In this document: piece by piece, positions 1-64,000 of the stretch
Layout: each line of letters begins with the position of its first letter
How positions within the stretch are numbered: the first letter of the stretch is position 1
Source: Cellulosimicrobium cellulans
Lineage (GTDB): Bacteria > Actinomycetota > Actinomycetes > Actinomycetales > Cellulomonadaceae
Assembly (NCBI RefSeq): GCF_024124905.1
Contig: NZ_JAMXST010000007.1
Location: 62,001 to 126,000 of the forward strand
DNA: 64,000 nucleotides
Direction: 5' to 3'
The notes under the pieces: model-generated
What the model saw: the letters and a program-made list of their open reading frames with translations, nothing else
Database searches by the model: none
What the model was told of the DNA's origin: nothing
Translations under genes and position numbers: made by a program

Positions 1-522
1 GACGTCGGGGTGCCGCCGCGTGGTCTCGGCGACCAGGCGCTCGGCGAGGTGGGTGAACGTGCGCACGACCATCGTCGTGACGCGGGGGGTGGGCTCGGTC
101 GCGGTGCCGCCGAGGGCACGCGTGAGGTAGGCCATCGGGCCGACGAGGTCGGTGCCGCGGAGCGCGGCGGTGAGGTCGTCGAGCGGGGTCGTGCGGTCGG
201 TGCCGGGGTCCGCGGCGCTCGCCCCGAGCGCGTCGACCACGGTGCCCAGCACGTCCTCGCACACCTCGACCACCACGTCGTCGAGCGCCGCGAAGTGGTT
301 GAAGATCGTGCGCCGCGCGACGTCGGCGCGTGCGGCCAGGTCGTCGACCGTGAACCGGGCGCCCCCGTTCTCCTCCATGAGCGACGCGGCGGCATCGACG
401 ATCGCGCGGCGGTGCCGCGCGCGCAGCGCGGCGCGGCGATCGGTCGCGGGGCCGGTCGCGGGGTCGGCCGCCAGGTCGGGCGCGGGCACGCCCGACGGCT
501 CGGTCGCGGAGGGGAGGGGCAC
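1..522 (-). CDS. TetR-family transcriptional regulator (C-terminus cut by window edge)
   Basis: The minus strand from a GTG at 520-522 reads as a TetR-type repressor for 174 codons and then leaves the window. After a roughly 35-residue proline/alanine-rich tail comes the N-terminal DNA-binding domain: helix 'RRAIVDAAASLMEENG' followed by the helix-turn-helix 'FTVDDLAARADVARRTIFNHF' split around residues 57-77, the usual TetR signature. The ligand-binding domain is only partly present. The GTG is chosen because its frame gives the domain and because a -10-like TAGTGT (529-534) lies seven bases upstream, so the message is probably leaderless. A perfect 16-bp palindrome sits in that promoter, suggesting autorepression. 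The target and ligand are unknown; it is divergent from the sulfur unit but need not control it. Confidence 0.85.
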   Translation of the reverse strand, partial: MPLPSATEPSGVPAPDLAADPATGPATDRRAALRARHRRAIVDAAASLMEENGGARFTVDDLAARADVARRTIFNHFAALDDVVVEVCEDVLGTVVDALGASAADPGTDRTTPLDDLTAALRGTDLVGPMAYLTRALGGTATEPTPRVTTMVVRTFTHLAERLVAETTRRHPDV

Positions 523-528
523 GTCATG

Positions 529-559
529 ACACTAAGTGCATCGATGCACTCGGTGCAAA
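529..559 (-). promoter_or_regulatory. TetR-gene promoter with 16-bp palindromic operator
   Basis: On the minus strand TTTGCA (554-559) and TAGTGT (529-534) form a plausible -35/-10 pair with a 19-bp spacer. The spacer contains the perfect palindrome AGTGCATCGATGCACT (535-550). A palindrome between the promoter boxes of a TetR gene is the classic arrangement for autorepression. The binding protein is inferred, not shown. Confidence 0.6.
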
Positions 560-576
560 CAGCGTCGTGGTGCTCA

Positions 577-599
577 AAGTTGACCGATTGAGTCCAGTA
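577..599. promoter_or_regulatory. Candidate sulfur-operon operator, copy B
   Basis: AAGTTGAC-N7-GTCCAGTA. Read on the minus strand, 18 of 21 positions match the site at 15053-15073, and it shares the half-sites and 7-bp spacing of the perfect palindrome at 57958-57980. It lies just upstream of the unit 1 promoter (623-652), a position suited to an activator. The regulator is unknown. Confidence 0.55.
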
Positions 600-622
600 T
601 GTGGGAAGGTCTCCTCGGTGCG

Positions 623-652
623 TTGACACCCCGCGGTGGCCGCTCGTAAGTT
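623..652 (+). promoter_or_regulatory. Promoter of sulfur unit 1
   Basis: TTGACA (623-628) and TAAGTT (647-652) separated by 18 bp form a good sigma-70-type promoter. The expected start near 659 lies about 30 nt before the SAM riboswitch, so the riboswitch and the Cys-rich leader peptide would both be in the transcript. Confidence 0.6.
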
Positions 653-689
653 CCCGCGCAACCGAGGTCGACGTACCCCGGTCACAGGA

Positions 690-815
690 CATGGTCATGA
701 GCTCCGACGCCAAGCCCCGGCTCGTCGGACGGCAACCCTCCCGCGCGGTGGGGTGCCCCGGGTGAGGACCAGGTCCCGCGTCGCGCGGACCACGCGCGGC
801 GCGGGGCAACGACGC
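690..815 (+). ncRNA. SAM-IV-type riboswitch (RS1) leading unit 1
   Basis: The segment shows the conserved actinobacterial SAM-IV layout: P1 strand GGTC (693-696), the core CAAGCCCCGGCTCGTCGG, the bulge CGGCAACCCTCC, the pairing GGTGGGGTGCCCCGGGTGA and the closing P1 strand GACC (767-770). Downstream a 13-bp GC hairpin (775-805) is followed by GGCAACG, matching the 3' hairpin and GGCAAGCG element seen in the other copies. The family binds S-adenosylmethionine and represses sulfur genes when SAM is plentiful. The expression platform is not obvious; no U-tract terminator is visible. Confidence 0.88.
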
Positions 816-848
816 GGAGCCCGGCGACGGGCACGAAGGAGACGGACG

Positions 849-980
849 ATGGATCGGCGAATGTCGAGCACCGCGGTGAGCACCGCGCACGTGTCGACGT
901 GCCCCTGTCCGTTCGCGGGCGCCCCCGGCGCCCCCGCCCTCGGGGCCACGGGTCCCGCGCCCGTCGCCTGTTGTCGCTGA
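849..980 (+). CDS. Cysteine-rich leader peptide (candidate Cys attenuator)
   Basis: A 43-codon ORF lies between RS1 and the first enzyme gene. It has a strong ribosome site AAGGAG (836-841) seven bases before its ATG. The peptide has a CPCP motif at residues 18-21 and ends A-C-C-R before a TGA. Four cysteines in 43 residues, two adjacent just before the stop, is the pattern described for cysteine-responsive translational attenuators (poly-Cys upstream ORFs) of mycobacterial sulfur operons. GC-rich stretches that could pair (GGTCCGG with CCGGACC, about 1018-1070) lie between its stop and the next gene. The inference is that low Cys-tRNA stalls ribosomes and opens the downstream start. No enzymatic role is expected. 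Confidence 0.6.
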   Translation: MDRRMSSTAVSTAHVSTCPCPFAGAPGAPALGATGPAPVACCR

Positions 981-1146
981 CGACGACCCGTCTCTGACAC
1001 CCCGCGCCACCCGCGCGCGGTCCGGGTCCCTCCCGGCTTCCCCAGCCCGTCCTGCCGCCGCGCGCGGCCGGACCCCCCTGCCCACCCTCCGGCACCCCGC
1101 CGCGCCCTGAGCGCGCCGTCGGCTCAACTGAGAACGGATCCTCGCG

Positions 1147-2301
1147 ATGTCCGACCCCCGCCCCGCCCGCACCCTCCACCTCGGCGTCGACCTCACCGAC
1201 GCCGGCGCGCACCCCGCCGCCTGGCGGACCGTGGGCTCCCAGGCCCAGCGGCTCTTCGACGCCAAGCGCCTCGTGGAGCTCGTGGCCACCGCCCAGCGCG
1301 GCCTGCTCGACCTCGTCACGCTCGACGACGCGTTCACGCTCCAGCCGGGCCGCAACGGGTCCGTGCGCGGCCGGCTCGACGCCGCGCTCGTCGCGTCCCG
1401 GCTCGCGCCCCGCAGCGCGGGCATCGGCCTCGTCCCGACCGTCACCACCACGCACACCGAGCCGTTCCACGTGTCCAAGGCGATCGCGACGATCGACCAC
1501 GTGAGCTCCGGGCGCGCGGGATGGCAGGTCGGGTGGTCCACGACCCCGGCCGAGGCCGCGGCCTTCGGGCGCAAGGGCGCCCAGGACGAGCCCGACGCCG
1601 TGGCCGAGGCGGACGAGGCGGTCGAGGTCGTCACGCGGCTCTGGGACTCGTGGGAGGACGACGCCGAGATCCGCGACGTCGCGACGGGCCGGTTCGTGGA
1701 CCGCGAGAAGCTCCACTACGTCGACCACGAGGGCATCCGGTTCGCCGTCAAGGGGCCGTCGATCACGCCGCGCCCGCCGCAGGGCCAGCCGCCCGTCGTC
1801 GTCCGGGCGGACACGCCTGCGTCGCTCGACCTCGCGGCCCGCCGGGCCGACGTCGTCCGGGTCCGCGCCGCGACCCGCGACGAGGCCGTCACGCTCCGGT
1901 CGCAGGTGCGCGACGCGGCCGCGGACGCCGGGCGCGACCCCGACGCGCTGCGGGTCCTCGTCGACGCCTACGTCGTCGTCGGCGACACGCGCGCGAGCGC
2001 GCAGGCCCGCCTCGACCTGCTCGAGGACCTCGAGGGCGTCTCGTGGGACACCGACTCGCTCACGCACGTCGGCACGGCGCGCGACCTCGCCGTCACGGTC
2101 GAGGAGTGGGTGCACGCCGGTGCCGCCGACGGCTTCCTGCTGCGGCCGTCGTCGCTGAGCACGGACCTCGACGCGATCGTCGACGGCGTGGTGCCGCTGC
2201 TCCAGGGCGCGGGCCTGTTCCGCACCGCCTACCCCGGGACGACGCTGCGCGACACGCTCGGCCTCCCGCTCCCCGCCAACCGCTACGCGGCGATCGCCTG
2301 A
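1147..2301 (+). CDS. LLM-class FMN-dependent monooxygenase, NtaA-like
   Basis: A 384-residue flavin-dependent monooxygenase of the bacterial-luciferase superfamily, closest in look to the NtaA/SnaA/DmoA group. The N-terminal strand 'LHLGVDLTDAGAHPAAWR' and the C-terminal signature 'VPLLQGAGLFRTAYPG' with 'TLRDTLGLP' are typical of that group. Such enzymes use FMNH2 and oxygen to cleave C-S or C-N bonds; the substrate here is not identifiable. It is the first enzyme gene after the riboswitch and Cys-rich leader, and the next gene starts 19 bp downstream. It is somewhat shorter than its neighbour at 2321, a paralog. The ribosome site is weak (GGAT, 8-9 bases upstream), which fits translational control from the leader. 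Confidence 0.85.
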   Translation: MSDPRPARTLHLGVDLTDAGAHPAAWRTVGSQAQRLFDAKRLVELVATAQRGLLDLVTLDDAFTLQPGRNGSVRGRLDAALVASRLAPRSAGIGLVPTVTTTHTEPFHVSKAIATIDHVSSGRAGWQVGWSTTPAEAAAFGRKGAQDEPDAVAEADEAVEVVTRLWDSWEDDAEIRDVATGRFVDREKLHYVDHEGIRFAVKGPSITPRPPQGQPPVVVRADTPASLDLAARRADVVRVRAATRDEAVTLRSQVRDAAADAGRDPDALRVLVDAYVVVGDTRASAQARLDLLEDLEGVSWDTDSLTHVGTARDLAVTVEEWVHAGAADGFLLRPSSLSTDLDAIVDGVVPLLQGAGLFRTAYPGTTLRDTLGLPLPANRYAAIA

Positions 2302-2320
2302 CCCCGGACGGACCGACGAC

Positions 2321-3727
2321 ATGAGCACGCGCCCCCGCAAGCAGATCCACCTCGGCGCCCACTTCCCGGGCGTCAACAACACCACCGTCTGGAGCGACCC
2401 CCGCTCGCGCAGCCAGATCGACTTCGCCTCGTTCGAGCACCTCGCCCGCCGCGCCGAGGACGCCAAGCTCGACTTCTTCTTCCTCGCCGAGGGCCTGCGC
2501 CTGCGCGAGCACAAGGGCCGCATCCACGACCTCGACGTCGTGGGTCGCCCCGACACGCTGCCCGTGCTCGCCGCGCTCGCGGCGGTCACGGACCGCCTCG
2601 GCCTCGCGGGCACGATCAACACGACGTTCAACGAGCCGTGGGAGCTCGCGAAGCAGTTCGCGACGCTCGACCTGCTCTCCGAGGGCCGCGCGGCCTGGAA
2701 CCTCGTGACGAGCCCCGACGCCTTCACGGGCGCCAACTTCCGCCGCGGCGGGTACCTGCCCTACCCCGAGCGCTACGCCCGGGCGGCCGAGGTCGTCGAG
2801 GTCGCGCGCGCCCTGTGGGACTCGTGGGACGACGACGCCGTGCTGGCCGACCGGATCGCGGGCGAGTTCTTGCGCCCCGGGTCGGTGCGGCCGGTCGCGC
2901 ACCACGGGACGTACGCGGACGTCGTCGGGCTGTTCGAGACGCCGCGCGGACCGCAGGGGCACCCCGTCCTGTTCCAGGCCGGCGACTCCGCCGACGGGCG
3001 CGACTTCGCCGCCGCGACCGCCGACGTCGTGTTCTCCGCGCACTCGACGTTCGACGCCGGGCGCGCGTTCTACGAGGACGTCAAGGGACGGCTCGCGGCC
3101 CACGGGCGCGAGCGCGACTCCCTGAAGATCCTGCCCGCGACCGTCGTCGTGCTGGGCGACACGCCCGCCGAGGCCGAGGAGCGCGCTCGCGAGATCCGGC
3201 TCCAGCAGGTCTCCGGGCCGACGGCCATCGCGTTCCTCGAGCAGGTCTGGGGCCGCGACCTCGAGGCGTACGACCCCGAGGGACCGCTGCCCGACGTCGA
3301 GCCCGACACGGAGAACCTGTCGATCACGCGGGGCCGCGTGCGGCACGCGAAGGACCCGGCGGCGGTCGCCGCGGCGTGGCGCGAGCAGGCCGAGGCGAAC
3401 GGCTGGTCGATCCGCGAGCTCGTCATCCAGGTGACGTCGCGCGGCGGCTTCGTCGGCACGCCGCAGCAGGTCGCGGACGACATCGACCGCCACGTCCAGG
3501 AGGACGCGTCCGACGGCTTCATCCTCGTCCCGCACCTCACGCCGGGCGGGCTCGACGACGTCTTCGACCAGGTCGTTCCGCTGCTCCAGGAGCGCGGCTC
3601 GTTCCGCACCGAGTACGAGGGCACGACCCTGCGCGAGCACCTCGGCCTCGCGCGGCCCGGCACCGCGCCGCGCGCCGCCGACCCCGAGCCCTCGGCGGCC
3701 TCCGCCGAGCTCGTCGGCCGACCGTAG
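2321..3727 (+). CDS. NtaA/DmoA-family FMN-dependent monooxygenase
   Basis: A full-length (468 aa) member of the nitrilotriacetate monooxygenase component A family. Visible hallmarks are the N-terminal 'IHLGAHFPGVNNTTVW', the central 'SEGRAAWNLVTSPDAFTGANF', 'ETPRGPQGHPVLFQAGDS' and the C-terminal 'VPLLQERGSFRTEYEG' with 'TLREHLGL'. The family includes YxeK of Bacillus, which opens S-(2-succino)cysteine-type compounds, and DszA/SnaA; all need reduced FMN from a separate reductase. Here the two reductases at 34.9-36.1 kb are the likely partners. With the GNAT gene and amino-acid transporter downstream, a role in oxidising an S-substituted amino acid is reasonable but inferred. Confidence 0.9.
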   Translation: MSTRPRKQIHLGAHFPGVNNTTVWSDPRSRSQIDFASFEHLARRAEDAKLDFFFLAEGLRLREHKGRIHDLDVVGRPDTLPVLAALAAVTDRLGLAGTINTTFNEPWELAKQFATLDLLSEGRAAWNLVTSPDAFTGANFRRGGYLPYPERYARAAEVVEVARALWDSWDDDAVLADRIAGEFLRPGSVRPVAHHGTYADVVGLFETPRGPQGHPVLFQAGDSADGRDFAAATADVVFSAHSTFDAGRAFYEDVKGRLAAHGRERDSLKILPATVVVLGDTPAEAEERAREIRLQQVSGPTAIAFLEQVWGRDLEAYDPEGPLPDVEPDTENLSITRGRVRHAKDPAAVAAAWREQAEANGWSIRELVIQVTSRGGFVGTPQQVADDIDRHVQEDASDGFILVPHLTPGGLDDVFDQVVPLLQERGSFRTEYEGTTLREHLGLARPGTAPRAADPEPSAASAELVGRP

Positions 3728-3782
3728 CCGTCCCGCACGCACCCGCACCGCAGACCTGCACCGTACCGACCTCGGAGGACCC

Positions 3783-4685
3783 ATGAGCCAGAGCACGCTG
3801 ACCGCCACGGGCACCGTGGCCGACGACCCCGCCGCCCCCGGGACGGCCGACGAGGCGCACGACGCCGCCGCGTGGGCGGCATGGCACGCCGAGCGCGAGG
3901 AGGGGCTCCGGCCGCCGCACGGCTGGCTGAGCCTCGTCGCGTACCACTGGCTCCCGGCCGAGCCCGCCGCGCTGCCCGGCGTGCCCGGGCTCTGGTGGGC
4001 CGACGCCGACGGCGCGCACCACCGCGCGGACGAGGGCGGCGCCGTCCGGGCGACGACGGGCGACTCCGTCGGGACCGTGGTCGTCACGGAGGGTGGGTCC
4101 TCGGTCGCGGGCACGTTCCTGCCGGACGGCCGGGACGCGGGCGACCCGGCGGACGGGGGCGAGACGCGCGAGGTCGCGGTGGAGGTCGTGCGCCGCACGG
4201 GCCGGTACGCCGTCCGGCTGCGCGACCCGCTCGCTCCGGCCCGGACGGGGTTCGACGGCGTCCCGACGTTCGCCTACGACCCCGCCTGGGTCGTGGACGC
4301 GGCGGTGCGCTGGTACGACGCGCCGCGGCCCGTCGTCGTCGGCGCCGCGCGCCCCGGGCTCGTGCACCACGTGAGCACGGTCGGCGAGGTCGACCTCGCG
4401 GTCGAGCGCGACGGCGTCGTCCACCGGGCGACGCTCGTCCTCACGGGCACGGCCGGCGGCGCGGTGACGCTGCTGTTCAGCGACGAGGCGGACGACGTCG
4501 CGCCCTGGCGCGTCCTGTGGGTGGACGCCGACGTGGCGCCCGGCACCGAGGGGCGCGTGCGGCTCGACCTCAACCGGGCGATCAACCTCCCGTACGCGTT
4601 CAGCGACGTCGGGACGTGCCCGGCGCCGGTCGAGGGCAACCACGTGCCGTTCGCCGTCACCGCGGGCGAGAGGGCACCGCGGTGA
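3783..4685 (+). CDS. DUF1684 domain-containing protein
   Basis: A 300-residue cytosolic protein with no signal peptide. The N-terminal 'AAWAAWHAEREEGLRPPHGWLSLVAYHWL' region and the C-terminal 'LDLNRAINLPYAFS', 'TCPAPVEGNHVPFAVTAGE' motif are characteristic of DUF1684, whose members end in a conserved Asn-Pro-Cys-rich motif. The biochemical function of this family is not established. A good ribosome site (CGGAGG) precedes the ATG. The stop overlaps the GTG of the GNAT gene (GTGA), so the two are translationally coupled. Its place between monooxygenase and acetyltransferase genes in a SAM-controlled unit suggests a role in organosulfur handling, which would be new for the family. Confidence 0.85.
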   Translation: MSQSTLTATGTVADDPAAPGTADEAHDAAAWAAWHAEREEGLRPPHGWLSLVAYHWLPAEPAALPGVPGLWWADADGAHHRADEGGAVRATTGDSVGTVVVTEGGSSVAGTFLPDGRDAGDPADGGETREVAVEVVRRTGRYAVRLRDPLAPARTGFDGVPTFAYDPAWVVDAAVRWYDAPRPVVVGAARPGLVHHVSTVGEVDLAVERDGVVHRATLVLTGTAGGAVTLLFSDEADDVAPWRVLWVDADVAPGTEGRVRLDLNRAINLPYAFSDVGTCPAPVEGNHVPFAVTAGERAPR

Positions 4686-5305
4686 CCGCGCTCGCGGCCG
4701 TCCCGGCCACGGCGGGACCGTCCGGGGCGACGGGGTCGAGCGCTGCGGTGCGCGAGGTCCGGTCCGTCGCGATGCACGACCCGCTCGTGCGGCCGCTGCT
4801 CGACGAGCTGTCCCACGAGTACTGGACGCGGTACCAGCGCGTGCTGAGCGCCGAGGAGCTCCGCGCCGAGATGGAGCACTACCCCGCGCAGGACTTCGCG
4901 GCGCCGCACGGCGAGCTCGTGCTGGTGCTGGAGGACGGCGAGCCGGTCGCGGGCGGCGCGTTCCGCCGTCGGACCGAGCCGGAGCTCGGCGACCCGGCAC
5001 GCCTCGCCCGGCCGTCCGCGCGCTGCACCGACGGGACGCCCGCCGTGCGCACCGCCGAGCTCAAGCGGATCTGGACGCACTCGGCGCACCGGCGCCGCGG
5101 GCTGGCGCGCCTCGTGCTGGCGGAGCTGGAGCGCCGCGCCGTCGAGCGCGGCTACCGGCGCGTGTACCTCACGACGGGCCCGCGCCAGCCCGAGGCCGCC
5201 GGCCTGTACCTCGCGACCGGCTACACGCCCCTGTTCGACACCGGGACCGATCCCGAGGAGATCGGCCCGCTCGCCTTCGAGAAGTGGTTGGAGGTCGCGT
5301 CATGA
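4682..5305 (+). CDS. GNAT-family N-acetyltransferase
   Basis: A 207-residue acetyl-CoA-dependent N-acetyltransferase. The core shows the GNAT fold: beta strand '[29 protein letters not shown]' containing the acetyl-CoA pyrophosphate loop (R-R-x-G-L-A), then '[24 protein letters not shown]'. The GTG start overlaps the preceding stop, and the ATG of the permease overlaps its own stop (ATGA), so it is embedded in the operon. In Bacillus, operons for S-(2-succino)cysteine and related S-alkyl cysteines combine such an acetyltransferase (SnaA/SnaB) with an LLM monooxygenase and an amino-acid ABC transporter. By analogy this protein may N-acetylate an imported S-substituted cysteine; the substrate is inferred from context only. 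Confidence 0.85.
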
Positions 5306-6393
5306 GCACCGTGTCGCTCCCGCAGGACGAGTCCCGGCAGCTCGCGCCGCCGTCGGGCCGGCACCCCGCCGACCGGAGCGGCGGTGTCGAGGACGCGCTG
5401 CCGCTCGAGAGCCTGCGCATCGTCCCCGCGCGACACCCGGGCCGCTGGGCCGCGACGGCCGGCGTCGCGGTGCTGCTCGCCATGGTCGTCAGCTCGCTCG
5501 TGACGAACGACCGCTGGGAGTGGGGCGTCGTCGCGCAGTACCTCACGTGGCCGTCGATCCTCGAGGGCGCGTGGGCGACGATCCGCCTGACGCTCGTCGC
5601 GTCGGTCGTCGGGTTCGCGCTCGGCACGGTCCTCGCGCTCATGCGCCTCTCGCGCTCGCCGCTCCTCCAGTCGGTGTCGTGGACGTACACGTGGGTGTTC
5701 CGGTCGGTGCCGCTGCTGCTGCAGCTCCTGCTCTGGTACAACCTCGCGTACCTCTACCCGTACCTCAGCGTCGGCATCCCCTTCGGGCCCGAGTTCCTGT
5801 ACTTCGACACGCTGTCCGTGATCGACAAGTTCTGGGCCGCGATCCTCGGGCTCGGGCTCTCGCAGGCCGCGTACTCGGCGGAGATCGTGCGGGCCGGGAT
5901 CCTCTCGGTCGACCAGGGGCAGCAGGAGGCCGCCGCGTCGCTCGGCATCCCCAAGCGGCGCGAGGTGAGCCGCATCATCCTGCCGCAGGCGATGCGCTCC
6001 ATCATCCCGACGGCCGTCAACGAGGTGATCGGGCTCCTCAAGGGCACGTCGATCGTCTACGTGCTCGCGTACGGCGAGCTGTTCTACATCGTCAGCGTCA
6101 TCTACGGCCGCAACGGCCGCGTCGTGCCGCTGCTCATCGTCGCGTCGATCTGGTACCTCGTGCTCACCACGCTCATCACGGTCGTCCAGTACTACGTCGA
6201 GCGGCACTACGCGAAGGGTGCCGTACGCACGCTGCCGCCGACGCCGCTGCAGAAGGCGCGCTGGACCGTCCTGGTCTGGGCGTCGCGGCTCTCCGGCCGG
6301 CCCGTGCCCGACTCCGTCCCGCCCGCGTACGCGGCCCGCGCCCGCGTGGGCGTGCTGACGCGCACCGCGCGCACGGCGGGAGGTGCGGCGTGA
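5302..6393 (+). CDS. Amino-acid-type ABC transporter permease
   Basis: Inner-membrane permease of the HisM/TcyB family, 363 residues. A charged N-terminal tail of about 50 residues precedes the first membrane segment '[19 protein letters not shown]'. The EAA loop that contacts the ATPase reads '[20 protein letters not shown]'. A second long hydrophilic tail (about 45 residues) follows the last helix. The ATG at 5302 is preferred over upstream candidates because it overlaps the GNAT stop and avoids an overlap with that gene's C-terminus. Works with the ATPase at 6390 and the lipoprotein at 7336; only one permease gene is present, so it probably forms a homodimer. Cystine- or S-amino-acid uptake is suggested by the riboswitch. 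Confidence 0.92.
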
Positions 6394-7184
6394 GCGCCGT
6401 CGTCGCGACCACCGACGTCGCGACCGCCGGGCTCGTCGAGATCCACGGCGTCCACAAGAGCTTCGGCACCCTCGAGGTGCTGCGCGACGTGTCGCTCACC
6501 GTCCCGCCCGGGTCCGTGACGGTCGTGCTCGGCCCGTCCGGCTCCGGGAAGTCGACGCTGCTGCGCGCGATCAACCACCTGGAGAAGGTCGACAAGGGGT
6601 TCATCTCGCTCGACGGCGAGCTCATCGGGTACCGCCGCAAGGGCAACACCCTGCGCGAGCTCAAGGAGCGCGAGATCCTCGGCCAGCGCACCCAGATCGG
6701 GTTCGTCTTCCAGAGCTTCAACCTGTTCCCGCACCTCACCGCGCTCGAGAACGTCGTCGAGGCGCCGGTCTCGGCGCAGCGTCGCCGCCGCGAGGACGTC
6801 GAGCCGGAGGCCCGCGCGCTGCTCGAGCGCGTCGGGCTCGCGGACAAGGCCGACGCGCGGCCGCGCCAGCTCTCCGGCGGGCAGCAGCAGCGCGTCGCCA
6901 TCGCCCGCGCGCTCGCGCTGCGGCCCAAGGTGCTGCTGTTCGACGAGCCGACCTCGGCGCTCGACCCCGAGCTCGTGGGGGAGGTGCTCGAGGTCATCAA
7001 GGACGTCGCGAGCACCGGCACGACGCTCGTCGTCGTCACGCACGAGATCGGCTTCGCCCGCGAGGTCGCCGACACCGTCGTGTTCATGGACGACGGCGTC
7101 GTCGTGGAGCAGGGCACGCCCGCCGAGGTGCTCGACCACCCGCGCCACGACCGCACCCGGGCCTTCCTCCAGAAGGTCCTCTGA
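6390..7184 (+). CDS. Amino-acid-type ABC transporter ATP-binding protein
   Basis: A 264-residue ABC ATPase of the GlnQ/HisP type. Walker A 'GPSGSGKST' lies near residue 50, the Q-loop in '[17 protein letters not shown]', the signature '[15 protein letters not shown]', Walker B '[14 protein letters not shown]' and the H-loop 'VVTHEIGFA'. The '[14 protein letters not shown]' stretch is characteristic of polar amino acid importers. An insertion '[19 protein letters not shown]' between Walker A and the Q-loop is longer than in Escherichia coli GlnQ but common in actinobacterial homologues. The GTG start overlaps the permease stop. It energises uptake by the 5302 permease. Confidence 0.94.
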
Positions 7185-7335
7185 CCCGGGGCGAGCCGGG
7201 GTCCTCGACCCGCAGCCGCCCCGCGTACCGCGCCCACCACCGCTTCCCGACGTCGTCACCCGCGACCGGCCGCCCGGCCGTCCCGCACCGCACTCCCGCG
7301 TCACCCCGACGCACCACCCGAGAGGTAGGACACCC

Positions 7336-8370
7336 GTGACCGCAACGACCACCCGCGCCCGCGCCCCCCGCGCGCTCGCCGCCCTCGCCGTCGTGCCCCT
7401 GCTGGCGCTCGCGGCCTGCTCCGGGGTGAGCACCGAGGCCCCGGCGGCCGCGGACGAGGGCGCGGCCTCCTCCGACGGCACGACGGAGAGCACGACGTCC
7501 GTCTCGGACGCCCTCGACGTGAGCACGAGCCCCGACCAGGACCGCATCCGCACCACCGAGTCGGCGGAGGCCGTCGCGCTCCTCCCGGACGCCTGGAAGG
7601 ACAAGGACGAGCTCGTCGTCGCGATCTCCGCGGGCGCCGCGCCGCCGCTCGGCTTCCTCGCCGACGACGACGAGACCCCCATCGGCAACGAGACCGACAT
7701 CGCGCAGCTCGTCGCCGACGCGCTCGGCAAGGACCTGCGCCTCGAGGTCAAGGCCTGGGCCGACTGGCCGCTCGCGCTCGGCTCGGGCGACGTCGACGCC
7801 GTGATCTCCAACGTCACGGTGACCGAGGAGCGCAAGGAGACCATCGACTTCTCCACGTACCGCAACGACGAGCTCGGCTGGCTCGTGGGCGCCGACTCCG
7901 ACATCACGTCGATCACGAAGCGCGAGGACATCGCGGGCAAGGTCGTCGCCGTCGGCTCCGGGACGAACCAGGAGAAGATCGTGCTCGAGTGGGACCGCCT
8001 CAACCAGGAGGACGGCCTCGAGCCCATCCAGGGCCCCGAGTACTACGAGCAGTTCTCCGACGTCCTGCTCGCGCTCCAGTCCGGGCGCATCGAGACGTAC
8101 GTCGGGCCCAACGCGTCGCTCGCGTACCAGGCGGCGATCTCCCCGCAGGACTTCAGGGTCGTCGGCACGCTCAACGGCGGCTGGCCCGACACCGCGCAGA
8201 TCGCCGTCGCCACGAAGAAGGGCAACGAGGTGGCCCCGGCCATCACCGCCGCGATCAACCACGCCATCGAGGACGGCACGTACCTCCAGGTGCTGCAGCG
8301 GTGGGGCCTGGAGTCCGAGGCCGTCGAGGAGTCGCAGACCAACCCGCCCGGCCTCCCGAAGACGGAGTGA
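7336..8370 (+). CDS. Amino-acid-type ABC transporter substrate-binding lipoprotein
   Basis: A 344-residue extracellular solute-binding protein of family 3 (SBP_bac_3). It has a basic N-terminus, hydrophobic stretch and lipobox 'LALAAC' giving a predicted lipidated Cys near residue 27, then a Ser/Thr/Ala-rich linker. The mature domain contains 'LGFLADDDETPIGNETDIAQLVADALG' and 'VDAVISNVTVTEERKETIDFSTYR', the typical ligand-cleft motifs of amino acid binders. A purine-rich ribosome site (GAGGTAGGA) precedes the GTG. It sits 150 bp after the ATPase gene. Ligand unknown; a cystine, methionine-derivative or S-conjugate is favoured by operon context. Confidence 0.92.
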   Translation: MTATTTRARAPRALAALAVVPLLALAACSGVSTEAPAAADEGAASSDGTTESTTSVSDALDVSTSPDQDRIRTTESAEAVALLPDAWKDKDELVVAISAGAAPPLGFLADDDETPIGNETDIAQLVADALGKDLRLEVKAWADWPLALGSGDVDAVISNVTVTEERKETIDFSTYRNDELGWLVGADSDITSITKREDIAGKVVAVGSGTNQEKIVLEWDRLNQEDGLEPIQGPEYYEQFSDVLLALQSGRIETYVGPNASLAYQAAISPQDFRVVGTLNGGWPDTAQIAVATKKGNEVAPAITAAINHAIEDGTYLQVLQRWGLESEAVEESQTNPPGLPKTE

Positions 8371-8377
8371 CCCGCGC

Positions 8378-9559
8378 ATGACCACCAGCACCCAGCACGT
8401 CGACCACCTCGTGGTCGGGGGCGGCGTCATGGGCTCGGCCGCCGCGTGGCAGCTCGCCCGGCGCGGGCGCGACGTCCTGCTGCTCGAGCGCTTCGCCCCC
8501 GGGCACGCGCACGGTGCCTCCCACGGGACGTCGCGCATCTACCGCACGACGTACGCCGAGCCCGAGTACCTCGACCTCGCGCAGGAGGCGCTCCGCCTGT
8601 GGCGCGAGGTCGAGGACGAGACCGGGACCGAGCTGCTCACGGTCACGGGCGGCGTCAGCCACGGGCGGCGCGACGGCGCGGCCGAGCGCCGCGCGGACGC
8701 GATCGGTGCGGCGTTCGCGGCCCGCGGGATCGAGCACGAGTGGCTCGACCCCGCGGCCGCGGCCGAGCGCTGGCCGGGGCTGCGGTTCGAGGGCCGGGTG
8801 CTGCACGAGGTCGCGACGGCCGGGCGGCTCCACGCCGACCGCGCCGTCGCGGCCCTCCAGGGCGCGGCCGCCGCGAGCGGCGCCGACGTCCGCCACGAGA
8901 CCGCCGTCCGGCACGTCGAGCGCGTCCCGGAGGGCGTGCGCGTCGTCACCGACGGCGGCGACGTCGTCGCGCGGGTCGTCGTCGTGACCGTCGGGGCGTG
9001 GAGCGCCGGCCTCCTCGGCGGTCCCGCCGGCGGGCTGCTGGGGCAGGAGCTCCCGCTCGTCGTGACCCAGGAGCAGCCCGCGCACTTCGCGCTCGCCCCG
9101 GGCGCGTCCCCGCAGGGGTGGCCGGCGTTCACGCACGACGTCGGTCCCGGCACCGCGTGGCCGAGCGGCGTCTACGGCCTCGCGACCCCGGGCGAGGGCG
9201 TCAAGGTCGGCTTCCACGGGGTCGGGCCCGTCGTCGACCCCGACCGGCGCTCCTACCGGCCCGAGCCGGGTCAGCTCGCCGTGCTGCGCGACTACGTCCG
9301 CACGTGGCTGCCCGGCCTCGACCCCGACGCCTACGTCCCCGTGAGCTGCACCTACACGACGACGCCGGACCACGACTTCGTGCTCGACCGGCGCGGTCCG
9401 GTCGTCGTCGGCGCCGGGTTCTCCGGCCACGGCTTCAAGTTCGCCCCGGCGGTCGGCCGCGTGCTCGCCGACCTCGCCACCCGTCCCGACGACGCGCTCG
9501 CGGCCGAGCGGTTCGCGCTCGCCCGCCTCTCCGCACTCCCCGAGAGGACCGCCTCATGA
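8378..9559 (+). CDS. Monomeric sarcosine oxidase / N-methyltryptophan oxidase-family flavoprotein
   Basis: A 393-residue FAD-dependent amine oxidase. The N-terminal Rossmann motif 'LVVGGGVMGSAAAWQLARRG' binds FAD. The motif 'CTYTTTPDHDFVLDR' matches the region of monomeric sarcosine oxidase that carries the covalently bound flavin, with Cys324 as the predicted attachment residue. 'GFSGHGFKFAPAVG' near the C-terminus is also typical. Family members oxidise secondary or primary amino groups, yielding an imine and hydrogen peroxide. In this unit it could deaminate or demethylate an S-containing amine imported by the adjacent transporter. The start lies eight bases after the SBP stop, with a ribosome site overlapping that stop; its own stop overlaps the next ATG (ATGA). 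Confidence 0.9.
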   Translation: MTTSTQHVDHLVVGGGVMGSAAAWQLARRGRDVLLLERFAPGHAHGASHGTSRIYRTTYAEPEYLDLAQEALRLWREVEDETGTELLTVTGGVSHGRRDGAAERRADAIGAAFAARGIEHEWLDPAAAAERWPGLRFEGRVLHEVATAGRLHADRAVAALQGAAAASGADVRHETAVRHVERVPEGVRVVTDGGDVVARVVVVTVGAWSAGLLGGPAGGLLGQELPLVVTQEQPAHFALAPGASPQGWPAFTHDVGPGTAWPSGVYGLATPGEGVKVGFHGVGPVVDPDRRSYRPEPGQLAVLRDYVRTWLPGLDPDAYVPVSCTYTTTPDHDFVLDRRGPVVVGAGFSGHGFKFAPAVGRVLADLATRPDDALAAERFALARLSALPERTAS

Positions 9560-10581
9560 CGTCCACACCCGTCACCGTCCCGGCCGTCGTGCGTCCGGCC
9601 CGCCGCGACCGCCGCGACGGCGGCCCGCGCGACCTGGAGAGCGACCTGACCGACGTGCCCACCGGTGCCCGGCCCGACGCCGGCGTGCCCGACGGTGCGG
9701 TGCTCGACGGCGCGCGCGCCGCGGTCGGGGCGCGCTACGGCGTCGCGCCGGACGTCGCGGACGTCGCGGCGCCCGGTGCCGTCGTCGGGCTGGCACGCCG
9801 TGCCGCAGTCGGCCGGGCGCGCGACGCGGTCCGCCCCGCGGACGTGCTCGGCACCGTGCTCGGGCACCGCAGCGTGCGTCGCTACCGCACCGATCCGCTC
9901 GCCGACCACGTCGTCCCGACGCTCGTCGCCGCCGCGCAGTCCGCACCGACGTCGTCGAACCTCCAGCTCTGGAGCGTCGTCGCCGTCACCGACGCCGCGC
10001 GCAAGGACCGGCTCGCGGCGCTCGCGGGCGACCAGGAGCACGTCCGCACCGCGCCGCTGCTGCTCGTCTGGCTCGCCGACGTCGCCCGGGCGCGCGCCCT
10101 CGGGGAGCGCGAGGGCGTCCGGCTCGAGGCGACCGACTACCTCGAGACGACGGTCGTGGCGTTCCTCGACGCCGCGCTCGCCGCGCAGAACGCGGTCGTC
10201 GCCGCCGAGTCGCTCGGGCTCGGCACCGTGTACATCGGCGCGCTGCGCAACCACCCGGCCCAGGTCGCGGCCGAGCTCGGCCTGCCCGAGGGCGTCGTCG
10301 CGGTCGTGGGGCTCGTCGTCGGGCACCCCGACCCTGCGGGCGGCGAGCGCGTCAAGCCCCGGCTGCCGCAGGCGGCGGTGCTGCACCCCGAGCGCTACCA
10401 CGGCGACCAGGCGGAGCACGTCGCGGCGTACGAGCAGCGCATCGCGCCCTTCTACCGCGAGGAGGGGCTCGACGGCGGCTGGCGCGACCGCGTCGTCGAC
10501 CGCCTGCGCGTCCCCGGCGCGCTGCGCGGGCGCGCCCACCTGCGACCCACGCTCGCTGCGCTCGGGTTCCCGTCCAAGTAG
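9556..10581 (+). CDS. Nitroreductase-family (NfsA-like) flavin oxidoreductase
   Basis: A 341-residue protein whose last 240 residues form an FMN-binding nitroreductase fold: 'LGHRSVRRYRTDPLADHVV' is the FMN phosphate-binding start, followed by 'AAQSAPTSSNLQLWSVVAV' and 'GLGTVYIGALRNHPAQVAAEL'. The first 95 residues are Pro/Ala/Asp-rich and appear poorly structured, unlike classic NfsA of about 240 aa. The family reduces nitro compounds, quinones or FMN with NADPH. Here it may serve as an additional flavin reductase for the LLM enzymes, like nitroreductases found in Bacillus ytm-type sulfur operons. Translationally coupled to the 8378 gene. The length of the N-terminal extension is an oddity worth checking. 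Confidence 0.82.
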   Translation: MTSTPVTVPAVVRPARRDRRDGGPRDLESDLTDVPTGARPDAGVPDGAVLDGARAAVGARYGVAPDVADVAAPGAVVGLARRAAVGRARDAVRPADVLGTVLGHRSVRRYRTDPLADHVVPTLVAAAQSAPTSSNLQLWSVVAVTDAARKDRLAALAGDQEHVRTAPLLLVWLADVARARALGEREGVRLEATDYLETTVVAFLDAALAAQNAVVAAESLGLGTVYIGALRNHPAQVAAELGLPEGVVAVVGLVVGHPDPAGGERVKPRLPQAAVLHPERYHGDQAEHVAAYEQRIAPFYREEGLDGGWRDRVVDRLRVPGALRGRAHLRPTLAALGFPSK

Positions 10582-10691
10582 GAGCCCCGGTCCCGTCCCG
10601 CCGCCGGGAGCAGTCGGGACCCACCGCTCCACCGGCCGCTGCGCCGCCACCGGCCGCCGCACCACGACCAGCCGCACCACCGAAGGAAGCC

Positions 10692-11945
10692 ATGTCCTCC
10701 CACCCGCACCCGACCGCCACCCCCGGCGGTCCGCGACCGGCGTCCGGCCGCGTCCCGCTGTCCGTCCTCGACCTCGCGATCGTTCCCGAGGGGGCGACGG
10801 GCCAGGACGCGGTGCGCCGCGCCGTCGGGCTCGCGCGCGACCTCGACCGGCTCGGTTACCACCGCGTCTGGTACGCCGAGCACCACCTGTCGCCCGGTGT
10901 CGGCTCCGCGTCGCCCGCCGTGCTCGCCGCGGCCGTCGCGGCCCGGACCGAGCGCATCCGCGTCGGCAGCGGCGCGGTGCTGCTGAGCACGACGAGCCCG
11001 CTCGTCGCCGCCGAGCAGTTCGGGACGATCGCCGCGCTGCACCCGGGCCGGGTCGACCTCGGGCTGGGCCGGGCCTTCACCCCGCCGAAGGACGCGACGG
11101 GTTCGCAGGGCAGCACGCAGGGCACGGACGGCCCGCTGCGCGCCGCGCGGTCCGGCGCGACCGGGCCGCGCGTCGTCGAGGGGCTCTACGTCCCCGGCGC
11201 GCCGCCGTCGAACCTCAACGACTCCGTGCTGCGCGAGCGGATCCTCGCGCAGAAGCGGATCGTCGGGGCGTCGCGCACGCCCGTCAGCTTCCGCGAGGAG
11301 CTGGACCTCGTGCTCGGCCTGCGTGCCGGGACGTACCGCGACGAGCACGGGACGCCGTACGTGAGCCCGCCCGTCGAGGGTGCCGACTGGGACCTGTGGG
11401 TCCTCGCGTCGAGCCCCGGCGAGAGCGCGCGCGTCGCGGGCGAGCTCGGGCTGCCGATCGCCGCGAACTACCACGTGGCGCCGTCGGCGACGATCGACAC
11501 CGTCGCCGCCTACCGCGCGGCGTTCCGGCCGGGCGTGCTCGACGAGCCGTACGTCGTCGTGTCCGCCGACGTGCTCGTCGCCGACACGATCGAGCGCGCC
11601 CGGGAGCTCGCGACACCGTTCGCGGACTGGGTGCTCTCCATCCGCCGCGGCGCCGACGGCGCGATCGCGTACCCCGAGCCGGGTACGTCGCCCGCGTGGG
11701 AGGACCGCCCGGAGGCTGAGCGCGCGCTCGTCGCGGACCGCGTCGACACGCGCATCGTCGGCGACCCGGAGACGGTCGTGCAGCGGCTCGAGACGCTGCG
11801 CCGCGCGACGGGTGCCGACGAGCTGCTCGTCACCACCGCGACCCACGACGCCGACGACGCCCGTCGCTCGTTCGAGCTGCTCGCCGAGCACTGGTTCGCG
11901 GGAAGCCCCGCCCCCGCCACACCCGCACTCGCCACCACCCCCTAA
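10692..11945 (+). CDS. LLM-class FMN-dependent oxidoreductase (MsnO8/YtmO-like)
   Basis: A 417-residue luciferase-superfamily enzyme of the MsnO8/YtmO type: 'LDLAIVPEGATGQDAVRRAV' at the N-terminus, 'GYHRVWYAEHHLSPGVGSASPAVLAAAVAARTERIRVGSG', and 'HPGRVDLGLGRAFTPP', the signature of this subgroup. It carries a ribosome site GAAGGAAG before the ATG. Relatives occur in Bacillus operons for S-alkyl cysteine use (CmoO/YtmO). It probably uses FMNH2; substrate unknown. The gene is followed by an intergenic palindrome (11946-12017) rather than directly by the next gene, so transcript levels may drop there. Confidence 0.88.
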   Translation: MSSHPHPTATPGGPRPASGRVPLSVLDLAIVPEGATGQDAVRRAVGLARDLDRLGYHRVWYAEHHLSPGVGSASPAVLAAAVAARTERIRVGSGAVLLSTTSPLVAAEQFGTIAALHPGRVDLGLGRAFTPPKDATGSQGSTQGTDGPLRAARSGATGPRVVEGLYVPGAPPSNLNDSVLRERILAQKRIVGASRTPVSFREELDLVLGLRAGTYRDEHGTPYVSPPVEGADWDLWVLASSPGESARVAGELGLPIAANYHVAPSATIDTVAAYRAAFRPGVLDEPYVVVSADVLVADTIERARELATPFADWVLSIRRGADGAIAYPEPGTSPAWEDRPEAERALVADRVDTRIVGDPETVVQRLETLRRATGADELLVTTATHDADDARRSFELLAEHWFAGSPAPATPALATTP

Positions 11946-12017
11946 CGCGAGATCGACCCGCGCGTCGCCAGATCGACCTCCTGAGGGTCGATCTCGGACG
12001 TGCGGGTCGATCTCGCG
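11946..12017. repeat. Nested inverted repeat, GAGATCGAC type (IR-1)
   Basis: Outer perfect 16-bp arms 11946-11961 and 12002-12017 (CGCGAGATCGACCCGC and its complement) enclose an inner 9-bp pair, AGATCGACC (11970-11978) with GGTCGATCT (11986-11994). The element lies between two co-directional genes of unit 1. It resembles the elements at 13696-13763 and 23824-23878 in design. It could be a transcript-stabilising hairpin, partial terminator or a dispersed repeat. Confidence 0.75.
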
Positions 12018-12040
12018 ACGACCCCTCGAAGGAGAAACCC

Positions 12041-12448
12041 ATGACGACCACCCCACCCCTCCAGGCCGCGACCGACGCCGCGGCCAAGGTCGCCGACGGC
12101 GCGCTGCTCATCGACGTGCGCTCCGCCGGCGGCCGCGCCGCGCACGGCGAGATCCCCGGCGCCACGCTCGCCGACCGCCACGACCTCGACGCCCTGTTCG
12201 GTCCCGCCGAGAACCCGGCGATCTCGCTCGACACGCCCGTCGTCGTCGTGTGCGGGTCGCCGAACGGCTCCGGACCCGTCGCCGAGGCGCTCGCCGAGCG
12301 CGGGTACACGAACGTCTCGCACGTCGACGGCGGCTTCCCGGCCTGGAAGGACGCCGGCCTCCCGGCGTCGGAGCCGGTCGAGGCGTCGCCCGCGACGTCT
12401 CCGGAGTCGACGGCGTCCCCGGACCCGACGGCGCCCGCCCGGTCCTGA
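12041..12448 (+). CDS. Single-domain rhodanese-like sulfurtransferase
   Basis: A 135-residue rhodanese domain: 'DGALLIDVRSAGGRAAHGEIPGA' is the first conserved segment, 'VVVVCGSPNGSGPVAEALAERGY' carries the predicted active Cys71, and 'NVSHVDGGFPAWKDAGLP' is the C-terminal signature. The active loop CGSPNGSG departs from the usual C-R-x-G-x-R-S, lacking the arginines that hold the persulfide or thiosulfate, so activity may differ. A 25-residue Pro/Ser tail follows the domain. Strong ribosome site AAGGAG. Single-domain rhodaneses carry sulfane sulfur; in this unit it may accept sulfur released by the monooxygenases. Confidence 0.88.
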   Translation: MTTTPPLQAATDAAAKVADGALLIDVRSAGGRAAHGEIPGATLADRHDLDALFGPAENPAISLDTPVVVVCGSPNGSGPVAEALAERGYTNVSHVDGGFPAWKDAGLPASEPVEASPATSPESTASPDPTAPARS

Positions 12449-12548
12449 GCGGCCGACCGGACCGCACCACGTCTGCCCGGCTCGCGCAGCACCGGCACCG
12501 CGAACCCGCACCCGCGCACCACCCACGACGACACCTACGGAGATCCTC

Positions 12549-13664
12549 ATGCCCGTCGAGTTCCTCGGCATCGCCACGACCAACGACGCGTCGGAGACCA
12601 CCGAGCGCACGACCGCCGCGTTCGACCCTGCCTACCTCGAGCGCCTCGTGCGTGCGCACGAGGACAACGGCTGGACGCGCATCCTCTTCGCCTACGGCTC
12701 CTCCGGCCCGGAGCCCGCGGCGCTCGCCGCCTACACCGCGGCTCGCCTGCAGTCGATCGAGCTGCTGCTCGCGCACCGGCCCAACGTGTCCTACCCGACG
12801 TACGCCGCCAAGACGTTCGCGACGCTCGACCAGCTCTCCGGCGGGCGGTTCTCCGTGCACTTCATCACCGGTGGCAACGACCACGAGCAGGGCCGCGAAG
12901 GCGACACGCTGACCAAGGACGAGCGGTACGCGCGCACCCACGAGTACATCCAGATCGTCAAGCAGGCCTGGTCGAGCGCCGAGCCGTTCGACCACCACGG
13001 GCCGTTCTACGACTTCGACGACTTCGTGCTCGACGCCAAGCCGTTCGAGGGCCGCACCCCGACCATCTCGTTCGGCGGGTCGTCGGACGCCGCGTTCCGC
13101 GTCGGCGCGGCCGAGGCCGACATCTACGCCGTCTGGGGCGAGCCGCTCGACCGCACGGCCGAGCAGATCGCGCGCGTGCACGCCGAGGCCGCCGCCGCGG
13201 GCCGGGCCACCCCGCCGCGCATCCACGCCGCGTTCCGGCCGATCGTCGCGCCGACCGAGGAGCTCGCCTGGGAGAAGGCGCACCGCATCCTCGACCGGAT
13301 CGAGGCGCGCAAGGCCGCCGCGGGGGGACAGCTCAGCCGTCGGCACCCGATCGACAAGCCCGAGAACGCGGGTTCCCAGCGCCTGCTCGAGATCGCCGCC
13401 CAGGGCGAGCGCTTCGACACCGCCCTGTGGACAGCGACCGCGAAGGCGACCGGCGGCGCCGGCAACTCCAACGCGCTCGTCGGCACGCCCGAGCAGGTCG
13501 CCGAGGCGCTGCTCGCGTACTACGACCTCGGCGTCCGCGTCATCTCGGCCCGCGGCTACGACCTGCTCGACGACGCGATCGACTTCGGCCGGTACGTCAT
13601 CCCGATCGTCCGCGAGGAGGTCGCGAAGCGCGACGCCGCGACCGCGGAGGCCGCCGCGGCCTGA
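12549..13664 (+). CDS. SsuD-like LLM monooxygenase
   Basis: A 371-residue luciferase-fold monooxygenase related to alkanesulfonate monooxygenase. Diagnostic stretches are 'LLLAHRPNVSYPTYAAKTF', 'GGRFSVHFITGGNDHEQGREG', 'LTKDERYARTHEYIQI', and 'ISFGGSSDAAFRVGAAEADIYAVWGEP', the last corresponding to '[16 protein letters not shown]' of SsuD. SsuD-type enzymes desulfonate alkanesulfonates to aldehyde plus sulfite with FMNH2 and oxygen. It differs enough from the likely true SsuD at 25675 to suspect another sulfonate, sulfone or sulfoxide. It follows the rhodanese gene by 100 bp and has a ribosome site CGGAG. Confidence 0.87.
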   Translation: MPVEFLGIATTNDASETTERTTAAFDPAYLERLVRAHEDNGWTRILFAYGSSGPEPAALAAYTAARLQSIELLLAHRPNVSYPTYAAKTFATLDQLSGGRFSVHFITGGNDHEQGREGDTLTKDERYARTHEYIQIVKQAWSSAEPFDHHGPFYDFDDFVLDAKPFEGRTPTISFGGSSDAAFRVGAAEADIYAVWGEPLDRTAEQIARVHAEAAAAGRATPPRIHAAFRPIVAPTEELAWEKAHRILDRIEARKAAAGGQLSRRHPIDKPENAGSQRLLEIAAQGERFDTALWTATAKATGGAGNSNALVGTPEQVAEALLAYYDLGVRVISARGYDLLDDAIDFGRYVIPIVREEVAKRDAATAEAAAA

Positions 13665-13695
13665 CGGGCCCGGGACCGAGATCGGCAGAGAAGGA

Positions 13696-13763
13696 CGAGA
13701 TCGGCAGCCCCGGCCGAGATCGGCGCGTGCAGGTGCCGACCTCGGCCGGCGCTGCCGATCTCG
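13696..13763. repeat. Nested inverted repeat, GAGATCGGC type (IR-2)
   Basis: Outer arms CGAGATCGGCAGC (13696-13708) and GCTGCCGATCTCG (13751-13763) enclose an inner 15-bp pair 13710-13724/13735-13749 with a single mismatch. A further copy of GAGATCGGCAG lies just upstream (about 13678-13689). It sits in the 151-bp gap between two LLM genes of the same orientation. Its architecture parallels IR-1 and IR-3. Confidence 0.75.
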
Positions 13764-13815
13764 CTGGCGGGCCCGCCCGGCCCGACCACGGACGACGACA
13801 GCAAGGAGCAGGACC

Positions 13816-14913
13816 GTGCGGTTCCAGGTACTCGACATCGTGTTCAACCCGCCCCACCCCGTGACCGGGGCGGCCGTCGCGCCGTCCGACCGGTTGAACC
13901 GGGTCGTCGAGACGGCGGTGCTGGCGGAGGAGCTCGGCTTCGACTCGTTCGCGGTGGGGGAGCGGCACGCGGGGGAGGTGCTGTCGTCGGCGCCGACGGT
14001 GATCCTCGGTGCGGTCGCGGCGCGGACGTCGCGCATCCTGCTGAGCACGGGCGTCACCGTGCTGTCGCTGCTCGACCCGATCCGGGTCGCCGAGGACCTC
14101 GCGACGGTGGACCAGCTCAGCCGCGGGCGGCTGGAGATCGTCATCGGCAAGGGCAACGAGGTGCTCCAGTACCCGCTGCTGGGGCTCGACATCGACAAGC
14201 AGTACGAGTACCTCCAGGAGAACTACGAGCTGCTGCGCCTGCTGCTGTCGGAGGAGGACGTGAGCTGGAGCGGGCGGCACCGCCACGCGCTGGAGCACGC
14301 GACGACGCTGCCGCGTCCGTTCGCGGGGCCGTTCCGGATCTGGCACGGGTCGGCGACGTCGCGCTTCGCGGTGGACCTCGCGGCCCGGTACGGGGACCCG
14401 ATCGTCAGCGCCAACGCGTTGCAGCCGCGCGAGAACTACCAGGTGCTCATCGACCGGTACCGCGAGCAGTACGCGGCGCACGGGCACGACCCGGCGTACG
14501 GGTTCGTCGGGTCGGGCTCGGGCGGGCTGTTCCTCGCCGACACGACGGAGGAGGCGATCGAGCAGTACCGCCCGATCTACGAGGGCCAGGTCGCGGCGGC
14601 GGCGCGTCGGGGCTACGGGCCGGACGCCGTCGGGAAGGCGCCGAGCTTCCGGACGGTCGAGGACGCCGTCGAGCGCGGTCCGGCGCTGGTGGGCTCGCCG
14701 GAGCGCGTCGCGGAGAAGATCCTCGACTATCACGCGTCCTACGGGCACGACCTCCAGTCCGTCTCGGTCAACCATCTGATCCCCGCGGCGCAGCAGGAGG
14801 ACGTGCTGCGCCGGTTCGCGGAGGAGGTCGTGCCCGTCGTGCAGGCCGAGGTGAAGACCGACCTGTGGAGCCCGGCCGACGCCCGCCGCGCGGCGGGGTT
14901 CACCGCGGCCTGA
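13816..14913 (+). CDS. LLM-class FMN-dependent monooxygenase
   Basis: A 365-residue bacterial-luciferase-like enzyme. Recognisable stretches include 'AEELGFDSFAVGERHAGEVLSSAPTVILGAVAARTSRI' and 'DQLSRGRLEIVIGKGNEVLQYPLLGLD', placing it in the luciferase-like subgroup often paired with its own small FMN reductase; here the reductases are in unit 4. GTG start with ribosome site AAGGAG six to ten bases upstream. It is the last gene of unit 1 and is followed within 30 bp by a GC hairpin terminator (14939-14967). Substrate unknown, probably an organosulfur compound given the riboswitch. Confidence 0.87.
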   Translation: MRFQVLDIVFNPPHPVTGAAVAPSDRLNRVVETAVLAEELGFDSFAVGERHAGEVLSSAPTVILGAVAARTSRILLSTGVTVLSLLDPIRVAEDLATVDQLSRGRLEIVIGKGNEVLQYPLLGLDIDKQYEYLQENYELLRLLLSEEDVSWSGRHRHALEHATTLPRPFAGPFRIWHGSATSRFAVDLAARYGDPIVSANALQPRENYQVLIDRYREQYAAHGHDPAYGFVGSGSGGLFLADTTEEAIEQYRPIYEGQVAAAARRGYGPDAVGKAPSFRTVEDAVERGPALVGSPERVAEKILDYHASYGHDLQSVSVNHLIPAAQQEDVLRRFAEEVVPVVQAEVKTDLWSPADARRAAGFTAA

Positions 14914-14938
14914 GCGATCCCGCCGGACCGGAGGGGAG

Positions 14939-14967
14939 GGGCCCGTCTCGCCCGGCGAGGCGGGCCC
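14939..14967 (+). terminator. Hairpin terminator of sulfur unit 1
   Basis: GGGCCCGTCTCG (14939-14950), loop CCCGG, CGAGGCGGGCCC (14956-14967): a 12-bp stem with one G-U pair, 26 bp after the stop of the 13816 gene. There is no U-tract, which is common for actinobacterial terminators. Confidence 0.6.
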
Positions 14968-15053
14968 TCGCCGTGCTCGTGGCAGCCCCGCCGACGGGTC
15001 ACGACGTCGCGGAGCAGGAAACAACCGTCCGCCTGGCGGGACGACCGTCTCGA

Positions 15054-15076
15054 TACTTGACTCAACCGGTCGAGAT
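15054..15076. promoter_or_regulatory. Candidate sulfur-operon operator, copy A
   Basis: TACTTGAC-N7-GTCGAGAT, 15 bp before the second riboswitch. It shares the half-sites and 7-bp spacing of the sites at 577-599 and 57958-57980, and its extended form matches the former at 18 of 21 positions. It must overlap or adjoin the unit 2 promoter, whose -35/-10 boxes I could not fix. Confidence 0.55.
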
Positions 15077-15090
15077 TGTCTTTCCTGCTC

Positions 15091-15206
15091 CCAGGTGACG
15101 AGCGTCAGCACGCAGGCCCGGCTCGCTGACCAGCAACCCTTCGACGTGACGGGGTGCTCCGGGAACGACCTGACCGCGTGGCTCCCGCCGCGCGGTAAGC
15201 ACGGCA
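15091..15206 (+). ncRNA. SAM-IV-type riboswitch (RS2) leading unit 2
   Basis: P1 strands AGGT (15093-15096) and ACCT (15168-15171) enclose CAGGCCCGGCTCGCTGAC, CAGCAACCC and GACGGGGTGCTCCGGGAACGA, the SAM-IV core with compensatory changes relative to RS1. A GC hairpin then precedes GGTAAGCACGG (about 15194-15204), equivalent to the GGCAAGCG element of the other copies. It lies about 105 nt before the start codon of the peptide-binding lipoprotein. Confidence 0.86.
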
Positions 15207-15311
15207 CCCCGGTGGGTTCCCCCGCCGCGCCGGCCCTCGGCCCGGCGCGGACGACCACCGGCGCCGGACGACCGCCGGTCCTCAGCCGGCACACGAGGAG
15301 AGCAGCACGAC

Positions 15312-16937
15312 ATGATCCCCACACCTCACCGACGCCGGTCCCTGACCGCCGCCGCGGCCGCCGCCGCGACGGGTCTCCTGCTCGCCGCGTGCGGTGGCGG
15401 CGCCGGCACCTCCGACGACGACGGGTCGCCCAGCCCGTCCGGCGAGCCGGTCGCGGGCGGCGACCTGACCTTCGCGATCACCGTCGACTCGCACTGCATC
15501 GACCCGCAGCAGGTCGGCAACAACGACGCCATCGCGGCGGCCCGCCAGACCGTCGCCTCCCTCACCGCGCAGGACCCGGAGACGGGCGAGATCCTGCCGT
15601 GGCTCGCGGAGAGCTGGGAGGTGAACGAGGACGCGTCGAGCTACACGTTCCACCTGCGCGACGACGCGACCTACGCCGACGGCACGCCGATCGACGCCGA
15701 GTCGGTCAAGACGAACTTCGACGCGATCGTCGCGCTCGGCGCGACGGCGTCGCTCGGGTCGCAGTACCTCGTCGGCTACGAGGGCACGACGGTCACGGAC
15801 CCGCAGACCCTCACGGTCGACTTCGCGGCGCCGAGCGCCCAGTTCCTCCAGGCGACCTCGACGTTCTCGCTCGGCCTCCTCGCGCCGTCGTCGGCCGACC
15901 TGAGCGTCGAGGACCGCTGCGCGGGCAAGTTCGTCGGCTCCGGCCCGTTCTCCGTCAAGTCCTACACGCAGGACCAGGAGATCGTGCTCGAGAAGGTCGC
16001 GGGCTACGCGTGGGGCTCGGAGGCCAACGACCACCAGGGCGAGGCCTACCTCGACACGGTGACGTTCAAGGTCATCCCCGAGGCGAGCGTGCGCAGCGGC
16101 AGCCTGCAGTCCGGGCAGATCGACGCCACGGCCGCGATCTCGACCGTCGACCTCCCGCAGTTCGACGGGAACGGGTTCTGGCTCGAGTACCGCGCCAACC
16201 CGGGCGTCGTGTTCAACCTCTTCCCCAACGAGTCGAGCCCGCTCGCGGGCGACGAGGCCGTGCGGACGGCGATCCTCAAGGGCATCGACCGCGAGCAGAT
16301 CGCGGACACCGTGCTCAGCGAGCAGGACGAGCCGGCCACGAGCGTGCTCTCGCACTCGACGCCGCTCTACGAGAGCGTCGCGGACGAGCTCGCCTACGAC
16401 CCCGAGGGCGCGAAGAAGATCCTCGACGACGCGGGCTGGGTCGAGGGCGCCGACGGCGTGCGGGAGAAGGACGGCCAGAAGCTCTCCACGACCGTGACGT
16501 TCTGGCAGGTGCCGGAGCCGCTCGAGCTGGTCCAGCAGCAGCTCGCGCAGATCGGCGTGGACCTCCAGCTCCAGCACGTGACCGTCGCCGAGTCGCAGGC
16601 GATCAAGGAGAGCGGCGACTTCGACTTCGACTACTACAACCTCACGCGCTCCGACCCGGACGTGCTGCGCACGATCTTCTCGGCGAATGCGCGCAACATC
16701 AACCAGCGCGACGCGGAGGAGGTCGACGACCTGCTCGACGCGTCGGCCGCGGCGACCGACCCGGCCGAGCGCCAGGAGCTCGTCACGGAGGCGTCGCGCC
16801 TGCTCGTGCAGAAGGGGCACGCGATCCCGGTTTACGAGCTCTCGACGACCATCGCGGCCGCCGACACGGTCCACGGCCTGACGTTCGAGGCGTCGTCGCG
16901 CCTCGACTTCTACGACGCCTGGGTCACCCAGGGCTGA
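15312..16937 (+). CDS. Peptide-type ABC transporter substrate-binding lipoprotein (unit 2)
   Basis: A 541-residue family 5 solute-binding protein. The signal peptide ends at lipobox 'LLAAC' (Cys near residue 26). The mature part begins 'GGDLTFAITVDSHCIDPQQVGNNDAIAAARQTV' and contains the family motif 'LAESWEVNEDASSYTFHLRDDATYADGTPIDAESV'. Start ATG with ribosome site GAGGAGA. Encoded directly downstream of SAM riboswitch RS2, so the cargo is probably a sulfur source such as Cys- or Met-containing peptides, glutathione-like compounds or an S-conjugate. A 16-bp hairpin after its stop may protect this cistron and raise its level over the permeases. Confidence 0.92.
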   Translation: MIPTPHRRRSLTAAAAAAATGLLLAACGGGAGTSDDDGSPSPSGEPVAGGDLTFAITVDSHCIDPQQVGNNDAIAAARQTVASLTAQDPETGEILPWLAESWEVNEDASSYTFHLRDDATYADGTPIDAESVKTNFDAIVALGATASLGSQYLVGYEGTTVTDPQTLTVDFAAPSAQFLQATSTFSLGLLAPSSADLSVEDRCAGKFVGSGPFSVKSYTQDQEIVLEKVAGYAWGSEANDHQGEAYLDTVTFKVIPEASVRSGSLQSGQIDATAAISTVDLPQFDGNGFWLEYRANPGVVFNLFPNESSPLAGDEAVRTAILKGIDREQIADTVLSEQDEPATSVLSHSTPLYESVADELAYDPEGAKKILDDAGWVEGADGVREKDGQKLSTTVTFWQVPEPLELVQQQLAQIGVDLQLQHVTVAESQAIKESGDFDFDYYNLTRSDPDVLRTIFSANARNINQRDAEEVDDLLDASAAATDPAERQELVTEASRLLVQKGHAIPVYELSTTIAAADTVHGLTFEASSRLDFYDAWVTQG

Positions 16938-16945
16938 CCCGCCGG

Positions 16946-16983
16946 GCCCGCCTGCCCGACGTCGCGGCGTCGGGCAGGCGGGC
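16946..16983 (+). other. Intercistronic hairpin after binding-protein gene
   Basis: A perfect 16-bp stem (16946-16961 with 16968-16983, loop TCGCGG) lies between the binding-protein and permease genes. In transport operons such hairpins stabilise the upstream message or partially terminate, giving excess binding protein. No U-tract follows. Confidence 0.7.
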
Positions 16984-17007
16984 ATCCCCCACGGAAGGAG
17001 GCCGACC

Positions 17008-17961
17008 ATGGGCCGGTACGTCCTGCGTCGCGCCGGGCAGGGCCTGTTCGTGCTCTGGGCGGCGTTCACCATCTCGTTCTTCGTCCTCTACCTGCTGCCC
17101 AGCGACCCGGCCGCGCTCATGGCGAGCGGCGGGGGCGAGGCGGACCAGGTGGACCCCGCGCTGCTCGACGCCCTGCGCGCCCAGTACGGCCTCGACCGGC
17201 CCGTGCTCGTGCAGTACGCCGACGCGCTGTGGCACGCGCTGCGGCTCGACTTCGGGACGTCGTACGCGTCGGGCGCGCCTGCGACCCAGCTCGTGCTCCA
17301 GGCGCTCCCCGAGACGCTCCGGCTCACGGCCGCGGCGCTCGTCCTCGCCGTCGTGGCGGGCGCCGGCATCGCGATCGCGAGCACGTTCCCGCGCGCGGCG
17401 TGGCTGCGCCACGCGCTCGCGTCGCTCCCGCCGCTCGGCGTCGCCCTGCCGCCGTTCTGGCTGGGCCTGCTCCTGCTGCAGTGGTTCTCCTTCCAGCTCC
17501 CGCTGTTCCCCGCGATCGGCAACGAGGGCGCGATCAGCCTCGTGCTGCCGGCGATCACGCTCGCCGTCCCGGCGAGCGCCGCGCTCGCCCAGGTGCTCGC
17601 GCGGAGCCTGCGCGGGACGCTCGGTGAGCCGTACGTCGAGACGGCGCGCGCGAAGGGCGCGAGCCGGGCGCGCGTGCACTTCGGCCACGCGCTGCGCAAC
17701 GCCGCGATCCCCGCGCTGACCGTCCTGGGGGTCGTCGTGGGCGGGCTGCTCGGCGGCACGGTCGTCACGGAGACGGTGTTCTCGCGCGCGGGCCTCGGGC
17801 GACTCACGGTCACGTCCGTGGACGCGCAGGACATCCCCGTCGTGCAGGCGGTCGTCGTGCTCTCCGCGCTCGTGTTCGTGGTCGTCACGCTCGTGGTCGA
17901 CCTGCTCTACCCCCTGCTCGACCCCCGGATCGACGCACGACAGAAGGCGGTGGCTGCATGA
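17008..17961 (+). CDS. Peptide-type ABC transporter permease, DppB-like
   Basis: A 317-residue membrane protein of the DppB/OppB family. The N-terminus 'MGRYVLRRAGQGLFVLWAAFTISFFVLYLLPSDPA' is the standard first helix, followed by the periplasmic 'ALRAQYGLDRPVLVQYADALWHALRLDFG' region. The EAA loop 'PYVETARAKGASRARVHFGHALRNAAIP' contacts the ATPase. Strong ribosome site GGAAGGAGG. The stop overlaps the next ATG. Partner of the 17958 permease. Confidence 0.93.
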   Translation: MGRYVLRRAGQGLFVLWAAFTISFFVLYLLPSDPAALMASGGGEADQVDPALLDALRAQYGLDRPVLVQYADALWHALRLDFGTSYASGAPATQLVLQALPETLRLTAAALVLAVVAGAGIAIASTFPRAAWLRHALASLPPLGVALPPFWLGLLLLQWFSFQLPLFPAIGNEGAISLVLPAITLAVPASAALAQVLARSLRGTLGEPYVETARAKGASRARVHFGHALRNAAIPALTVLGVVVGGLLGGTVVTETVFSRAGLGRLTVTSVDAQDIPVVQAVVVLSALVFVVVTLVVDLLYPLLDPRIDARQKAVAA

Positions 17962-19031
17962 GCACCAGGCCAGGGGTGCGCATCGTGCTCCGCGACGCGG
18001 TCGAGGTCCCGACGACCGCGAGCGACCGCGCGACCGCTCCGACGCGAGACGTCCCGCGGACGGACGTCCCGCCGTCGGGCGACGCGCGGCCGGGGAGCCC
18101 GGAGGTCCCCGAGCCGCGGGCGCCCGAGGAGATCGAGGTCGAGGACCGCGAGGACGCGCGCGCGATCCTCCGGCACGGCCGCGTGCGGACCCAGGGCACG
18201 GCGGGCCGGTGGCGGCGCGGGGTGCGGTACGCCGTGCGGCGTCCCGGGCTGGTCGTCGCCGTGCTCGTCGTCCTGCTCGTCACGGCGTGGGCGGTCGTCC
18301 CGCAGCTCTTCACGGCGTACGACCCGCTGACGGGCGTGCCCGCGGACCGGCTCCAGCCGCCGTCCGGCGCGCACCTGTTCGGCACCGACCACCTGGGGCG
18401 CGACGTGTACGCGCGCGTCGTCCACGGCGCGTCGGCGTCGCTCAGCGCGACCGTCATCGCGGTCGCGGTCGGGCTCGTCGCCGGGTCGTTGCTCGGCCTG
18501 CTCGCGGGGTTCGTGCGCGGGTGGGTGGACGACGTCGTCGGCCGGTTCGTCGACGTGCTGCTCGCGATCCCGAGCATCCTGCTCTCGCTCGCGATCATCA
18601 CGGCGCTCGGGTTCGGGACGGTCAAGGTCGCGATCGCCGTCGGCATCACGAGCGTCGCGACGTTCGCACGCGTCATGCGGGCCGAGGTCCTGCGGACCTC
18701 GACGTCGGTGTACGTCGAGGCGGCCCGTGCGTCGGGCGTGCGCTGGTACGGCGTGCTCGGACGCCACGTGCTGCCCAACTCGACGGGACCGGTGCTCGCG
18801 CTCGTCGCGCTCGAGCTCGGGACGGCCGTGCTCGCCATCTCGGCGCTGAGCTTCCTCGGCTACGGGACGCCGCCGCCCGCGCCCGAGTGGGGGTCGCTCG
18901 TCTCGGGCGGGCGCGACTACCTGGCCACCGCGTGGTGGCTCACGACCATGCCGGGCCTCGTGATCGTCGCCGTCGTGCTGTCGGCGAACCGCATCGCGCG
19001 GGCCCTGGAACGGACCGGAGGGGACGCATGA
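17958..19031 (+). CDS. Peptide-type ABC transporter permease, DppC-like, with long N-terminal tail
   Basis: A 357-residue DppC/OppC-type permease. Homologues usually have a short tail, but here about 90 residues rich in Arg, Asp, Pro and Glu precede the first helix 'GLVVAVLVVLLVTAWAVVPQLF'. The typical 'GAHLFGTDHLGRDVYARVVHGA' and the EAA loop 'VYVEAARASGVRWYGVLGRHVLPN' are intact. The ATG overlaps the 17008 stop (ATGA), and its own stop overlaps the fused ATPase start, so the order is a tightly coupled operon. The tail is probably cytoplasmic and unstructured; whether translation really starts at this ATG is the main doubt. Confidence 0.9.
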   Translation: MSTRPGVRIVLRDAVEVPTTASDRATAPTRDVPRTDVPPSGDARPGSPEVPEPRAPEEIEVEDREDARAILRHGRVRTQGTAGRWRRGVRYAVRRPGLVVAVLVVLLVTAWAVVPQLFTAYDPLTGVPADRLQPPSGAHLFGTDHLGRDVYARVVHGASASLSATVIAVAVGLVAGSLLGLLAGFVRGWVDDVVGRFVDVLLAIPSILLSLAIITALGFGTVKVAIAVGITSVATFARVMRAEVLRTSTSVYVEAARASGVRWYGVLGRHVLPNSTGPVLALVALELGTAVLAISALSFLGYGTPPPAPEWGSLVSGGRDYLATAWWLTTMPGLVIVAVVLSANRIARALERTGGDA

Positions 19032-20845
19032 CCGCCACGACGCCGACCACCCAGGAGCGTCCCGGCCCGACGTCGGGCGAGGCGCCCGCGCTCGAGATCC
19101 GCGGGCTCGAGGTCGCCTACCGCACGCGCGACGGCGGCTCGTACGCCGCCGTCCGCGGCGTCGACCTCACGGTCGGGGCGGGCGAGGTCGTCGCGCTCGT
19201 GGGCGAGTCCGGGTCGGGCAAGAGCACGACGGCGCACGCGGCCCTGCACCTGCTCTCGCGCGGGGGAGCGGTGACGGGCGGGACCATCCGCCTCGGTGGG
19301 CGCGACGTCGGACGGCTCTCCGAGAAGGAGTGGCAGCAGGTGCGGGGCCGCGACGTCGGGCTCGTGCCGCAGGACCCGACGGTGTCCCTCAACCCCGTCA
19401 CGCGCGTGGGCGACCAGGTCGCGGAGGTGCTCGTCATCCACGGGCTCGCGCGGCGCAAGGAGGCGCGCGAGCGCGCGGTCGAGCTGCTGCGCCAGGCCGG
19501 GATCGACGACCCGGAGGCCCGCGCACGGCAGTACCCGTCGCAGCTCTCCGGCGGGATGCGCCAGCGCGTGCTCATCGCGATCGCCGTCGCGGCCCGGCCG
19601 CGCCTCGTCGTCGCGGACGAGCCCACGAGCGCGCTCGACGTGACCGTCCAGCGCCGCATCCTCGACCACCTCGACGGCCTCGTGCGCGACCTGGGCACCG
19701 CGGTCCTGCTCATCACGCACGACCTCGGCGTCGCGGCGGACCGCGCCGACCGGATCGTCGTGCTCGAGCGCGGGGTCGTCGTCGAGGAGGGCACCGCGGA
19801 CCAGGTGCTGCACGACCCGCGCCACCCCTACACCCAGCAGCTCATCGCCGCGGCGCCGAGCCTCGCGAGCTCGCGCCTCGTCGGGGGCGGCACGCCGGAG
19901 ACGGCGCCGGACGACGGCGTCGTCCCGCGCGCCGACGCGAGCCGCGCCGCGGTCGTGAGCCGCGCCGACGGTCAGGGGACCGCGGTGCCCGACGGCGCCG
20001 GCCCGGACACCGCGAGCGTGCCTGTCCTCGCGGTGCGGGACCTGCGCAAGGAGTTCACGCTGCCGCGCGGGTCGGCGCACCGGACGCTCGTCGCCGTGGA
20101 CGGCGTGAGCTTCGCCGTCGGGCGCGGCGAGACGTACGCGCTCGTGGGGGAGTCGGGGTCGGGCAAGAGCACGACGGCGCGTCTCGCCCTCCGGCTCGAG
20201 CGGCCCACCGCGGGCACGGTGGAGTTCGCGGGCGAGGACATCACGACGGCGCGCGGCGAGCGGCTGCGGTCGCTGCGTCGCGGCTTCCAGGTGGTCTACC
20301 AGTCCCCGTACGCGTCGCTCGACCCGCGGTTCACCGTCGAGCAGATCGTCACCGAGCCGCTCCGGGCGTACCGGGTCGGGTCGCCGTCCGAGCGGGCGGA
20401 CCGGGCACGTGCGCTCGTCGAGGACGTCGCGCTCCCGCCCGACGTGCTCCGACGGGGACCGCGCGAGCTCTCGGGCGGGCAGCGCCAGCGCGTCGCCATC
20501 GCGCGGGCGCTCGCGCTGAACCCCGCGCTCGTCGTGCTCGACGAGCCCGTCTCGGCGCTCGACGTGTCCGTGCAGGCGCAGATCCTCGAGCTGCTCGTGC
20601 GGCTCCAGGCCGAGCACGGGCTCGCGTACCTGTTCATCTCGCACGACCTCGCGGTCGTGCGGCAGGTGTCCGACCACGTCGGCGTCATGCACCGCGGGCG
20701 CGTCGTCGAGCAGGGCCCGGCCGAGCAGATCCTGCTCGACCCGCAGGAGGAGTACACGCGCGAGCTCGTCGCGGCCATCCCCGGCCGCCGCGCGCTCCAG
20801 GACGCGCCCCGGGCGTCGTCCACGACAGCAGGGAGGGCACGATGA
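19028..20845 (+). CDS. Fused double ABC ATPase (DppD-DppF-like)
   Basis: A 605-residue protein carrying two complete ATPase domains. Domain 1 (about residues 20-270) has Walker A 'GESGSGKSTTAHAAL', signature 'LSGGMRQRVLIAIA', Walker B '[14 protein letters not shown]' and H-loop 'LITHDLGVAADRA'. Domain 2 (about 335-590) has 'GESGSGKSTTARLAL', '[15 protein letters not shown]', 'LVVLDEPVSALDVS' and 'FISHDLAVVRQV'. Both end with the oligopeptide-binding C-terminal motif (HPYTQQL, EEYTREL). In most bacteria these are two genes (dppD, dppF); the fusion also occurs in GsiA-type glutathione importers, which fits a sulfur-controlled unit. Coupled to neighbours by 4-bp overlaps on both sides. Confidence 0.93.
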   Translation: MTATTPTTQERPGPTSGEAPALEIRGLEVAYRTRDGGSYAAVRGVDLTVGAGEVVALVGESGSGKSTTAHAALHLLSRGGAVTGGTIRLGGRDVGRLSEKEWQQVRGRDVGLVPQDPTVSLNPVTRVGDQVAEVLVIHGLARRKEARERAVELLRQAGIDDPEARARQYPSQLSGGMRQRVLIAIAVAARPRLVVADEPTSALDVTVQRRILDHLDGLVRDLGTAVLLITHDLGVAADRADRIVVLERGVVVEEGTADQVLHDPRHPYTQQLIAAAPSLASSRLVGGGTPETAPDDGVVPRADASRAAVVSRADGQGTAVPDGAGPDTASVPVLAVRDLRKEFTLPRGSAHRTLVAVDGVSFAVGRGETYALVGESGSGKSTTARLALRLERPTAGTVEFAGEDITTARGERLRSLRRGFQVVYQSPYASLDPRFTVEQIVTEPLRAYRVGSPSERADRARALVEDVALPPDVLRRGPRELSGGQRQRVAIARALALNPALVVLDEPVSALDVSVQAQILELLVRLQAEHGLAYLFISHDLAVVRQVSDHVGVMHRGRVVEQGPAEQILLDPQEEYTRELVAAIPGRRALQDAPRASSTTAGRAR

Positions 20846-22260
20846 CCGTCACCGCACGACCCGCAGCACCCGGCGTCCGGCCCGGGACCAGGGCGACGCC
20901 CGGGCCGCGCGTGCTCGCGGAGCCCGCCCCCGCGCCGTCGCGCACCGAGCTCGCGGGCCGCACCACCGAGCTGCTCCAGGCGATGATCCGCAACGCGTGC
21001 GTCAACGACGGCACCGTCGGCTCGGGGCAGGAAGTGCGCAACGCGCGCGCCGTCGCCGACGCGCTCGACGGCCTCGACCTCGAGGTCGAGTGGGTCGAGC
21101 CGCGCCCCGGCCGCACGTCGCTCGTCGCGCGCCTGCGCGGCACGGACCCGGAGGCGCCCTCGCTCGCGCTCGTCGGGCACACCGACGTCGTGCCCGTCGA
21201 GCCGGAGGGGTGGACGCGCGACCCGTTCGGCGGCGAGCTCGTCGACGGCTGGGTGTGGGGTCGTGGCGCGATCGACATGCTGGGGCTCACGTCCGCGTTC
21301 ACGGTCGTCACGCGCGCGATCGCGGAGAGCGGGCGGCGGCTGCGCGGCGACCTCGTGCTCGCTGCCGTCGCCGACGAGGAGCACGGCAGCACGTGGGGCG
21401 TCGACTGGATCACGCAGCACCGGTACGACCTCGTGGACGTCGACGCGGTCCTCACGGAGTCGGGCGGGGTGCCGCTCGGGCCTCGGGGGAGCCGCACGAT
21501 CGCGGTGGGGGAGAAGGGCGGCGCGGGGCGCCGGCTGCGCGTCGTCGGGCGCCCGGGGCACGGGTCGGGGCCGTACGGGTCGCTCAACGCGATCGTGCTC
21601 GCGGCGGAGGCCGTGCGGCGGATCACCGCGCACCGAGGCCCCGTCGTCATCAGGGACCTGTGGCGCCGCTACGTCGACGCGCTCGACCTCGCGCCCGACG
21701 TGCGGGCCGCGCTGCTCGACCCCGCCCGGATCGACGACGCGCTGCCCGCGCTCGGCGCGCTCGCGTCCGTCGCGCACGCCACGACGCACACGACCGTCGC
21801 GCCGACCGTGCTGCACGCCGGGTCGAAGCCCAACGTCATCCCCGGGCTCGCGGAGGTCACGCTCGACATCCGCGTCCTCCCGGGCGCGACCCCGCAGGAC
21901 GTGGCCGACCTGCTCGACGACGCGCTCGGCGACCTGCGCGAGCACGTGCACGTCGAGGGTGACTGGTTCGGCGAGGCGTCGCAGTCGCCCACCGACGGCG
22001 CGGCGTACGCGGCGATCGAGCGGGCAGTGCGCGCGCACGCGGGCGCCGACGTCGTGCCGGTCCTCGGGACCGGCGGCACGGACGGGCGCTTCTTCCGTCG
22101 CCGCGGCGTGCCGGCCTACGGGTTCGGCCTGCTCAGCGAGCAGTGGGACCCGGGGGTGTTCCGTTCGCTGTTCCACGGGAACGACGAGCGCGTCGACGTC
22201 GAGTCGCTCGGGCTCACCGCCACCGCGCTGCACGACGTCGTGACGAGCTACCTCGGGTGA
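20842..22260 (+). CDS. M20-family metallopeptidase / deacylase
   Basis: A 472-residue zinc-dependent hydrolase of the M20 (ArgE/DapE/CPG2) family. Metal ligands and catalytic residues appear in order: 'LVGHTDVVP' (His, Asp), 'GRGAIDMLG' (bridging Asp), 'VADEEHGS' (catalytic and metal Glu), 'LTESGG' and 'SLFHGNDERVD' (last His). The dimerisation domain lies between. M20 enzymes split dipeptides or remove N-acyl groups from amino acids. In Bacillus S-(2-succino)cysteine operons an M20 enzyme (SndB/YxeP) removes the acetyl group added by a GNAT; YxeP is of another M20 subfamily and shorter, so a dipeptidase for imported S-peptides is equally possible. Coupled to the ATPase by ATGA. Confidence 0.9.
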   Translation: MTVTARPAAPGVRPGTRATPGPRVLAEPAPAPSRTELAGRTTELLQAMIRNACVNDGTVGSGQEVRNARAVADALDGLDLEVEWVEPRPGRTSLVARLRGTDPEAPSLALVGHTDVVPVEPEGWTRDPFGGELVDGWVWGRGAIDMLGLTSAFTVVTRAIAESGRRLRGDLVLAAVADEEHGSTWGVDWITQHRYDLVDVDAVLTESGGVPLGPRGSRTIAVGEKGGAGRRLRVVGRPGHGSGPYGSLNAIVLAAEAVRRITAHRGPVVIRDLWRRYVDALDLAPDVRAALLDPARIDDALPALGALASVAHATTHTTVAPTVLHAGSKPNVIPGLAEVTLDIRVLPGATPQDVADLLDDALGDLREHVHVEGDWFGEASQSPTDGAAYAAIERAVRAHAGADVVPVLGTGGTDGRFFRRRGVPAYGFGLLSEQWDPGVFRSLFHGNDERVDVESLGLTATALHDVVTSYLG

Positions 22261-22263
22261 ACG

Positions 22264-22277
22264 GTCATCCGGATGAC
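22264..22277. promoter_or_regulatory. 14-bp perfect palindrome before MFS gene
   Basis: GTCATCCGGATGAC lies directly after the M20 stop and 8 bp before the MFS start. It could be an operator or a small hairpin near the ribosome site of the MFS gene. No regulator is assigned. Confidence 0.4.
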
Positions 22278-22285
22278 GGCCTGCC

Positions 22286-23824
22286 GTGGCGGTGACGACG
22301 GACGGTCGGGCGTCGCGGGCCGTGCTGCGGGTCTGCCTCGCGACCGGGTTCGTCACGCTGCTGGACTCGGCGATCCTCACCGTCGCGGCACCGGCGCTGC
22401 GCAGCGAGCTCGGGGCGACGACCGCGCAGCTCCAGTGGATCCTCGCCGGGTACTCCCTGACCTTCGGGCTCGCGCTCGTCCCGGCGGGCCGCCTCGGCGA
22501 CCGGCTCGGGCGCGGCCGACCCCTGGCCGTCGGGCTGGCCTTGTTCGCCGCGGGGAGCCTCGTCGGCGCGACGGCGTCCGACGCCGACGTGCTCGTCGCC
22601 GCGCGACTGCTCCAGGGCGTCGGCGCCGGGACCGCGAACCCGCAGGTCATCGGGCTGCTCCAGGACCACTACGCCGGGCCGGCCCGCGCACGTGCGCTCG
22701 GCGCGTACGCCTCGACGGGGGCGTTCGCCATGGTCCTGTCCCCGCTCGTCGGTGGCGGCATCCTGTCCGGGCTCGGACCGGCGGCGGGGTGGCGCGCCGC
22801 CGTCGGGCTCGCCGCGCCCCTGGGGCTCGCCGTGGCCGTCGTCGCCCTGCGCGTGCTGCGTCGCGGCTCGACGCGAGCGGGTGGCCTGACCCCGCGCGGC
22901 GCGCCCGGTCGCGACGGCGGTGCCGGGGAGGGCCGGGCAGCAGGCCGTCCGGCCGGCGAGGGCCTGTCCGCGAGCCGCGCCCGCGGTGGCCGCGTCGGCG
23001 GCGGGTTCGACGCCGTCGGGCTGGTGCTCGTCACGCTCGTGACGCTCGGGCTGCTCGTCCCGTTCGTCGCCGAGGGGCCGCGAGCCGTCGTGCTGCCGCT
23101 GTCGCTCGGGGTGCTCGCGGCCGCCGTCGGGGCGCTCGTCGTGTGGGAGCCGCGCTACGCACGGCGCGGTCGGACACCGGTTCTCGCACCCGTCCTCCTG
23201 CGTTCCCCGACCTACGTGCTGGGCTGCGTCGTCGCGGCGTTCAGCTTCGGGGCCGCGCTCGGGTACTCCGCCGTCCTCATGCTGTTCCTCCAGGACGGCG
23301 CGGGCCTCAGCCCGGTCCAGGCAGGCCTGGTCACGACGCCGGGCGCGATCGCGTCGGTCGTGGCGGCGAACCTCTCGTGGCGGCTGTTCCGCCGGTTCGG
23401 CCGCCGCGGCGTGTCCGTGGCCGTCGGCGCGAAGGCGCTCGTCGCCGCCGGCACGGCGCTCGCGGTGGCGGTCGCGCCCACGGCCACGGTGGTCGCCGTG
23501 CTCGTCCTGTCGCAGGTGCTGACGGGCGTCGTCGGGGGGCTGACGATCTCGCCCAACCAGACGCTGACGCTCGAGGGTGCCCCCGGCACGGAGCGCGGCG
23601 TCGCCGGCGCGGCGCTCCAGCTCGTGCAGCGCGTCGCCGCGACGGTCTGCATCGCCGCGATGACGGGCACGTTCGTGGGCCGGACCGACGGCGCGGTCCC
23701 GGGCGTCCTCGACGCCCATCGCGACGGACTCGTCGTCGTGAGCGCCGCCGTCGCGGCACTGGCGCTCGTCGCGTGGGCGGCGTCCCTGCTCGACGGACGG
23801 CTCGCCCGCCCCGCCGCGAGGTAG
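22286..23824 (+). CDS. MFS transporter, DHA2 (EmrB/QacA) type
   Basis: A 512-residue, probably 14-helix major facilitator. 'TGFVTLLDSAILTVAAPAL' (helix 1 motif D1) and 'AGYSLTFGLALVPAGRLGDRLGRGRP' (motif A, loop 2-3) identify a drug:proton antiporter of the DHA2 family. A Gly/Arg-rich loop of about 40 residues sits mid-protein near residue 210-240. The GTG start is 25 bp after the M20 stop; a second in-frame GTG lies two codons later. As the last gene of a riboswitch unit it may export a by-product of S-compound degradation or excess thiol; that is inference. Its stop falls at the edge of a 24-bp inverted repeat. Confidence 0.88.
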   Translation: MAVTTDGRASRAVLRVCLATGFVTLLDSAILTVAAPALRSELGATTAQLQWILAGYSLTFGLALVPAGRLGDRLGRGRPLAVGLALFAAGSLVGATASDADVLVAARLLQGVGAGTANPQVIGLLQDHYAGPARARALGAYASTGAFAMVLSPLVGGGILSGLGPAAGWRAAVGLAAPLGLAVAVVALRVLRRGSTRAGGLTPRGAPGRDGGAGEGRAAGRPAGEGLSASRARGGRVGGGFDAVGLVLVTLVTLGLLVPFVAEGPRAVVLPLSLGVLAAAVGALVVWEPRYARRGRTPVLAPVLLRSPTYVLGCVVAAFSFGAALGYSAVLMLFLQDGAGLSPVQAGLVTTPGAIASVVAANLSWRLFRRFGRRGVSVAVGAKALVAAGTALAVAVAPTATVVAVLVLSQVLTGVVGGLTISPNQTLTLEGAPGTERGVAGAALQLVQRVAATVCIAAMTGTFVGRTDGAVPGVLDAHRDGLVVVSAAVAALALVAWAASLLDGRLARPAAR

Positions 23825-23878
23825 AGCCGCAGGTCGCGAGGTAGAACACCAGGGGTTCTACCTCGCGACCTGCGGCTC
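23824..23878. terminator. Perfect 24-bp inverted repeat / bidirectional terminator (IR-3)
   Basis: Arms 23824-23847 and 23855-23878 are perfectly complementary over 24 bp with a 7-nt loop (ACCAGGG). The arm contains GAGGTAGAAC next to GAGCCGCAGG. It lies between convergent MFS and Dps-like genes, where it would terminate both. It also resembles IR-1 and IR-2 and may be a dispersed palindromic repeat. Confidence 0.8.
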
Positions 23879-23900
23879 TCCCTCGCGGGGCCGGGCTGGA

Positions 23901-24386
23901 TCAGGCCTCGCGGTTCTCCGACGAGAGGAACCAGGCCTGCTTCTCCAGGTCGGCGATGATCTCGTGCAGGATGTCGGCGGTCGTCGGGTCCTCGGCGTCG
24001 ACGGCGTCGTGCACCTCGCGCACGACCTCGACGGTCTGGGCGATGCGCTCGACGATCGCGTCGACCGTGTCGCCGACGGACACGAGGCCGGCCGGGTACG
24101 GGGAGAGGTCCGTCGTGGTCGCGACGGTCTCGGTGCGGCCGTCGGGCACGACCTGGAGCGCGCGCATGCGCTCGGCGACGGTGTCGCTGTGCTCGCGCGC
24201 GACGTCCACGACGTCGTCGAGCTGGAGGTGCAGGTCGCGGAACCCGCGGCCCGTGACGTTCCAGTGGGCCTGCTTGCCCTGGACGTGCAGGTCGACGAGC
24301 GCGACGAGCACGCGCTGCAGGTGGGAGCGGAGCGCCTCCGACGCCTCGAAGCGGGCGGTGGCGCGGTGGATGGTGGGTGCGGACAT
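23901..24386 (-). CDS. Dps/ferritin-like DNA-protection protein
   Basis: A 161-residue four-helix ferritin-like protein. 'LVDLHVQGKQAHWNVTGRGFRDLHLQLDDVVDVAREHSD' contains the Dps ferroxidase ligands (His in QAHWN, Asp in LDD, and the following acidic residue). The helix 'ILHEIIADLEKQAWFLSSENR' is the typical C-terminal helix. Dps dodecamers oxidise and store iron and protect DNA from peroxide. The start ATG at 24384-24386 has ribosome site GAGGAG; a TAGTCT box at 24482-24487 on this strand may be the -10. Several flavin enzymes nearby release peroxide, but co-regulation is not shown. Confidence 0.9.
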   Translation of the reverse strand: MSAPTIHRATARFEASEALRSHLQRVLVALVDLHVQGKQAHWNVTGRGFRDLHLQLDDVVDVAREHSDTVAERMRALQVVPDGRTETVATTTDLSPYPAGLVSVGDTVDAIVERIAQTVEVVREVHDAVDAEDPTTADILHEIIADLEKQAWFLSSENREA

Positions 24387-24646
24387 GGTGCTCCTCGCTC
24401 TCTCGGGGGTCTCCCGGAACGTGCGGCGGTCACCCGGCTTCCGTCGGTGCCGACTCGTGACTCGTTCTCTTGAACGATTCCAGACTAGGCACCATTCCCC
24501 GTCCCCGCCAGCAAGGACAGGCGTGCCTGACCTGCGGTGACACGTCGGCGGCACCCGCCGCGACGAGACCCGTCACGTTCTCTCGCCAGGTGAGAGGACC
24601 GGCCCTCGCTCTTGCCGCGGGGCGCTCGCGGTGGTCCGCTGGCGGC

Positions 24647-25674
<1,028 letters not shown>

Positions 25675-25678
<4 letters not shown>

Positions 25679-26907
25679 GCGCCGACGCAGCGGCCGAGCC
25701 CGCGACACCCGCGTCCCCGCCCGACGAGGCGGCCGCCCGCCGCCCGCTCGCCGTGCACTGGTTCCTGCCGACGTCGGGCGACGCACGCGGGATCGTCGAC
25801 GGCGCGCACGCGAAGGACACGCCCGGCCGGGCGACCGGGTTCCGCGCGCCGTCGCTCGACTACCTGGAGCAGGTCGCGGTCGCTGCCGACCGCCTCGGCT
25901 ACGAGGGCGTGCTCACACCGACGGGGACGTGGTGCGAGGACGCGTGGCTCGTCACGTCCGCGCTGATCCGCAGCACGGAGCGGCTGAAGTTCCTCGTCGC
26001 GTTCCGCCCGGGCCTCGTCTCGCCGACGCTCGCGGCGCAGATGGCCGCGACCTTCCAGCGCCTGTCCGGTGGACGGCTGCTCCTCAACGTCGTCACGGGC
26101 GGCGACGAGAACGAGATGCGCAGGTTCGGCGACTGGCTCGAGCACGACGAGCGGTACGACCGCACGCGCGAGTTCCTCGAGGTCGTGCGCGGCGTGTGGG
26201 AGGAGGCGCCGCTCTCGTACGAGGGCACGCACTACCGGATCGCCGACGCCCGGACGTCCGCGCCGCCGGACCCGCGCCCCGAGATCTTCTTCGGCGGATC
26301 GTCGGAGGCCGCGCTGCCCGTCGCGGCGGCCCAGGCCGACGTCTACCTCACGTGGGGCGAGCCGCCCGCGCAGGCGCGCGAGAAGATCGAGCGCGTGCGC
26401 GAGCTCGCCGTCGCGCAGGGACGCACGATCCGCTTCGGGGTGCGCCTGCACGTCATCACGCGCGACCGGTCGGCCGACGCGTGGGACGTCGCGCAGCGGT
26501 TCCTCGACGACCTCACGCCCGAGCAGATCGCGGGCGCCCAGCGGCTCCTGGGCTCGTCCGGGTCGGTCGGGCAGCAGCGCATGGTCGCGCTCCACGGCGG
26601 CGGTGACCTCGCGGCCACCCGGCGCGCGCGGGACCTCGAGATCCACCCCGGGCTGTGGGCAGGCGTCGGGCTCGTGCGCGGCGGCGCCGGGACGGCGCTC
26701 GTCGGCAGCCACGAAGAGGTCGCCGACCTGATCGAGGAGTACCGCGCGGCCGGGTTCGACGAGCTCGTCCTCTCGGGCTACCCGCACCTCGAGGAGGCGT
26801 ACTGGTTCGCGGAGGGCGTCCGCCCGCTCCTCGACGCGCGGGGGCTCACGGCGCCCGCCGCCCGCCACGGCGCGAGCACGGCTCGCACGCACGCCGTGCC
26901 CTTCTGA
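25675..26907 (+). CDS. ssuD: Alkanesulfonate monooxygenase (SsuD)
   Basis: A 410-residue FMNH2-dependent enzyme that releases sulfite from C2-C10 alkanesulfonates. Segments match SsuD closely: '[16 protein letters not shown]', '[16 protein letters not shown]', '[20 protein letters not shown]', '[17 protein letters not shown]', '[26 protein letters not shown]' and the C-terminal '[21 protein letters not shown]'. Twenty extra residues precede the domain. Overlaps the aldo/keto reductase gene by 4 bp. No SsuABC-type transporter lies beside it; sulfonate entry must rely on another system. It needs a flavin reductase, probably the unit 4 enzymes. A separate riboswitch follows it, so it is not part of unit 3. 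Confidence 0.88.
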
Positions 26908-27001
26908 CGGGCGCTCGCCCGAAGGCCTCTGCGGCCGACGCTCGCCCACGCCGCACGACGCGTACGGGCGGCGCTGCCGCGCGCCCTCTCGGCGACGTAT
27001 C

Positions 27002-27021
27002 CCTGAGACACATTGTCTCGG
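27002..27021. promoter_or_regulatory. Inverted repeat upstream of riboswitch RS3
   Basis: TGAGACA-CAT-TGTCTCG, with 6-bp perfect inner arms (GAGACA/TGTCTC) and partial extension outside. It lies about 60-80 bp before the inferred start of unit 3 and differs from the TACTnGAC dyad of the other sulfur units, so unit 3 may have its own regulator. Confidence 0.45.
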
Positions 27022-27081
27022 GATGAGAGATTTCTGCGCGGACCGTTCCCGCCCGTCGGCGGGCCTCGGTAGACATCTCGC

Positions 27082-27208
27082 ACGGTCAAGAGCACCAGCG
27101 CCAAGTTCCGGCTCGCTGGTCAGCAACCCCCTCGTCACGGCGGGGTGCTCCGGGAGATGACCTGGCCCCACCGGCACGGAGACGTCCTGCCGGAACGGCA
27201 AGCGTGTA
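27082..27208 (+). ncRNA. SAM-IV-type riboswitch (RS3) leading unit 3
   Basis: P1 strands GGTC (27084-27087) and GACC (27159-27162) bracket CCAAGTTCCGGCTCGCTGG, CAGCAACCCCC and CGGGGTGCTCCGGGAGATGA. The 3' domain has the hairpin CCGGCA/TGCCGG followed by GGCAAGCG (27197-27204), the SAM-IV hallmark. The expected promoter is close by: TAGACA at 27070-27075 would start transcription near 27082. The first gene begins 75 nt after the riboswitch. Confidence 0.88.
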
Positions 27209-27283
27209 CGACCTTCCGCCCGGCGACCCGGTGCGCCTCAGAGCGCCCGCGTCCGGGCACCGAGAAACAAGGAGCGTTTCCCC

Positions 27284-28441
27284 ATGGCTTCGTCGAAGCT
27301 TCGATCTCTCGCTGCCGCGGGCCTCGTGCTCGCCGCGCTCGTGTTGTCCGCGTGCGCGGGGACCGCGGACGCGACACCACCAGATCCTGACAGCACGGCG
27401 TCGGGCGGAGAACGGAAGACCGTCACCGTCACGGACGAGCTCGGGCGCGAGGTGGAGCTCACCGTCCCGGTCCAGTCGGTCGCCATCGGCTACAACTGGT
27501 ACAACATCGAGCTCGTCCGCGGTGTCGGGGCCGGTGACCGTGTCGTCGGCGTGAGCGCCGAGGGCGTCGAGGACACCCCGGGCAACGCTCCCTACTGGGA
27601 GTCCGTTCCGGGTACCGAGGCCATCGTCTCGCGGGCCGCCGAGTTCAACTACGACGAGATCATCGCCGCCGGGCCCGAGCTCTTCATCACGCTCAGCAAC
27701 TCTCCCTACGAGGAGGCGATCGAGAAGCTCGAGCCGTTCGGCATCCCCGTCCTCGTCGTGACGGCGTGGGAGCCGCGGCTCTTCGAGAAGAACGTCGAGC
27801 TGCTCGGCACGGTGTTCGGCACCGAGGAGCGTGCCGCGGAGTTCGCAGGGCTGTACCGCGAAGTGGCCGACCTCCTCGACGAGCGGACCGCCCACCTCCC
27901 CGACGACCAGCGCAAGAGCGTCTACTTCGAGAACGGCGAGGCGAACGTCACGGGCGTCCCCGGGTCGGGCTGGCACGACATCATCGAGCTCGCCGGAGGC
28001 ACCAACGTCTTCGGGGACATCGACTTCGCCTCCGACCCCAACCGCGGGGGCACGGTCCACACGACTCCTGTCGACCCCGCCGACGTCCTCGAACGGGATC
28101 CCGACCTGGTCCTGCGGCACGGCATCGACGGGCTCGTCGCCGGCTACGAGCCGTTCCCCGAGGACGCCGCCGCGACTCTCGCCGACGAGCTCGTCGCCCG
28201 CCCCGGCTGGTCCGAGCTGACCGCCGTGCGCAACGGCGACGTCTTCGTCGCGAACAACTTCTGGACGAGCGCTCTCGCGAAGGAGATCGGCGCCCTGGGG
28301 CTCGCCACCTGGCTGCACCCCGAGCTCTTCGAGGACGTGGACACGGAGGAGTTCTTCCGTCGCTGGGTGGAGGACTTCCAGCAGACGCCGTACGAGCACA
28401 CCGCGGACAAGTACGTCTACCGATGGGGTGACCACCGATGA
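27284..28441 (+). CDS. Siderophore/B12-type ABC transporter substrate-binding lipoprotein
   Basis: A 385-residue class III (FepB/BtuF-like) binding lipoprotein. Lipobox 'LVLSAC' places the lipidated Cys near residue 24. 'VTVTDELGREVELTVPVQSVAIG' is the standard start of the periplasmic-binding domain, and 'GPELFITLSNSPYEEAIEKLEPFGIPVLVV' is the hinge region. Ribosome site AAGGAG. Such proteins normally bind ferric siderophores, haem or cobalamin, yet this one follows a SAM riboswitch and is encoded with FMN monooxygenase, aldolase and aminotransferase genes, so a sulfur-containing ligand is suspected. Its 3' end overlaps the permease ATG. Confidence 0.9.
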   Translation: MASSKLRSLAAAGLVLAALVLSACAGTADATPPDPDSTASGGERKTVTVTDELGREVELTVPVQSVAIGYNWYNIELVRGVGAGDRVVGVSAEGVEDTPGNAPYWESVPGTEAIVSRAAEFNYDEIIAAGPELFITLSNSPYEEAIEKLEPFGIPVLVVTAWEPRLFEKNVELLGTVFGTEERAAEFAGLYREVADLLDERTAHLPDDQRKSVYFENGEANVTGVPGSGWHDIIELAGGTNVFGDIDFASDPNRGGTVHTTPVDPADVLERDPDLVLRHGIDGLVAGYEPFPEDAAATLADELVARPGWSELTAVRNGDVFVANNFWTSALAKEIGALGLATWLHPELFEDVDTEEFFRRWVEDFQQTPYEHTADKYVYRWGDHR

Positions 28442-29550
28442 GCGCGCCCGCACTCGACGACGCGGAGATCGCGCAGATCGCGGAGATCGAGCGGGGCCTC
28501 GCCCGAGGACGTCGTCGGCACGGGCTGGGAAAGCTGCTCGTGCTGGGAGGCGCGGTGGCGGTGACCCTCGTGGTCACGGTCCTCACCCTCCAGATCGGTG
28601 CCGGAGGCATCACCCCGCAGGACGTCGTCGACGCCCTCGTCGCCAAGACGACCGGTGTCGCGCCGTCCGACGCGCAGGAGCTGCGGCTGTTCACGACCGT
28701 GTGGGAGCTGCGCGTCCCCCGCGCGGGCCTCGCTCTGCTCGGCGGTGGTGCGCTGGCGATCGCCGGCGTCCTGTTCCAGGGTCTTCTGCGCAACCCGCTC
28801 GTCAGCCCCTTCACGCTGGGCATCGCCCCTGCTGCCGCGTTCGGCGCCGCGCTCGCGCTCCTCTTCGTCCAGGGACAGGGCGCCTCGACGACGTCGGCGC
28901 TCGTCGGCGGTGCGCTCGTGACCGGGCTCGGCTGCGCGGCGATCGTCCTGGGCCTGGCGGCGACGAAGAAGATGCAGCCCACGACCCTGATCCTCCTGGG
29001 CATCGCGCTCACCCAGCTCTTCACCGCGCTCACCGCCGGGCTCCAGTACATCGCGAACGAGGAGACGCTGGCGGCGATCGTGCGCTGGACCTGGGGAACG
29101 GTGAACGGGGCGGTCTGGTACCAGGTCGTGACGCTCGCGGTCCTGCTGGTCGTCGCCGTTCCGTACGTGCAGTGGCGCAGCTCCGCGGTGAACGCGATCG
29201 CGTTCGCCGGAGACGACGCCGCTCGGAGCCTCGGCGTCCCCGTCAGCCGGGTGCGGATCGAGCTGATCTTCGTCGCCGTGCTCATCACCTCGGTGACGAT
29301 CAGCTTCACGGGCATCATCGGCTTCGTCGGTCTCGTCGGACCGCACATCGCGCGTCTCGTGATCGGCGCGGACCACCGGTTCCTCCTGCCGTTCTCCGCG
29401 CTCGTCGGGGGACTCCTGCTCGTCGTGGCCGACGCCGTGGGCCGGATCGTCCTCGCGCCGGCTCTCGTGCCGGTCGGCATCGTCGACGCTCTCGTCGGTG
29501 CTCCCGTGTTCCTCTACCTGATCCTCGCGCGGAAGAGGTCGTTCGGATGA
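28438..29550 (+). CDS. FecCD-family ABC transporter permease
   Basis: A 370-residue BtuC/FecD-type permease with about ten predicted membrane helices. The motifs 'LRVPRAGLALLGGGALAIAGVLFQGLLRNPLVSPFTLGIAPAAAFGAAL' and 'FTGIIGFVGLVGPHIARLVIGADHRFLLPFSAL' are family hallmarks; the latter holds the coupling helix for the ATPase. A 40-residue charged N-terminus precedes helix 1. Both ends overlap neighbouring genes by 4 bp. A single permease gene implies a homodimer, as in BtuC. Confidence 0.93.
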   Translation: MSAPALDDAEIAQIAEIERGLARGRRRHGLGKLLVLGGAVAVTLVVTVLTLQIGAGGITPQDVVDALVAKTTGVAPSDAQELRLFTTVWELRVPRAGLALLGGGALAIAGVLFQGLLRNPLVSPFTLGIAPAAAFGAALALLFVQGQGASTTSALVGGALVTGLGCAAIVLGLAATKKMQPTTLILLGIALTQLFTALTAGLQYIANEETLAAIVRWTWGTVNGAVWYQVVTLAVLLVVAVPYVQWRSSAVNAIAFAGDDAARSLGVPVSRVRIELIFVAVLITSVTISFTGIIGFVGLVGPHIARLVIGADHRFLLPFSALVGGLLLVVADAVGRIVLAPALVPVGIVDALVGAPVFLYLILARKRSFG

Positions 29551-30356
29551 GCCTCGAGATCACCGGCCTGGACGTCGGCTACGGGCGACGACAGGTGCTC
29601 AGCGGCCTGGACCTGTCGGTCGCCCGGGGCAGCGTCCTCGGTCTGCTCGGCCCGAACGGCTCGGGCAAGTCGACGCTCATCAAGTCGGTCAGCCGGATCG
29701 TCCGGCCGTCGGGCGGGCAGATCACGTGGGACGACGCCGATCTGGCGGCGCTGTCGCGGCGGGACCTCGCGCGCGTCGTCGCGTACGTCCCCCAGTCCAT
29801 CGAGCTCTCGTTCTCGCTCTCGGTGCGCGAGGCGGTCCTGCTCGGCCGGACGCCGCACTTCGGGTCGCGTCCGCGGCGAGCCGACTGGGAGCGCGTCGAG
29901 GAGGCGATCGTGCGCCTCGGGCTGACCGAGATCGCCGACCGGAGCGTCACGGAGCTCTCCGGCGGCCAGGCCCAGCGGGTCCTCATCGCACGAGCGCTCG
30001 CGCAGGAGCCGCAGGTGCTGCTTCTCGACGAGCCCACGTCGGCGCTCGACCTGCGCTACCAGCTGCAGACCCTGCACCTCGCGCACCAGGTGGCTCGTTC
30101 CCGTGGGATCGCGGTCGTGGTCTCGATCCACGACCTGAACCACGCGGCGCGGTTCTGCGACGAGGTCGCCTTCCTGCTCGACGGGCGCATCCTGCGGCAC
30201 GGCACCGCGCACGAGGTCTACGACCCCGAGCTCATCCGACGCGTCTACGACGTCGACGTGGACCTCACCGAGCACGACGGCATCGTCGAGGTGCGCCCCC
30301 GTCTGCGGGCGGAACGCCTGGTCCTCGCGGCCCCGGCGGTCGCCGGACGCTCCTGA
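29547..30356 (+). CDS. FecE/BtuD-like ABC transporter ATP-binding protein
   Basis: A 269-residue ATPase of the iron-siderophore/B12 importer group. Walker A 'GPNGSGKSTLIKSV' near residue 35, Q-loop 'VAYVPQSIELSFSLSVREAVLLGRTPHFG' (typical of FecE), signature 'LSGGQAQRVLIARAL', Walker B '[16 protein letters not shown]' and H-loop 'VVSIHDLNHAARFCD'. The ATG overlaps the permease stop. It pairs with the 28438 permease and 27284 lipoprotein. Confidence 0.93.
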   Translation: MSLEITGLDVGYGRRQVLSGLDLSVARGSVLGLLGPNGSGKSTLIKSVSRIVRPSGGQITWDDADLAALSRRDLARVVAYVPQSIELSFSLSVREAVLLGRTPHFGSRPRRADWERVEEAIVRLGLTEIADRSVTELSGGQAQRVLIARALAQEPQVLLLDEPTSALDLRYQLQTLHLAHQVARSRGIAVVVSIHDLNHAARFCDEVAFLLDGRILRHGTAHEVYDPELIRRVYDVDVDLTEHDGIVEVRPRLRAERLVLAAPAVAGRS

Positions 30357-30392
30357 GACTCGCATGACCAACCCGGACACGAGGAGAGACAC

Positions 30393-31727
30393 ATGACGAC
30401 CGGACGGACGACGGGGAGCCGAGGCGGAGGGCTCCTGCTCGGGCTCCTGCTCGGCGGCGCAGCCCGCGCGTGGCGCAAACCGTGGAGCAGAGCGGACGAG
30501 GTCGTCGACCTCGCCCTGTACTCCGACCTCACGCAGCAGGCCGAGGCGGCGAAGCTCCACACGATCTTCCTGGCGGACGGCGTCGCGACCGACGTCGCCG
30601 ACCCGCAGCCCGGGCTCGAGCCCGTGACGTTGCTCAGCGCGCTGGCCGCCCGGACGGAGCGGATCGGGCTGGTCGGCTCGGTGTCGACGTCGTTCTCCGC
30701 GCCGTACAACGTGGCGCGGCAGATCGCCTCGCTCGACCACATCTCCCGTGGTCGCGCAGGGTGGAACATCGTGACGTCCGCGTGGGGCGGGGAGAACTTC
30801 GGCATCGAGCTGCCGCCGCACGACGAGCGCTACGCGATCGCCGAGGAGTTCACGCGGGTCGTCGAGGAGCTGTGGTCCTCCTGGGAGCCGGGCGCGATCG
30901 TGCGAGACCTCGAACGCAACCTCTTCGTCGACCCCGCGAAGGTCCGGCAGATCGACTGGACGTCCGAGCACTTCTCGGTCCGTGGTCCCCTCAACGTGCC
31001 GCGCACGCCGCAGGGGCGTCCGATCCTCGCGCAGGCGGGCTCGTCCGAGGCCGGCAAGGCCTTCGGCGCGCGGCACGCAGACCTGATCTTCACGACCGGG
31101 CTCGTCGACCTCGCGGAGTCGCAGGAGCTGTACGACGACGTGCGCAAGCGCGCCGCCGACGCGGGGCGGCACCCCGGGAGCATCAAGATCCTCCCGGGCG
31201 TCGCCCCCGTCATCGGGTCCTCCGACGCGGAGGCGCGACGCATCTGGGAGGAGTCGCACGAGCACCTCGACCTCGTGCGGGCCCGTGAGTCCTTGTCGAA
31301 GCAGTTCGGCGGCATCGATCTCTCGGGGTACGAGTGGGACCAGCCGGTCCTGGTCTCGGAGCTGCCCGAGGAAGAGGCCGTCGAGGGCCGACGCTCGCGC
31401 TACGGCGTCCTGCGGAGGCTGCTGGCTACCGGGGAGCTCACGACGCTCCGCGACCTGGTGCTGTATCACGCGAGCGCCGCGGGGCACTGGTTCCCGGTGG
31501 GATCGGTCGAGCGTGTCGCGGACGCGCTCCAGGAGCGCTACGAGAGCGGTGCGGCGGACGGCTTCAACATCCTGCCCTTCTTCCTCGAGTATCCCGGCGG
31601 TCTGGACGCCGTGACGGAGGGCCTCGTCCCGGAGCTGCAGCGCCGCGGACTCTTCCACACCGAGTACGAGCACGAGACGCTGCGCGAGAACCTCGGTCTC
31701 GCGCCCATCGACGAGGAGACGGCATGA
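30393..31727 (+). CDS. NtaA-family FMN-dependent monooxygenase (unit 3)
   Basis: A 444-residue member of the NtaA/SnaA/SoxA(DszA) group and a paralog of the 1147 and 2321 proteins. The N-terminal 'LLLGLLLGGAARAWRKPWSRA' aligns with the 'HLGAFLxxxxHxxAAWR' strand but is more hydrophobic. 'GRAGWNIVTSAWGGENFGIE', 'RTPQGRPILAQAGSSEAGKAFGARHADLIFT' and the tail 'VPELQRRGLFHTEYEHETL' are diagnostic. Ribosome site GAGGAG. Being locked in an operon with its own importer suggests it attacks the imported compound, perhaps cleaving a C-S bond using FMNH2 from unit 4. Confidence 0.9.
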   Translation: MTTGRTTGSRGGGLLLGLLLGGAARAWRKPWSRADEVVDLALYSDLTQQAEAAKLHTIFLADGVATDVADPQPGLEPVTLLSALAARTERIGLVGSVSTSFSAPYNVARQIASLDHISRGRAGWNIVTSAWGGENFGIELPPHDERYAIAEEFTRVVEELWSSWEPGAIVRDLERNLFVDPAKVRQIDWTSEHFSVRGPLNVPRTPQGRPILAQAGSSEAGKAFGARHADLIFTTGLVDLAESQELYDDVRKRAADAGRHPGSIKILPGVAPVIGSSDAEARRIWEESHEHLDLVRARESLSKQFGGIDLSGYEWDQPVLVSELPEEEAVEGRRSRYGVLRRLLATGELTTLRDLVLYHASAAGHWFPVGSVERVADALQERYESGAADGFNILPFFLEYPGGLDAVTEGLVPELQRRGLFHTEYEHETLRENLGLAPIDEETA

Positions 31728-32503
31728 GCATCACCACGAGCACCTCACCGCAGGTCGGCGCGGAGCCCTCGGCACGCACGACGGGAAGCCTCGACCCCCT
31801 GCCGGACGTCCCCGAGCCGCCGGCGCGCGACGTGCGCTGGGAGCTGGCTGCGGCTCTGCGCATCTTCGGGCGTGCCGGCTACGAGTTCGGCTTCAACGGA
31901 CACGTGTCCGCACGCGCGCCCGAGGCGCCGGGCCACTACTGGGTCAATCCGTTCGGTCTCTCCATCTCGTCGGTCACGCCTCGCGACCTCGTCCTCGTGG
32001 ACGAGGACGGGCAGGTCGTGGACCCCCGGGTCTCGGCCGCCATCAACGGCTTCGCGGGGAACCTCCGGCTGCACCGCGAGATCGACGACGCCGCGGTCGT
32101 CGTCCACCTGCACACGCCGAGCGGTTTCGCGTGGTCGTCTCTCGGACGGCCGCTCGAGCCGGTGACCACCGACGCGGCGCTCGTCGCGGGCCTCCAGGGC
32201 CTGACGACGTCGATCTGGGACGGGGCCACCTCGCCGTCGGCCGTCGAGCACGCGCGGGCAGGTGCCCGGGTGATCCTGCAGCGCGGGCACGGCTTCGTCA
32301 CGCTCGGTCGCTCCGTCGGCGAGGCGGCGTTCTACCTCCTCGCCGCGGAGCGCGCGGCCGCGGCGAACCTCGCCCTCGTGGGGGTGCCTGACAAGGGCGT
32401 GCTCCCACCGGAGGTGGTCGAGCGGTGGACCCTTCGCCCGGAGCTCGCGCGGGCGCACTTCGAGAACGCCTTCACCCTCGTCGAGGCGGAGGGGCTGCGA
32501 TGA
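31724..32503 (+). CDS. Class II aldolase/adducin-family protein
   Basis: A 259-residue zinc-dependent aldolase-fold protein. 'GYEFGFNGHVSARAPEAPGHYWVNPFGLSISSVTPRDLVLVD' is the N-terminal substrate-phosphate or carboxylate region, 'AAVVVHLHTPSGFAWSSLGRPLEP' gives the H-x-H zinc ligands, and 'LQRGHGFVTLGRSVGEAAFYL' the third His. Family members act as fuculose/ribulose-phosphate aldolases, methylthioribulose-phosphate dehydratase (MtnB) or decarboxylases. The sequence looks closer to the adducin-like group than to MtnB. Next to an aminotransferase under SAM control, a methionine-salvage-like step is tempting but unproven. ATGA overlaps at both ends. Confidence 0.88.
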   Translation: MSITTSTSPQVGAEPSARTTGSLDPLPDVPEPPARDVRWELAAALRIFGRAGYEFGFNGHVSARAPEAPGHYWVNPFGLSISSVTPRDLVLVDEDGQVVDPRVSAAINGFAGNLRLHREIDDAAVVVHLHTPSGFAWSSLGRPLEPVTTDAALVAGLQGLTTSIWDGATSPSAVEHARAGARVILQRGHGFVTLGRSVGEAAFYLLAAERAAAANLALVGVPDKGVLPPEVVERWTLRPELARAHFENAFTLVEAEGLR

Positions 32504-33741
32504 CCGCCACCGAGCTCGTGCGCGGTCGCGCGGCCGGGACCGGTCCGGCCGAGCCGCTCACCCTGTCCACGCTCGCCGCCGCGCTGACGGCACCCCGGGG
32601 CTTCGGGGACCAGAGCCTGCTCTCGCCGCGGCCGGACTCGATCCGTCTCCTGGGAGGAATCCCCGATCCCGGCGCGCTGCCGGTCGACGAGCTGCGCGAC
32701 GCGCTCGGCGAGGTGTGGGACGCGGGCGGCGGCGTCGCCTCGCTGCAGTACTCCGGGACCCAGGGTCTCGCCGGGCTCCGGGAATGGATCGCGGAGCGCG
32801 AGGGCGTCGACGCGTCGCGGGTCGTCATCACGAGCGGCGGGCTGCACGGCCTGTCGCTCACCGTGCAGGCGCTGGTCGAGCGGGGCGCGACGGTTGCCGT
32901 CGACAACCCCGTCTTCCCGATCTTCCTCCGGGTGCTCGAGCTCGTGGACGCCCGGACGCTCCCCGTCCCGGTCGAGGCGGACGGGCTCGACGTCGCGCAT
33001 CTCGCGCGGCGTCTCGCCGAGGGTGAACGCGTCGCGGCCGTGTACACGGTTCCCGACTTCCACAACCCGACCCAGGGCACCCTCTCCGCGGACAAGCGAG
33101 CTGCCCTCGTGGCGCTCGCGGAGCGGTACGGCTTCGTGGTCATCGCGGACGACCCCTACCGCGAGCTGCGCTTCGCCGGGGTGGACCAGGGCCGCCGCAC
33201 CTTCTTCGACTCGGAGCACGTGGTGCACGTCAACACGTTCACCAAGACGCTGGGCCCGGGCCTGCGGCTCGGGTGGCTCGTCCTCCCGGAGTCGCTCGTC
33301 ACGCCGGTCGTCCGGTTGCGCAACAGGCAGGACTCCCATTCGTCGACGTTCGTCCAGACGCTCGTCGAGCACCTCCTCCTCTCCCGCGCCGGCTGGTTCG
33401 ACGACACCCTCGCCCGGGCGAACGCGCTCTACGAGCACCGGGCCCGAGTGCTCGTCGACGAGCTCGAGAACCAGCTCCCCGGCGCGTTCGAGATCACCGC
33501 GCCGGAGGGAGGGTTCTTCCTGTGGCCACGCCTGGTCGACGACTCCGTGGACACGCACGAGCTGCACCGGCACGCGACGGCTGAAGGGGTCGACTACCAG
33601 CAGGGCGAGTTCTTCGCGACGGGCCCGGGGACCGACTCGGCCCGGCGCCTGCGCCTGGCCTACGGGGACCGCACCGACGCCGAGCTGCGCGCCGCCGTCG
33701 GGCGGTTGTCCGTCGCGTACCGTGCGGCGACGAGGGTCTGA
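32500..33741 (+). CDS. PLP-dependent aminotransferase, class I/II (MocR/2-aminoadipate type)
   Basis: A 413-residue fold-type I aminotransferase lacking any N-terminal regulator domain. 'LQYSGTQGLAGLREWIAEREG' and 'VITSGGLHGLSLTVQALVERGATVAVDNPVFP' form the cofactor pocket, 'YTVPDFHNPTQGTLS' carries the ring-stacking region, 'VIADDPYRELRF' holds the Asp and Tyr contacts, and Lys of 'NTFTKTLGPGLRLGW' is the PLP Schiff base. It ends unit 3 and overlaps the aldolase gene. Likely to interconvert an amino acid and a 2-oxo acid, for example recovering methionine or making cysteine or homocysteine; the substrate is not readable from sequence. Confidence 0.9.
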   Translation: MTATELVRGRAAGTGPAEPLTLSTLAAALTAPRGFGDQSLLSPRPDSIRLLGGIPDPGALPVDELRDALGEVWDAGGGVASLQYSGTQGLAGLREWIAEREGVDASRVVITSGGLHGLSLTVQALVERGATVAVDNPVFPIFLRVLELVDARTLPVPVEADGLDVAHLARRLAEGERVAAVYTVPDFHNPTQGTLSADKRAALVALAERYGFVVIADDPYRELRFAGVDQGRRTFFDSEHVVHVNTFTKTLGPGLRLGWLVLPESLVTPVVRLRNRQDSHSSTFVQTLVEHLLLSRAGWFDDTLARANALYEHRARVLVDELENQLPGAFEITAPEGGFFLWPRLVDDSVDTHELHRHATAEGVDYQQGEFFATGPGTDSARRLRLAYGDRTDAELRAAVGRLSVAYRAATRV

Positions 33742-33769
33742 GGGCGACGCCAGGGCCCAGGACCGCGGG

Positions 33770-34231
33770 TCACGCCCGCGCAGGAGTCGGCGCCGCGGCC
33801 CTCCGGCGTGCTCGCACGCCGGTGAGCGCCAGGGTCAGCTGCGCGACCCAGAGCACGAGGACCGCGGGCACGACGACGGCGCTCGCGACCTCGGCGGCGT
33901 GATAGCCGCGCGGGACCGGGACGGCCACCGGTATCGGCTGGGTGTACGTCAGGAGGAACCCGACGGGGATCGCCACGATCCACAGCGCGACGGTCACGAC
34001 GGCGTAGGGGAGCGGGACGTCGTCGGCGGATCGCATGCGCCCGACCCACGTCCCTAGCAGGGGAGCGAGCGCGAGCAGGCCGGCGACCGGGATCGCCGCG
34101 ACCACGAACCCTGCCAGGAGCAGTCCGCCGCCCGCGGCGACGGCCCCGGCCACGAAGCACAGCGGGAGCACGAGCGCTGCCCAGAGCTGGCCGCGGAACG
34201 CGGTCCTCCGCAGCCGTCGTGCTGTCGCCAT
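33770..34231 (-). CDS. Four-helix hypothetical membrane protein
   Basis: A 153-residue protein with four predicted membrane helices ('LWAALVLPLCFVAGAVAAGG', 'LAGFVVAAIPVAGLLALAP', 'VVTVALWIVAIPVGFLLTY', 'VVVPAVLVLWVAQLTLAL') and a basic C-terminus. No family recognised. Start ATG at 34229-34231 is preferred to an upstream ATG because the intervening 32 residues are Arg-rich and unlike the helix-bearing part. Convergent with the aminotransferase gene, 29 bp away. Confidence 0.7.
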   Translation of the reverse strand: MATARRLRRTAFRGQLWAALVLPLCFVAGAVAAGGGLLLAGFVVAAIPVAGLLALAPLLGTWVGRMRSADDVPLPYAVVTVALWIVAIPVGFLLTYTQPIPVAVPVPRGYHAAEVASAVVVPAVLVLWVAQLTLALTGVRARRRAAAPTPARA

Positions 34232-34394
34232 CGGTCGCCCCCCCGTCGCCCTGACCCGCGTCGTCGCGCGCCGTCGTCGGCATCGTACGGCGGCGCGGTC
34301 GTCCAGGGGATGGTGCGCGCGACCCATGGCTCGCGGCGGCGTGCGGACCTAGACTGGAGGTGTCTCGTGGTCTCTCGCGCAGAGGTCGGCTCCG

Positions 34395-34799
34395 ATGTCG
34401 TGGCTGCTGATGGTCTGGTGCGCGACGGCGTGCACGGTCGCCGCCGTGTGGTGGGTGCTGCGCCGCGCCGGCCGACCCCCGAGCCACCGGACGACCGGCC
34501 GACCGCACCTGCTGCGCCGCCGCCCGACGCCCCCCGACCCGCTCGCCACGCTCGCGCTCCAGGTGCGGCTGAGCGAGCTCGCGGCGGAGATGCGGCGCAT
34601 CGAGGCGGACCCGGACGTCTACGCCCGTGCCCACCACTACCTCGCGGTCCAGGGCGCCTACGACGCCTTGCTCCGGGAGGCGTGCCGGCTCACGGGTCTC
34701 TCGGTCGAGGACGCTCCGCTGCGGGCCGGCTTCCGCACGGGCGACGACGAGCGGTTCCGCGAGGAGCTCGAGCTGAGCGCGCGCGGCTGGAGCTGGTGA
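34395..34799 (+). CDS. Small single-pass hypothetical protein
   Basis: A 134-residue protein: one N-terminal membrane segment 'MSWLLMVWCATACTVAAVWWVL', a basic Pro/Arg linker and a soluble helical domain ('LQVRLSELAAEMRRIEADPDVYARAHHYLAVQGAYDALLREACRL'). Family not recognised. A TAGACT box at 34350-34355 could be its -10, giving a short leader; the ribosome site (AGAGG) is weak. Followed by a strong 22-bp bidirectional terminator. Confidence 0.7.
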   Translation: MSWLLMVWCATACTVAAVWWVLRRAGRPPSHRTTGRPHLLRRRPTPPDPLATLALQVRLSELAAEMRRIEADPDVYARAHHYLAVQGAYDALLREACRLTGLSVEDAPLRAGFRTGDDERFREELELSARGWSW

Positions 34800-34829
34800 C
34801 CGGTCCGCCCGTGAGGGGCGGCACGGGAC

Positions 34830-34876
34830 GGGCGAGGGGCCCGACGGCGGTCGTACCGCCGTCGGGCCCCTCGCCC
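34830..34876. terminator. Bidirectional terminator, 22-bp perfect stem
   Basis: Positions 34830-34851 and 34855-34876 are perfectly complementary over 22 bp with a 3-nt loop. It lies between the convergent 34395 gene and the flavin reductase gene ending at 34899, so it can end both transcripts. Confidence 0.85.
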
Positions 34877-34898
34877 CGTGGGGCTGCTGGGTTCGCTC

Positions 34899-35467
34899 TC
34901 AGAGCGCCGAGTGGTCCCCGATCCGGTGGTACGTGCGGTCGTGGTAGACGAGCGGCGACGGGGTGCCGGCCACCTCGTCGCGCCGGGGGCCCGCACCCGT
35001 GCCGACGCTCGACGCGAGCGCTCGCAGCGAGACGAGGTAGGAGTCGCCCACCGGCGTGCGCTGTACCACGCGGCCCCGGACCCACGAGAGGGCCCCGTCG
35101 ATGACGGGTTCCCCGGTGCCGAGGCGGGACCAGCCGCCGTCGGCGAACCGGTCGATGCCGCTCGTGGCGAAGCGCGCCGAGACGTCGTCCTGGTGGTCGG
35201 CGAGGAAGCTCACCGCGAGCGTCCGTGCCGCCGACACGGCGGGCCACGACGACGACGTCGACGCGAGCGAGAACGCGAGCAGCGGCGGTGCGGCCGAGAC
35301 GGAGATGACCGACGTCGCGGTGAACCCGACGAGGCGGCCGTCGTGCTCGAGCGCGATCACGGCGACCCCCGCGGGGTGGCCGCGGAACACGGCCTTGTAC
35401 TCGTCGGGGGAGAGCTGCGGCTCGTCCTGCTCCGCCAGGAGGGCCTCCAGGTGGGTGAGCTCGGCGG

Positions 35468-35471
<4 letters not shown>
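34899..35471 (-). CDS. Flavin reductase-like domain protein
   Basis: A 190-residue protein of the flavin reductase (HpaC/DIM6-like) split-barrel family. 'YKAVFRGHPAGVAVIALEHDGRLVGFTATSVISVSAAPPLLAFSLASTSSSW' is the FMN-binding core and 'RLGTGEPVIDGALSWVRGRVVQRTPVGDSYLVSLRALA' completes the barrel. These enzymes use NAD(P)H to make free FMNH2 for two-component monooxygenases. The ATG overlaps the stop of the preceding reductase gene. Under riboswitch RS4, it is a natural supplier for the seven LLM enzymes in the window. Confidence 0.9.
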
Positions 35472-37834
<2,363 letters not shown>

Positions 37835-37916
37835 CCGTCGTCTACCCTGGCCGACGGCCGCCGTCGCGCACGCCGCGCGACGCGACGGCCGTCGGACCGG
37901 ACGACGGGAGAACGCA

Positions 37917-38711
37917 GTGACGACCACCGACCCCGAGGGCCCCGCCGTGCGCGCGAGCCGTGACGTCGTGCTCGAGCTCGCGGTGCAGGATCCCGAGGGC
38001 GTGCGGGTTGCCGCGTCCGTGGGCGCTCGGCGGGTCGAGCTGTGCGTCGGACTGGGCGCGACCGGCGGGCTCACGCCGAGCGCCGGCCTCGTCGAGGCGG
38101 CCGTCGTGGCGGCCGCCGACGCCGCAGGACGTGCACCCGTGGAGGTGCACGTCCTCGTGCGTCCGCGCCCGGGAGGGTTCGTCCTCTCGGCAGCCGACCT
38201 CGACGTGCAGGTCCGCGACGTCCGGGCCGCGGTCGCGGCGGGTGCGGCGGGCGTCGTGGTGGGCGCCCTGACCCCGGACGGCGTCGTGGACGTCGCCGCC
38301 GTGCGCACCCTCGTCGAGGCCGCCGACGGCCGCGAGGTGACGTTCCACCGCGCGGTCGACGTCGTGGCCGACCCGCTCGCAGCGCTCGACGCGCTCGCGG
38401 GCGTCGGCGTGCGGCGCGTGCTCACGTCGGGCGGCGCCTCTCGCAGCATCGACGGCGTCGACCGCCTGCGCGCCATGTCGGTGCACGCCCGCGGACCCCT
38501 GGGCGGCCGCGTCGAGGTCATGGCGGGTGGGGGCGTGCGGCCCCAGGACGTCGGCGCGCTCGTGGCCGCCGGCGTGGACGCCGTGCACCTCTCCGCGAAG
38601 CGGGTCGTCGCGGACGACGCCGGGCCCGGGGGCGGCGGGGACGCCGGCTACGAGGTCACGGACCCGGAGGTCGCCGCGGCCGCGCGCGCGGCGCTCGACG
38701 CCACGCGCTGA
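37917..38711 (+). CDS. cutC: CutC family protein
   Basis: A 264-residue TIM-barrel protein of the CutC family: 'LELAVQDPEGVRVAASVGARRVELCVGLGATGGLTPSAGLV', 'VEVHVLVRPRPGGFVLS', 'EVTFHRAVDVVADPLAALDAL', 'VRRVLTSGGASRSIDGVDRL' and 'VEVMAGGGVRPQDVGALVAAGVDAVHLSAKR' are all hallmarks. Historically linked to copper homeostasis in E. coli, though the direct role is disputed. GTG start with ribosome site GGGAG. Lies 82 bp after gdhA. Confidence 0.92.
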   Translation: MTTTDPEGPAVRASRDVVLELAVQDPEGVRVAASVGARRVELCVGLGATGGLTPSAGLVEAAVVAAADAAGRAPVEVHVLVRPRPGGFVLSAADLDVQVRDVRAAVAAGAAGVVVGALTPDGVVDVAAVRTLVEAADGREVTFHRAVDVVADPLAALDALAGVGVRRVLTSGGASRSIDGVDRLRAMSVHARGPLGGRVEVMAGGGVRPQDVGALVAAGVDAVHLSAKRVVADDAGPGGGGDAGYEVTDPEVAAAARAALDATR

Positions 38712-38839
38712 CGGCCCGGCTCGCCCCCGCGCTCCGGCGCGCGCAAGCCGTCCACGGTACGGCGTCTCGACGGCCGGCCCTGCCCACGCGGGGGTCGGCC
38801 GTCGTCGTCTCAGGTGCGCGTCGACGGCTCATGTCTCAG

Positions 38840-38894
38840 TTAGGTAACTTTCCTGTCGTATTAGCGGGCGACCCGGGATCGATTAGTTAGTGTT
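38840..38894. promoter_or_regulatory. Candidate operator repeats before peptide/oligosaccharide ABC operon
   Basis: AGGTAACTTTCCT (38842-38854) is a 13-bp dyad of the form AGGnAAnTTnCCT. A second AT-richer segment, TTAGTTAGTGTTCCTG (38883-38898), shares its flanks TTAG and TTCCTG. These lie 60-120 bp before the binding-protein gene and stand out from the GC-rich surroundings. AGGAAA/TTTCCT dyads are typical of ROK-type sugar regulators in actinobacteria; that assignment is inference. Confidence 0.45.
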
Positions 38895-38960
38895 CCTGCC
38901 ACACGCCTCCGGGCGCCACGACGAACGACGCGACGACGCGTCGTCCACGCGAAAGGACCG

Positions 38961-40643
38961 ATGATGATTCGAAGCACGGCGCGCAAGCGTCTGCTCACGG
39001 CGGTTGCGCTCGTGACCGGCGTGACCCTGATGGCGACGGGCTGCTCCGGCTCCGGGAACGGCGACGGCGACGAGACCGCCGACGGTGGGCGCACGCTCAA
39101 CGTGTGGGCCGGTACGCAGACGCCGATCGTCGCGAACTTCAACCCGTACTCGCCGAACCCGCTGCACGCGGCCAACGGCGCGATCTACGAGCCGCTCTTC
39201 TACTACAACAAGGCGCAGGCCAGCGACCCCGAGCCCCGTCTCGGCGAGTCTTTCGAGTGGTCCGAGGACGGCACCGAGCTCACGGTGAAGCTCCGCGAGG
39301 GCGTCAAGTGGACCGACGGCGAGGACTTCGACGCCGACGACGTCGTGTTCTCGCACACCAACGAGGCCGCCAAGCGCGACTTCGTCGTCTCGGTCGAGGC
39401 CGTCGACCCGTACACCGTGAAGTGGACGTTCGACTCCCCGCAGTTCACGTCCGAGGTCCAGCTCCTCGGTACGTCGCTCGTCGTGCCGGAGCACATCTGG
39501 TCCGAGGTCGACGACCTCGTGACGTTCGCCAACGAGAACCCGGTCGGCACCGGCCCGTACAAGGCCGACGCGGTCACCGAGGCGGCCTACACGGTCGTCG
39601 CGAACGAGGACTACTGGGCCGGCGCGCCCAAGGTCAAGAAGGTCCGCTACCTCGGCATCGACCAGAACCAGAGCGCCGAGGACCTCATGACGACGGGCAA
39701 GGTCGACTGGACGGCCATGTTCGTGGCCGACCCCGACCGCATCACCGCGGACGGGCGCCTCAGCATGATCAACACGCCGCAGGACCCGACGACGATCTAC
39801 ACCTGCGTGTCGGTCGACCTCGGCTGCACCGGCCCGCAGACCGACGTCGCGGTGCGCCAGGCGATCAACCTCGCCATGGACCGCACCGAGATCAACGAGA
39901 AGGCGTTCGCCGGCCTCGCCGCGACCGCGTCCCCGACGTTCGCGCTGCTCGGCCGCGACGACCGCTGGATCTCGCCCGACGTCGAGGCGGAGAGCCCGCA
40001 GTCGGCCGACGCCGCGGCCGCGTCGAAGGTCCTCGAGGACGCCGGCTACACCAAGGGCGCGGACGGCATCTACGAGAAGGACGGCCAGAAGGTCGAGATG
40101 ACCCTCATCACGGTCGACGGCTGGAACGACTACAACGCGGTCGGCGACCTGCTCGTCGAGCAGGCGAAGGCCGCCGGCATCTCGATCGTCCACAACAAGA
40201 TCACGCAGCAGGAGATGTCGGACGCGCGCGTCGCGGGCACCTACCAGCTCATGGTCGGGGGCATCACGGGCCCGTCGCTGGACGACCCGTTCAGCATCTA
40301 CCGCCAGTGGATGACGACGGACTACACGCGTCCGGTCGGCGAGGTCATGGAGTCCGGCCTCTTCAACTACGTGCGCTACACCAACCCCACGGTCGACGCC
40401 GCGGTCGAGGCGGCCGCCTCGACGAACGACGAGGCCGCGAAGCAGGAGCAGTACGCGATCATCCAGGAGGAGATCGTCCGTGACCTGCCCTACATCCCGG
40501 TGGTCGTGAACGCCTCGCAGACGTTCATGGACACGAAGGACTTCACGGGCTGGCCGACCGAGGACGACCTCTACGCCTTCCCGCCGTCGTGGAGCACGGT
40601 CTCGCTGGGCGTCGTGCTCTCGAAGCTCGAGCCGGCGAGCTGA
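38961..40643 (+). CDS. Family 5 ABC transporter substrate-binding lipoprotein
   Basis: A 560-residue extracellular solute-binding protein. The lipobox 'LMATGC' gives a lipidated Cys near residue 28. 'NFNPYSPNPLHAANGAIYEPLFYYNK' and 'VKLREGVKWTDGEDFDADDVVFSHTNEAA' place it in the peptide/nickel/oligosaccharide family 5. The 'NFNPYSPN' opening is often seen in oligosaccharide (cellobiose-like) binders of this family, so sugar uptake is as likely as peptide uptake. No SAM riboswitch precedes it. Ribosome site GAAAGGA. Starts a five-gene operon. Confidence 0.92.
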   Translation: MMIRSTARKRLLTAVALVTGVTLMATGCSGSGNGDGDETADGGRTLNVWAGTQTPIVANFNPYSPNPLHAANGAIYEPLFYYNKAQASDPEPRLGESFEWSEDGTELTVKLREGVKWTDGEDFDADDVVFSHTNEAAKRDFVVSVEAVDPYTVKWTFDSPQFTSEVQLLGTSLVVPEHIWSEVDDLVTFANENPVGTGPYKADAVTEAAYTVVANEDYWAGAPKVKKVRYLGIDQNQSAEDLMTTGKVDWTAMFVADPDRITADGRLSMINTPQDPTTIYTCVSVDLGCTGPQTDVAVRQAINLAMDRTEINEKAFAGLAATASPTFALLGRDDRWISPDVEAESPQSADAAAASKVLEDAGYTKGADGIYEKDGQKVEMTLITVDGWNDYNAVGDLLVEQAKAAGISIVHNKITQQEMSDARVAGTYQLMVGGITGPSLDDPFSIYRQWMTTDYTRPVGEVMESGLFNYVRYTNPTVDAAVEAAASTNDEAAKQEQYAIIQEEIVRDLPYIPVVVNASQTFMDTKDFTGWPTEDDLYAFPPSWSTVSLGVVLSKLEPAS

Positions 40644-40689
40644 TGCGGCCGCGCCGAGGAGGAGGAACGGGGAACGAGGGACACGCATC

Positions 40690-41688
40690 ATGAGGTACTA
40701 CGCACGACGGATCACGTTCTACGTGATCACCCTCTGGGCAGCGGTCTCGCTGAACTTCCTCATCCCGAAGCTCATGCCTGGTGACCCCAAGCAGATCTTC
40801 ATCGACAAGTTCCTGCGCAAGGGCGGCGAGCTGACGCCCCAGATGCAGAACAGCATCGACCTCCTCTTCGGCGCGGACGGCGACGCCTCCCTGTGGGACC
40901 AGTACGTGGACTACTGGGGGCGCCTGTTCCAGGGAGATCTCGGGATCTCCATCACGTACTACCCCCAGCCCGTCACCGAGCTGATCGGCCAGGCCCTCCC
41001 CTGGACGGTCGGGCTCGTGGGACTCGCGACGATCATCTCGTTCGTCCTGGGTGTCGGGCTGGGGGCGTGGGCCGGCTGGAAGCGCGGCACGTGGGTGGAC
41101 AGCATCATCCCCGCGTCGACCCTGCTCCAGGCGGTGCCCTACTTCTGGCTCGCCCTCATCCTCGTCTCGGTCTTCTCGGTCTCGACCGGATGGTTCCCGC
41201 GGATCGGCAGCTACGACATCTTCGGCTTCGACAACGGACCGGAGTGGTCGTGGGCGTTCGTCGGCAGCGTGATCTACCACGGGTTCCTGCCCGCGCTGAC
41301 GATCGTGCTCTCGTCGGTGGGGGGCTGGCTGCTCGGGATGCGCAACATGATGGTGTCCACGCTGTCCGAGGACTACGTCACGACGGCCGAGGCCAAGGGC
41401 CTGCGCCGCATGCGCGTGGCGATCACCTACGCGACCCGCAACGCCGCGCTCCCGTCGTTCGCCGGGTTCGGCGTCGCGCTCGGGTTCGTCGTGGCCGGGT
41501 CGGTCGTCATGGAGCAGGTCTTCAGCTACCCGGGCCTGGGCAAGCTCCTGTTCAACGCGGTCCAGGCGAGCGACTTCGCACTCATGCAGGGCACGTTCCT
41601 CGTCATCACGCTCGCCGTGCTCGCCGCGAACTTCCTCATGGACATCATCTACGGATTCATCGACCCGAGGGCGCGCGCCAATGTCTGA
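40690..41688 (+). CDS. ABC transporter permease, DppB-like
   Basis: A 332-residue permease: first helix 'ITFYVITLWAAVSLNFLIPKLMPGDP', a periplasmic insert 'DKFLRKGGELTPQMQNSIDLLFGADGD', and the EAA loop 'DYVTTAEAKGLRRMRVAITYATRNAALP'. The 'PKLMPGDP' and long insert resemble oligosaccharide-importing relatives more than the unit 2 DppB. Its 3' end overlaps the next gene by 8 bp. Confidence 0.92.
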   Translation: MRYYARRITFYVITLWAAVSLNFLIPKLMPGDPKQIFIDKFLRKGGELTPQMQNSIDLLFGADGDASLWDQYVDYWGRLFQGDLGISITYYPQPVTELIGQALPWTVGLVGLATIISFVLGVGLGAWAGWKRGTWVDSIIPASTLLQAVPYFWLALILVSVFSVSTGWFPRIGSYDIFGFDNGPEWSWAFVGSVIYHGFLPALTIVLSSVGGWLLGMRNMMVSTLSEDYVTTAEAKGLRRMRVAITYATRNAALPSFAGFGVALGFVVAGSVVMEQVFSYPGLGKLLFNAVQASDFALMQGTFLVITLAVLAANFLMDIIYGFIDPRARANV

Positions 41689-42843
41689 CAACACCCGCGA
41701 CACGGAGATCGTGACCCCCGCCGCCGACGCGGCACCCGTGGCCACGGTCGTCGCCGACGGCCTCGCGCCGGCGACGACGACCGAGGGGATCGTCCCGGAC
41801 GTGCGGGACGTCCCCGCGGCGCTCGACCAGGACGCCCCTGCCGCGCCCGCCCGCCGTGGCCTGCGCGCGATGCTCCCGCGCCGGTCCGGCAAGCTCACCG
41901 CGGGGATCGTCCTCGTGGCCGGCATCCTGCTGTTCACGTTCGTCGCGCCGTTCTTCACGCAGGACCCGCGCTCGACGGCGAACGCGCGGTTCCTGCCGCC
42001 GAGCGCCGAGCACCTGCTCGGCACCAACCACATCGGCAACGACATCTTCGCCCAGGTGGCGTACGGCGGGCAGGGCTCGCTCATGGTCGGCCTCGTCGCC
42101 GGCGCGATCGCGCTCGTGCTGTCGATCGTGTTCGGCATCGTCGCGGGGTACCGCGGGCGGTTCACCGACGAGGCCCTCTCGCTCGTCACGAACATCATGC
42201 TCGTCATCCCGGGCCTGCCGCTGATCATCGTCATCTCGGCGTACCTGCAGACGCGCTCGCTCCTCATCGTCGCGGTGATCCTCGGGCTGACGGCGTGGCC
42301 GGGTGCGGCGATCGTGCTCCGGATGCAGGCGAAGTCGCTGCGTGCCCGCGACTACGTGTCCGCGGCACGCGTCGCGGGGGAGAAGACGCCGCGGATCATC
42401 CTCGTGGAGATCTTCCCCAACCTCCTGCCGCTCCTCACGGCCCAGTTCCTCGGCGCGGTGCTGCTCGCGATCCTCGCGGAGGCGGGGCTCTCGTTCCTCG
42501 GGCTGGGACCCTCCGGCTCGATCACGTGGGGCACGATCCTCAACCAGGCGAGCGCCAACAACGCGCTGAGCCTCGGCATGTGGTGGTGGTTCGTCCCGCC
42601 CGGCCTGCTCATCGCCCTCTTCGGCTGCGGGCTCGCGCTCATCAACTTCAGCCTCGACGAGATCATCAACCCCCGCCTGCGCCTGGGGCCGGCGGCCGTG
42701 AAGAGCGTGCGCAAGGCCCGCAAGGCCGGCCTCGCCGTGGACGCGGACCCCGCCGGCACCGGACCGGACACCGCCGGCGGCACCGACAGCGACCCTGACG
42801 GCACGGACACCGACACCGACGACGCGAAGGAGACGGTGGGCGC

Positions 42844-42847
<4 letters not shown>
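41681..42847 (+). CDS. ABC transporter permease, DppC-like
   Basis: A 388-residue permease with an acidic, Ala/Pro-rich N-terminal tail of about 65 residues and a C-terminal tail rich in Asp, Thr and Gly (about 40 residues); both are longer than usual. The core shows 'AEHLLGTNHIGNDIFAQVAYGGQGSLMVGLVAG' and the EAA loop 'DYVSAARVAGEKTPRIILVEIFPN'. Coupled to both neighbours by overlaps. Confidence 0.92.
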
Positions 42848-43769
<922 letters not shown>

Positions 43770-43773
<4 letters not shown>

Positions 43774-44654
43774 GCACCCTCGAGGTCCGCAACCTGGTCA
43801 AGGACTTCTCGATCCGCAAGGGGCTGCGCCGCACGCGCCTGCGCGCGGTGAACGACGTGTCGTTCACGCTGGAGCCCGGCAAGACGATCGCGGTCGTCGG
43901 CGAGTCCGGCTCGGGCAAGTCGACGGTGGCGCGCATGATCGCCCAGCTCGAGACGCCGACGTCGGGCGAGATCCTGCTGGACGGCACGCCGTCCGCGACC
44001 CGCGGACGCGGGCTCGACGCCTACCGGCACGACGTGCAGATGGTGTTCCAGGACCCGTTCGCCTCGCTCAACCCGTTCCACACGGTGGCCCACCACCTCG
44101 AGCGGCCGCTGCGCCTGCACAAGGTCGCCCGCGGGCGTCAGGCGATCGACGCGCGGGTCCACGAGCTCCTGGAGCGCGTGAACCTCACCCCGGCGCCGGT
44201 GTTCGCGGCCAAGCAGCCGCACGAGATGTCGGGCGGGCAGCGCCAGCGCGTCGCGATCGCCCGGGCCCTCGCGCCGGGTGCACGGTTCCTCGTGGCGGAC
44301 GAGCCGGTGTCGATGCTCGACGTGTCGATCCGGCTCGGGGTGCTCAACCTGCTTGCGCGGCTGCAGCGCGAGGAGAACCTGGGGGTCCTCTACATCACGC
44401 ACGACCTCGCGACCGCGCGGCACTTCAGCGACGAGATCCTCGTGATGTTCCGGGGGAACGTCGTCGAGCGCGGGCCGTCGGACCAGGTGATCCTCGACCC
44501 GCAGCACGACTACACCAAGCTGCTCCTCGGTGCGGCGCCGGAACCCCGGAACCACGGGAAGCTCCGTGAGGAGGTGCGCCGCGAGCTCGCGGCGGCCGCG
44601 GCGGGCTCGGGCGACGACGCCGCGCGCGACCGGTTCGGGACGCGCGGGATGTGA
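43770..44654 (+). CDS. ABC transporter ATP-binding protein, DppF-like
   Basis: A 294-residue ATPase and partner of the 42844 protein. Walker A 'GESGSGKSTVARMI', Q-loop 'MVFQDPFASLNPFHTV', signature '[15 protein letters not shown]', degenerate-looking but intact Walker B 'FLVADEPVSMLDVS' and H-loop 'YITHDLATARHF'. Last gene of the five-gene operon. The 220-bp gap downstream contains GC-rich inverted repeats but no clear terminator. Confidence 0.93.
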
Positions 44655-44873
44655 GACCGGCGCACCCGTCGCCCGCTCGATCCGGGCGGCGGGTGCCGCC
44701 TCCAGCCGTACGCGTCGGTGGTGACGCGTACCCGCCGCGCGGGCCAGGTCTGTCGGACGCCCTGGCCCGCGCGCCCTCCTGCGCGCGCCGTCGTCTCCGA
44801 CCCGGAGGTCGTGACGGCCCCGTAGGCGATCGGGCGGGAGACGGCCAAGTCGCGGGTGGGTAGGGTCGGGCTC

Positions 44874-46448
44874 GTGCCCGCCCGTCAGCTGCGCCTGGTG
44901 CGCCCCGCCGAGCCCCCCGCCCCGATGCCCCCCGTGGACCCGGTCGCCACGGTGACCGACGCGCTCGCGGCGCTGCGCCGTGAGATGGAGGTCCCGGAGT
45001 CGTTCCCCGTCGAGGTGCTCGCCGAGGCGGAGGCGGTCGTCCGGGACGGCGGCGCCGTCCTCGGCGACGGCCGCGTCGACCTGCGCGACGTCCCGTTCGT
45101 GACGATCGACCCGCCCGGGTCGATGGACCTCGACCAGGCGCTCCACCTCGAGCGCGCCGGGGACGACCCGGCGGATCCCGCCGGCGCGGCGTTCGTCGTG
45201 CACTACGCCATCGCCGACGTCGGCGCGTTCGTCGCGCCGGGCGGGGCGATCGACGCCGAGGTGCACGAGCGCGGGACGACGCTCTACGCGCCCGACGGCC
45301 GCACCCCGCTTCACCCCGCCGTGCTCTCCGAGGGCGCGGCGAGCCTCCTGCCGGACCAGGAGCGCCCCGCGGCGGCGTGGCGCGTCGTGCTCGACGCGCG
45401 CGGCGAGATCCTCGACGCGACGGTGCGCCGCGCCGTCGTGCGGTCGACGCGACGCCTCACCTACGACGAGGCCCAGGCCGCGATCGACGCGGGCGGGGCC
45501 GAGGACGCGGTGGGTGCCGCGCTCCTGCTGCTCCGCGAGGTGGGCGAGCTGCGGCTCGCGCGCGAGCGGGAGCGCGGGGGAGTGTCGCTCGAGGTCCCGG
45601 AGCAGGAGATCGTCACGCGCGACGACGGGTCGTTCGGCCTCGAGTTCCGCTCGACCCTCCCGGCGGAGGGGTGGAACGCCCAGATCTCGCTGCTCACGGG
45701 GATCGCGGCGGCGCGCCTCATGCGCGCGGGCGGGGTCGGCGTCTTCCGGGCGCTGCCCGAGGCCGACCCGCGCGACCTCGCGCGCCTGCGCCGCACGGCG
45801 CGCGCGCTCGGCATCGACTGGCCGCGCGAGACGGCGTACGCCGACCTCGTGCCGACCCTCGACTCGCGCGTGCCGCGCCACGCGGCCTTCCTCAACGAGG
45901 CGACGTCGCTCTTCCGCGGCGCGTCGTACGAGGCGTTCGGAGGGACGGGGCAGGAGCCCGGAGTGCCCGACGACGCCGCGCACGCCGCGATCGGCGCGGA
46001 GTACGCCCACGTCACGGCGCCGCTGCGCCGGCTCGTGGACCGCTACGGCACGGAGGTCTGCCTCGCCCTGTGCGCGGGCGAGGACGTGCCGCGCTGGGTG
46101 CTCGACGCGCTGCCCGGCCTGCCCCGCACGATGGCGCGGACGGGCCAGCGCGCGGGCTCGTACGAGCGCGCGATCGTGGACGTCGTCGAGGCGGCGCTGC
46201 TCAGCGGGCGCGAGGGGGAGCAGTTCGACGGCGTCGTCGTCGACGTCGAGGACGACCGGGAGCGCGGGCGGCGCGTCGAGCGGGAGGGCGGCGACGCTGC
46301 GGGTGCGCGGCGCGGGCAGGTCGTCCTCTCCGACCCCGCGGTCCGGGCTCCGGTCGAGGGTGCGGACCTCCCGCTCGGCGACCCGGTGCGCGCGACGCTG
46401 CGCGAGGCGTCGGTGGCCGAGCGTCGGGTCCGGTTCACCGTCGGCTGA
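44874..46448 (+). CDS. RNB-domain ribonuclease
   Basis: A 524-residue RNase II/R-type 3'-5' exoribonuclease. 'VTIDPPGSMDLDQALHLER' contains the catalytic Asp cluster and 'VVHYAIADVGAFVAPGGAIDAEVHERGTTLYAPDGRTPLHP' and 'SEGAASLLPDQERPA' are RNB motifs. It lacks the N-terminal cold-shock and C-terminal S1 domains of E. coli RNase R, as is usual for the short actinobacterial form. The GTG at 44874 is chosen because a TAGGGT box (44861-44866) ends seven bases before it, indicating a leaderless message. Confidence 0.93.
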   Translation: MPARQLRLVRPAEPPAPMPPVDPVATVTDALAALRREMEVPESFPVEVLAEAEAVVRDGGAVLGDGRVDLRDVPFVTIDPPGSMDLDQALHLERAGDDPADPAGAAFVVHYAIADVGAFVAPGGAIDAEVHERGTTLYAPDGRTPLHPAVLSEGAASLLPDQERPAAAWRVVLDARGEILDATVRRAVVRSTRRLTYDEAQAAIDAGGAEDAVGAALLLLREVGELRLARERERGGVSLEVPEQEIVTRDDGSFGLEFRSTLPAEGWNAQISLLTGIAAARLMRAGGVGVFRALPEADPRDLARLRRTARALGIDWPRETAYADLVPTLDSRVPRHAAFLNEATSLFRGASYEAFGGTGQEPGVPDDAAHAAIGAEYAHVTAPLRRLVDRYGTEVCLALCAGEDVPRWVLDALPGLPRTMARTGQRAGSYERAIVDVVEAALLSGREGEQFDGVVVDVEDDRERGRRVEREGGDAAGARRGQVVLSDPAVRAPVEGADLPLGDPVRATLREASVAERRVRFTVG

Positions 46449-46477
46449 GGACGCGCGCGCCGTCCTAGGCTGTCCTC

Positions 46478-46849
46478 GTGCCTGCCCGACGACGCACCGA
46501 CCCCGCCGCCGGCCGCCTCGCCCTGGCGGCGTGGCGCGCCGACCCCGCCGACCGCGCGGCCGTGACGACCGCGGTGCGGTTCACGCTCGAGGAGCTCGCG
46601 GACGTCGCGCCCGGGCACACCGTGGAGGTGCGGGTCCCCCCGGCCGGCGCGGTCCAGGCGGTCGAGGGCCCCCGGCACACCCGGGGGACGCCGCCCAACG
46701 TCGTGGAGACGGACCCGCAGACGTGGCTCGGCCTGGTGACCGGCGCGGTCGCGTGGGCCGACGCGGTCGCCGACGGGCGCGTCCGTGCCTCCGGCGAGCG
46801 GTCCGACATCTCGTGGCTCCTGCCGCTCCAGGCGGCCCGCCCGCGCTGA
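46478..46849 (+). CDS. Sterol-carrier-family protein
   Basis: A 123-residue protein of the bacterial sterol-carrier (SCP-2-like ortholog) family, recognised from '[57 protein letters not shown]' and '[15 protein letters not shown]'. The family is common in actinobacteria next to purine genes; function unknown, presumed lipid-binding. A TAGGCT box (46466-46471) six bases before the GTG again suggests leaderless transcription. 29 bp after the RNB gene. Confidence 0.88.
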
Positions 46850-46875
46850 GCGCGTCGCGCTGCCCGGCGGCGCGT

Positions 46876-46891
46876 GTTACTGCTGCGTAAC
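46876..46891. promoter_or_regulatory. Inverted repeat GTTAC-N6-GTAAC
   Basis: A simple dyad about 55 bp before a TAGCGT box (46932-46937) upstream of the nuclease gene. The 46850-47149 gap also holds a candidate small upstream ORF; otherwise nothing recognised. Confidence 0.35.
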
Positions 46892-46943
46892 GTTCTCGGC
46901 TCCAGGTCTGGCGGCGCGGGACGTGGAGGGCTAGCGTCCGATG

Positions 46944-47153
46944 ATGATCGGCCGCCGTCCGCGCGGGCGCTCGCAGCACGACGACGTGCGGCGACGTTCT
47001 CGCGGCGGTGACGTGGCAGCAACCGCCCGTTCATCCAGGTGGGGTGCGATGTCCTGCGGAGGCAGGGCGTCGACCCGTCCCGAGTCGTGGACTCGATCGA
47101 TGGACGCGCGACTGCTGCCCGGCCGTCCGCACGAGATGAAGGAGTCAGCGTGA
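46944..47153 (+). CDS. Candidate leaderless upstream ORF before the nuclease gene
   Basis: An Arg/Ser-rich 69-codon reading frame starts at the ATG six bases after a TAGCGT -10-like box (46932-46937); another in-frame ATG lies one codon earlier. Its stop overlaps the GTG of the nuclease gene (GTGA at 47150-47153), the geometry expected for translational coupling. The encoded peptide has no recognisable domain and low-complexity composition, so it may only be a leader or a chance frame. Confidence 0.35.
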   Translation: MIGRRPRGRSQHDDVRRRSRGGDVAATARSSRWGAMSCGGRASTRPESWTRSMDARLLPGRPHEMKESA

Positions 47154-50100
47154 CCGACCACCAGCACCTGCGGCGACGGAGGGTGGTGGCGGGCACGTTG
47201 ACCGTGGCGCTCGCCGCACCGCTGTCCGTCGCCGCGGCCACCGCCGCGAGCGCGGCGCCCGACGGGTCGGGCCTCGTCATCAACGAGGCCTACCTGAGCG
47301 GCGGCAGCGCCAACGCCCCCTACACCCACAAGTTCGTCGAGCTGTACAACCCCACGCAGGCGGCGATCGACCTCTCCGGCATGTCGCTCCAGTACCGCTC
47401 GGCGACGGGGACGGGCGCCTTCACCGGCGTCACGCCGCTGACGGGGACGGTCGCGCCCGGGGGCTACTTCCTCGTGCAGGGCGGCTCCAACGGCTCGAAC
47501 GGTGCGGCCCTGCCGACGCCGGACGCGACCGGGGGCCTCAACCCGTCGGGCACGACGGGCACCCTCGCGCTCGTGCGCTCCACGTCGGCGGTCACGCTGC
47601 CCGCGGGGAACGCCGCGGGCGCCGCGAACGTCGTGGACCTCGTCGGGTACGGGACGTCGAACACGTTCGAGACCGCCGTGAGCCCCGCGCCGTCGGCCAA
47701 CAACGTGCCCGCGTCGATCAACCGGACCGGCTTCGCGGACACCGACGACAACAGCAAGGACTTCACGCTCTCCAGCACCGTCACCCCGCAGAACAGCGGC
47801 GACGACGGCGGCGGCCCCGGCCCCGAGCCGGGCGAGGTCGTCCCGATCGCGGAGATCCAGGGGACGGGCGCGGCGAGCCCGCTCGTCGGCCAGACCGTCA
47901 CGACGCGCGGCGTCGTCACCGCCACCTACCCCACCGGCGGCTACGACGGCTTCTACCTGCAGACCGAGGGCACGGGCGGCGACCTCGACGCGTCGCACAC
48001 GGCGTCGGACGCGATCTTCGTCTACTCCAAGGCCGGTGCCGCGGCCGTGCAGGTCGGCGACCACGTCGAGGTCACGGGCGCGGTGTCCGAGTACTTCACG
48101 CTGACCCAGATCACGCCCGCCGCGGGCGGCTGGACGGTCCTCGACGAGGCGGCCGAGGCGGTCAAGCCCGCGAACGTCGCGTTCCCCGCGACCGACGCGG
48201 CGCGCGAGGTGCTCGAGGGCATGCTCGTGCAGCCCGCGGGCGACTACGTCGTCGCGGACAACTACGACACGAACTTCTACGGCTCGTTCCTGCTCGCCGC
48301 GGGCACGGACCCGTTCGTCCAGCCGACGTCGGCCGGGCGCCCGGGCAGCGCGGAGGCCGCGGCCGCCGTCGCGGACCGCGCGGCGCGGGCCGTCGTGCTC
48401 GACGACGGGGCGACGACCAACTTCAACAACACGGCGAACAAGGGCATCCCGCTCCCGTACCTCACGGGCGGGGCGCCGGCGCGCGTCGGCGCGGGCGTGT
48501 CCTTCACGACGCCCGTCATCCTCGACTACCGGTTCGACGCGTGGACGTTCCAGCCGCTGACGCAGCTCACCGCCGGTGACGGCGGGAACGCCGCCACCGT
48601 GCAGCCGGCCACGTTCGCGAACACGCGCGAGGACGCCCCGGCCGAGGTCGGGGGCGACCTGTCGGTCGCGACGTTCAACGTGCTCAACTACTTCACGACG
48701 ACCGGCGACCAGCTCACGGGCTGCACCTACTACACGGACCGCGCCGGCAACCCCATCACGGTCAACCGTGGCTGCGACGCCCGGGGCGCCGCGAACGCGG
48801 AGAACCTCGAGCGCCAGGAGACCAAGATCGTCGCGGCGATCGACGCGCTCGACGCCGACGTCGTCGCGCTCATGGAGATCGAGAACTCGACGCCGTTCGG
48901 CAAGGACCGCGACCAGGCGCTCTCCGACCTCGTCGACGCGCTCAACGACGCCGCGGGCGCCGACGAGTGGGCGTTCGTGCCGTCGCCGGCCGCGCTGCCG
49001 GACGACGAGGACGTGATCCGGCTCGCGTACATCTACCAGGTGGACGCGGCCGAGCCGGTCGGGGAGTCTCGGATCCTGCTCGACGACGCGGCGTTCGTCA
49101 ACGCGCGCGAGCCGCTCGCGCAGGTGTTCCAGCCGGTCGGCGGGATCTCCGAGGGCGACGACGCCGCCAGCGACGACGTGCTCGTCGTCGCGAACCACTT
49201 CAAGTCGAAGGGCTCCGGCACGCCCGTGCTGCCCGGCGACGAGGACTCGGGCGACGGTCAGGGCTCGTTCAACGCGTCGCGCGTCGCGCAGGCGACGGCG
49301 CTCGTCGGCTTCGCCGAGGACGTCGCGGCGGACGCGGGCACGGACACGATCCTGCTCGCGGGCGACTTCAACTCGTACTCGCAGGAGGACCCGCTCGAGG
49401 TCCTCAAGGACGCGGGCTACACGGACCTCGGCGAGACGACCGGCGAGCACACGTACCTTTTCGACGGGTACGTCGGCTCGCTCGACCACGTGTTCGCCTC
49501 GGCTGGCGCGGCCAGCGCCGTCACCGGCACGGACGTGTGGAACATCAACTCGGTCGAGCCGATCGCCAACGAGTACAGCCGGTACAACTACAACGCGTCG
49601 ATCCTCTACGACACGACGCCGTTCCGGTCGTCCGACCACGACCCGGTGCTCGTCGGCCTCCAGCTCGGCGACGCCGCGCCGGGCACGACGCAGCTCGACC
49701 TGCTGGCGATCAACGACTTCCACGGTCGGGTCGACGCCAACACCGTGAAGTTCGCGGGCACGATCGAGCAGCTGCGCGCCGCGAACCCCGACGGGACGGC
49801 CTTCGTGTCGGCGGGCGACAACATCGGCGCGTCGCTGTTCGCGTCGGCGCTCCAGCAGGACCAGCCGACGATCGACGTGCTGAACGCGCTCGACCTCGCG
49901 GCCTCCGCCGTGGGCAACCACGAGTTCGACCAGGGCTTCGCGGACCTCACGGGCCGTGTCAGCGACGAGGCCGACTGGGCCTACCTGGGCGCGAACGTGT
50001 ACGACAAGGGCACGACGAACCCGGCGCTGCCGGAGTACCAGGTCGTCGAGATCGACGGGCTCGACGTCGGGTTCGTGGGCGTCGTGACGGAGGAGACCCC

Positions 50101-51910
50101 GACGCTCGTCACGCCGTCCGGCATCGCGGACCTCGACTTCGGGGACCCGGTCGAGGCGCTCAACCGCGTCACCGCCCAGCTCCAGGACGGCGACCCGGCG
50201 AACGGCGAGGCCGACGTGGTCGTGGGTCTCGTCCACGAGGGTGCGTCCGCGGGCACGCCCGACGGCGCGACGCTCGAGGAGGAGGTCGCCGCGGGCGGCG
50301 CCTTCGCGGACATCGTCAACGAGACCGACGCGCGGGTCGCGGCGATCTTCACGGGCCACACCCACAAGCAGTACGCGTGGGACGCGCCCGTCCCGGGCGT
50401 CCCGGGCAAGACCCGCCCGATCGTCCAGACCGGCAACTACGGCGAGTTCATCGGGCACGTCTCCCTCACCGTGGACACCACGACCCACGAGGTCACGGCG
50501 TACACGGCGCAGAACGTGGCCCGCACGACGACGGACGACGCGACGCTCGTCGCGACGTACCCGCGGGTCGCGGCGGTCAAGACGATCGTCGACGCGGCGC
50601 TCCAGCAGGCCGAGATCATCGGCGCGCAGCCGATCGGCGAGGTGACCGCGGACATCACGACCGCGTTCGCGGGCGGCTCGTACACGGGTCCCGGCGGGAC
50701 GTACGTGGGCCCCGGCCCGAACCCGACGTCCGGTCGTGACGACCGCGCGTCGGAGTCGACGCTCGGCAACCTCGTCGCCGACTCGCTCCTCGCGACGCTG
50801 TCCGACCCCGCGCGCGGCGGTGCAGACATCGGCGTCGTCAACCCGGGCGGGCTCCGCAGCGAGCTCTTCCACGACGGTGACGGCGTCATCACCTACGCCG
50901 AGGCCAACGCGGTGCTGCCGTTCGTCAACAACCTGTGGACCGTGACCCTCACGGGCGAGCAGGTCGTCGAGATGCTCGAGCAGCAGTGGCAGACGGACAA
51001 GGACGGCAACCGGCCGTCCCGTCCGTACCTCGCCCTGGGGCTCTCGGACAACGTGTCGTGGACGGCGAGCACCGCCGACCTGCTCGCGACGCCCGGGAGC
51101 AACGTCTCGTCCGTGACGATCAACGGCGAGCCGATCGACCTCGCGGGCGAGTACCGCGTGGCGACGTTCTCGTTCCTCGCCACCGGCGGCGACAACTTCC
51201 GGGTGTTCACCGAGGGCACGGACCCGCGCGACTCCGGTCTGGTCGACCGGGACGCGTGGATCGCCTACCTGAAGGACAGCTCGCCGGTGTCGCCGTCGTT
51301 CGACCGCTCGCGCGTGGTGGTGGACGAGCTGCCCGGCACGGTGACCGCAGGCGACGACGTGAGCGTGGCCCTCTCGCATCTCGACCTCACCTCGCTCGGC
51401 TCCCCGCTGAACACCTCGGTGGACGGCTACCTCGTCGCGGCGGACGCCACGTTCGACCCGGCGAACCCGGGCACCCCGGCGGGTACCGCCGCGGTGACGG
51501 GCGGGGCGGCCACGCTGACGGCGACGGTCCCGGCCGACGCCGCGGCGGGGGAGTACGACCTGTGGGTCGTCGCGTCGCCGAGCGGCACGACCGCCCGGAT
51601 CCCGGTCACGGTCGAGGCCGCGGCCCCGACCGTGGTGCTCGAGAACGTCGAGGCCTCTGCCCGCTGCATGGGGAAGTTCGTCCACGTCGCGGTCCGGGCG
51701 ACCAACGGCGAGGACGTCCCGGTCGAGGTCGTCGTCGAGACGCCCTACGGGTCCAAGCGGTTCCCGAACCTCCAGCCGGGCAAGAACGCGTACCAGTCGT
51801 TCAACACCCGGGCCACGTCGGTCGAGGGTGGGACGGTGACCTTCACCGCCACGCTGGACGGCGTGACGCAGGAGTACGAGGTCCCGTTCGAGGGCCAGAC
51901 CTGCGGCTGA
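47150..51910 (+). CDS. Secreted ExeM/NucH-type endonuclease fused to 5'-nucleotidase
   Basis: A 1586-residue exported protein. A twin-arginine-like N-terminus 'HLRRRRVVAGTLTVALAAPLSVAAATAASAAP' is followed by a lamin-tail domain ('LVINEAYLSGGSANAPYTHKFVELYNPT', about 40-180), an OB-like region, an endonuclease/exonuclease/phosphatase domain ('LSVATFNVLNYFTTTGDQLTGC', 'VVALMEIENSTPFG', 'ILLAGDFNSYSQEDPL', 'YNYNASILYDTTPFRSSDHDPVLVGL', about 505-845), then a UshA-like half: 'DLLAINDFHGRVDAN', 'GNHEFDQGF', 'IFTGHTHKQYAW' (metallophosphatase) and 'GNLVADSLLA', 'VNPGGLRSEL' (5'-nucleotidase C). A beta-rich C-terminal domain with two Cys ends the protein; no LPXTG anchor. It should degrade external DNA and release phosphate or nucleosides. 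Ribosome site AAGGAG. Confidence 0.92.
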   Translation: MTDHQHLRRRRVVAGTLTVALAAPLSVAAATAASAAPDGSGLVINEAYLSGGSANAPYTHKFVELYNPTQAAIDLSGMSLQYRSATGTGAFTGVTPLTGTVAPGGYFLVQGGSNGSNGAALPTPDATGGLNPSGTTGTLALVRSTSAVTLPAGNAAGAANVVDLVGYGTSNTFETAVSPAPSANNVPASINRTGFADTDDNSKDFTLSSTVTPQNSGDDGGGPGPEPGEVVPIAEIQGTGAASPLVGQTVTTRGVVTATYPTGGYDGFYLQTEGTGGDLDASHTASDAIFVYSKAGAAAVQVGDHVEVTGAVSEYFTLTQITPAAGGWTVLDEAAEAVKPANVAFPATDAAREVLEGMLVQPAGDYVVADNYDTNFYGSFLLAAGTDPFVQPTSAGRPGSAEAAAAVADRAARAVVLDDGATTNFNNTANKGIPLPYLTGGAPARVGAGVSFTTPVILDYRFDAWTFQPLTQLTAGDGGNAATVQPATFANTREDAPAEVGGDLSVATFNVLNYFTTTGDQLTGCTYYTDRAGNPITVNRGCDARGAANAENLERQETKIVAAIDALDADVVALMEIENSTPFGKDRDQALSDLVDALNDAAGADEWAFVPSPAALPDDEDVIRLAYIYQVDAAEPVGESRILLDDAAFVNAREPLAQVFQPVGGISEGDDAASDDVLVVANHFKSKGSGTPVLPGDEDSGDGQGSFNASRVAQATALVGFAEDVAADAGTDTILLAGDFNSYSQEDPLEVLKDAGYTDLGETTGEHTYLFDGYVGSLDHVFASAGAASAVTGTDVWNINSVEPIANEYSRYNYNASILYDTTPFRSSDHDPVLVGLQLGDAAPGTTQLDLLAINDFHGRVDANTVKFAGTIEQLRAANPDGTAFVSAGDNIGASLFASALQQDQPTIDVLNALDLAASAVGNHEFDQGFADLTGRVSDEADWAYLGANVYDKGTTNPALPEYQVVEIDGLDVGFVGVVTEETPTLVTPSGIADLDFGDPVEALNRVTAQLQDGDPANGEADVVVGLVHEGASAGTPDGATLEEEVAAGGAFADIVNETDARVAAIFTGHTHKQYAWDAPVPGVPGKTRPIVQTGNYGEFIGHVSLTVDTTTHEVTAYTAQNVARTTTDDATLVATYPRVAAVKTIVDAALQQAEIIGAQPIGEVTADITTAFAGGSYTGPGGTYVGPGPNPTSGRDDRASESTLGNLVADSLLATLSDPARGGADIGVVNPGGLRSELFHDGDGVITYAEANAVLPFVNNLWTVTLTGEQVVEMLEQQWQTDKDGNRPSRPYLALGLSDNVSWTASTADLLATPGSNVSSVTINGEPIDLAGEYRVATFSFLATGGDNFRVFTEGTDPRDSGLVDRDAWIAYLKDSSPVSPSFDRSRVVVDELPGTVTAGDDVSVALSHLDLTSLGSPLNTSVDGYLVAADATFDPANPGTPAGTAAVTGGAATLTATVPADAAAGEYDLWVVASPSGTTARIPVTVEAAAPTVVLENVEASARCMGKFVHVAVRATNGEDVPVEVVVETPYGSKRFPNLQPGKNAYQSFNTRATSVEGGTVTFTATLDGVTQEYEVPFEGQTCG

Positions 51911-52086
51911 CGGTTCGCTGACGCCGTGCGGCGCCGCCGACGAGGCGGCGCCGCGTCCCGCGACCCGGGTCCCGTCCGACGGGCCCGGGTCGCGGTGCGT
52001 CCGGGCCCGGCGGGCGAGACGCTCGAGCCCGCCCGCCCGTGCTCGGGCGCACGGGGCTCTCAGCAACCGCGGGTAGGGTCGTGGTC

Positions 52087-52572
52087 GTGAGCCCCGAGCA
52101 GTCCCCCGTGCCCGACGCCGACGCCCCCGACGGGTCGGCGGCACCCGACGCGGTGCGCGGCACAGCGCCCGACGTGGAGCCCGACGCAGCGCCGTCGGCG
52201 CCCCTCGCGTCCGCAGGTGCCGACGGCGCCGTGCCCGCGGGTGCGGCCGGGACGGGCCGCGCCGAGCGCGAGGCCGAGGCCGAGGACGCGACCGAGGCGG
52301 GGGACGAGGTCGAGATCGAGACCGTCGTGGATCCGGCGACGGTCCGCCGCGCGCCGCGCTACGGGGCGTTCTTCGCCGTCGGCGTGGTGCTGGGCACGGT
52401 GCTCGGCCTCGGGATCGGCGGCGCCTGGCTGCAGTCGCCGGCCGCCGCCCCGGTCTTCAAGCCGGGCGTCTACTTCACCGTCATCGTCGTCACGTGCGCC
52501 GCGCTCGGCGCGGCCGTCGCCGGCCTGTGGGCGGTCCTCGCGGACCGGCGGAGCCTGCGCGGGCGTCGCTGA
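52087..52572 (+). CDS. Two-helix hypothetical membrane protein
   Basis: A 161-residue protein: about 95 residues of acidic, Ala/Pro-rich sequence, then helices 'YGAFFAVGVVLGTVLGLGIGGAWL' and 'VYFTVIVVTCAALGAAVAGLWAVLA' and a basic end. A conserved type in actinobacteria but without assigned function as far as I can tell. The GTG at 52087 is selected because TAGGGT (52074-52079) ends seven bases upstream (leaderless); a GTG two codons earlier is too close to the box. Confidence 0.75.
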   Translation: MSPEQSPVPDADAPDGSAAPDAVRGTAPDVEPDAAPSAPLASAGADGAVPAGAAGTGRAEREAEAEDATEAGDEVEIETVVDPATVRRAPRYGAFFAVGVVLGTVLGLGIGGAWLQSPAAAPVFKPGVYFTVIVVTCAALGAAVAGLWAVLADRRSLRGRR

Positions 52573-52586
52573 GCGACCTCGCCGGA

Positions 52587-52609
52587 GCTGACGCCGGCTC
52601 GGCGTCAGC
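52587..52609. terminator. Bidirectional terminator hairpin
   Basis: GCTGACGCCG (52587-52596), loop GCT, CGGCGTCAGC (52600-52609): a perfect 10-bp stem between convergent genes, overlapping the stop codon of the minus-strand gene at 52605. Confidence 0.7.
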
Positions 52610-53927
52610 CGGGTCCGTCGTCGCCCACGTGCCAGCGCTCGCGCACCAGGGCGCGGTATCGCGCGGCCCTGGTCACACCGACCACCACGACGCACAGCGC
52701 CGCGAGGGTCGCGGCGGCCAGGGCCGCCGCCGTGGCGGCGACCGGCACCCCGTCGACCAGGAGCGCGACGCCGCCGCCCGCCAGACCGGCCAGGACGGAG
52801 GGCACGAGCATCCCGGAACCGGCCAGGAGCACGAGGGCGACCGTCGTGGACGCCGACCAGGGGGACAGGAGCTCCCGGACGACGTCGTCGGCGGGCGGCG
52901 CGGACGGCTCCGGGGAGCGCAGGAGGGCGAGCCCCGCACGGCGCTGGCGTCCCTGTCGTGACACCGGGAGCAGGAGCCACGTCGCGCCGAGGAGGAGCGT
53001 CGCCCCGACCAGCGTGCCGCCCACGCCGACGAGGACGTCGATCGACACCTCGCCCACCGGTCCGTAGTGCCGGTCCGGGCTGAACTTGCCCGGGTGCCGC
53101 ATCCACAGACCGATCAGGAACAGGACGAAGCCGACCATGCCGGCGCCGCCCAGCACGGCGGCGGCTCGGTCGTTCCGGCGCGCGACCCGCCCGTCGGGGC
53201 GCGCGGGGGCCGGCGGCCCGAGCGCTGCGCGCCGCCGCCGCTCGGCCTCCTCGGCGTAGCGGACCTCGTTCGGTCCCCACGTCGTCCGCACGACGTCCTG
53301 CCACGCGGACCAGCGCGCGCGCAGCCCGGGCAGGAGCAGCAGGCCGACCGCGGCCACCACCCCGACGACCGCGGAGACCGCGACGGTCGGCGTGCGCTCC
53401 GCGTCGTCACGGTCCATCGCGAAGAGCCCGACCGCCCCGGCGAGGAGCGCGAGCACGAGGTACGTCCAGGCGAGCCCGGTGAGCGCGCCCGCCGGGCTCG
53501 ACTCCGCCACGCGCTTGCGCACCGAGTGCGGCGGGACGTCGGTGCGGGCGCGGCCCTCGCCCAGCAGGGCGCGGGTGACCGCGAGCGTCGCCGCGGCGTG
53601 CACCGGCACGAAGACCGGCACGGCGACCGCGAGGGTCAGGATCCACCAGCCCGTCGTCGAGCGCAGGACCTCGTCGGCCTCGTACCGCACGTCGGGGACG
53701 AGCTCACCGCCGACGAGCGCGAGACCGAGGAGGACGAGGAAGCCGAGGACCGCGCCGACGAGGAACGCCCCGCCGCCCGCCGTGAGGGCATCGAGCCGGG
53801 CCGGGCCCGCGGCGGCGCGGACCTCCACGAACCGGTAGGCCGCTCGCTCGCGGCGGTGCCGTGGCCGGTCGTCGCGGCCCCGGTCGCCACGGCCTCGGGG
53901 GGAGCGGTCGACGCGGGAGGGAGGCAC
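52605..53927 (-). CDS. Multi-helix hypothetical membrane protein
   Basis: A 440-residue integral membrane protein with about eight predicted helices, for example 'GGGAFLVGAVLGFLVLLGLALVGGEL', 'WILTLAVAVPVFVPVHAAATLAV', 'AVLGGAGMVGFVLFLIGLWM'. A basic N-terminus and a cytoplasmic Arg/Glu-rich loop near residues 215-255 are visible. No family recognised. The GTG at 53925-53927 lies six bases after TATCCT (minus strand, 53939-53934), supporting a leaderless start. Probably unrelated to the sulfate genes upstream, which have their own promoter. Confidence 0.75.
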   Translation of the reverse strand: MPPSRVDRSPRGRGDRGRDDRPRHRRERAAYRFVEVRAAAGPARLDALTAGGGAFLVGAVLGFLVLLGLALVGGELVPDVRYEADEVLRSTTGWWILTLAVAVPVFVPVHAAATLAVTRALLGEGRARTDVPPHSVRKRVAESSPAGALTGLAWTYLVLALLAGAVGLFAMDRDDAERTPTVAVSAVVGVVAAVGLLLLPGLRARWSAWQDVVRTTWGPNEVRYAEEAERRRRAALGPPAPARPDGRVARRNDRAAAVLGGAGMVGFVLFLIGLWMRHPGKFSPDRHYGPVGEVSIDVLVGVGGTLVGATLLLGATWLLLPVSRQGRQRRAGLALLRSPEPSAPPADDVVRELLSPWSASTTVALVLLAGSGMLVPSVLAGLAGGGVALLVDGVPVAATAAALAAATLAALCVVVVGVTRAARYRALVRERWHVGDDGPG

Positions 53928-53987
53928 GCGGGCAGGATAGCGAGCGGTGTCCCGTGGTCGGGACAGCCCGGTCGCGGCGGTGCCGGG

Positions 53988-55019
53988 TCAGCCGGGGACC
54001 GGCGCGCCGACCGGCCGGGGAGCGGCGGACGTCGGCGCGCCCTCGGCCGGGGCGAGCCGCACGGCGACCCCCGGCGCGAGACCCAGCGTCCGGGCCTCCG
54101 CGCGGGTCACGACGACGGACACCACCTCGTCCGCGGTCGCCACCTCGGCACGCACCTCGAAGCCGACGCGCGTCGTGCGGGTCACGACGCCCGGCACGGG
54201 GCCGCCGGGGCGGGAGGGCGCGGCGTCGTCGGCGCTGCCGTCCGGCGTGCCGTTGCCCAGCACCTCGACGTGGACGTCGTGCGGGCGCACGAGGACGCCG
54301 CCGAGCCGGGTCACCGGCCCGAGGAAGCCCATGACGAAGTCGTTCGCGGGGCGGTCGTAGAGGTCGTCGGGCGTGCCGACCTGCTCGATGCGGCCCTCGT
54401 TGACGACGACGATCTCGTCCGCGACCTCCAGCGCCTCCTCCTGGTCGTGCGTGACGAACACCGTGGTCACGGGGATCTCGTCGTGCAGGCGGCGCAGCCA
54501 GTCGCGGAGCTCCTTGCGAACCTTGGCGTCGAGCGCGCCGAACGGCTCGTCGAGCAGCAGCACGCTCGGCCGGATCGCGAGGGCGCGCGCGAGCGCCATG
54601 CGCTGTCGCTGCCCGCCCGAGAGCTGCGAGGGCAGGCGGTGCGCGAAGCTCTCCAGGTGCACGAGGCGCAGGAGCTCGTCGACGCGCTCGGCGATCTCGG
54701 CCTTCGGGGTGCGGCGGATCTCGAGCCCGAACGCGACGTTCCGCGCGACGCTCAGGTGCTTGAACGCCGCGTAGTGCTGGAAGACGAAGCCCACGTTGCG
54801 TCGTCGGGCCGGGAGGTTCGTGGCGTCGCGACCCTCGATCTCGATCTCGCCGGAGTCGGGGACCTCGAGGCCGGCGACGACGCGCAGGAGCGTGGACTTG
54901 CCCCCGCCGCTCGGGCCGAGCAGCGCGGTGAGGCGACCGGTCGGCACGGAGACGGAGACGTCGTTGAGCGCGACGAAGTCGCCGAAGGTCTTGCGGACGT
55001 TGCGGATCTCGATGCTCAT
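53988..55019 (-). CDS. cysA: Sulfate/thiosulfate ABC transporter ATPase
   Basis: A 343-residue ATPase. '[50 protein letters not shown]' with Walker A, '[25 protein letters not shown]' (a CysA hallmark), signature '[15 protein letters not shown]', Walker B '[27 protein letters not shown]' and H-loop '[14 protein letters not shown]'. A C-terminal regulatory (TOBE-like) domain '[13 protein letters not shown]' follows. Overlaps cysW by 4 bp. Powers sulfate uptake with CysT and CysW. Confidence 0.95.
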
Positions 55020-55876
55020 GCGTCGGCCTCCGTGGGGGCGGCGGTTCGGGGGGCGGTGCGGCGGGTGCGGGTGCCGGCGGCGTCGTCGGAACGGAGGAAG
55101 GTCACCGCGACGATGCACGCGACGGACACCGACGCGAGCAGGAAGGCGACCGCGTAGGCCGTGCCCTGCTCGAAGTCCTGGTAGCGCTGCTCGACGAGGA
55201 GCGTGGAGGTCTGGGTGCGGCCCTCGAAGTTGCCGGACACGACCTTGACGGCACCGAACTCGCCGAGCGCCCGGGCGAGCGTGAGCACGACGCCGTAGAC
55301 GACCGCCCACTTGATCGCGGGCAGGGTGATGCGCCGGAAGGTCTGGAACCAGCTCGCCCCGAGGCTCGTCGCGGCGAGCTCCTCGTCCGTGCCGAGCTCC
55401 GTGAGGACGGGTACGACCTCCCGGATGACGAGCGGGAGGCACACGAACGCCGTCGCGAGGACGATGCCCGGTGGCGCGAAGATGACCTGGAGCCCGGCGT
55501 CCTCGAGCGCTCCGCCGAACCAGCCGTTCTTGCCGTACACGAGGACGAGCGAGAGCCCGACGACGATGGGGGAGACCGACAGCGGGAGGTCGAGCAGGGC
55601 GTTGAGGAGGGCCTTGCCGGGGAAGTCGTACCGCACGATGAGCATCGAGATCCCGACGCCGAAGACCGTGTTGATCAGCACGACCTGCACCGCGACGGCG
55701 GCGGTGAGCTGGAGGGCGAAGACGACGGACGGGTCGGCGAGCGCGCGCTGGAACGTCTCGAGGCCGTCCGCGAACGCGCCCCGCACGACGAGGGAGACGG
55801 GCCACCCGACGAGCAGCACCAGGTAGACGACCACGACGGCGCGCAGCGTGCGCCGTACCCAGGGGGAGCTATCCAC
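55016..55876 (-). CDS. cysW: Sulfate ABC transporter permease CysW
   Basis: A 286-residue permease: '[41 protein letters not shown]' near the N-terminus, '[31 protein letters not shown]' and the EAA-loop region '[50 protein letters not shown]', all typical of CysW. An extra Arg/Ala-rich tail follows the last helix. Its start overlaps the cysT end by 8 bp. Confidence 0.95.
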
Positions 55877-56768
55877 GACGGGCCACCCTTCGCTGGAGGA
55901 GCTGGATCGTCGCGATGACGAGGAGGGACACGAGCAGGAGCACCGAGGCCACGGCCGCGGCCTGCTCGGGCTGGCCGTTCTCCAGGTAGGCCAGGATCCG
56001 CACGGAGCCGACCTCGGTGCGCATCGGCAGGTTGCCGGAGAGCAGCACGAGCGCGCCGTACTCGCTGATCGCGCGCGCGAACGACAGCGCCGCTCCCGCG
56101 GTGATCGCGGGCGCGAGCGCGGGGAGGACCACGCGGCGGAACGTCGTGGACCGTGTCGCGCCGAGGGACGCGGCGGCCTCCTCGACGTCGCGGTCGAGCT
56201 CGGCGAGCACGGGCTGCACGCTGCGGACCACGAAGGGCAGCGTGACGAAGAGGAACGCGAGGAAGACGGCGGCGCGCGTGTTCGCGACGTCGATCCCCAG
56301 CGGCCCCGACGGCCCGTACAGCGCGAGCAGCACGAGTCCGGCGACGATCGTGGGGAGCGCGAACGGGATGTCGATGAGCACCTCGAGGAGCCGCTTGCCG
56401 GGGAACCGGTCGCGCACGAGGACCCACGCGATCAGCGTGCCCATGACGACGTTGACGGCGGTCACGGCGAGCGCCTGCGTGACCGTGAGCGTGAGCGCCG
56501 CCGCCGTCTGCGGCTGGGTGATCGCGGCGACGAACGCGGGCCACCCGCCGGCGGACGTCTCGACGAGCACCGCGATCAGCGGCACGAGGGCGAGCGCCGA
56601 GAACCACACGAGCGCGACGCCGAGGCCGAGCCCCGAGGCCGCGGTCAGGCGGTAGGGGCCGTTGGGCGTCCGACGTGCCCGGCGGACCCGGGGCGGCCGG
56701 GACGCGGCCGGGGCCGGGCGGCGCTCGCGCGCCGCCCGGCCCGGTCGTTCAGCGAGGGTCGAGGCCAC
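55869..56768 (-). CDS. cysT: Sulfate ABC transporter permease CysT
   Basis: A 299-residue permease with an Arg/Ala/Pro-rich N-terminus, then 'GLGLGVALVWFSALALVPLIAVLV', 'FPGKRLLEVLIDIPFALPTIVAGLVLLALYG' and the coupling loop 'EAAASLGATRSTTFRRVVLPALAPAITAGAALSFARAISEYGALVLLSGN'. The SEYG-x-LVLLSGN motif is characteristic of CysT/CysU. Follows sbp by 3 bp and is translated with cysW. Confidence 0.95.
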   Translation of the reverse strand: MASTLAERPGRAARERRPAPAASRPPRVRRARRTPNGPYRLTAASGLGLGVALVWFSALALVPLIAVLVETSAGGWPAFVAAITQPQTAAALTLTVTQALAVTAVNVVMGTLIAWVLVRDRFPGKRLLEVLIDIPFALPTIVAGLVLLALYGPSGPLGIDVANTRAAVFLAFLFVTLPFVVRSVQPVLAELDRDVEEAAASLGATRSTTFRRVVLPALAPAITAGAALSFARAISEYGALVLLSGNLPMRTEVGSVRILAYLENGQPEQAAAVASVLLLVSLLVIATIQLLQRRVARRG

Positions 56769-56771
56769 GGG

Positions 56772-57833
56772 TCACTGCTTCCCGGTCTCGGCCTGGATCT
56801 TCGTCACGAGGCCCTCGTCGCCGAAGAACTTGTCGTTCGTGGCCGACCACCCGCCGAAGTCGTCGGCGATGGTGAGGAGCGTCGGGACGGCCGGGAACGG
56901 GTCGCTCGGGTCGTTCGCGCCCTCGACCTCGAAGTCGACGTCGTCGCCGGTCAGGGGCCGGAAGCCCACGTGCGCGAACGCCTCCTGGCCCTCGGGCGTG
57001 AGGACGAAGTCGAGGTAGCTCTGCGCCTTGGGGTCGGCGTCGACCGTCACCGCGGCCGGGTTCTCGATGAGGAGCGTCTGGTCGGGGACCACGTAGTCGA
57101 ACGTCTCGCCGTTCTGCCGCGCGAGGATCGCCTCGTTCTCGTAGGAGAGGAGGACGTCGCCGGTCCCGGACGTGAAGGCGGTCGTCGCGTCGCGGCCGCT
57201 CCCCGGGAGCGCGACGGCGTTGGTGAAGAACTTCCGCAGGTACTCCGTCGCGTCCTCCTCGGAGCCGCCGTTCGCGATGACGCTGCCCCAGCCGGCAAGG
57301 ATGTTCCAGCGCGCCGAGCCCGACGATCCGGGGTTCGGGGTCACGATCTCGACGCCGGGCTGGACGATGTCCTCCCAGCTCTGGATGTTCTTCGGGTTGC
57401 CCTCGCGGACCACGAGCACGACGACCGACTGGCTGACGATGCCCTTGTTCTCGCCCGCGTTCCAGTCGTCCGCCACGAGGCCCGCGTCGACGAGGCGCGT
57501 CACGTCGCCCTCGAGCGAGAAGTGCACGTAGTCGGCCTTCAGCCCGTCGGCGACGGCGCGGCTCTGGTCGCCGGAGGCGCCGTACGACGTCTCCCACGTG
57601 ACGCCCTGGCCGTCCTCGGTCTGGCCCCACAGCTCCTGCGCGGCGTCGTTGCCCGCCTTCGGGACGGCGAATCCGACGAGGGAGAGCGTCGTGGGCTCGA
57701 CGTCGGAGCTCCCGTCGCCGCTCGCGTCGCCGCCGCCCGACCCGTCGACGGCGGTCGGCGCGCAGGCGGTGAGGACCAGGGCGGTGGCTGCCGCGGCAGC
57801 CGCGAGGGTGATCGTCGTCCGGAGGCGTCGCAT
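56772..57833 (-). CDS. sbp: Sulfate-binding lipoprotein
   Basis: A 353-residue sulfate/thiosulfate-binding protein. Lipobox 'LVLTAC' gives a lipidated Cys near residue 24. 'LSLVGFAVPKAGNDAAQELWGQTEDGQGVTWETSYGASGDQSRAV' and 'WNAGENKGIVSQSVVVLVVREGNPKNIQSWEDIVQPGVEIVTPNPGSSGSARWNIL' match Sbp/CysP, including the sulfate-contacting Gly-Ser-Ser/Ala region. Ribosome site AAGGAC. The long upstream leader holds a 12-bp tandem repeat and a perfect dyad operator but no SAM riboswitch. First gene of the sbp-cysT-cysW-cysA operon. Confidence 0.95.
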   Translation of the reverse strand: MRRLRTTITLAAAAAATALVLTACAPTAVDGSGGGDASGDGSSDVEPTTLSLVGFAVPKAGNDAAQELWGQTEDGQGVTWETSYGASGDQSRAVADGLKADYVHFSLEGDVTRLVDAGLVADDWNAGENKGIVSQSVVVLVVREGNPKNIQSWEDIVQPGVEIVTPNPGSSGSARWNILAGWGSVIANGGSEEDATEYLRKFFTNAVALPGSGRDATTAFTSGTGDVLLSYENEAILARQNGETFDYVVPDQTLLIENPAAVTVDADPKAQSYLDFVLTPEGQEAFAHVGFRPLTGDDVDFEVEGANDPSDPFPAVPTLLTIADDFGGWSATNDKFFGDEGLVTKIQAETGKQ

Positions 57834-57876
57834 GGTGTCGTCCTTCGTCGGGGTCCCGGGGAGACCGGGAGCGGGT

Positions 57877-57924
57877 GGTCGAGCAGGAGGTCGAGCAGGA
57901 GGTCGAGCGGGTGGTCGATCAGGT
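57877..57924. repeat. 4 x 12-bp tandem repeat in the sbp leader
   Basis: Four consecutive 12-bp units of GGTCGAGCAGGA with small variations (57877-57888, 57889-57900, 57901-57912, 57913-57924), 44 bp before the sbp ATG and inside its probable 5' leader. The first two units are identical. Copy number could vary between strains and alter the leader. The remaining gap up to purF (to 58155) holds the dyad operator and the likely purF promoter. Confidence 0.75.
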
Positions 57925-57957
57925 GACCGAGCGGCACGGCCGGCACGGCCGGTGTGA

Positions 57958-57980
57958 TACTCGACTGCCGCGGTCGAGTA
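57958..57980. promoter_or_regulatory. Perfect dyad operator of the sulfate operon, copy C
   Basis: TACTCGAC-N7-GTCGAGTA, a perfect palindrome with 8-bp arms. An extra GTCGAG half-site follows at 57982-57987. It lies about 125 bp before sbp and about 175 bp before purF. Sites of the same design precede sulfur units 1 and 2, which links the three as one regulon. Confidence 0.65.
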
Positions 57981-58155
57981 AGTCGAGATTCAAGCGCGCC
58001 GTTCCCACGCAGCGAAACCCCTGCCCGACAGGTGGGACGACGTAACGCCACCGTGAACGACGGTCCGTGCGTCGCCGCGCGGCCTGCGCCGCCCAGGTCG
58101 TCCGCATGACCTCGCGCTTCGGTCCCGACGCGCCTGCTGTGGGACACTGAGGTAC

Positions 58156-59703
58156 GTGGCCCCCCGCGGAGATGGACTTCTCAACCACGACCTCATGCCC
58201 GGCGAGAAAGGCCCCCAGGACGCCTGCGGCGTCTTCGGTGTCTGGGCGCCCGGCGAAGAGGTCGCCAAGCTCGCCTACTTCGGGCTGTACGCGCTGCAGC
58301 ACCGAGGCCAGGAGTCGGCCGGCATCGCCACCAGCAACGGTGAGCAGATCCTGGTCTACAAGGACATGGGACTCGTCTCCCAGGTGTTCGACGAGACGGC
58401 CCTCAACGCCCTGACGGGGCACATCGCCGTCGGGCACTGCCGGTACTCGACCACCGGTGGCGTGACGTGGGAGAACGCCCAGCCGACGCTCGGCGCCACC
58501 GCGTCCGGGACCGTCGCGCTCGGGCACAACGGCAACCTCACCAACTCGGCCGAGCTCGTCAACCTCGTCGCGGAGCGCTACGGCAGCCAGCGCCGCGGCG
58601 AGCTCGCGCGCGGCAACACCACGGACACCGCGCTCGTCACCGCGCTCCTCGCCGGGGACGCCGACCACACGCTCGAGGCCACGGCGCTCGAGGTGCTCCC
58701 GCGGCTGCGCGGTGCGTTCTCGCTCGTCTTCATGGACGAGCGCACCCTCTACGCCGCGCGCGACCCGCAGGGCGTGCGCCCGCTCGTCCTCGGCCGTCTC
58801 GAGCGGGGCTGGGTCGTCGCGAGCGAGACGCCGGCGCTCGACATCGTCGGCGCGTCGTTCGTGCGCGAGGTCGAGCCGGGCGAGCTCATCGCGATCGACG
58901 CGGACGGCTTGCGCTCGCAGCGCTTCGCGCCGGCCGAGCGTGCGGGCTGCGTCTTCGAGTACGTCTACCTCGCGCGCCCGGACACCTCGATCAACGGCCG
59001 CTCGGTGCACGCCGCCCGCGTCGAGATGGGCCGCCAGCTCGCGCGCGAGCACTCCGTCGAGGCCGACCTCGTCATCCCGGTCCCCGAGTCCGGCACGCCC
59101 GCGGCGGTCGGCTACGCCGCCGAGTCCGGCATCCCGTTCGGCCAGGGCCTGACCAAGAACGCCTACGTGGGACGCACGTTCATCCAGCCGTCCGACACGC
59201 TGCGCCAGCTCGGCATCCGGCTCAAGCTCAACCCGCTGCGCGACGTCATCCGGGGCAAGCGCCTCGTCGTCGTCGACGACTCGATCGTGCGCGGCAACAC
59301 GCAGCGCGCGCTCATCCGCATGCTGCGCGAGGCCGGCGCGGCCGAGGTGCACGTGCGCATCAGCTCCCCGCCCGTGAAGTGGCCGTGCTTCTACGGCATC
59401 GACTTCGCGTCCCGCGCCGAGCTCATCGCGAACGGCCTCTCGCCGGACGAGATCGGGCAGTCGCTCGGCGCCGACAGCCTGGGCTACATCTCGACCGAGG
59501 GGATGATCGCGGCGACCGAGCAGCCGTCGTCGCAGCTCTGCACGGCGTGCTTCACGGGGAAGTACCCCATCGAGCTGCCGCCGGACGACCAGCTCGGCAA
59601 GCACCTTCTCGAGCAGGCCGAGCTCCCGCTCGGCGCGCCCGAGGACGGGCTGCGCAGCCTGTCGGTGACCGCCGGCGGTGCCGGCGCGCTGCAGCACCCG
59701 TGA
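58156..59703 (+). CDS. purF: Amidophosphoribosyltransferase
   Basis: A 515-residue enzyme that makes phosphoribosylamine from PRPP and glutamine, the first step of purine synthesis. 'GPQDACGVFGVWAPGEEVAKLAYFGLYALQHRGQESAGIA' places the N-terminal nucleophile at Cys24 after a 23-residue propeptide that must be removed. The PRPP loop is 'RLVVVDDSIVRGNTQRAL', and the Cys residues near the C-terminus ('SSQLCTACFTGKYPIEL') fit the Fe-S type. The GTG start is seven bases after GACACT, again suggesting a leaderless message. Followed by purM. Confidence 0.96.
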   Translation: MAPRGDGLLNHDLMPGEKGPQDACGVFGVWAPGEEVAKLAYFGLYALQHRGQESAGIATSNGEQILVYKDMGLVSQVFDETALNALTGHIAVGHCRYSTTGGVTWENAQPTLGATASGTVALGHNGNLTNSAELVNLVAERYGSQRRGELARGNTTDTALVTALLAGDADHTLEATALEVLPRLRGAFSLVFMDERTLYAARDPQGVRPLVLGRLERGWVVASETPALDIVGASFVREVEPGELIAIDADGLRSQRFAPAERAGCVFEYVYLARPDTSINGRSVHAARVEMGRQLAREHSVEADLVIPVPESGTPAAVGYAAESGIPFGQGLTKNAYVGRTFIQPSDTLRQLGIRLKLNPLRDVIRGKRLVVVDDSIVRGNTQRALIRMLREAGAAEVHVRISSPPVKWPCFYGIDFASRAELIANGLSPDEIGQSLGADSLGYISTEGMIAATEQPSSQLCTACFTGKYPIELPPDDQLGKHLLEQAELPLGAPEDGLRSLSVTAGGAGALQHP

Positions 59704-59785
59704 GACCACCCCTGCGCCCGAACCCGAGACCCCAGCACCCGCACCACCGGCGCGTGCGCCGCACGACCTCCTTGGAGCCGACACC

Positions 59786-60919
59786 GTGACTGCCGACTCG
59801 CCCCAGACGGGCCTCACCTACGCCGCCGCGGGCGTCGACACCGAGGCCGGTGACAAGGCCGTCGAGCTCATGAAGGACGCGGTGCGCCGGACCCACGGGC
59901 CGCAGGTCCTCGGCGGCGTGGGCGGCTTCGCGGGGCTCTACGACTTCTCCGAGGTCGCGACGTACCGCCGCCCTCTGCTCGCGACGTCGACCGACGGCGT
60001 GGGCACCAAGGTCGCGATCGCCCAGGCGCTCGACGTCCACGACACGATCGGGTTCGACCTCGTCGGCATGGTCGTGGACGACATCGTCGTGGTCGGCGCC
60101 AAGCCGCTGTTCATGACGGACTACATCGCGTGCGGCAAGGTCGTGCCCGAGCGCATCGCGGGCATCGTCCGCGGCATCGCGGCGGCCTGCGAGGTCGCGG
60201 GCACCGCGCTCGTGGGCGGCGAGACCGCCGAGCACCCGGGTCTTCTCGGCGCGGACGAGTACGACGTCGCCGGCGCGGCGACGGGCGTCGTCGAGGCCGA
60301 CCGGCTGCTCGGCCCCGAGCGGGTGCGCGAGGGCGACGTGCTCGTCGCCATGGCCTCGTCGGGCCTGCACTCGAACGGCTACTCGCTCGTGCGTGCCGTG
60401 CTCAAGCACGCGGGCTGGGGCCTCGAGCGGCACGTCGACGAGCTCGGGCGCACGGTCGGCGAGGAGCTCCTGGAGCCGACGCGCGTCTACGCGAGCGACT
60501 GCCTCGCGCTGGCCGCCGACGACGCCGCGCAGGTCCACGCGTTCACGCACGTCACGGGCGGCGGGCTCGCCGCGAACCTCGCGCGCGTCCTGCCCGCCGG
60601 GCTCGTCGGGGTCGTGGACCGCGCGAGCTGGGACGTCCCGCCGGTCTTCCGGCTCGTGCGCGAGCTGGGCGGCGTCCCGCGCGGCGATCTCGAGAACACG
60701 CTCAACCTCGGCGTCGGCATGGTCGCGGTGGTCGGCGCGGACGGCGTCGATGCCGCGCTCGCTCGCTGCGCCGCGCTCGGCGTCCCCGCGTGGGTGCTCG
60801 GCTCGGTCGAGGCCTTCGACCCGGCGGCGGCCCGGGACGTCGCGGACGGCGACCTCGTCGCGGGTACCAAGGGCGTCCAGGCGGGCGCCGTGCGGCTCGT
60901 CGGCGACTACCGCGCCTGA
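59786..60919 (+). CDS. purM: Phosphoribosylformylglycinamidine cyclo-ligase
   Basis: A 377-residue AIR synthetase of purine synthesis. 'LTYAAAGVDTEAGDKAVELMKDAVRRTHGPQVLGGVGGFAGLYDF', 'LLATSTDGVGTKVAIAQALDVHDTIGFDLVGMVVDDIVVVGAKPLFMTDYIACG' and 'LVGGETAEHPGLL' are hallmarks of the ATP- and substrate-binding fold. GTG start with ribosome site GGAG eight bases away. 82 bp after purF; typical actinobacterial order. Confidence 0.96.
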   Translation: MTADSPQTGLTYAAAGVDTEAGDKAVELMKDAVRRTHGPQVLGGVGGFAGLYDFSEVATYRRPLLATSTDGVGTKVAIAQALDVHDTIGFDLVGMVVDDIVVVGAKPLFMTDYIACGKVVPERIAGIVRGIAAACEVAGTALVGGETAEHPGLLGADEYDVAGAATGVVEADRLLGPERVREGDVLVAMASSGLHSNGYSLVRAVLKHAGWGLERHVDELGRTVGEELLEPTRVYASDCLALAADDAAQVHAFTHVTGGGLAANLARVLPAGLVGVVDRASWDVPPVFRLVRELGGVPRGDLENTLNLGVGMVAVVGADGVDAALARCAALGVPAWVLGSVEAFDPAAARDVADGDLVAGTKGVQAGAVRLVGDYRA

Positions 60920-61113
60920 CCGACGGTGCCCCGGGCGGGTGGGCTCCTGCCGATCCGCTCGGGGGAGGCCGCTCTCGCGGCGGGCACGACGACGTCAGGG
61001 TGCGGCGGCGGTCATGGGTGCCGAGGCCTCGGGGCCAACGGGGCCCGGCGGAGGCCTCGGGCGAACGAGGCGCGGTGGGCCGGTGCGCCAGGGTGCACAG
61101 ATCACGAACGACC

Positions 61114-61147
61114 GCGCCGTCGCCTACCGGGGGGCAGGCGACGGCGC
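61114..61147 (+). terminator. Hairpin terminator after purM
   Basis: GCGCCGTCGCCT (61114-61125), 10-nt loop, AGGCGACGGCGC (61136-61147): a perfect 12-bp stem about 195 bp after the purM stop. No U-tract. Between purM and this hairpin nothing else was recognised. Confidence 0.55.
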
Positions 61148-61205
61148 AGTCGAGGTCGAGACGCTTCCGCGGAAGACCGCGGCGATCAAAGGAGGTCGAC
61201 GACCG

Positions 61206-61415
61206 TCAGCGGTCGTCGGACCAGTCGTTGTAGCGCTGGTCGTAGCGCTCGAGGTCGTCCGACGACTCGGCGCCGAAGCGCGAGTCCGTCACGACATCCG
61301 TGTGGCTGTGACCGGTGAGCTCTTGCTCGAGCGCACTGTAGTTCGTCTCGGGGCTGTAGTACTTCAGCGCGCGAGCGACCTTGGTCTGCTTTGCCTTCTG
61401 ACGGCCGCGGCCCAT
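61206..61415 (-). CDS. DUF3073 protein
   Basis: A 69-residue basic-then-acidic protein starting 'MGRGRQKAKQTKVARALKYYSP' and continuing 'ALEQELTGHSHTD' to a 'YNDWSDDR' end, the classic DUF3073 layout. It is conserved in actinobacteria between purM and bldC; function unknown. Ribosome site GGAG. A hairpin GACGACCG/CGGTCGTC spans its stop codon and may act as its terminator. Confidence 0.92.
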   Translation of the reverse strand: MGRGRQKAKQTKVARALKYYSPETNYSALEQELTGHSHTDVVTDSRFGAESSDDLERYDQRYNDWSDDR

Positions 61416-61812
61416 GGCTCCGACCCCCTCAACGTAGAAGCGGGGCGGCTACGTGCTCAGACGTGCGGCCCCGGGGTGTAGTTTCGTCTGTTCAGGGTCC
61501 AACGGTACATGCTCGGGGCCTATTCCATCCACTCAGAAGGCCGTGACGGACCGCGGACGTGCCTACCGTCACACACTCTCCACGAGCGGGGGAGCGGGCC
61601 CGCCTCAGGCGAGGCCGGGCAGGGCACGGGGAGCACGCCCCGTAAGCCGCACGAGCGCCTATCCGGCCGATACGACCATAGGCGGCCTAATTCACCCGTC
61701 CGTCAAGTCGCCCGAAATCCGCATGCTGCGACAATGGAGAGTACTGGCGTCGTGCTGTCGTCGTGATCCGGGGTATCTGCCGGACCAGCGCGTACCAGGA
61801 GGAGGTGTCGTG
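61416..61812. other. Intergenic region between DUF3073 and bldC
   Basis: About 400 bp between divergent genes. On the minus strand TTGGAC, 16 bp, TACACC (about 61500-61473) is a possible DUF3073 promoter. No convincing -35/-10 pair was fixed for bldC. No ORF with homology and no known RNA motif was seen. Confidence 0.5.
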
Positions 61813-62025
61813 ATGTCCATGCACGGAGAGTCCGAGGTTCTGCTCACGCCCGCCGAGGTCGCCAGCCTGTTCCGCGTCGATCCCAAGACGGTCACCCGGT
61901 GGGCGAAGGCGGGCAAGCTCTCGTCGATCCGCACGCTCGGGGGGCACCGCCGCTACCGCGAGTCCGAGGTCCGGGCGCTGCTCGGCGCCGCCAGCGAGCC
62001 CGCGGAGGGCACCGACAAGTCCTGA
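61813..62025 (+). CDS. bldC: BldC-family transcriptional regulator
   Basis: A 70-residue MerR-like winged helix-turn-helix protein: 'EVLLTPAEVASLFRVDPKTVTRWAKAGKLSSIRTLGGHRRYRESEVRALL' is nearly the canonical BldC sequence. In Streptomyces BldC binds DNA cooperatively and controls developmental timing; in non-sporulating Micrococcales the role is less clear. Ribosome site GGAGG. A second ATG two codons later is a possible alternative start. Confidence 0.95.
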   Translation: MSMHGESEVLLTPAEVASLFRVDPKTVTRWAKAGKLSSIRTLGGHRRYRESEVRALLGAASEPAEGTDKS

Positions 62026-62078
62026 GCCGACCGCGCGCCGCGCCGCCGGCACGGTCGGCGCGTCGGATCGGCAGGCAG

Positions 62079-62110
62079 AAAAAACGCCCCGGCGAGAACG
62101 CGCCGGGGCG
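62079..62110 (-). terminator. Intrinsic terminator between bldC and DUF3618 operon
   Basis: CGCCCCGGCG (62085-62094) and CGCCGGGGCG (62101-62110) form a perfect 10-bp stem. On the minus strand it is followed by six Ts (62084-62079), a textbook terminator for the DUF3618 transcript; the stem can also stop bldC reading. Confidence 0.85.
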
Positions 62111-62125
62111 AGCGCTCGTCGGAGA

Positions 62126-62434
62126 CTACGAGCGCCGGCGCAGGATCGCCGCCGTGACGAGCGCGACGCCGGCCACCACGGCACCCAGCAGCAGCTTGAC
62201 GTTGCGCGACCGGTCGGGGTCCTCCTCCGGCAACCCGCCACCGGTCAGGAACGCGCCCGTGTCCGAGGCCGCCTGCTTCGCCTGCTGCGCCGCGGCCTTC
62301 GCCTGGACGCGCGGGTCCAGGCGGGTCGTGAGCTCGTCGATCGTCCCCGCGAGCTCGGCGCGCGTGCGCGCGATCTCGTCCTCGAGCTGGGACTGGGACA
62401 GCGGGGGCACCGGGGCCCCGTCGGTTCCGCTCAC
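62126..62434 (-). CDS. DUF3618 membrane protein
   Basis: A 102-residue protein: 'LSQSQLEDEIARTRAELAGTIDELTTRLDPRVQA' is the DUF3618 motif, followed by an Ala/Gln-rich helix and a C-terminal membrane segment 'NVKLLLGAVVAGVALVTAAIL'. GTG start overlapping the stop of the upstream holin-like gene. Often paired with the same partner in actinobacteria; thought to be an envelope protein, function unknown. Confidence 0.9.
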   Translation of the reverse strand: MSGTDGAPVPPLSQSQLEDEIARTRAELAGTIDELTTRLDPRVQAKAAAQQAKQAASDTGAFLTGGGLPEEDPDRSRNVKLLLGAVVAGVALVTAAILRRRS

Positions 62435-62853
62435 GGGCGCAGTCCTTCCTTGATCGTCGCGACGTCTTCCTTGATGCTGTCGACCGCCCCGGTCGGGGTC
62501 GGCGGGACGCCGCGCTGGAGCTGCTTGACGCCGACGAACGCGAGCGTACCGGCGACGAGCACGAGGGCCAGGCCGACGATCAGCGCGGCGAGCCACAGCG
62601 GCATCACGGTCGCGAGCCCCTCCATGGCGGAGTGGAAGAGGAAGCCCAGCCCGTAGAGGACGAGCACCCCGCCCACGACGAGCAGGCCGATGCCGATGCC
62701 GGCGTGCTTGGCCTTCGTCGTGAGCTCGGCCTTCGCGAGCGCGATCTCGGACCGGACGAGGCGGGTCGCCTGCTCGGACAGCCGCTCGACGAGCTGCCCG
62801 ACCGTCGGCTTCTGCTCCTCGGGCGGGATGCGCCCGTCGATCCAGTCGCTCAT
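62431..62853 (-). CDS. Holin-X-like (phage holin family) membrane protein
   Basis: A 140-residue protein with an amphipathic N-terminal helix ('TVGQLVERLSEQATRLVRSEIALAKAEL') and two membrane helices ('HAGIGIGLLVVGGVLVLYGLGFLF', 'LWLAALIVGLALVLVAGTLAFVGV'), matching the actinobacterial Holin-X/phage-holin-3-6 family. Despite the name it is a chromosomal envelope protein here, coupled to DUF3618; no phage genes are nearby. Ribosome site GGAGAG. Confidence 0.9.
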   Translation of the reverse strand: MSDWIDGRIPPEEQKPTVGQLVERLSEQATRLVRSEIALAKAELTTKAKHAGIGIGLLVVGGVLVLYGLGFLFHSAMEGLATVMPLWLAALIVGLALVLVAGTLAFVGVKQLQRGVPPTPTGAVDSIKEDVATIKEGLRP

Positions 62854-62975
62854 CTCTCCGCCTTTCCGCAGGTGACCCCACCACTCAACCGGCACCCGGG
62901 GCGGTGCGCAACTCCCCGCGGGCCTGGGAGGCGCCGGAGAGGGAGGGCCGGGCGGCACCGCCGCCGCGACGAGAA

Positions 62976-63006
62976 AGACCCCCGCCTGGATCCCGGGCGG
63001 GGGTCT
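62976..63006 (-). terminator. Terminator after tRNA-Phe
   Basis: On the minus strand an 11-bp perfect stem (63006-62996 with 62986-62976) begins seven bases after the tRNA-Phe 3' end and is followed by TTTCTCGT. Confidence 0.8.
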
Positions 63007-63012
63007 CTTCGG

Positions 63013-63085
63013 TGGCTCCGACCGGCGTCGATCCGGTGACCTTTCGATTTTCAGTCGAACGCTCTACCAACTGAGCTACAGAGCC
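63013..63085 (-). tRNA. tRNA-Phe (GAA)
   Basis: Minus-strand cloverleaf of 73 nt: acceptor GGCTCTG pairing with CGGAGCC, D-arm GCTCAGTTGGTAGAGC, anticodon arm with loop CTGAAAA (anticodon GAA), T-arm with GATCGACGCC and discriminator A. CCA is not encoded. Confidence 0.96.
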
Positions 63086-63091
63086 ATGGGG

Positions 63092-63127
63092 GAAGAGCCC
63101 GGCCGGCCGATGCCGACCGGGCTCTTC
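63092..63127 (-). terminator. Hairpin between tRNA-Asp and tRNA-Phe
   Basis: 16-bp stem (63092-63107 with 63112-63127, one G-U pair, 4-nt loop) nine bases after the tRNA-Asp 3' end. It probably terminates the tRNA-Asp transcript or is a processing signal. Confidence 0.7.
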
Positions 63128-63135
63128 GCCTCACG

Positions 63136-63209
63136 CGACCCTGACGGGACTTGAACCCGCGACCTCCGCCGTGACAGGGCGGCGCGCTAACCAACTGCGC
63201 TACAGGGCC
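63136..63209 (-). tRNA. tRNA-Asp (GTC)
   Basis: Minus-strand cloverleaf of 74 nt: acceptor GGCCCTG with CAGGGTC, D-arm GCGCAGTTGGTTAGCGC, anticodon loop CTGTCAC (GTC), T-arm GCGGGTTCAAGTCCCGT, discriminator G as usual for tRNA-Asp. CCA not encoded. Confidence 0.96.
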
Positions 63210-63372
63210 TTGCTGTTCTTCGCGAGACACACCTTAACACCAGGGGACCCGGTGGTTTTCACCAGTGAACCTGGTGGTGTGGTGGCCCGCTTTCGAACCG
63301 AGAGGATCGTACCGTACCGATGAGCCGATCCGTAAATCCGCTGGTGGCCACCGGTCCCGGCGCGATCTCGCG

Positions 63373-63445
63373 TACCCCCAACGGGATTCGAACCCGTGCT
63401 ACCGCCGTGAAAGGGCGGGGTCCTAGGCCGCTAGACGATGGGGGC
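63373..63445 (-). tRNA. tRNA-Glu (TTC)
   Basis: Minus-strand cloverleaf of 73 nt: acceptor GCCCCCA with TGGGGGT, D-arm GTCTAGCGGCCTAGGAC, anticodon loop CTTTCAC (TTC), T-arm CACGGGTTCGAATCCCGTT. CCA not encoded. Confidence 0.96.
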
Positions 63446-63541
63446 TCAGGAACGTGCGCCAGTGTACAGCGGCGGGACCGTGACCTCCTGGTCGGGTCGT
63501 GGTCGACCCGTGGTCGCCTCCTCGGCCGGGCCTGCCCGCGG

Positions 63542-63580
63542 ACGGTGCCGCGGGACGGTGCAGCGGGACGGTGCAGCGGG
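63542..63580. repeat. 3 x 13-bp tandem repeat
   Basis: Three adjacent 13-bp units ACGGTGCMGCGGG (63542-63554, 63555-63567, 63568-63580), with one base difference in the first. They lie between the tRNA-Glu gene and the metallopeptidase gene, upstream of the latter's likely promoter. Confidence 0.75.
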
Positions 63581-63622
63581 ACGACGCCACGGGCGGTGCC
63601 CGCGACGGGGGAGGATGGTCGC

Positions 63623-63976
63623 GTGGTGGAGATGACGCGGGCCGAGTTCGAGGACGCCGTGCGCGACGGGCTGGACCTCGTCCCCGAGGACCTCGCGGCG
63701 CAGATGGACAACGTGGTGGTGCTCGTCGAGGACGACGCGCCCGCCGACGACCCCGACCTCCTCGGGCTCTACGAGGGCGTCCCCCTCACCGAGCGGGACC
63801 ACATGTGGGCGGCGGGGGCGCTGCCCGACCGCATCACGATCTTCCGCAACCCCACCCTCGCGATCTGCGAGACGCGCGAGGACGTGGTGGAGGAGGTCGC
63901 GGTGACGGTCGTCCACGAGATCGCGCACCACTTCGGCATCGACGACGACCGCCTGCACGAGCTCGGCTGGGACTGA
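63623..63976 (+). CDS. Small zincin-like metallopeptidase-family protein
   Basis: A 117-residue protein of the zincin_1 family. 'MTRAEFEDAVRDGLDLVPEDLAAQMDNVVVLVED' opens it; 'LLGLYEGVPLTERD' and 'PDRITIFRNPTLAICE' are conserved; the zinc motif is 'TVVHEIAHHFGIDDDRLHELGW' (H-E-x-x-H plus a downstream Glu/Asp). The GTG at 63623 is proposed because a GAGGAT box lies six bases upstream (leaderless style) and homologues begin V-V-E-M; an ATG three codons later is the alternative. Substrate unknown. Confidence 0.85.
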   Translation: MVEMTRAEFEDAVRDGLDLVPEDLAAQMDNVVVLVEDDAPADDPDLLGLYEGVPLTERDHMWAAGALPDRITIFRNPTLAICETREDVVEEVAVTVVHEIAHHFGIDDDRLHELGWD

Positions 63977-64000
63977 GGTCGCACAGCGCGGGGGCGCCGA

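Follow-up and report, generated by a model that had tools for sequence, protein, structure and literature searches.

The window analysed here, a stretch of 64,000 nucleotides from Cellulosimicrobium cellulans, encodes six genes on the forward strand (27284-33741) downstream of a SAM-IV riboswitch, RS3 (Table 1). In order, these are a Peripla_BP_2 lipoprotein (SBP), a FecCD permease, an ATPase, an FMN-dependent monooxygenase of the NtaA/DmoA family (NtaA), a class II aldolase-fold protein (AldII) and an aminotransferase. Four junctions show ATGA-type overlaps of 4 bp, and the ATPase and NtaA genes are separated by 36 bp, the only junction without an overlap. The families and operon layout described in an earlier note on this DNA were thus confirmed by profile matches and gene spacing. 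The SAM-type riboswitch that it placed ahead of the operon was likewise recovered, with RS3 matching the SAM-IV model (RF00634) over its full length (model positions 1-116) at 84.3 bits, well over the gathering score of 38 (E 1.4e-13), and the feature start it gave, 27082, lies 2 bases upstream of the aptamer. Longer open reading frames exist for the third, fifth and sixth genes, for which starts were set at the overlap ATGs. For the first gene the start at 27284 was kept because of a signal peptide with lipobox and the AAGGAG upstream, and the start at 27452 preferred by the codon scorer was set aside.

Table 1. Positions of features at the six-gene locus and at the nearby flavin reductase genes, numbered within the window.
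Feature	Position	Strand	Basis
Segment missing from same-species genome G790	26908..33803		6,896 bp; blastn and junction sequences
RS3, SAM-IV riboswitch aptamer	27084..27210	+	cmscan, RF00634
Candidate ribosome binding site AAGGAG	27269..27274	+	sequence, ahead of first gene
Solute-binding lipoprotein (SBP)	27284..28441	+	Peripla_BP_2; lipobox-like LSAC near residue 25
FecCD-type permease	28438..29550	+	PF01032, 272.7 bits
ABC ATPase	29547..30356	+	PF00005 (ABC_tran), 126.2 bits
NtaA/DmoA-family FMN-dependent monooxygenase	30393..31727	+	Bac_luciferase/TIGR03860, 444.1 bits
AldII, class II aldolase-fold protein	31724..32503	+	PF00596 (Aldolase_II), 110.7 bits
PLP aminotransferase, PH0207/LysN-like	32500..33741	+	PF00155 (Aminotran_1_2), 105.7 bits
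Second flavin reductase behind RS4	34899..35471	-	Flavin_Reduct, 106.7 bits
SsuE-like NADPH:FMN reductase behind RS4	35468..36058	-	FMN_red, 84.1 bits
RS4, SAM-IV riboswitch ahead of flavin reductases	36079..36212	-	covariance-model match

A blastn comparison showed that the six-gene unit was missing at the same site in all six congeneric loci compared, one of them from the same species. This same-species genome (G790) carried 55 bp of other sequence at the matching site. At either end of the insert, directly repeated sequence was limited to matches of 10 bases or fewer. Judged from these sequences, the operon was apparently acquired.

Within 36 kb, SAM-IV aptamers stand ahead of the six-gene operon, of two other sulfur-type operons and of a pair of flavin reductases. 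The SsuE-like reductase of this pair scored 92.1 bits against the SsuE model, under the cut-off of 164, and the Flavin_Reduct match of the second was made in a longer frame, of which the listed interval is the end. When RS3 was compared with the other aptamers on both strands, its core was closest to the type of RS4, 9 kb away, with 92.9% identity over 84 nt, and for this reason the sequence suggests that RS3 was gained by local capture, as a copy of the nearby flavin-reductase riboswitch. Neither terminator-like sites (1.1 in shuffles) nor sigma-70-like sites (0.1 in shuffles) were found in 26900-33900, and transcriptional switching by RS3 is not supported by the sequence. Since no terminator-like site was found, RS3 perhaps controls translation; the AAGGAG had unpaired probabilities of 0.40-0.92 in the predicted leader fold.

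The same six-gene set, proposed to be sought in other actinobacteria, was not encountered a second time among the genomes searched here. Five of the genes, without the aminotransferase, were found once, in C. massiliensis JC225, where AldII, NtaA, SBP, FecCD and ATPase genes with 50-65% identity form one same-strand run that also holds SfnB-like and SsuD-like genes, with rhodanese and LysR genes adjoining. As it is also present in another genus, the linkage of importer, NtaA and AldII is not a recent accident. Gordonia sp. ABSL1-1 and a further genome (G903) kept NtaA and AldII together with a peptide-type importer and likewise have a LysR gene nearby, and an AldII homologue is present in a Xylophilus MAG. 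No Rfam element was detected at the related loci of C. massiliensis, Gordonia and G903. Genes of rhodanese, SfnB-like, SsuD-like or CDO-like type are among the neighbours at AldII-related loci, and ketopantoate-reductase-like (KPR) or GlcD-like proteins occur as alternative partner enzymes. Two further AldII homologues (G731, 42%, and G730, 39%) had no other enzyme of the unit adjacent, with a weak ATPase match in one, and the profile did not include them. A literature search covering titles and the starts of abstracts, with subscription papers mostly outside it, returned no description of the six-gene set.

The importer represents a complete class III set (FecBCD/BtuFCD) with SBP, FecCD permease and ABC ATPase. 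Until now, class III importers have been associated chiefly with metal chelates, haem and corrinoids. A search for SBP homologues in 297 genomes of the order (E 1e-20) yielded 12 genomes including its own. In ten of them (37-40% identity) the transporter was the only part of the six-gene unit in common, and the sole profiled locus of these ten (L018) had neighbours with AhpD/CMD and NAD_binding_9 domains. At another locus (L028), which encodes an SBP homologue (29%), the transporter genes and an NtaA-like gene (40%) are divergently oriented. A first scan of genome contigs with SBP alone had given 77 pattern-matching stretches and no relatives.

These importer affinities bear on metal-chelate catabolism as an alternative, in which an aminopolycarboxylate-like complex would be imported, NtaA would oxidise the chelator and the aminotransferase would handle glyoxylate or another 2-oxo acid, with SAM control being incidental or the chelator containing sulfur. 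The nearest folds of SBP were YiuA structures, one of them solved with iron and nitrilotriacetic acid, and its fold neighbours are mostly metal-chelate binders; the ligand may be metal-bound. NtaA belongs to the nitrilotriacetate family (TIGR03860, cut-off 279.7 bits), and its structural relatives include 3sdo, named a nitrilotriacetate monooxygenase (258 bits), and EDTA monooxygenase (196 bits). Both of the importer types found in alternation beside NtaA-AldII are known from metal-chelate uptake, which also counts for this reading. However, the top score among solved structures was to YtnJ/MoxC (288.6 bits), with EDTA monooxygenase ranking under DszA (226 bits). A link to sulfur is indicated instead by SAM-IV at this locus and, close to the relatives, by genes of rhodanese, SfnB-like and SsuD-like type, and the 64-kb window contained no match to a DtxR/IdeR operator (19-bp consensus, up to 3 mismatches). 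The present system has the SBP family and fold and the permease and ATPase families in common with metal-chelate importers of class III, the YiuA type among them, but differs in that here a SAM-IV riboswitch stands in front and sulfur-type enzymes adjoin, and no iron box was detected in the window. We consider metal-chelate catabolism unlikely.

The best solved relatives of the aminotransferase were 1x0m and 3aov. All 13 other aminotransferase loci examined had a sulfur-type neighbourhood with a sulfur-type monooxygenase, GlcD-like, flavin-reductase or peptide-type SBP gene, the monooxygenases being present in 10 of them. In a control set of 11 loci centred on SBP homologues, monooxygenases were found in one, GlcD-like and flavin-reductase genes in none, and weak peptide-type SBP matches in four. 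Import of a methionine or cysteine analogue with a 2-hydroxy or 2-oxo group (e.g. 2-hydroxy-4-methylthiobutyrate), which the aminotransferase would convert to the amino acid with NtaA and AldII in a side role, partly overlaps with the explanation that we prefer. It would suit the runs at loci L139 and L141, where a GlcD-like gene and a peptide-type importer precede the aminotransferase as the last gene, and two of the 13 loci (L144, L145) where a SAM-IV aptamer ends 20-22 nt upstream of the aminotransferase ATG; among the five aminotransferase loci of g333, three were scanned for SAM-IV at E 1 and gave no match. Such conversion would nevertheless have no need for NtaA or AldII, both of which are present here, a FecCD importer would be unusual for so small a ligand, and the 100 kb compared from this contig gave no GlcD-like match above 60 bits. 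This route thus seems improbable as well.

AldII is a class II aldolase by family and fold, but not by its catalytic residues. Its gene had been assigned a retro-aldol step between oxidation and transamination to an amino acid, which would leave the sulfur role of the operon unchanged. The aldolase fold, the gene order and three metal-binding His (FucA 92, 94, 155), kept in all five AldII homologues of the residue map, would be in line with such a step. The sequence alignment, however, showed that Glu73 of FucA, which aligns with AldII Gly109, is replaced by Gly in 5/5 homologues and Tyr113 by Thr in four and His in one, both residues being essential in FucA; Asn29, Thr43 and Ser71 were likewise absent in all five. 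Fold neighbours of AldII were 4xxf, NovR, pyruvic oxime dioxygenase and TqaM, and Fe(II) oxygenases were thus among its nearest folds. According to published reports, pyruvic oxime dioxygenase, an Fe(II) enzyme, has the same pattern of metal His without Glu73 and Tyr113 (PMC5216522, PMC11841055) and NovR combines a three-His iron site with use of O2 (PMC13111500). These aldolase-fold oxygenases, including CloR, share the fold with AldII, which is only 22-28% identical to them and differs in lying in a sulfur-type operon. AldII therefore probably works as an oxygenase and not as an aldolase, and the retro-aldol scheme appears quite unlikely. The proposed order of steps was a guess, and a 2-oxo acid as pivot fits the alternative partners KPR and GlcD better. 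A KPR-like protein was not found elsewhere in the own genome at E 1e-5, in a search without positive control. A role as methionine salvage dehydratase (MtnB) was rejected for AldII (TIGR03328, 22.4 bits against a cut-off of 137).

An iron-siderophore or cobalamin importer that gained riboswitch and enzymes by chance recombination would agree with the families and fold seen among the transporter components and with the insertion-like locus, but is very unlikely, since another genus has the same importer beside NtaA and AldII and no iron box was detected in the window.

The explanation we consider reasonably probable is an apparently acquired, SAM-controlled operon for organosulfur scavenging with a 2-oxo acid as pivot, AldII as oxygenase and FMN-dependent cleavage of a C-S bond. 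Low SAM would permit expression via RS3, perhaps at the level of translation, and the lipoprotein and FecCD transporter would take up a small sulfur-containing molecule, perhaps complexed with a metal. The aminotransferase would make or consume the 2-oxo acid, on which AldII would act, more likely by Fe(II)/O2-dependent cleavage than by retro-aldol reaction. NtaA, supplied by the RS4-linked flavin reductases, would break the C-S bond, and the freed thiol or sulfite could enter cysteine and methionine synthesis. The role in organosulfur import and breakdown put forward in the earlier note is likely, as both the relatives without detected riboswitch and the aminotransferase neighbourhoods point to sulfur. 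That a class III importer has been repurposed for an organosulfur compound not yet described, processed by an aldolase-fold iron oxygenase and an FMN monooxygenase via a 2-oxo acid under sulfur control by a copied SAM-IV riboswitch, is a tentative proposal, somewhat more likely to fail than to hold.

Salvage of S-(2-succino)cysteine and S-alkylcysteine in B. subtilis (ScmK, YtnJ/MoxC) has an NtaA/DmoA-type FMN monooxygenase in common with the six-gene unit. Sulfur control and importers are a further likeness. According to PMC12757645, ScmK, related to NtaA, frees N-acetylcysteine from an N-acetyl S-succinyl cysteine, and the pathway runs through N-acetylation and deacetylation. The six genes, in contrast, include neither an N-acetyltransferase nor an N-acetylcysteine deacetylase and have AldII and the aminotransferase instead. 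Expression of two Gordonia nitrilotriacetate-monooxygenase genes was higher when a fluorotelomer, and not sulfate, served as sulfur source (PMC7661421). In Rhodococcus too, the response to sulfur limitation (dsz, ssu, tau and related genes) brings a flavin reductase together with FMN monooxygenases and ABC importers; there, two NtaA-type proteins and ketopantoate reductase rise on dibenzothiophene and rhodanese-type proteins fall (PMC8557817). The importer there differs, however, and the main text contains the word aldolase 0 times and does not mention AldII.

The operon may represent a case of riboswitch capture, with relatives that have LysR and no detected Rfam element and, here, a SAM-IV riboswitch resembling one 9 kb away. 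It also leads us to propose a testable pathway of sulfur scavenging, with an unusual importer and a probable oxygenase in place of an aldolase.

The region agrees with its description in the earlier note: a SAM-IV aptamer (RS3) is followed by six plus-strand genes, which belong to the families Peripla_BP_2 (the solute-binding lipoprotein, SBP), FecCD, ABC_tran, NtaA/DmoA monooxygenase (NtaA; 444 bits against a cut-off of 279.7), Aldolase_II (AldII) and Aminotran_1_2. This six-gene operon, unit 3, is real; a 36-bp gap lies upstream of the monooxygenase gene. No terminator-like site was found for unit 3, and the motif AAGGAG at 27269 was partly paired in the predicted leader fold, computed without SAM and without the pseudoknot. 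Our guess is that RS3 would act by translational control. Genome-wide, five SAM-IV aptamers scored above threshold, four of them in the window and the fifth on the same contig. The window's three other aptamers head further sulfur-type operons.

SAM-IV aptamers and associated features (window positions unless a contig or locus is named)
Feature	Position	Strand	Remarks
SAM-IV aptamer	693-802		heads luciferase-like monooxygenases and amino-acid-type importer
First SAM-IV unit	693-14913
GNAT acetyltransferase	4682-5305		in first unit
SAM-IV aptamer	15094-15207		heads peptide-type importer, M20 peptidase and SsuD-like enzyme
Second SAM-IV unit	15094-26907
Ferritin/Dps-like gene	23901-24386	-	within second unit, opposite strand
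SAM-IV aptamer RS3	27084-27210	+	84.3 bits, threshold 38; whole model covered
Six genes of unit 3	27284-33741	+	4-bp overlaps at four junctions
SAM-IV aptamer RS4	36079-36212	-	heads two flavin reductases
Fifth SAM-IV aptamer	G000:C8:35130-35245 (L001; also L029 9130-9245)		genome's top score, 113 bits; about 27 kb ahead of window start

The first SAM-IV unit encoded two luciferase-like monooxygenases (one of NtaA type), a DUF1684 protein, the GNAT acetyltransferase, an amino-acid-type ABC importer, a DAO-family oxidase, a nitroreductase-like protein and three further monooxygenases. It resembles S-alkylcysteine salvage in its combination of GNAT, NtaA and amino-acid importer. In Rhodococcus on dibenzothiophene, cystine-type ABC proteins and sarcosine oxidase (peg5783-5785) go up, according to Table 1 of PMC8557817. 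The second unit additionally encoded an MFS transporter and an aldo-keto reductase, and its SsuD-like monooxygenase reached 446 bits with the SsuD model, below the cut-off of 518.

Unit 3 was probably inserted recently. A genome of the same species, G790, matched the window with 98.4% identity up to 26907 and 98.2% from 33804, and had 55 bp of different sequence where unit 3 (6,896 bp) would lie. The unit was missing at this site in all six congeneric loci compared (G790, G787, G785, G789, G793, G795), and the SsuD-like gene ahead of it was also missing in G785, G793 and G795 (L100, L102, L103); the junction next to this gene looks like a site of repeated gain and loss. Among 17 genomes of the genus, AldII (E 1e-20) and the aminotransferase (E 1e-50) were each found in the own genome only. 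GC content was 71.6% in the insert versus 75.1% in the left and 72.6% in the right flank, and third-position GC was 91.1-94.0% in the six genes versus 96.6-98.5% in three adjacent sulfur-type genes. Congeners may instead have lost unit 3 repeatedly, but gain at this site is the simpler reading.

RS3 was compared on both strands with 34 other SAM-IV aptamers, four from its own genome and 30 from elsewhere; nine congeners and three members of a Cellulomonas-type genus (g3) had yielded 40 in all, of which these 30 were compared. The top five matches all head an SsuE-like reductase gene: G798 (92.6% over 94 nt, 139 bits), RS4 (92.9% over 84 nt, 122 bits), G795 (91.5% over 82 nt, 113 bits), G730 (86.7% over 83 nt, 95 bits) and G731 (84.5% over 84 nt, 91.5 bits). 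The RS4 copies of G790, G787, G785, G789 and G793 were 89-93% identical to RS3. We infer that RS3 was copied from, or converted by, RS4, with 84 nt being too few for a firm tree. The likeness to RS4-type aptamers was limited to the conserved core. Alternatively, a related donor may have supplied RS3 together with the insert. The sixth match was the sole SAM-IV found in Cellulomonas massiliensis (82.1% over 84 nt, 85 bits), with all further matches at 77 bits or less. This aptamer (L078, G728:C1:422780-422894), the top match outside the reductase type, lies about 1.46 Mb from that genome's unit-3-like cluster.

For AldII, a scan of one genome per species (84,980 species), based on a two-row alignment and resting on two peptide patterns, yielded three relatives among 24 matched stretches: Gordonia sp. 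ABSL1-1 (69% identity), a Xylophilus MAG (62%) and C. massiliensis JC225 (57%; one of the two aligned sequences). A fourth, in G903, was missed by the patterns and found by a profile search of 401 genomes (E 3e-65), where Gordonia, itself a profile row, reached 2e-139; nine hits were obtained, and the E values of the remaining seven lay between 8e-43 and 7e-41. Within the order (347 genomes) the own genome alone passed 1e-48; within the family (221 genomes) four passed 1e-20, i.e. the own genome, C. massiliensis, G731 and G730; within the phylum (396 genomes) 31 passed 1e-25, all besides the own at 39% identity or less.

In C. massiliensis one strand encoded LysR, rhodanese, an SsuD-like monooxygenase, an SfnB-like acyl-CoA-dehydrogenase-type protein, AldII, NtaA, SBP, FecCD, ATPase, an ApbA/ketopantoate-reductase-like protein (KPR), an S33 hydrolase and a GlcD-like-domain frame; the labels rhodanese (138 bits, cut-off 250 for 3-mercaptopyruvate sulfurtransferase), SsuD-like (199 bits, cut-off 510) and SfnB-like (76 bits, cut-off 431) are loose. 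The Gordonia locus had GlcD-like and S33 genes at one side, then LysR, a peptide-type ABC importer, NtaA, AldII and KPR, and divergently beyond KPR an acyl-CoA-dehydrogenase-type protein, an SsuD-like monooxygenase and rhodanese. In G903 NtaA and AldII (41%) shared a strand with a peptide-type importer, and the opposite strand carried LysR, an SsuD-like monooxygenase and KPR. The Xylophilus locus, where no NtaA was seen, held a partial SBP match by the contig end, AldII, KPR, two SsuD-like monooxygenases, FMN reductase, a CDO_I protein, rhodanese and acyl-CoA-dehydrogenase-type proteins. None of these four loci matched an Rfam family at E 1; sulfur-type neighbours thus recur without a detected riboswitch. 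By gene content, the NtaA-AldII pair is served by two importer classes, and each of the five loci has an enzyme whose expected substrate is a 2-oxo or 2-hydroxy acid, the aminotransferase in unit 3 and KPR in the other four. Order-wide importer relatives (L018-L027) had SBPs 37-40% identical; the one profiled, L018, carried an AhpD/CMD-domain protein ahead of the importer and an NAD_binding_9 protein behind.

Of the family's 221 genomes, 15 had the aminotransferase (E 1e-50); its identity was 76-80% in five genomes of g333. Apart from unit 3 this gave 14 loci, of which 13 (L134-L146, without G825) were compared over about 19 kb each (L142: 7.4 kb). The gene preceded homologues of both reductase genes that stand behind RS4 in every one of the five g333 loci. 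It ended a run of GlcD-like gene and peptide-type importer in L139 and L141, and preceded LLM1/LLM2-type monooxygenases, as in the window's first unit, in L140, L143, L144, L145 and L146 (in the last after a gap and with LLM1 partial); in L142, which ends at a contig end, an NtaA-like gene lay ahead. Against 11 control loci around SBP homologues, which belong to other families with kinship uncontrolled, matches were more frequent for monooxygenases (10/13 versus 1/11), GlcD-like proteins (8/13 versus 0/11), flavin reductase (5/13 versus 0/11) and peptide-type SBP (11/13 versus 4/11, the four at 82-93 bits versus 246-389). SAM-IV aptamers stood directly upstream of the aminotransferase in L145 and L144, at 22 and 20 nt, respectively, from aptamer end to ATG. 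At gathering thresholds the five g333 loci showed no SAM-IV, and a search at E 1 in three of them gave none either. In L144, two back-to-back SAM-IV aptamers (9979-10366) separate the aminotransferase operon from a nitroreductase-like gene, and a third lies at 6008-6117. From these gene neighbourhoods we read the aminotransferase as belonging, in its own right, to the sulfur gene set.

The earlier note had proposed SAM-controlled import of an organosulfur compound and its breakdown by oxidation, retro-aldol cleavage and transamination; the outline holds, while the retro-aldol chemistry is unsupported. Two rivals have a sulfur role in common with the best explanation, and the confidences of these explanations therefore overlap. 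Judged from its genes and their relatives, unit 3 is most likely a SAM-controlled module for scavenging organosulfur compounds.
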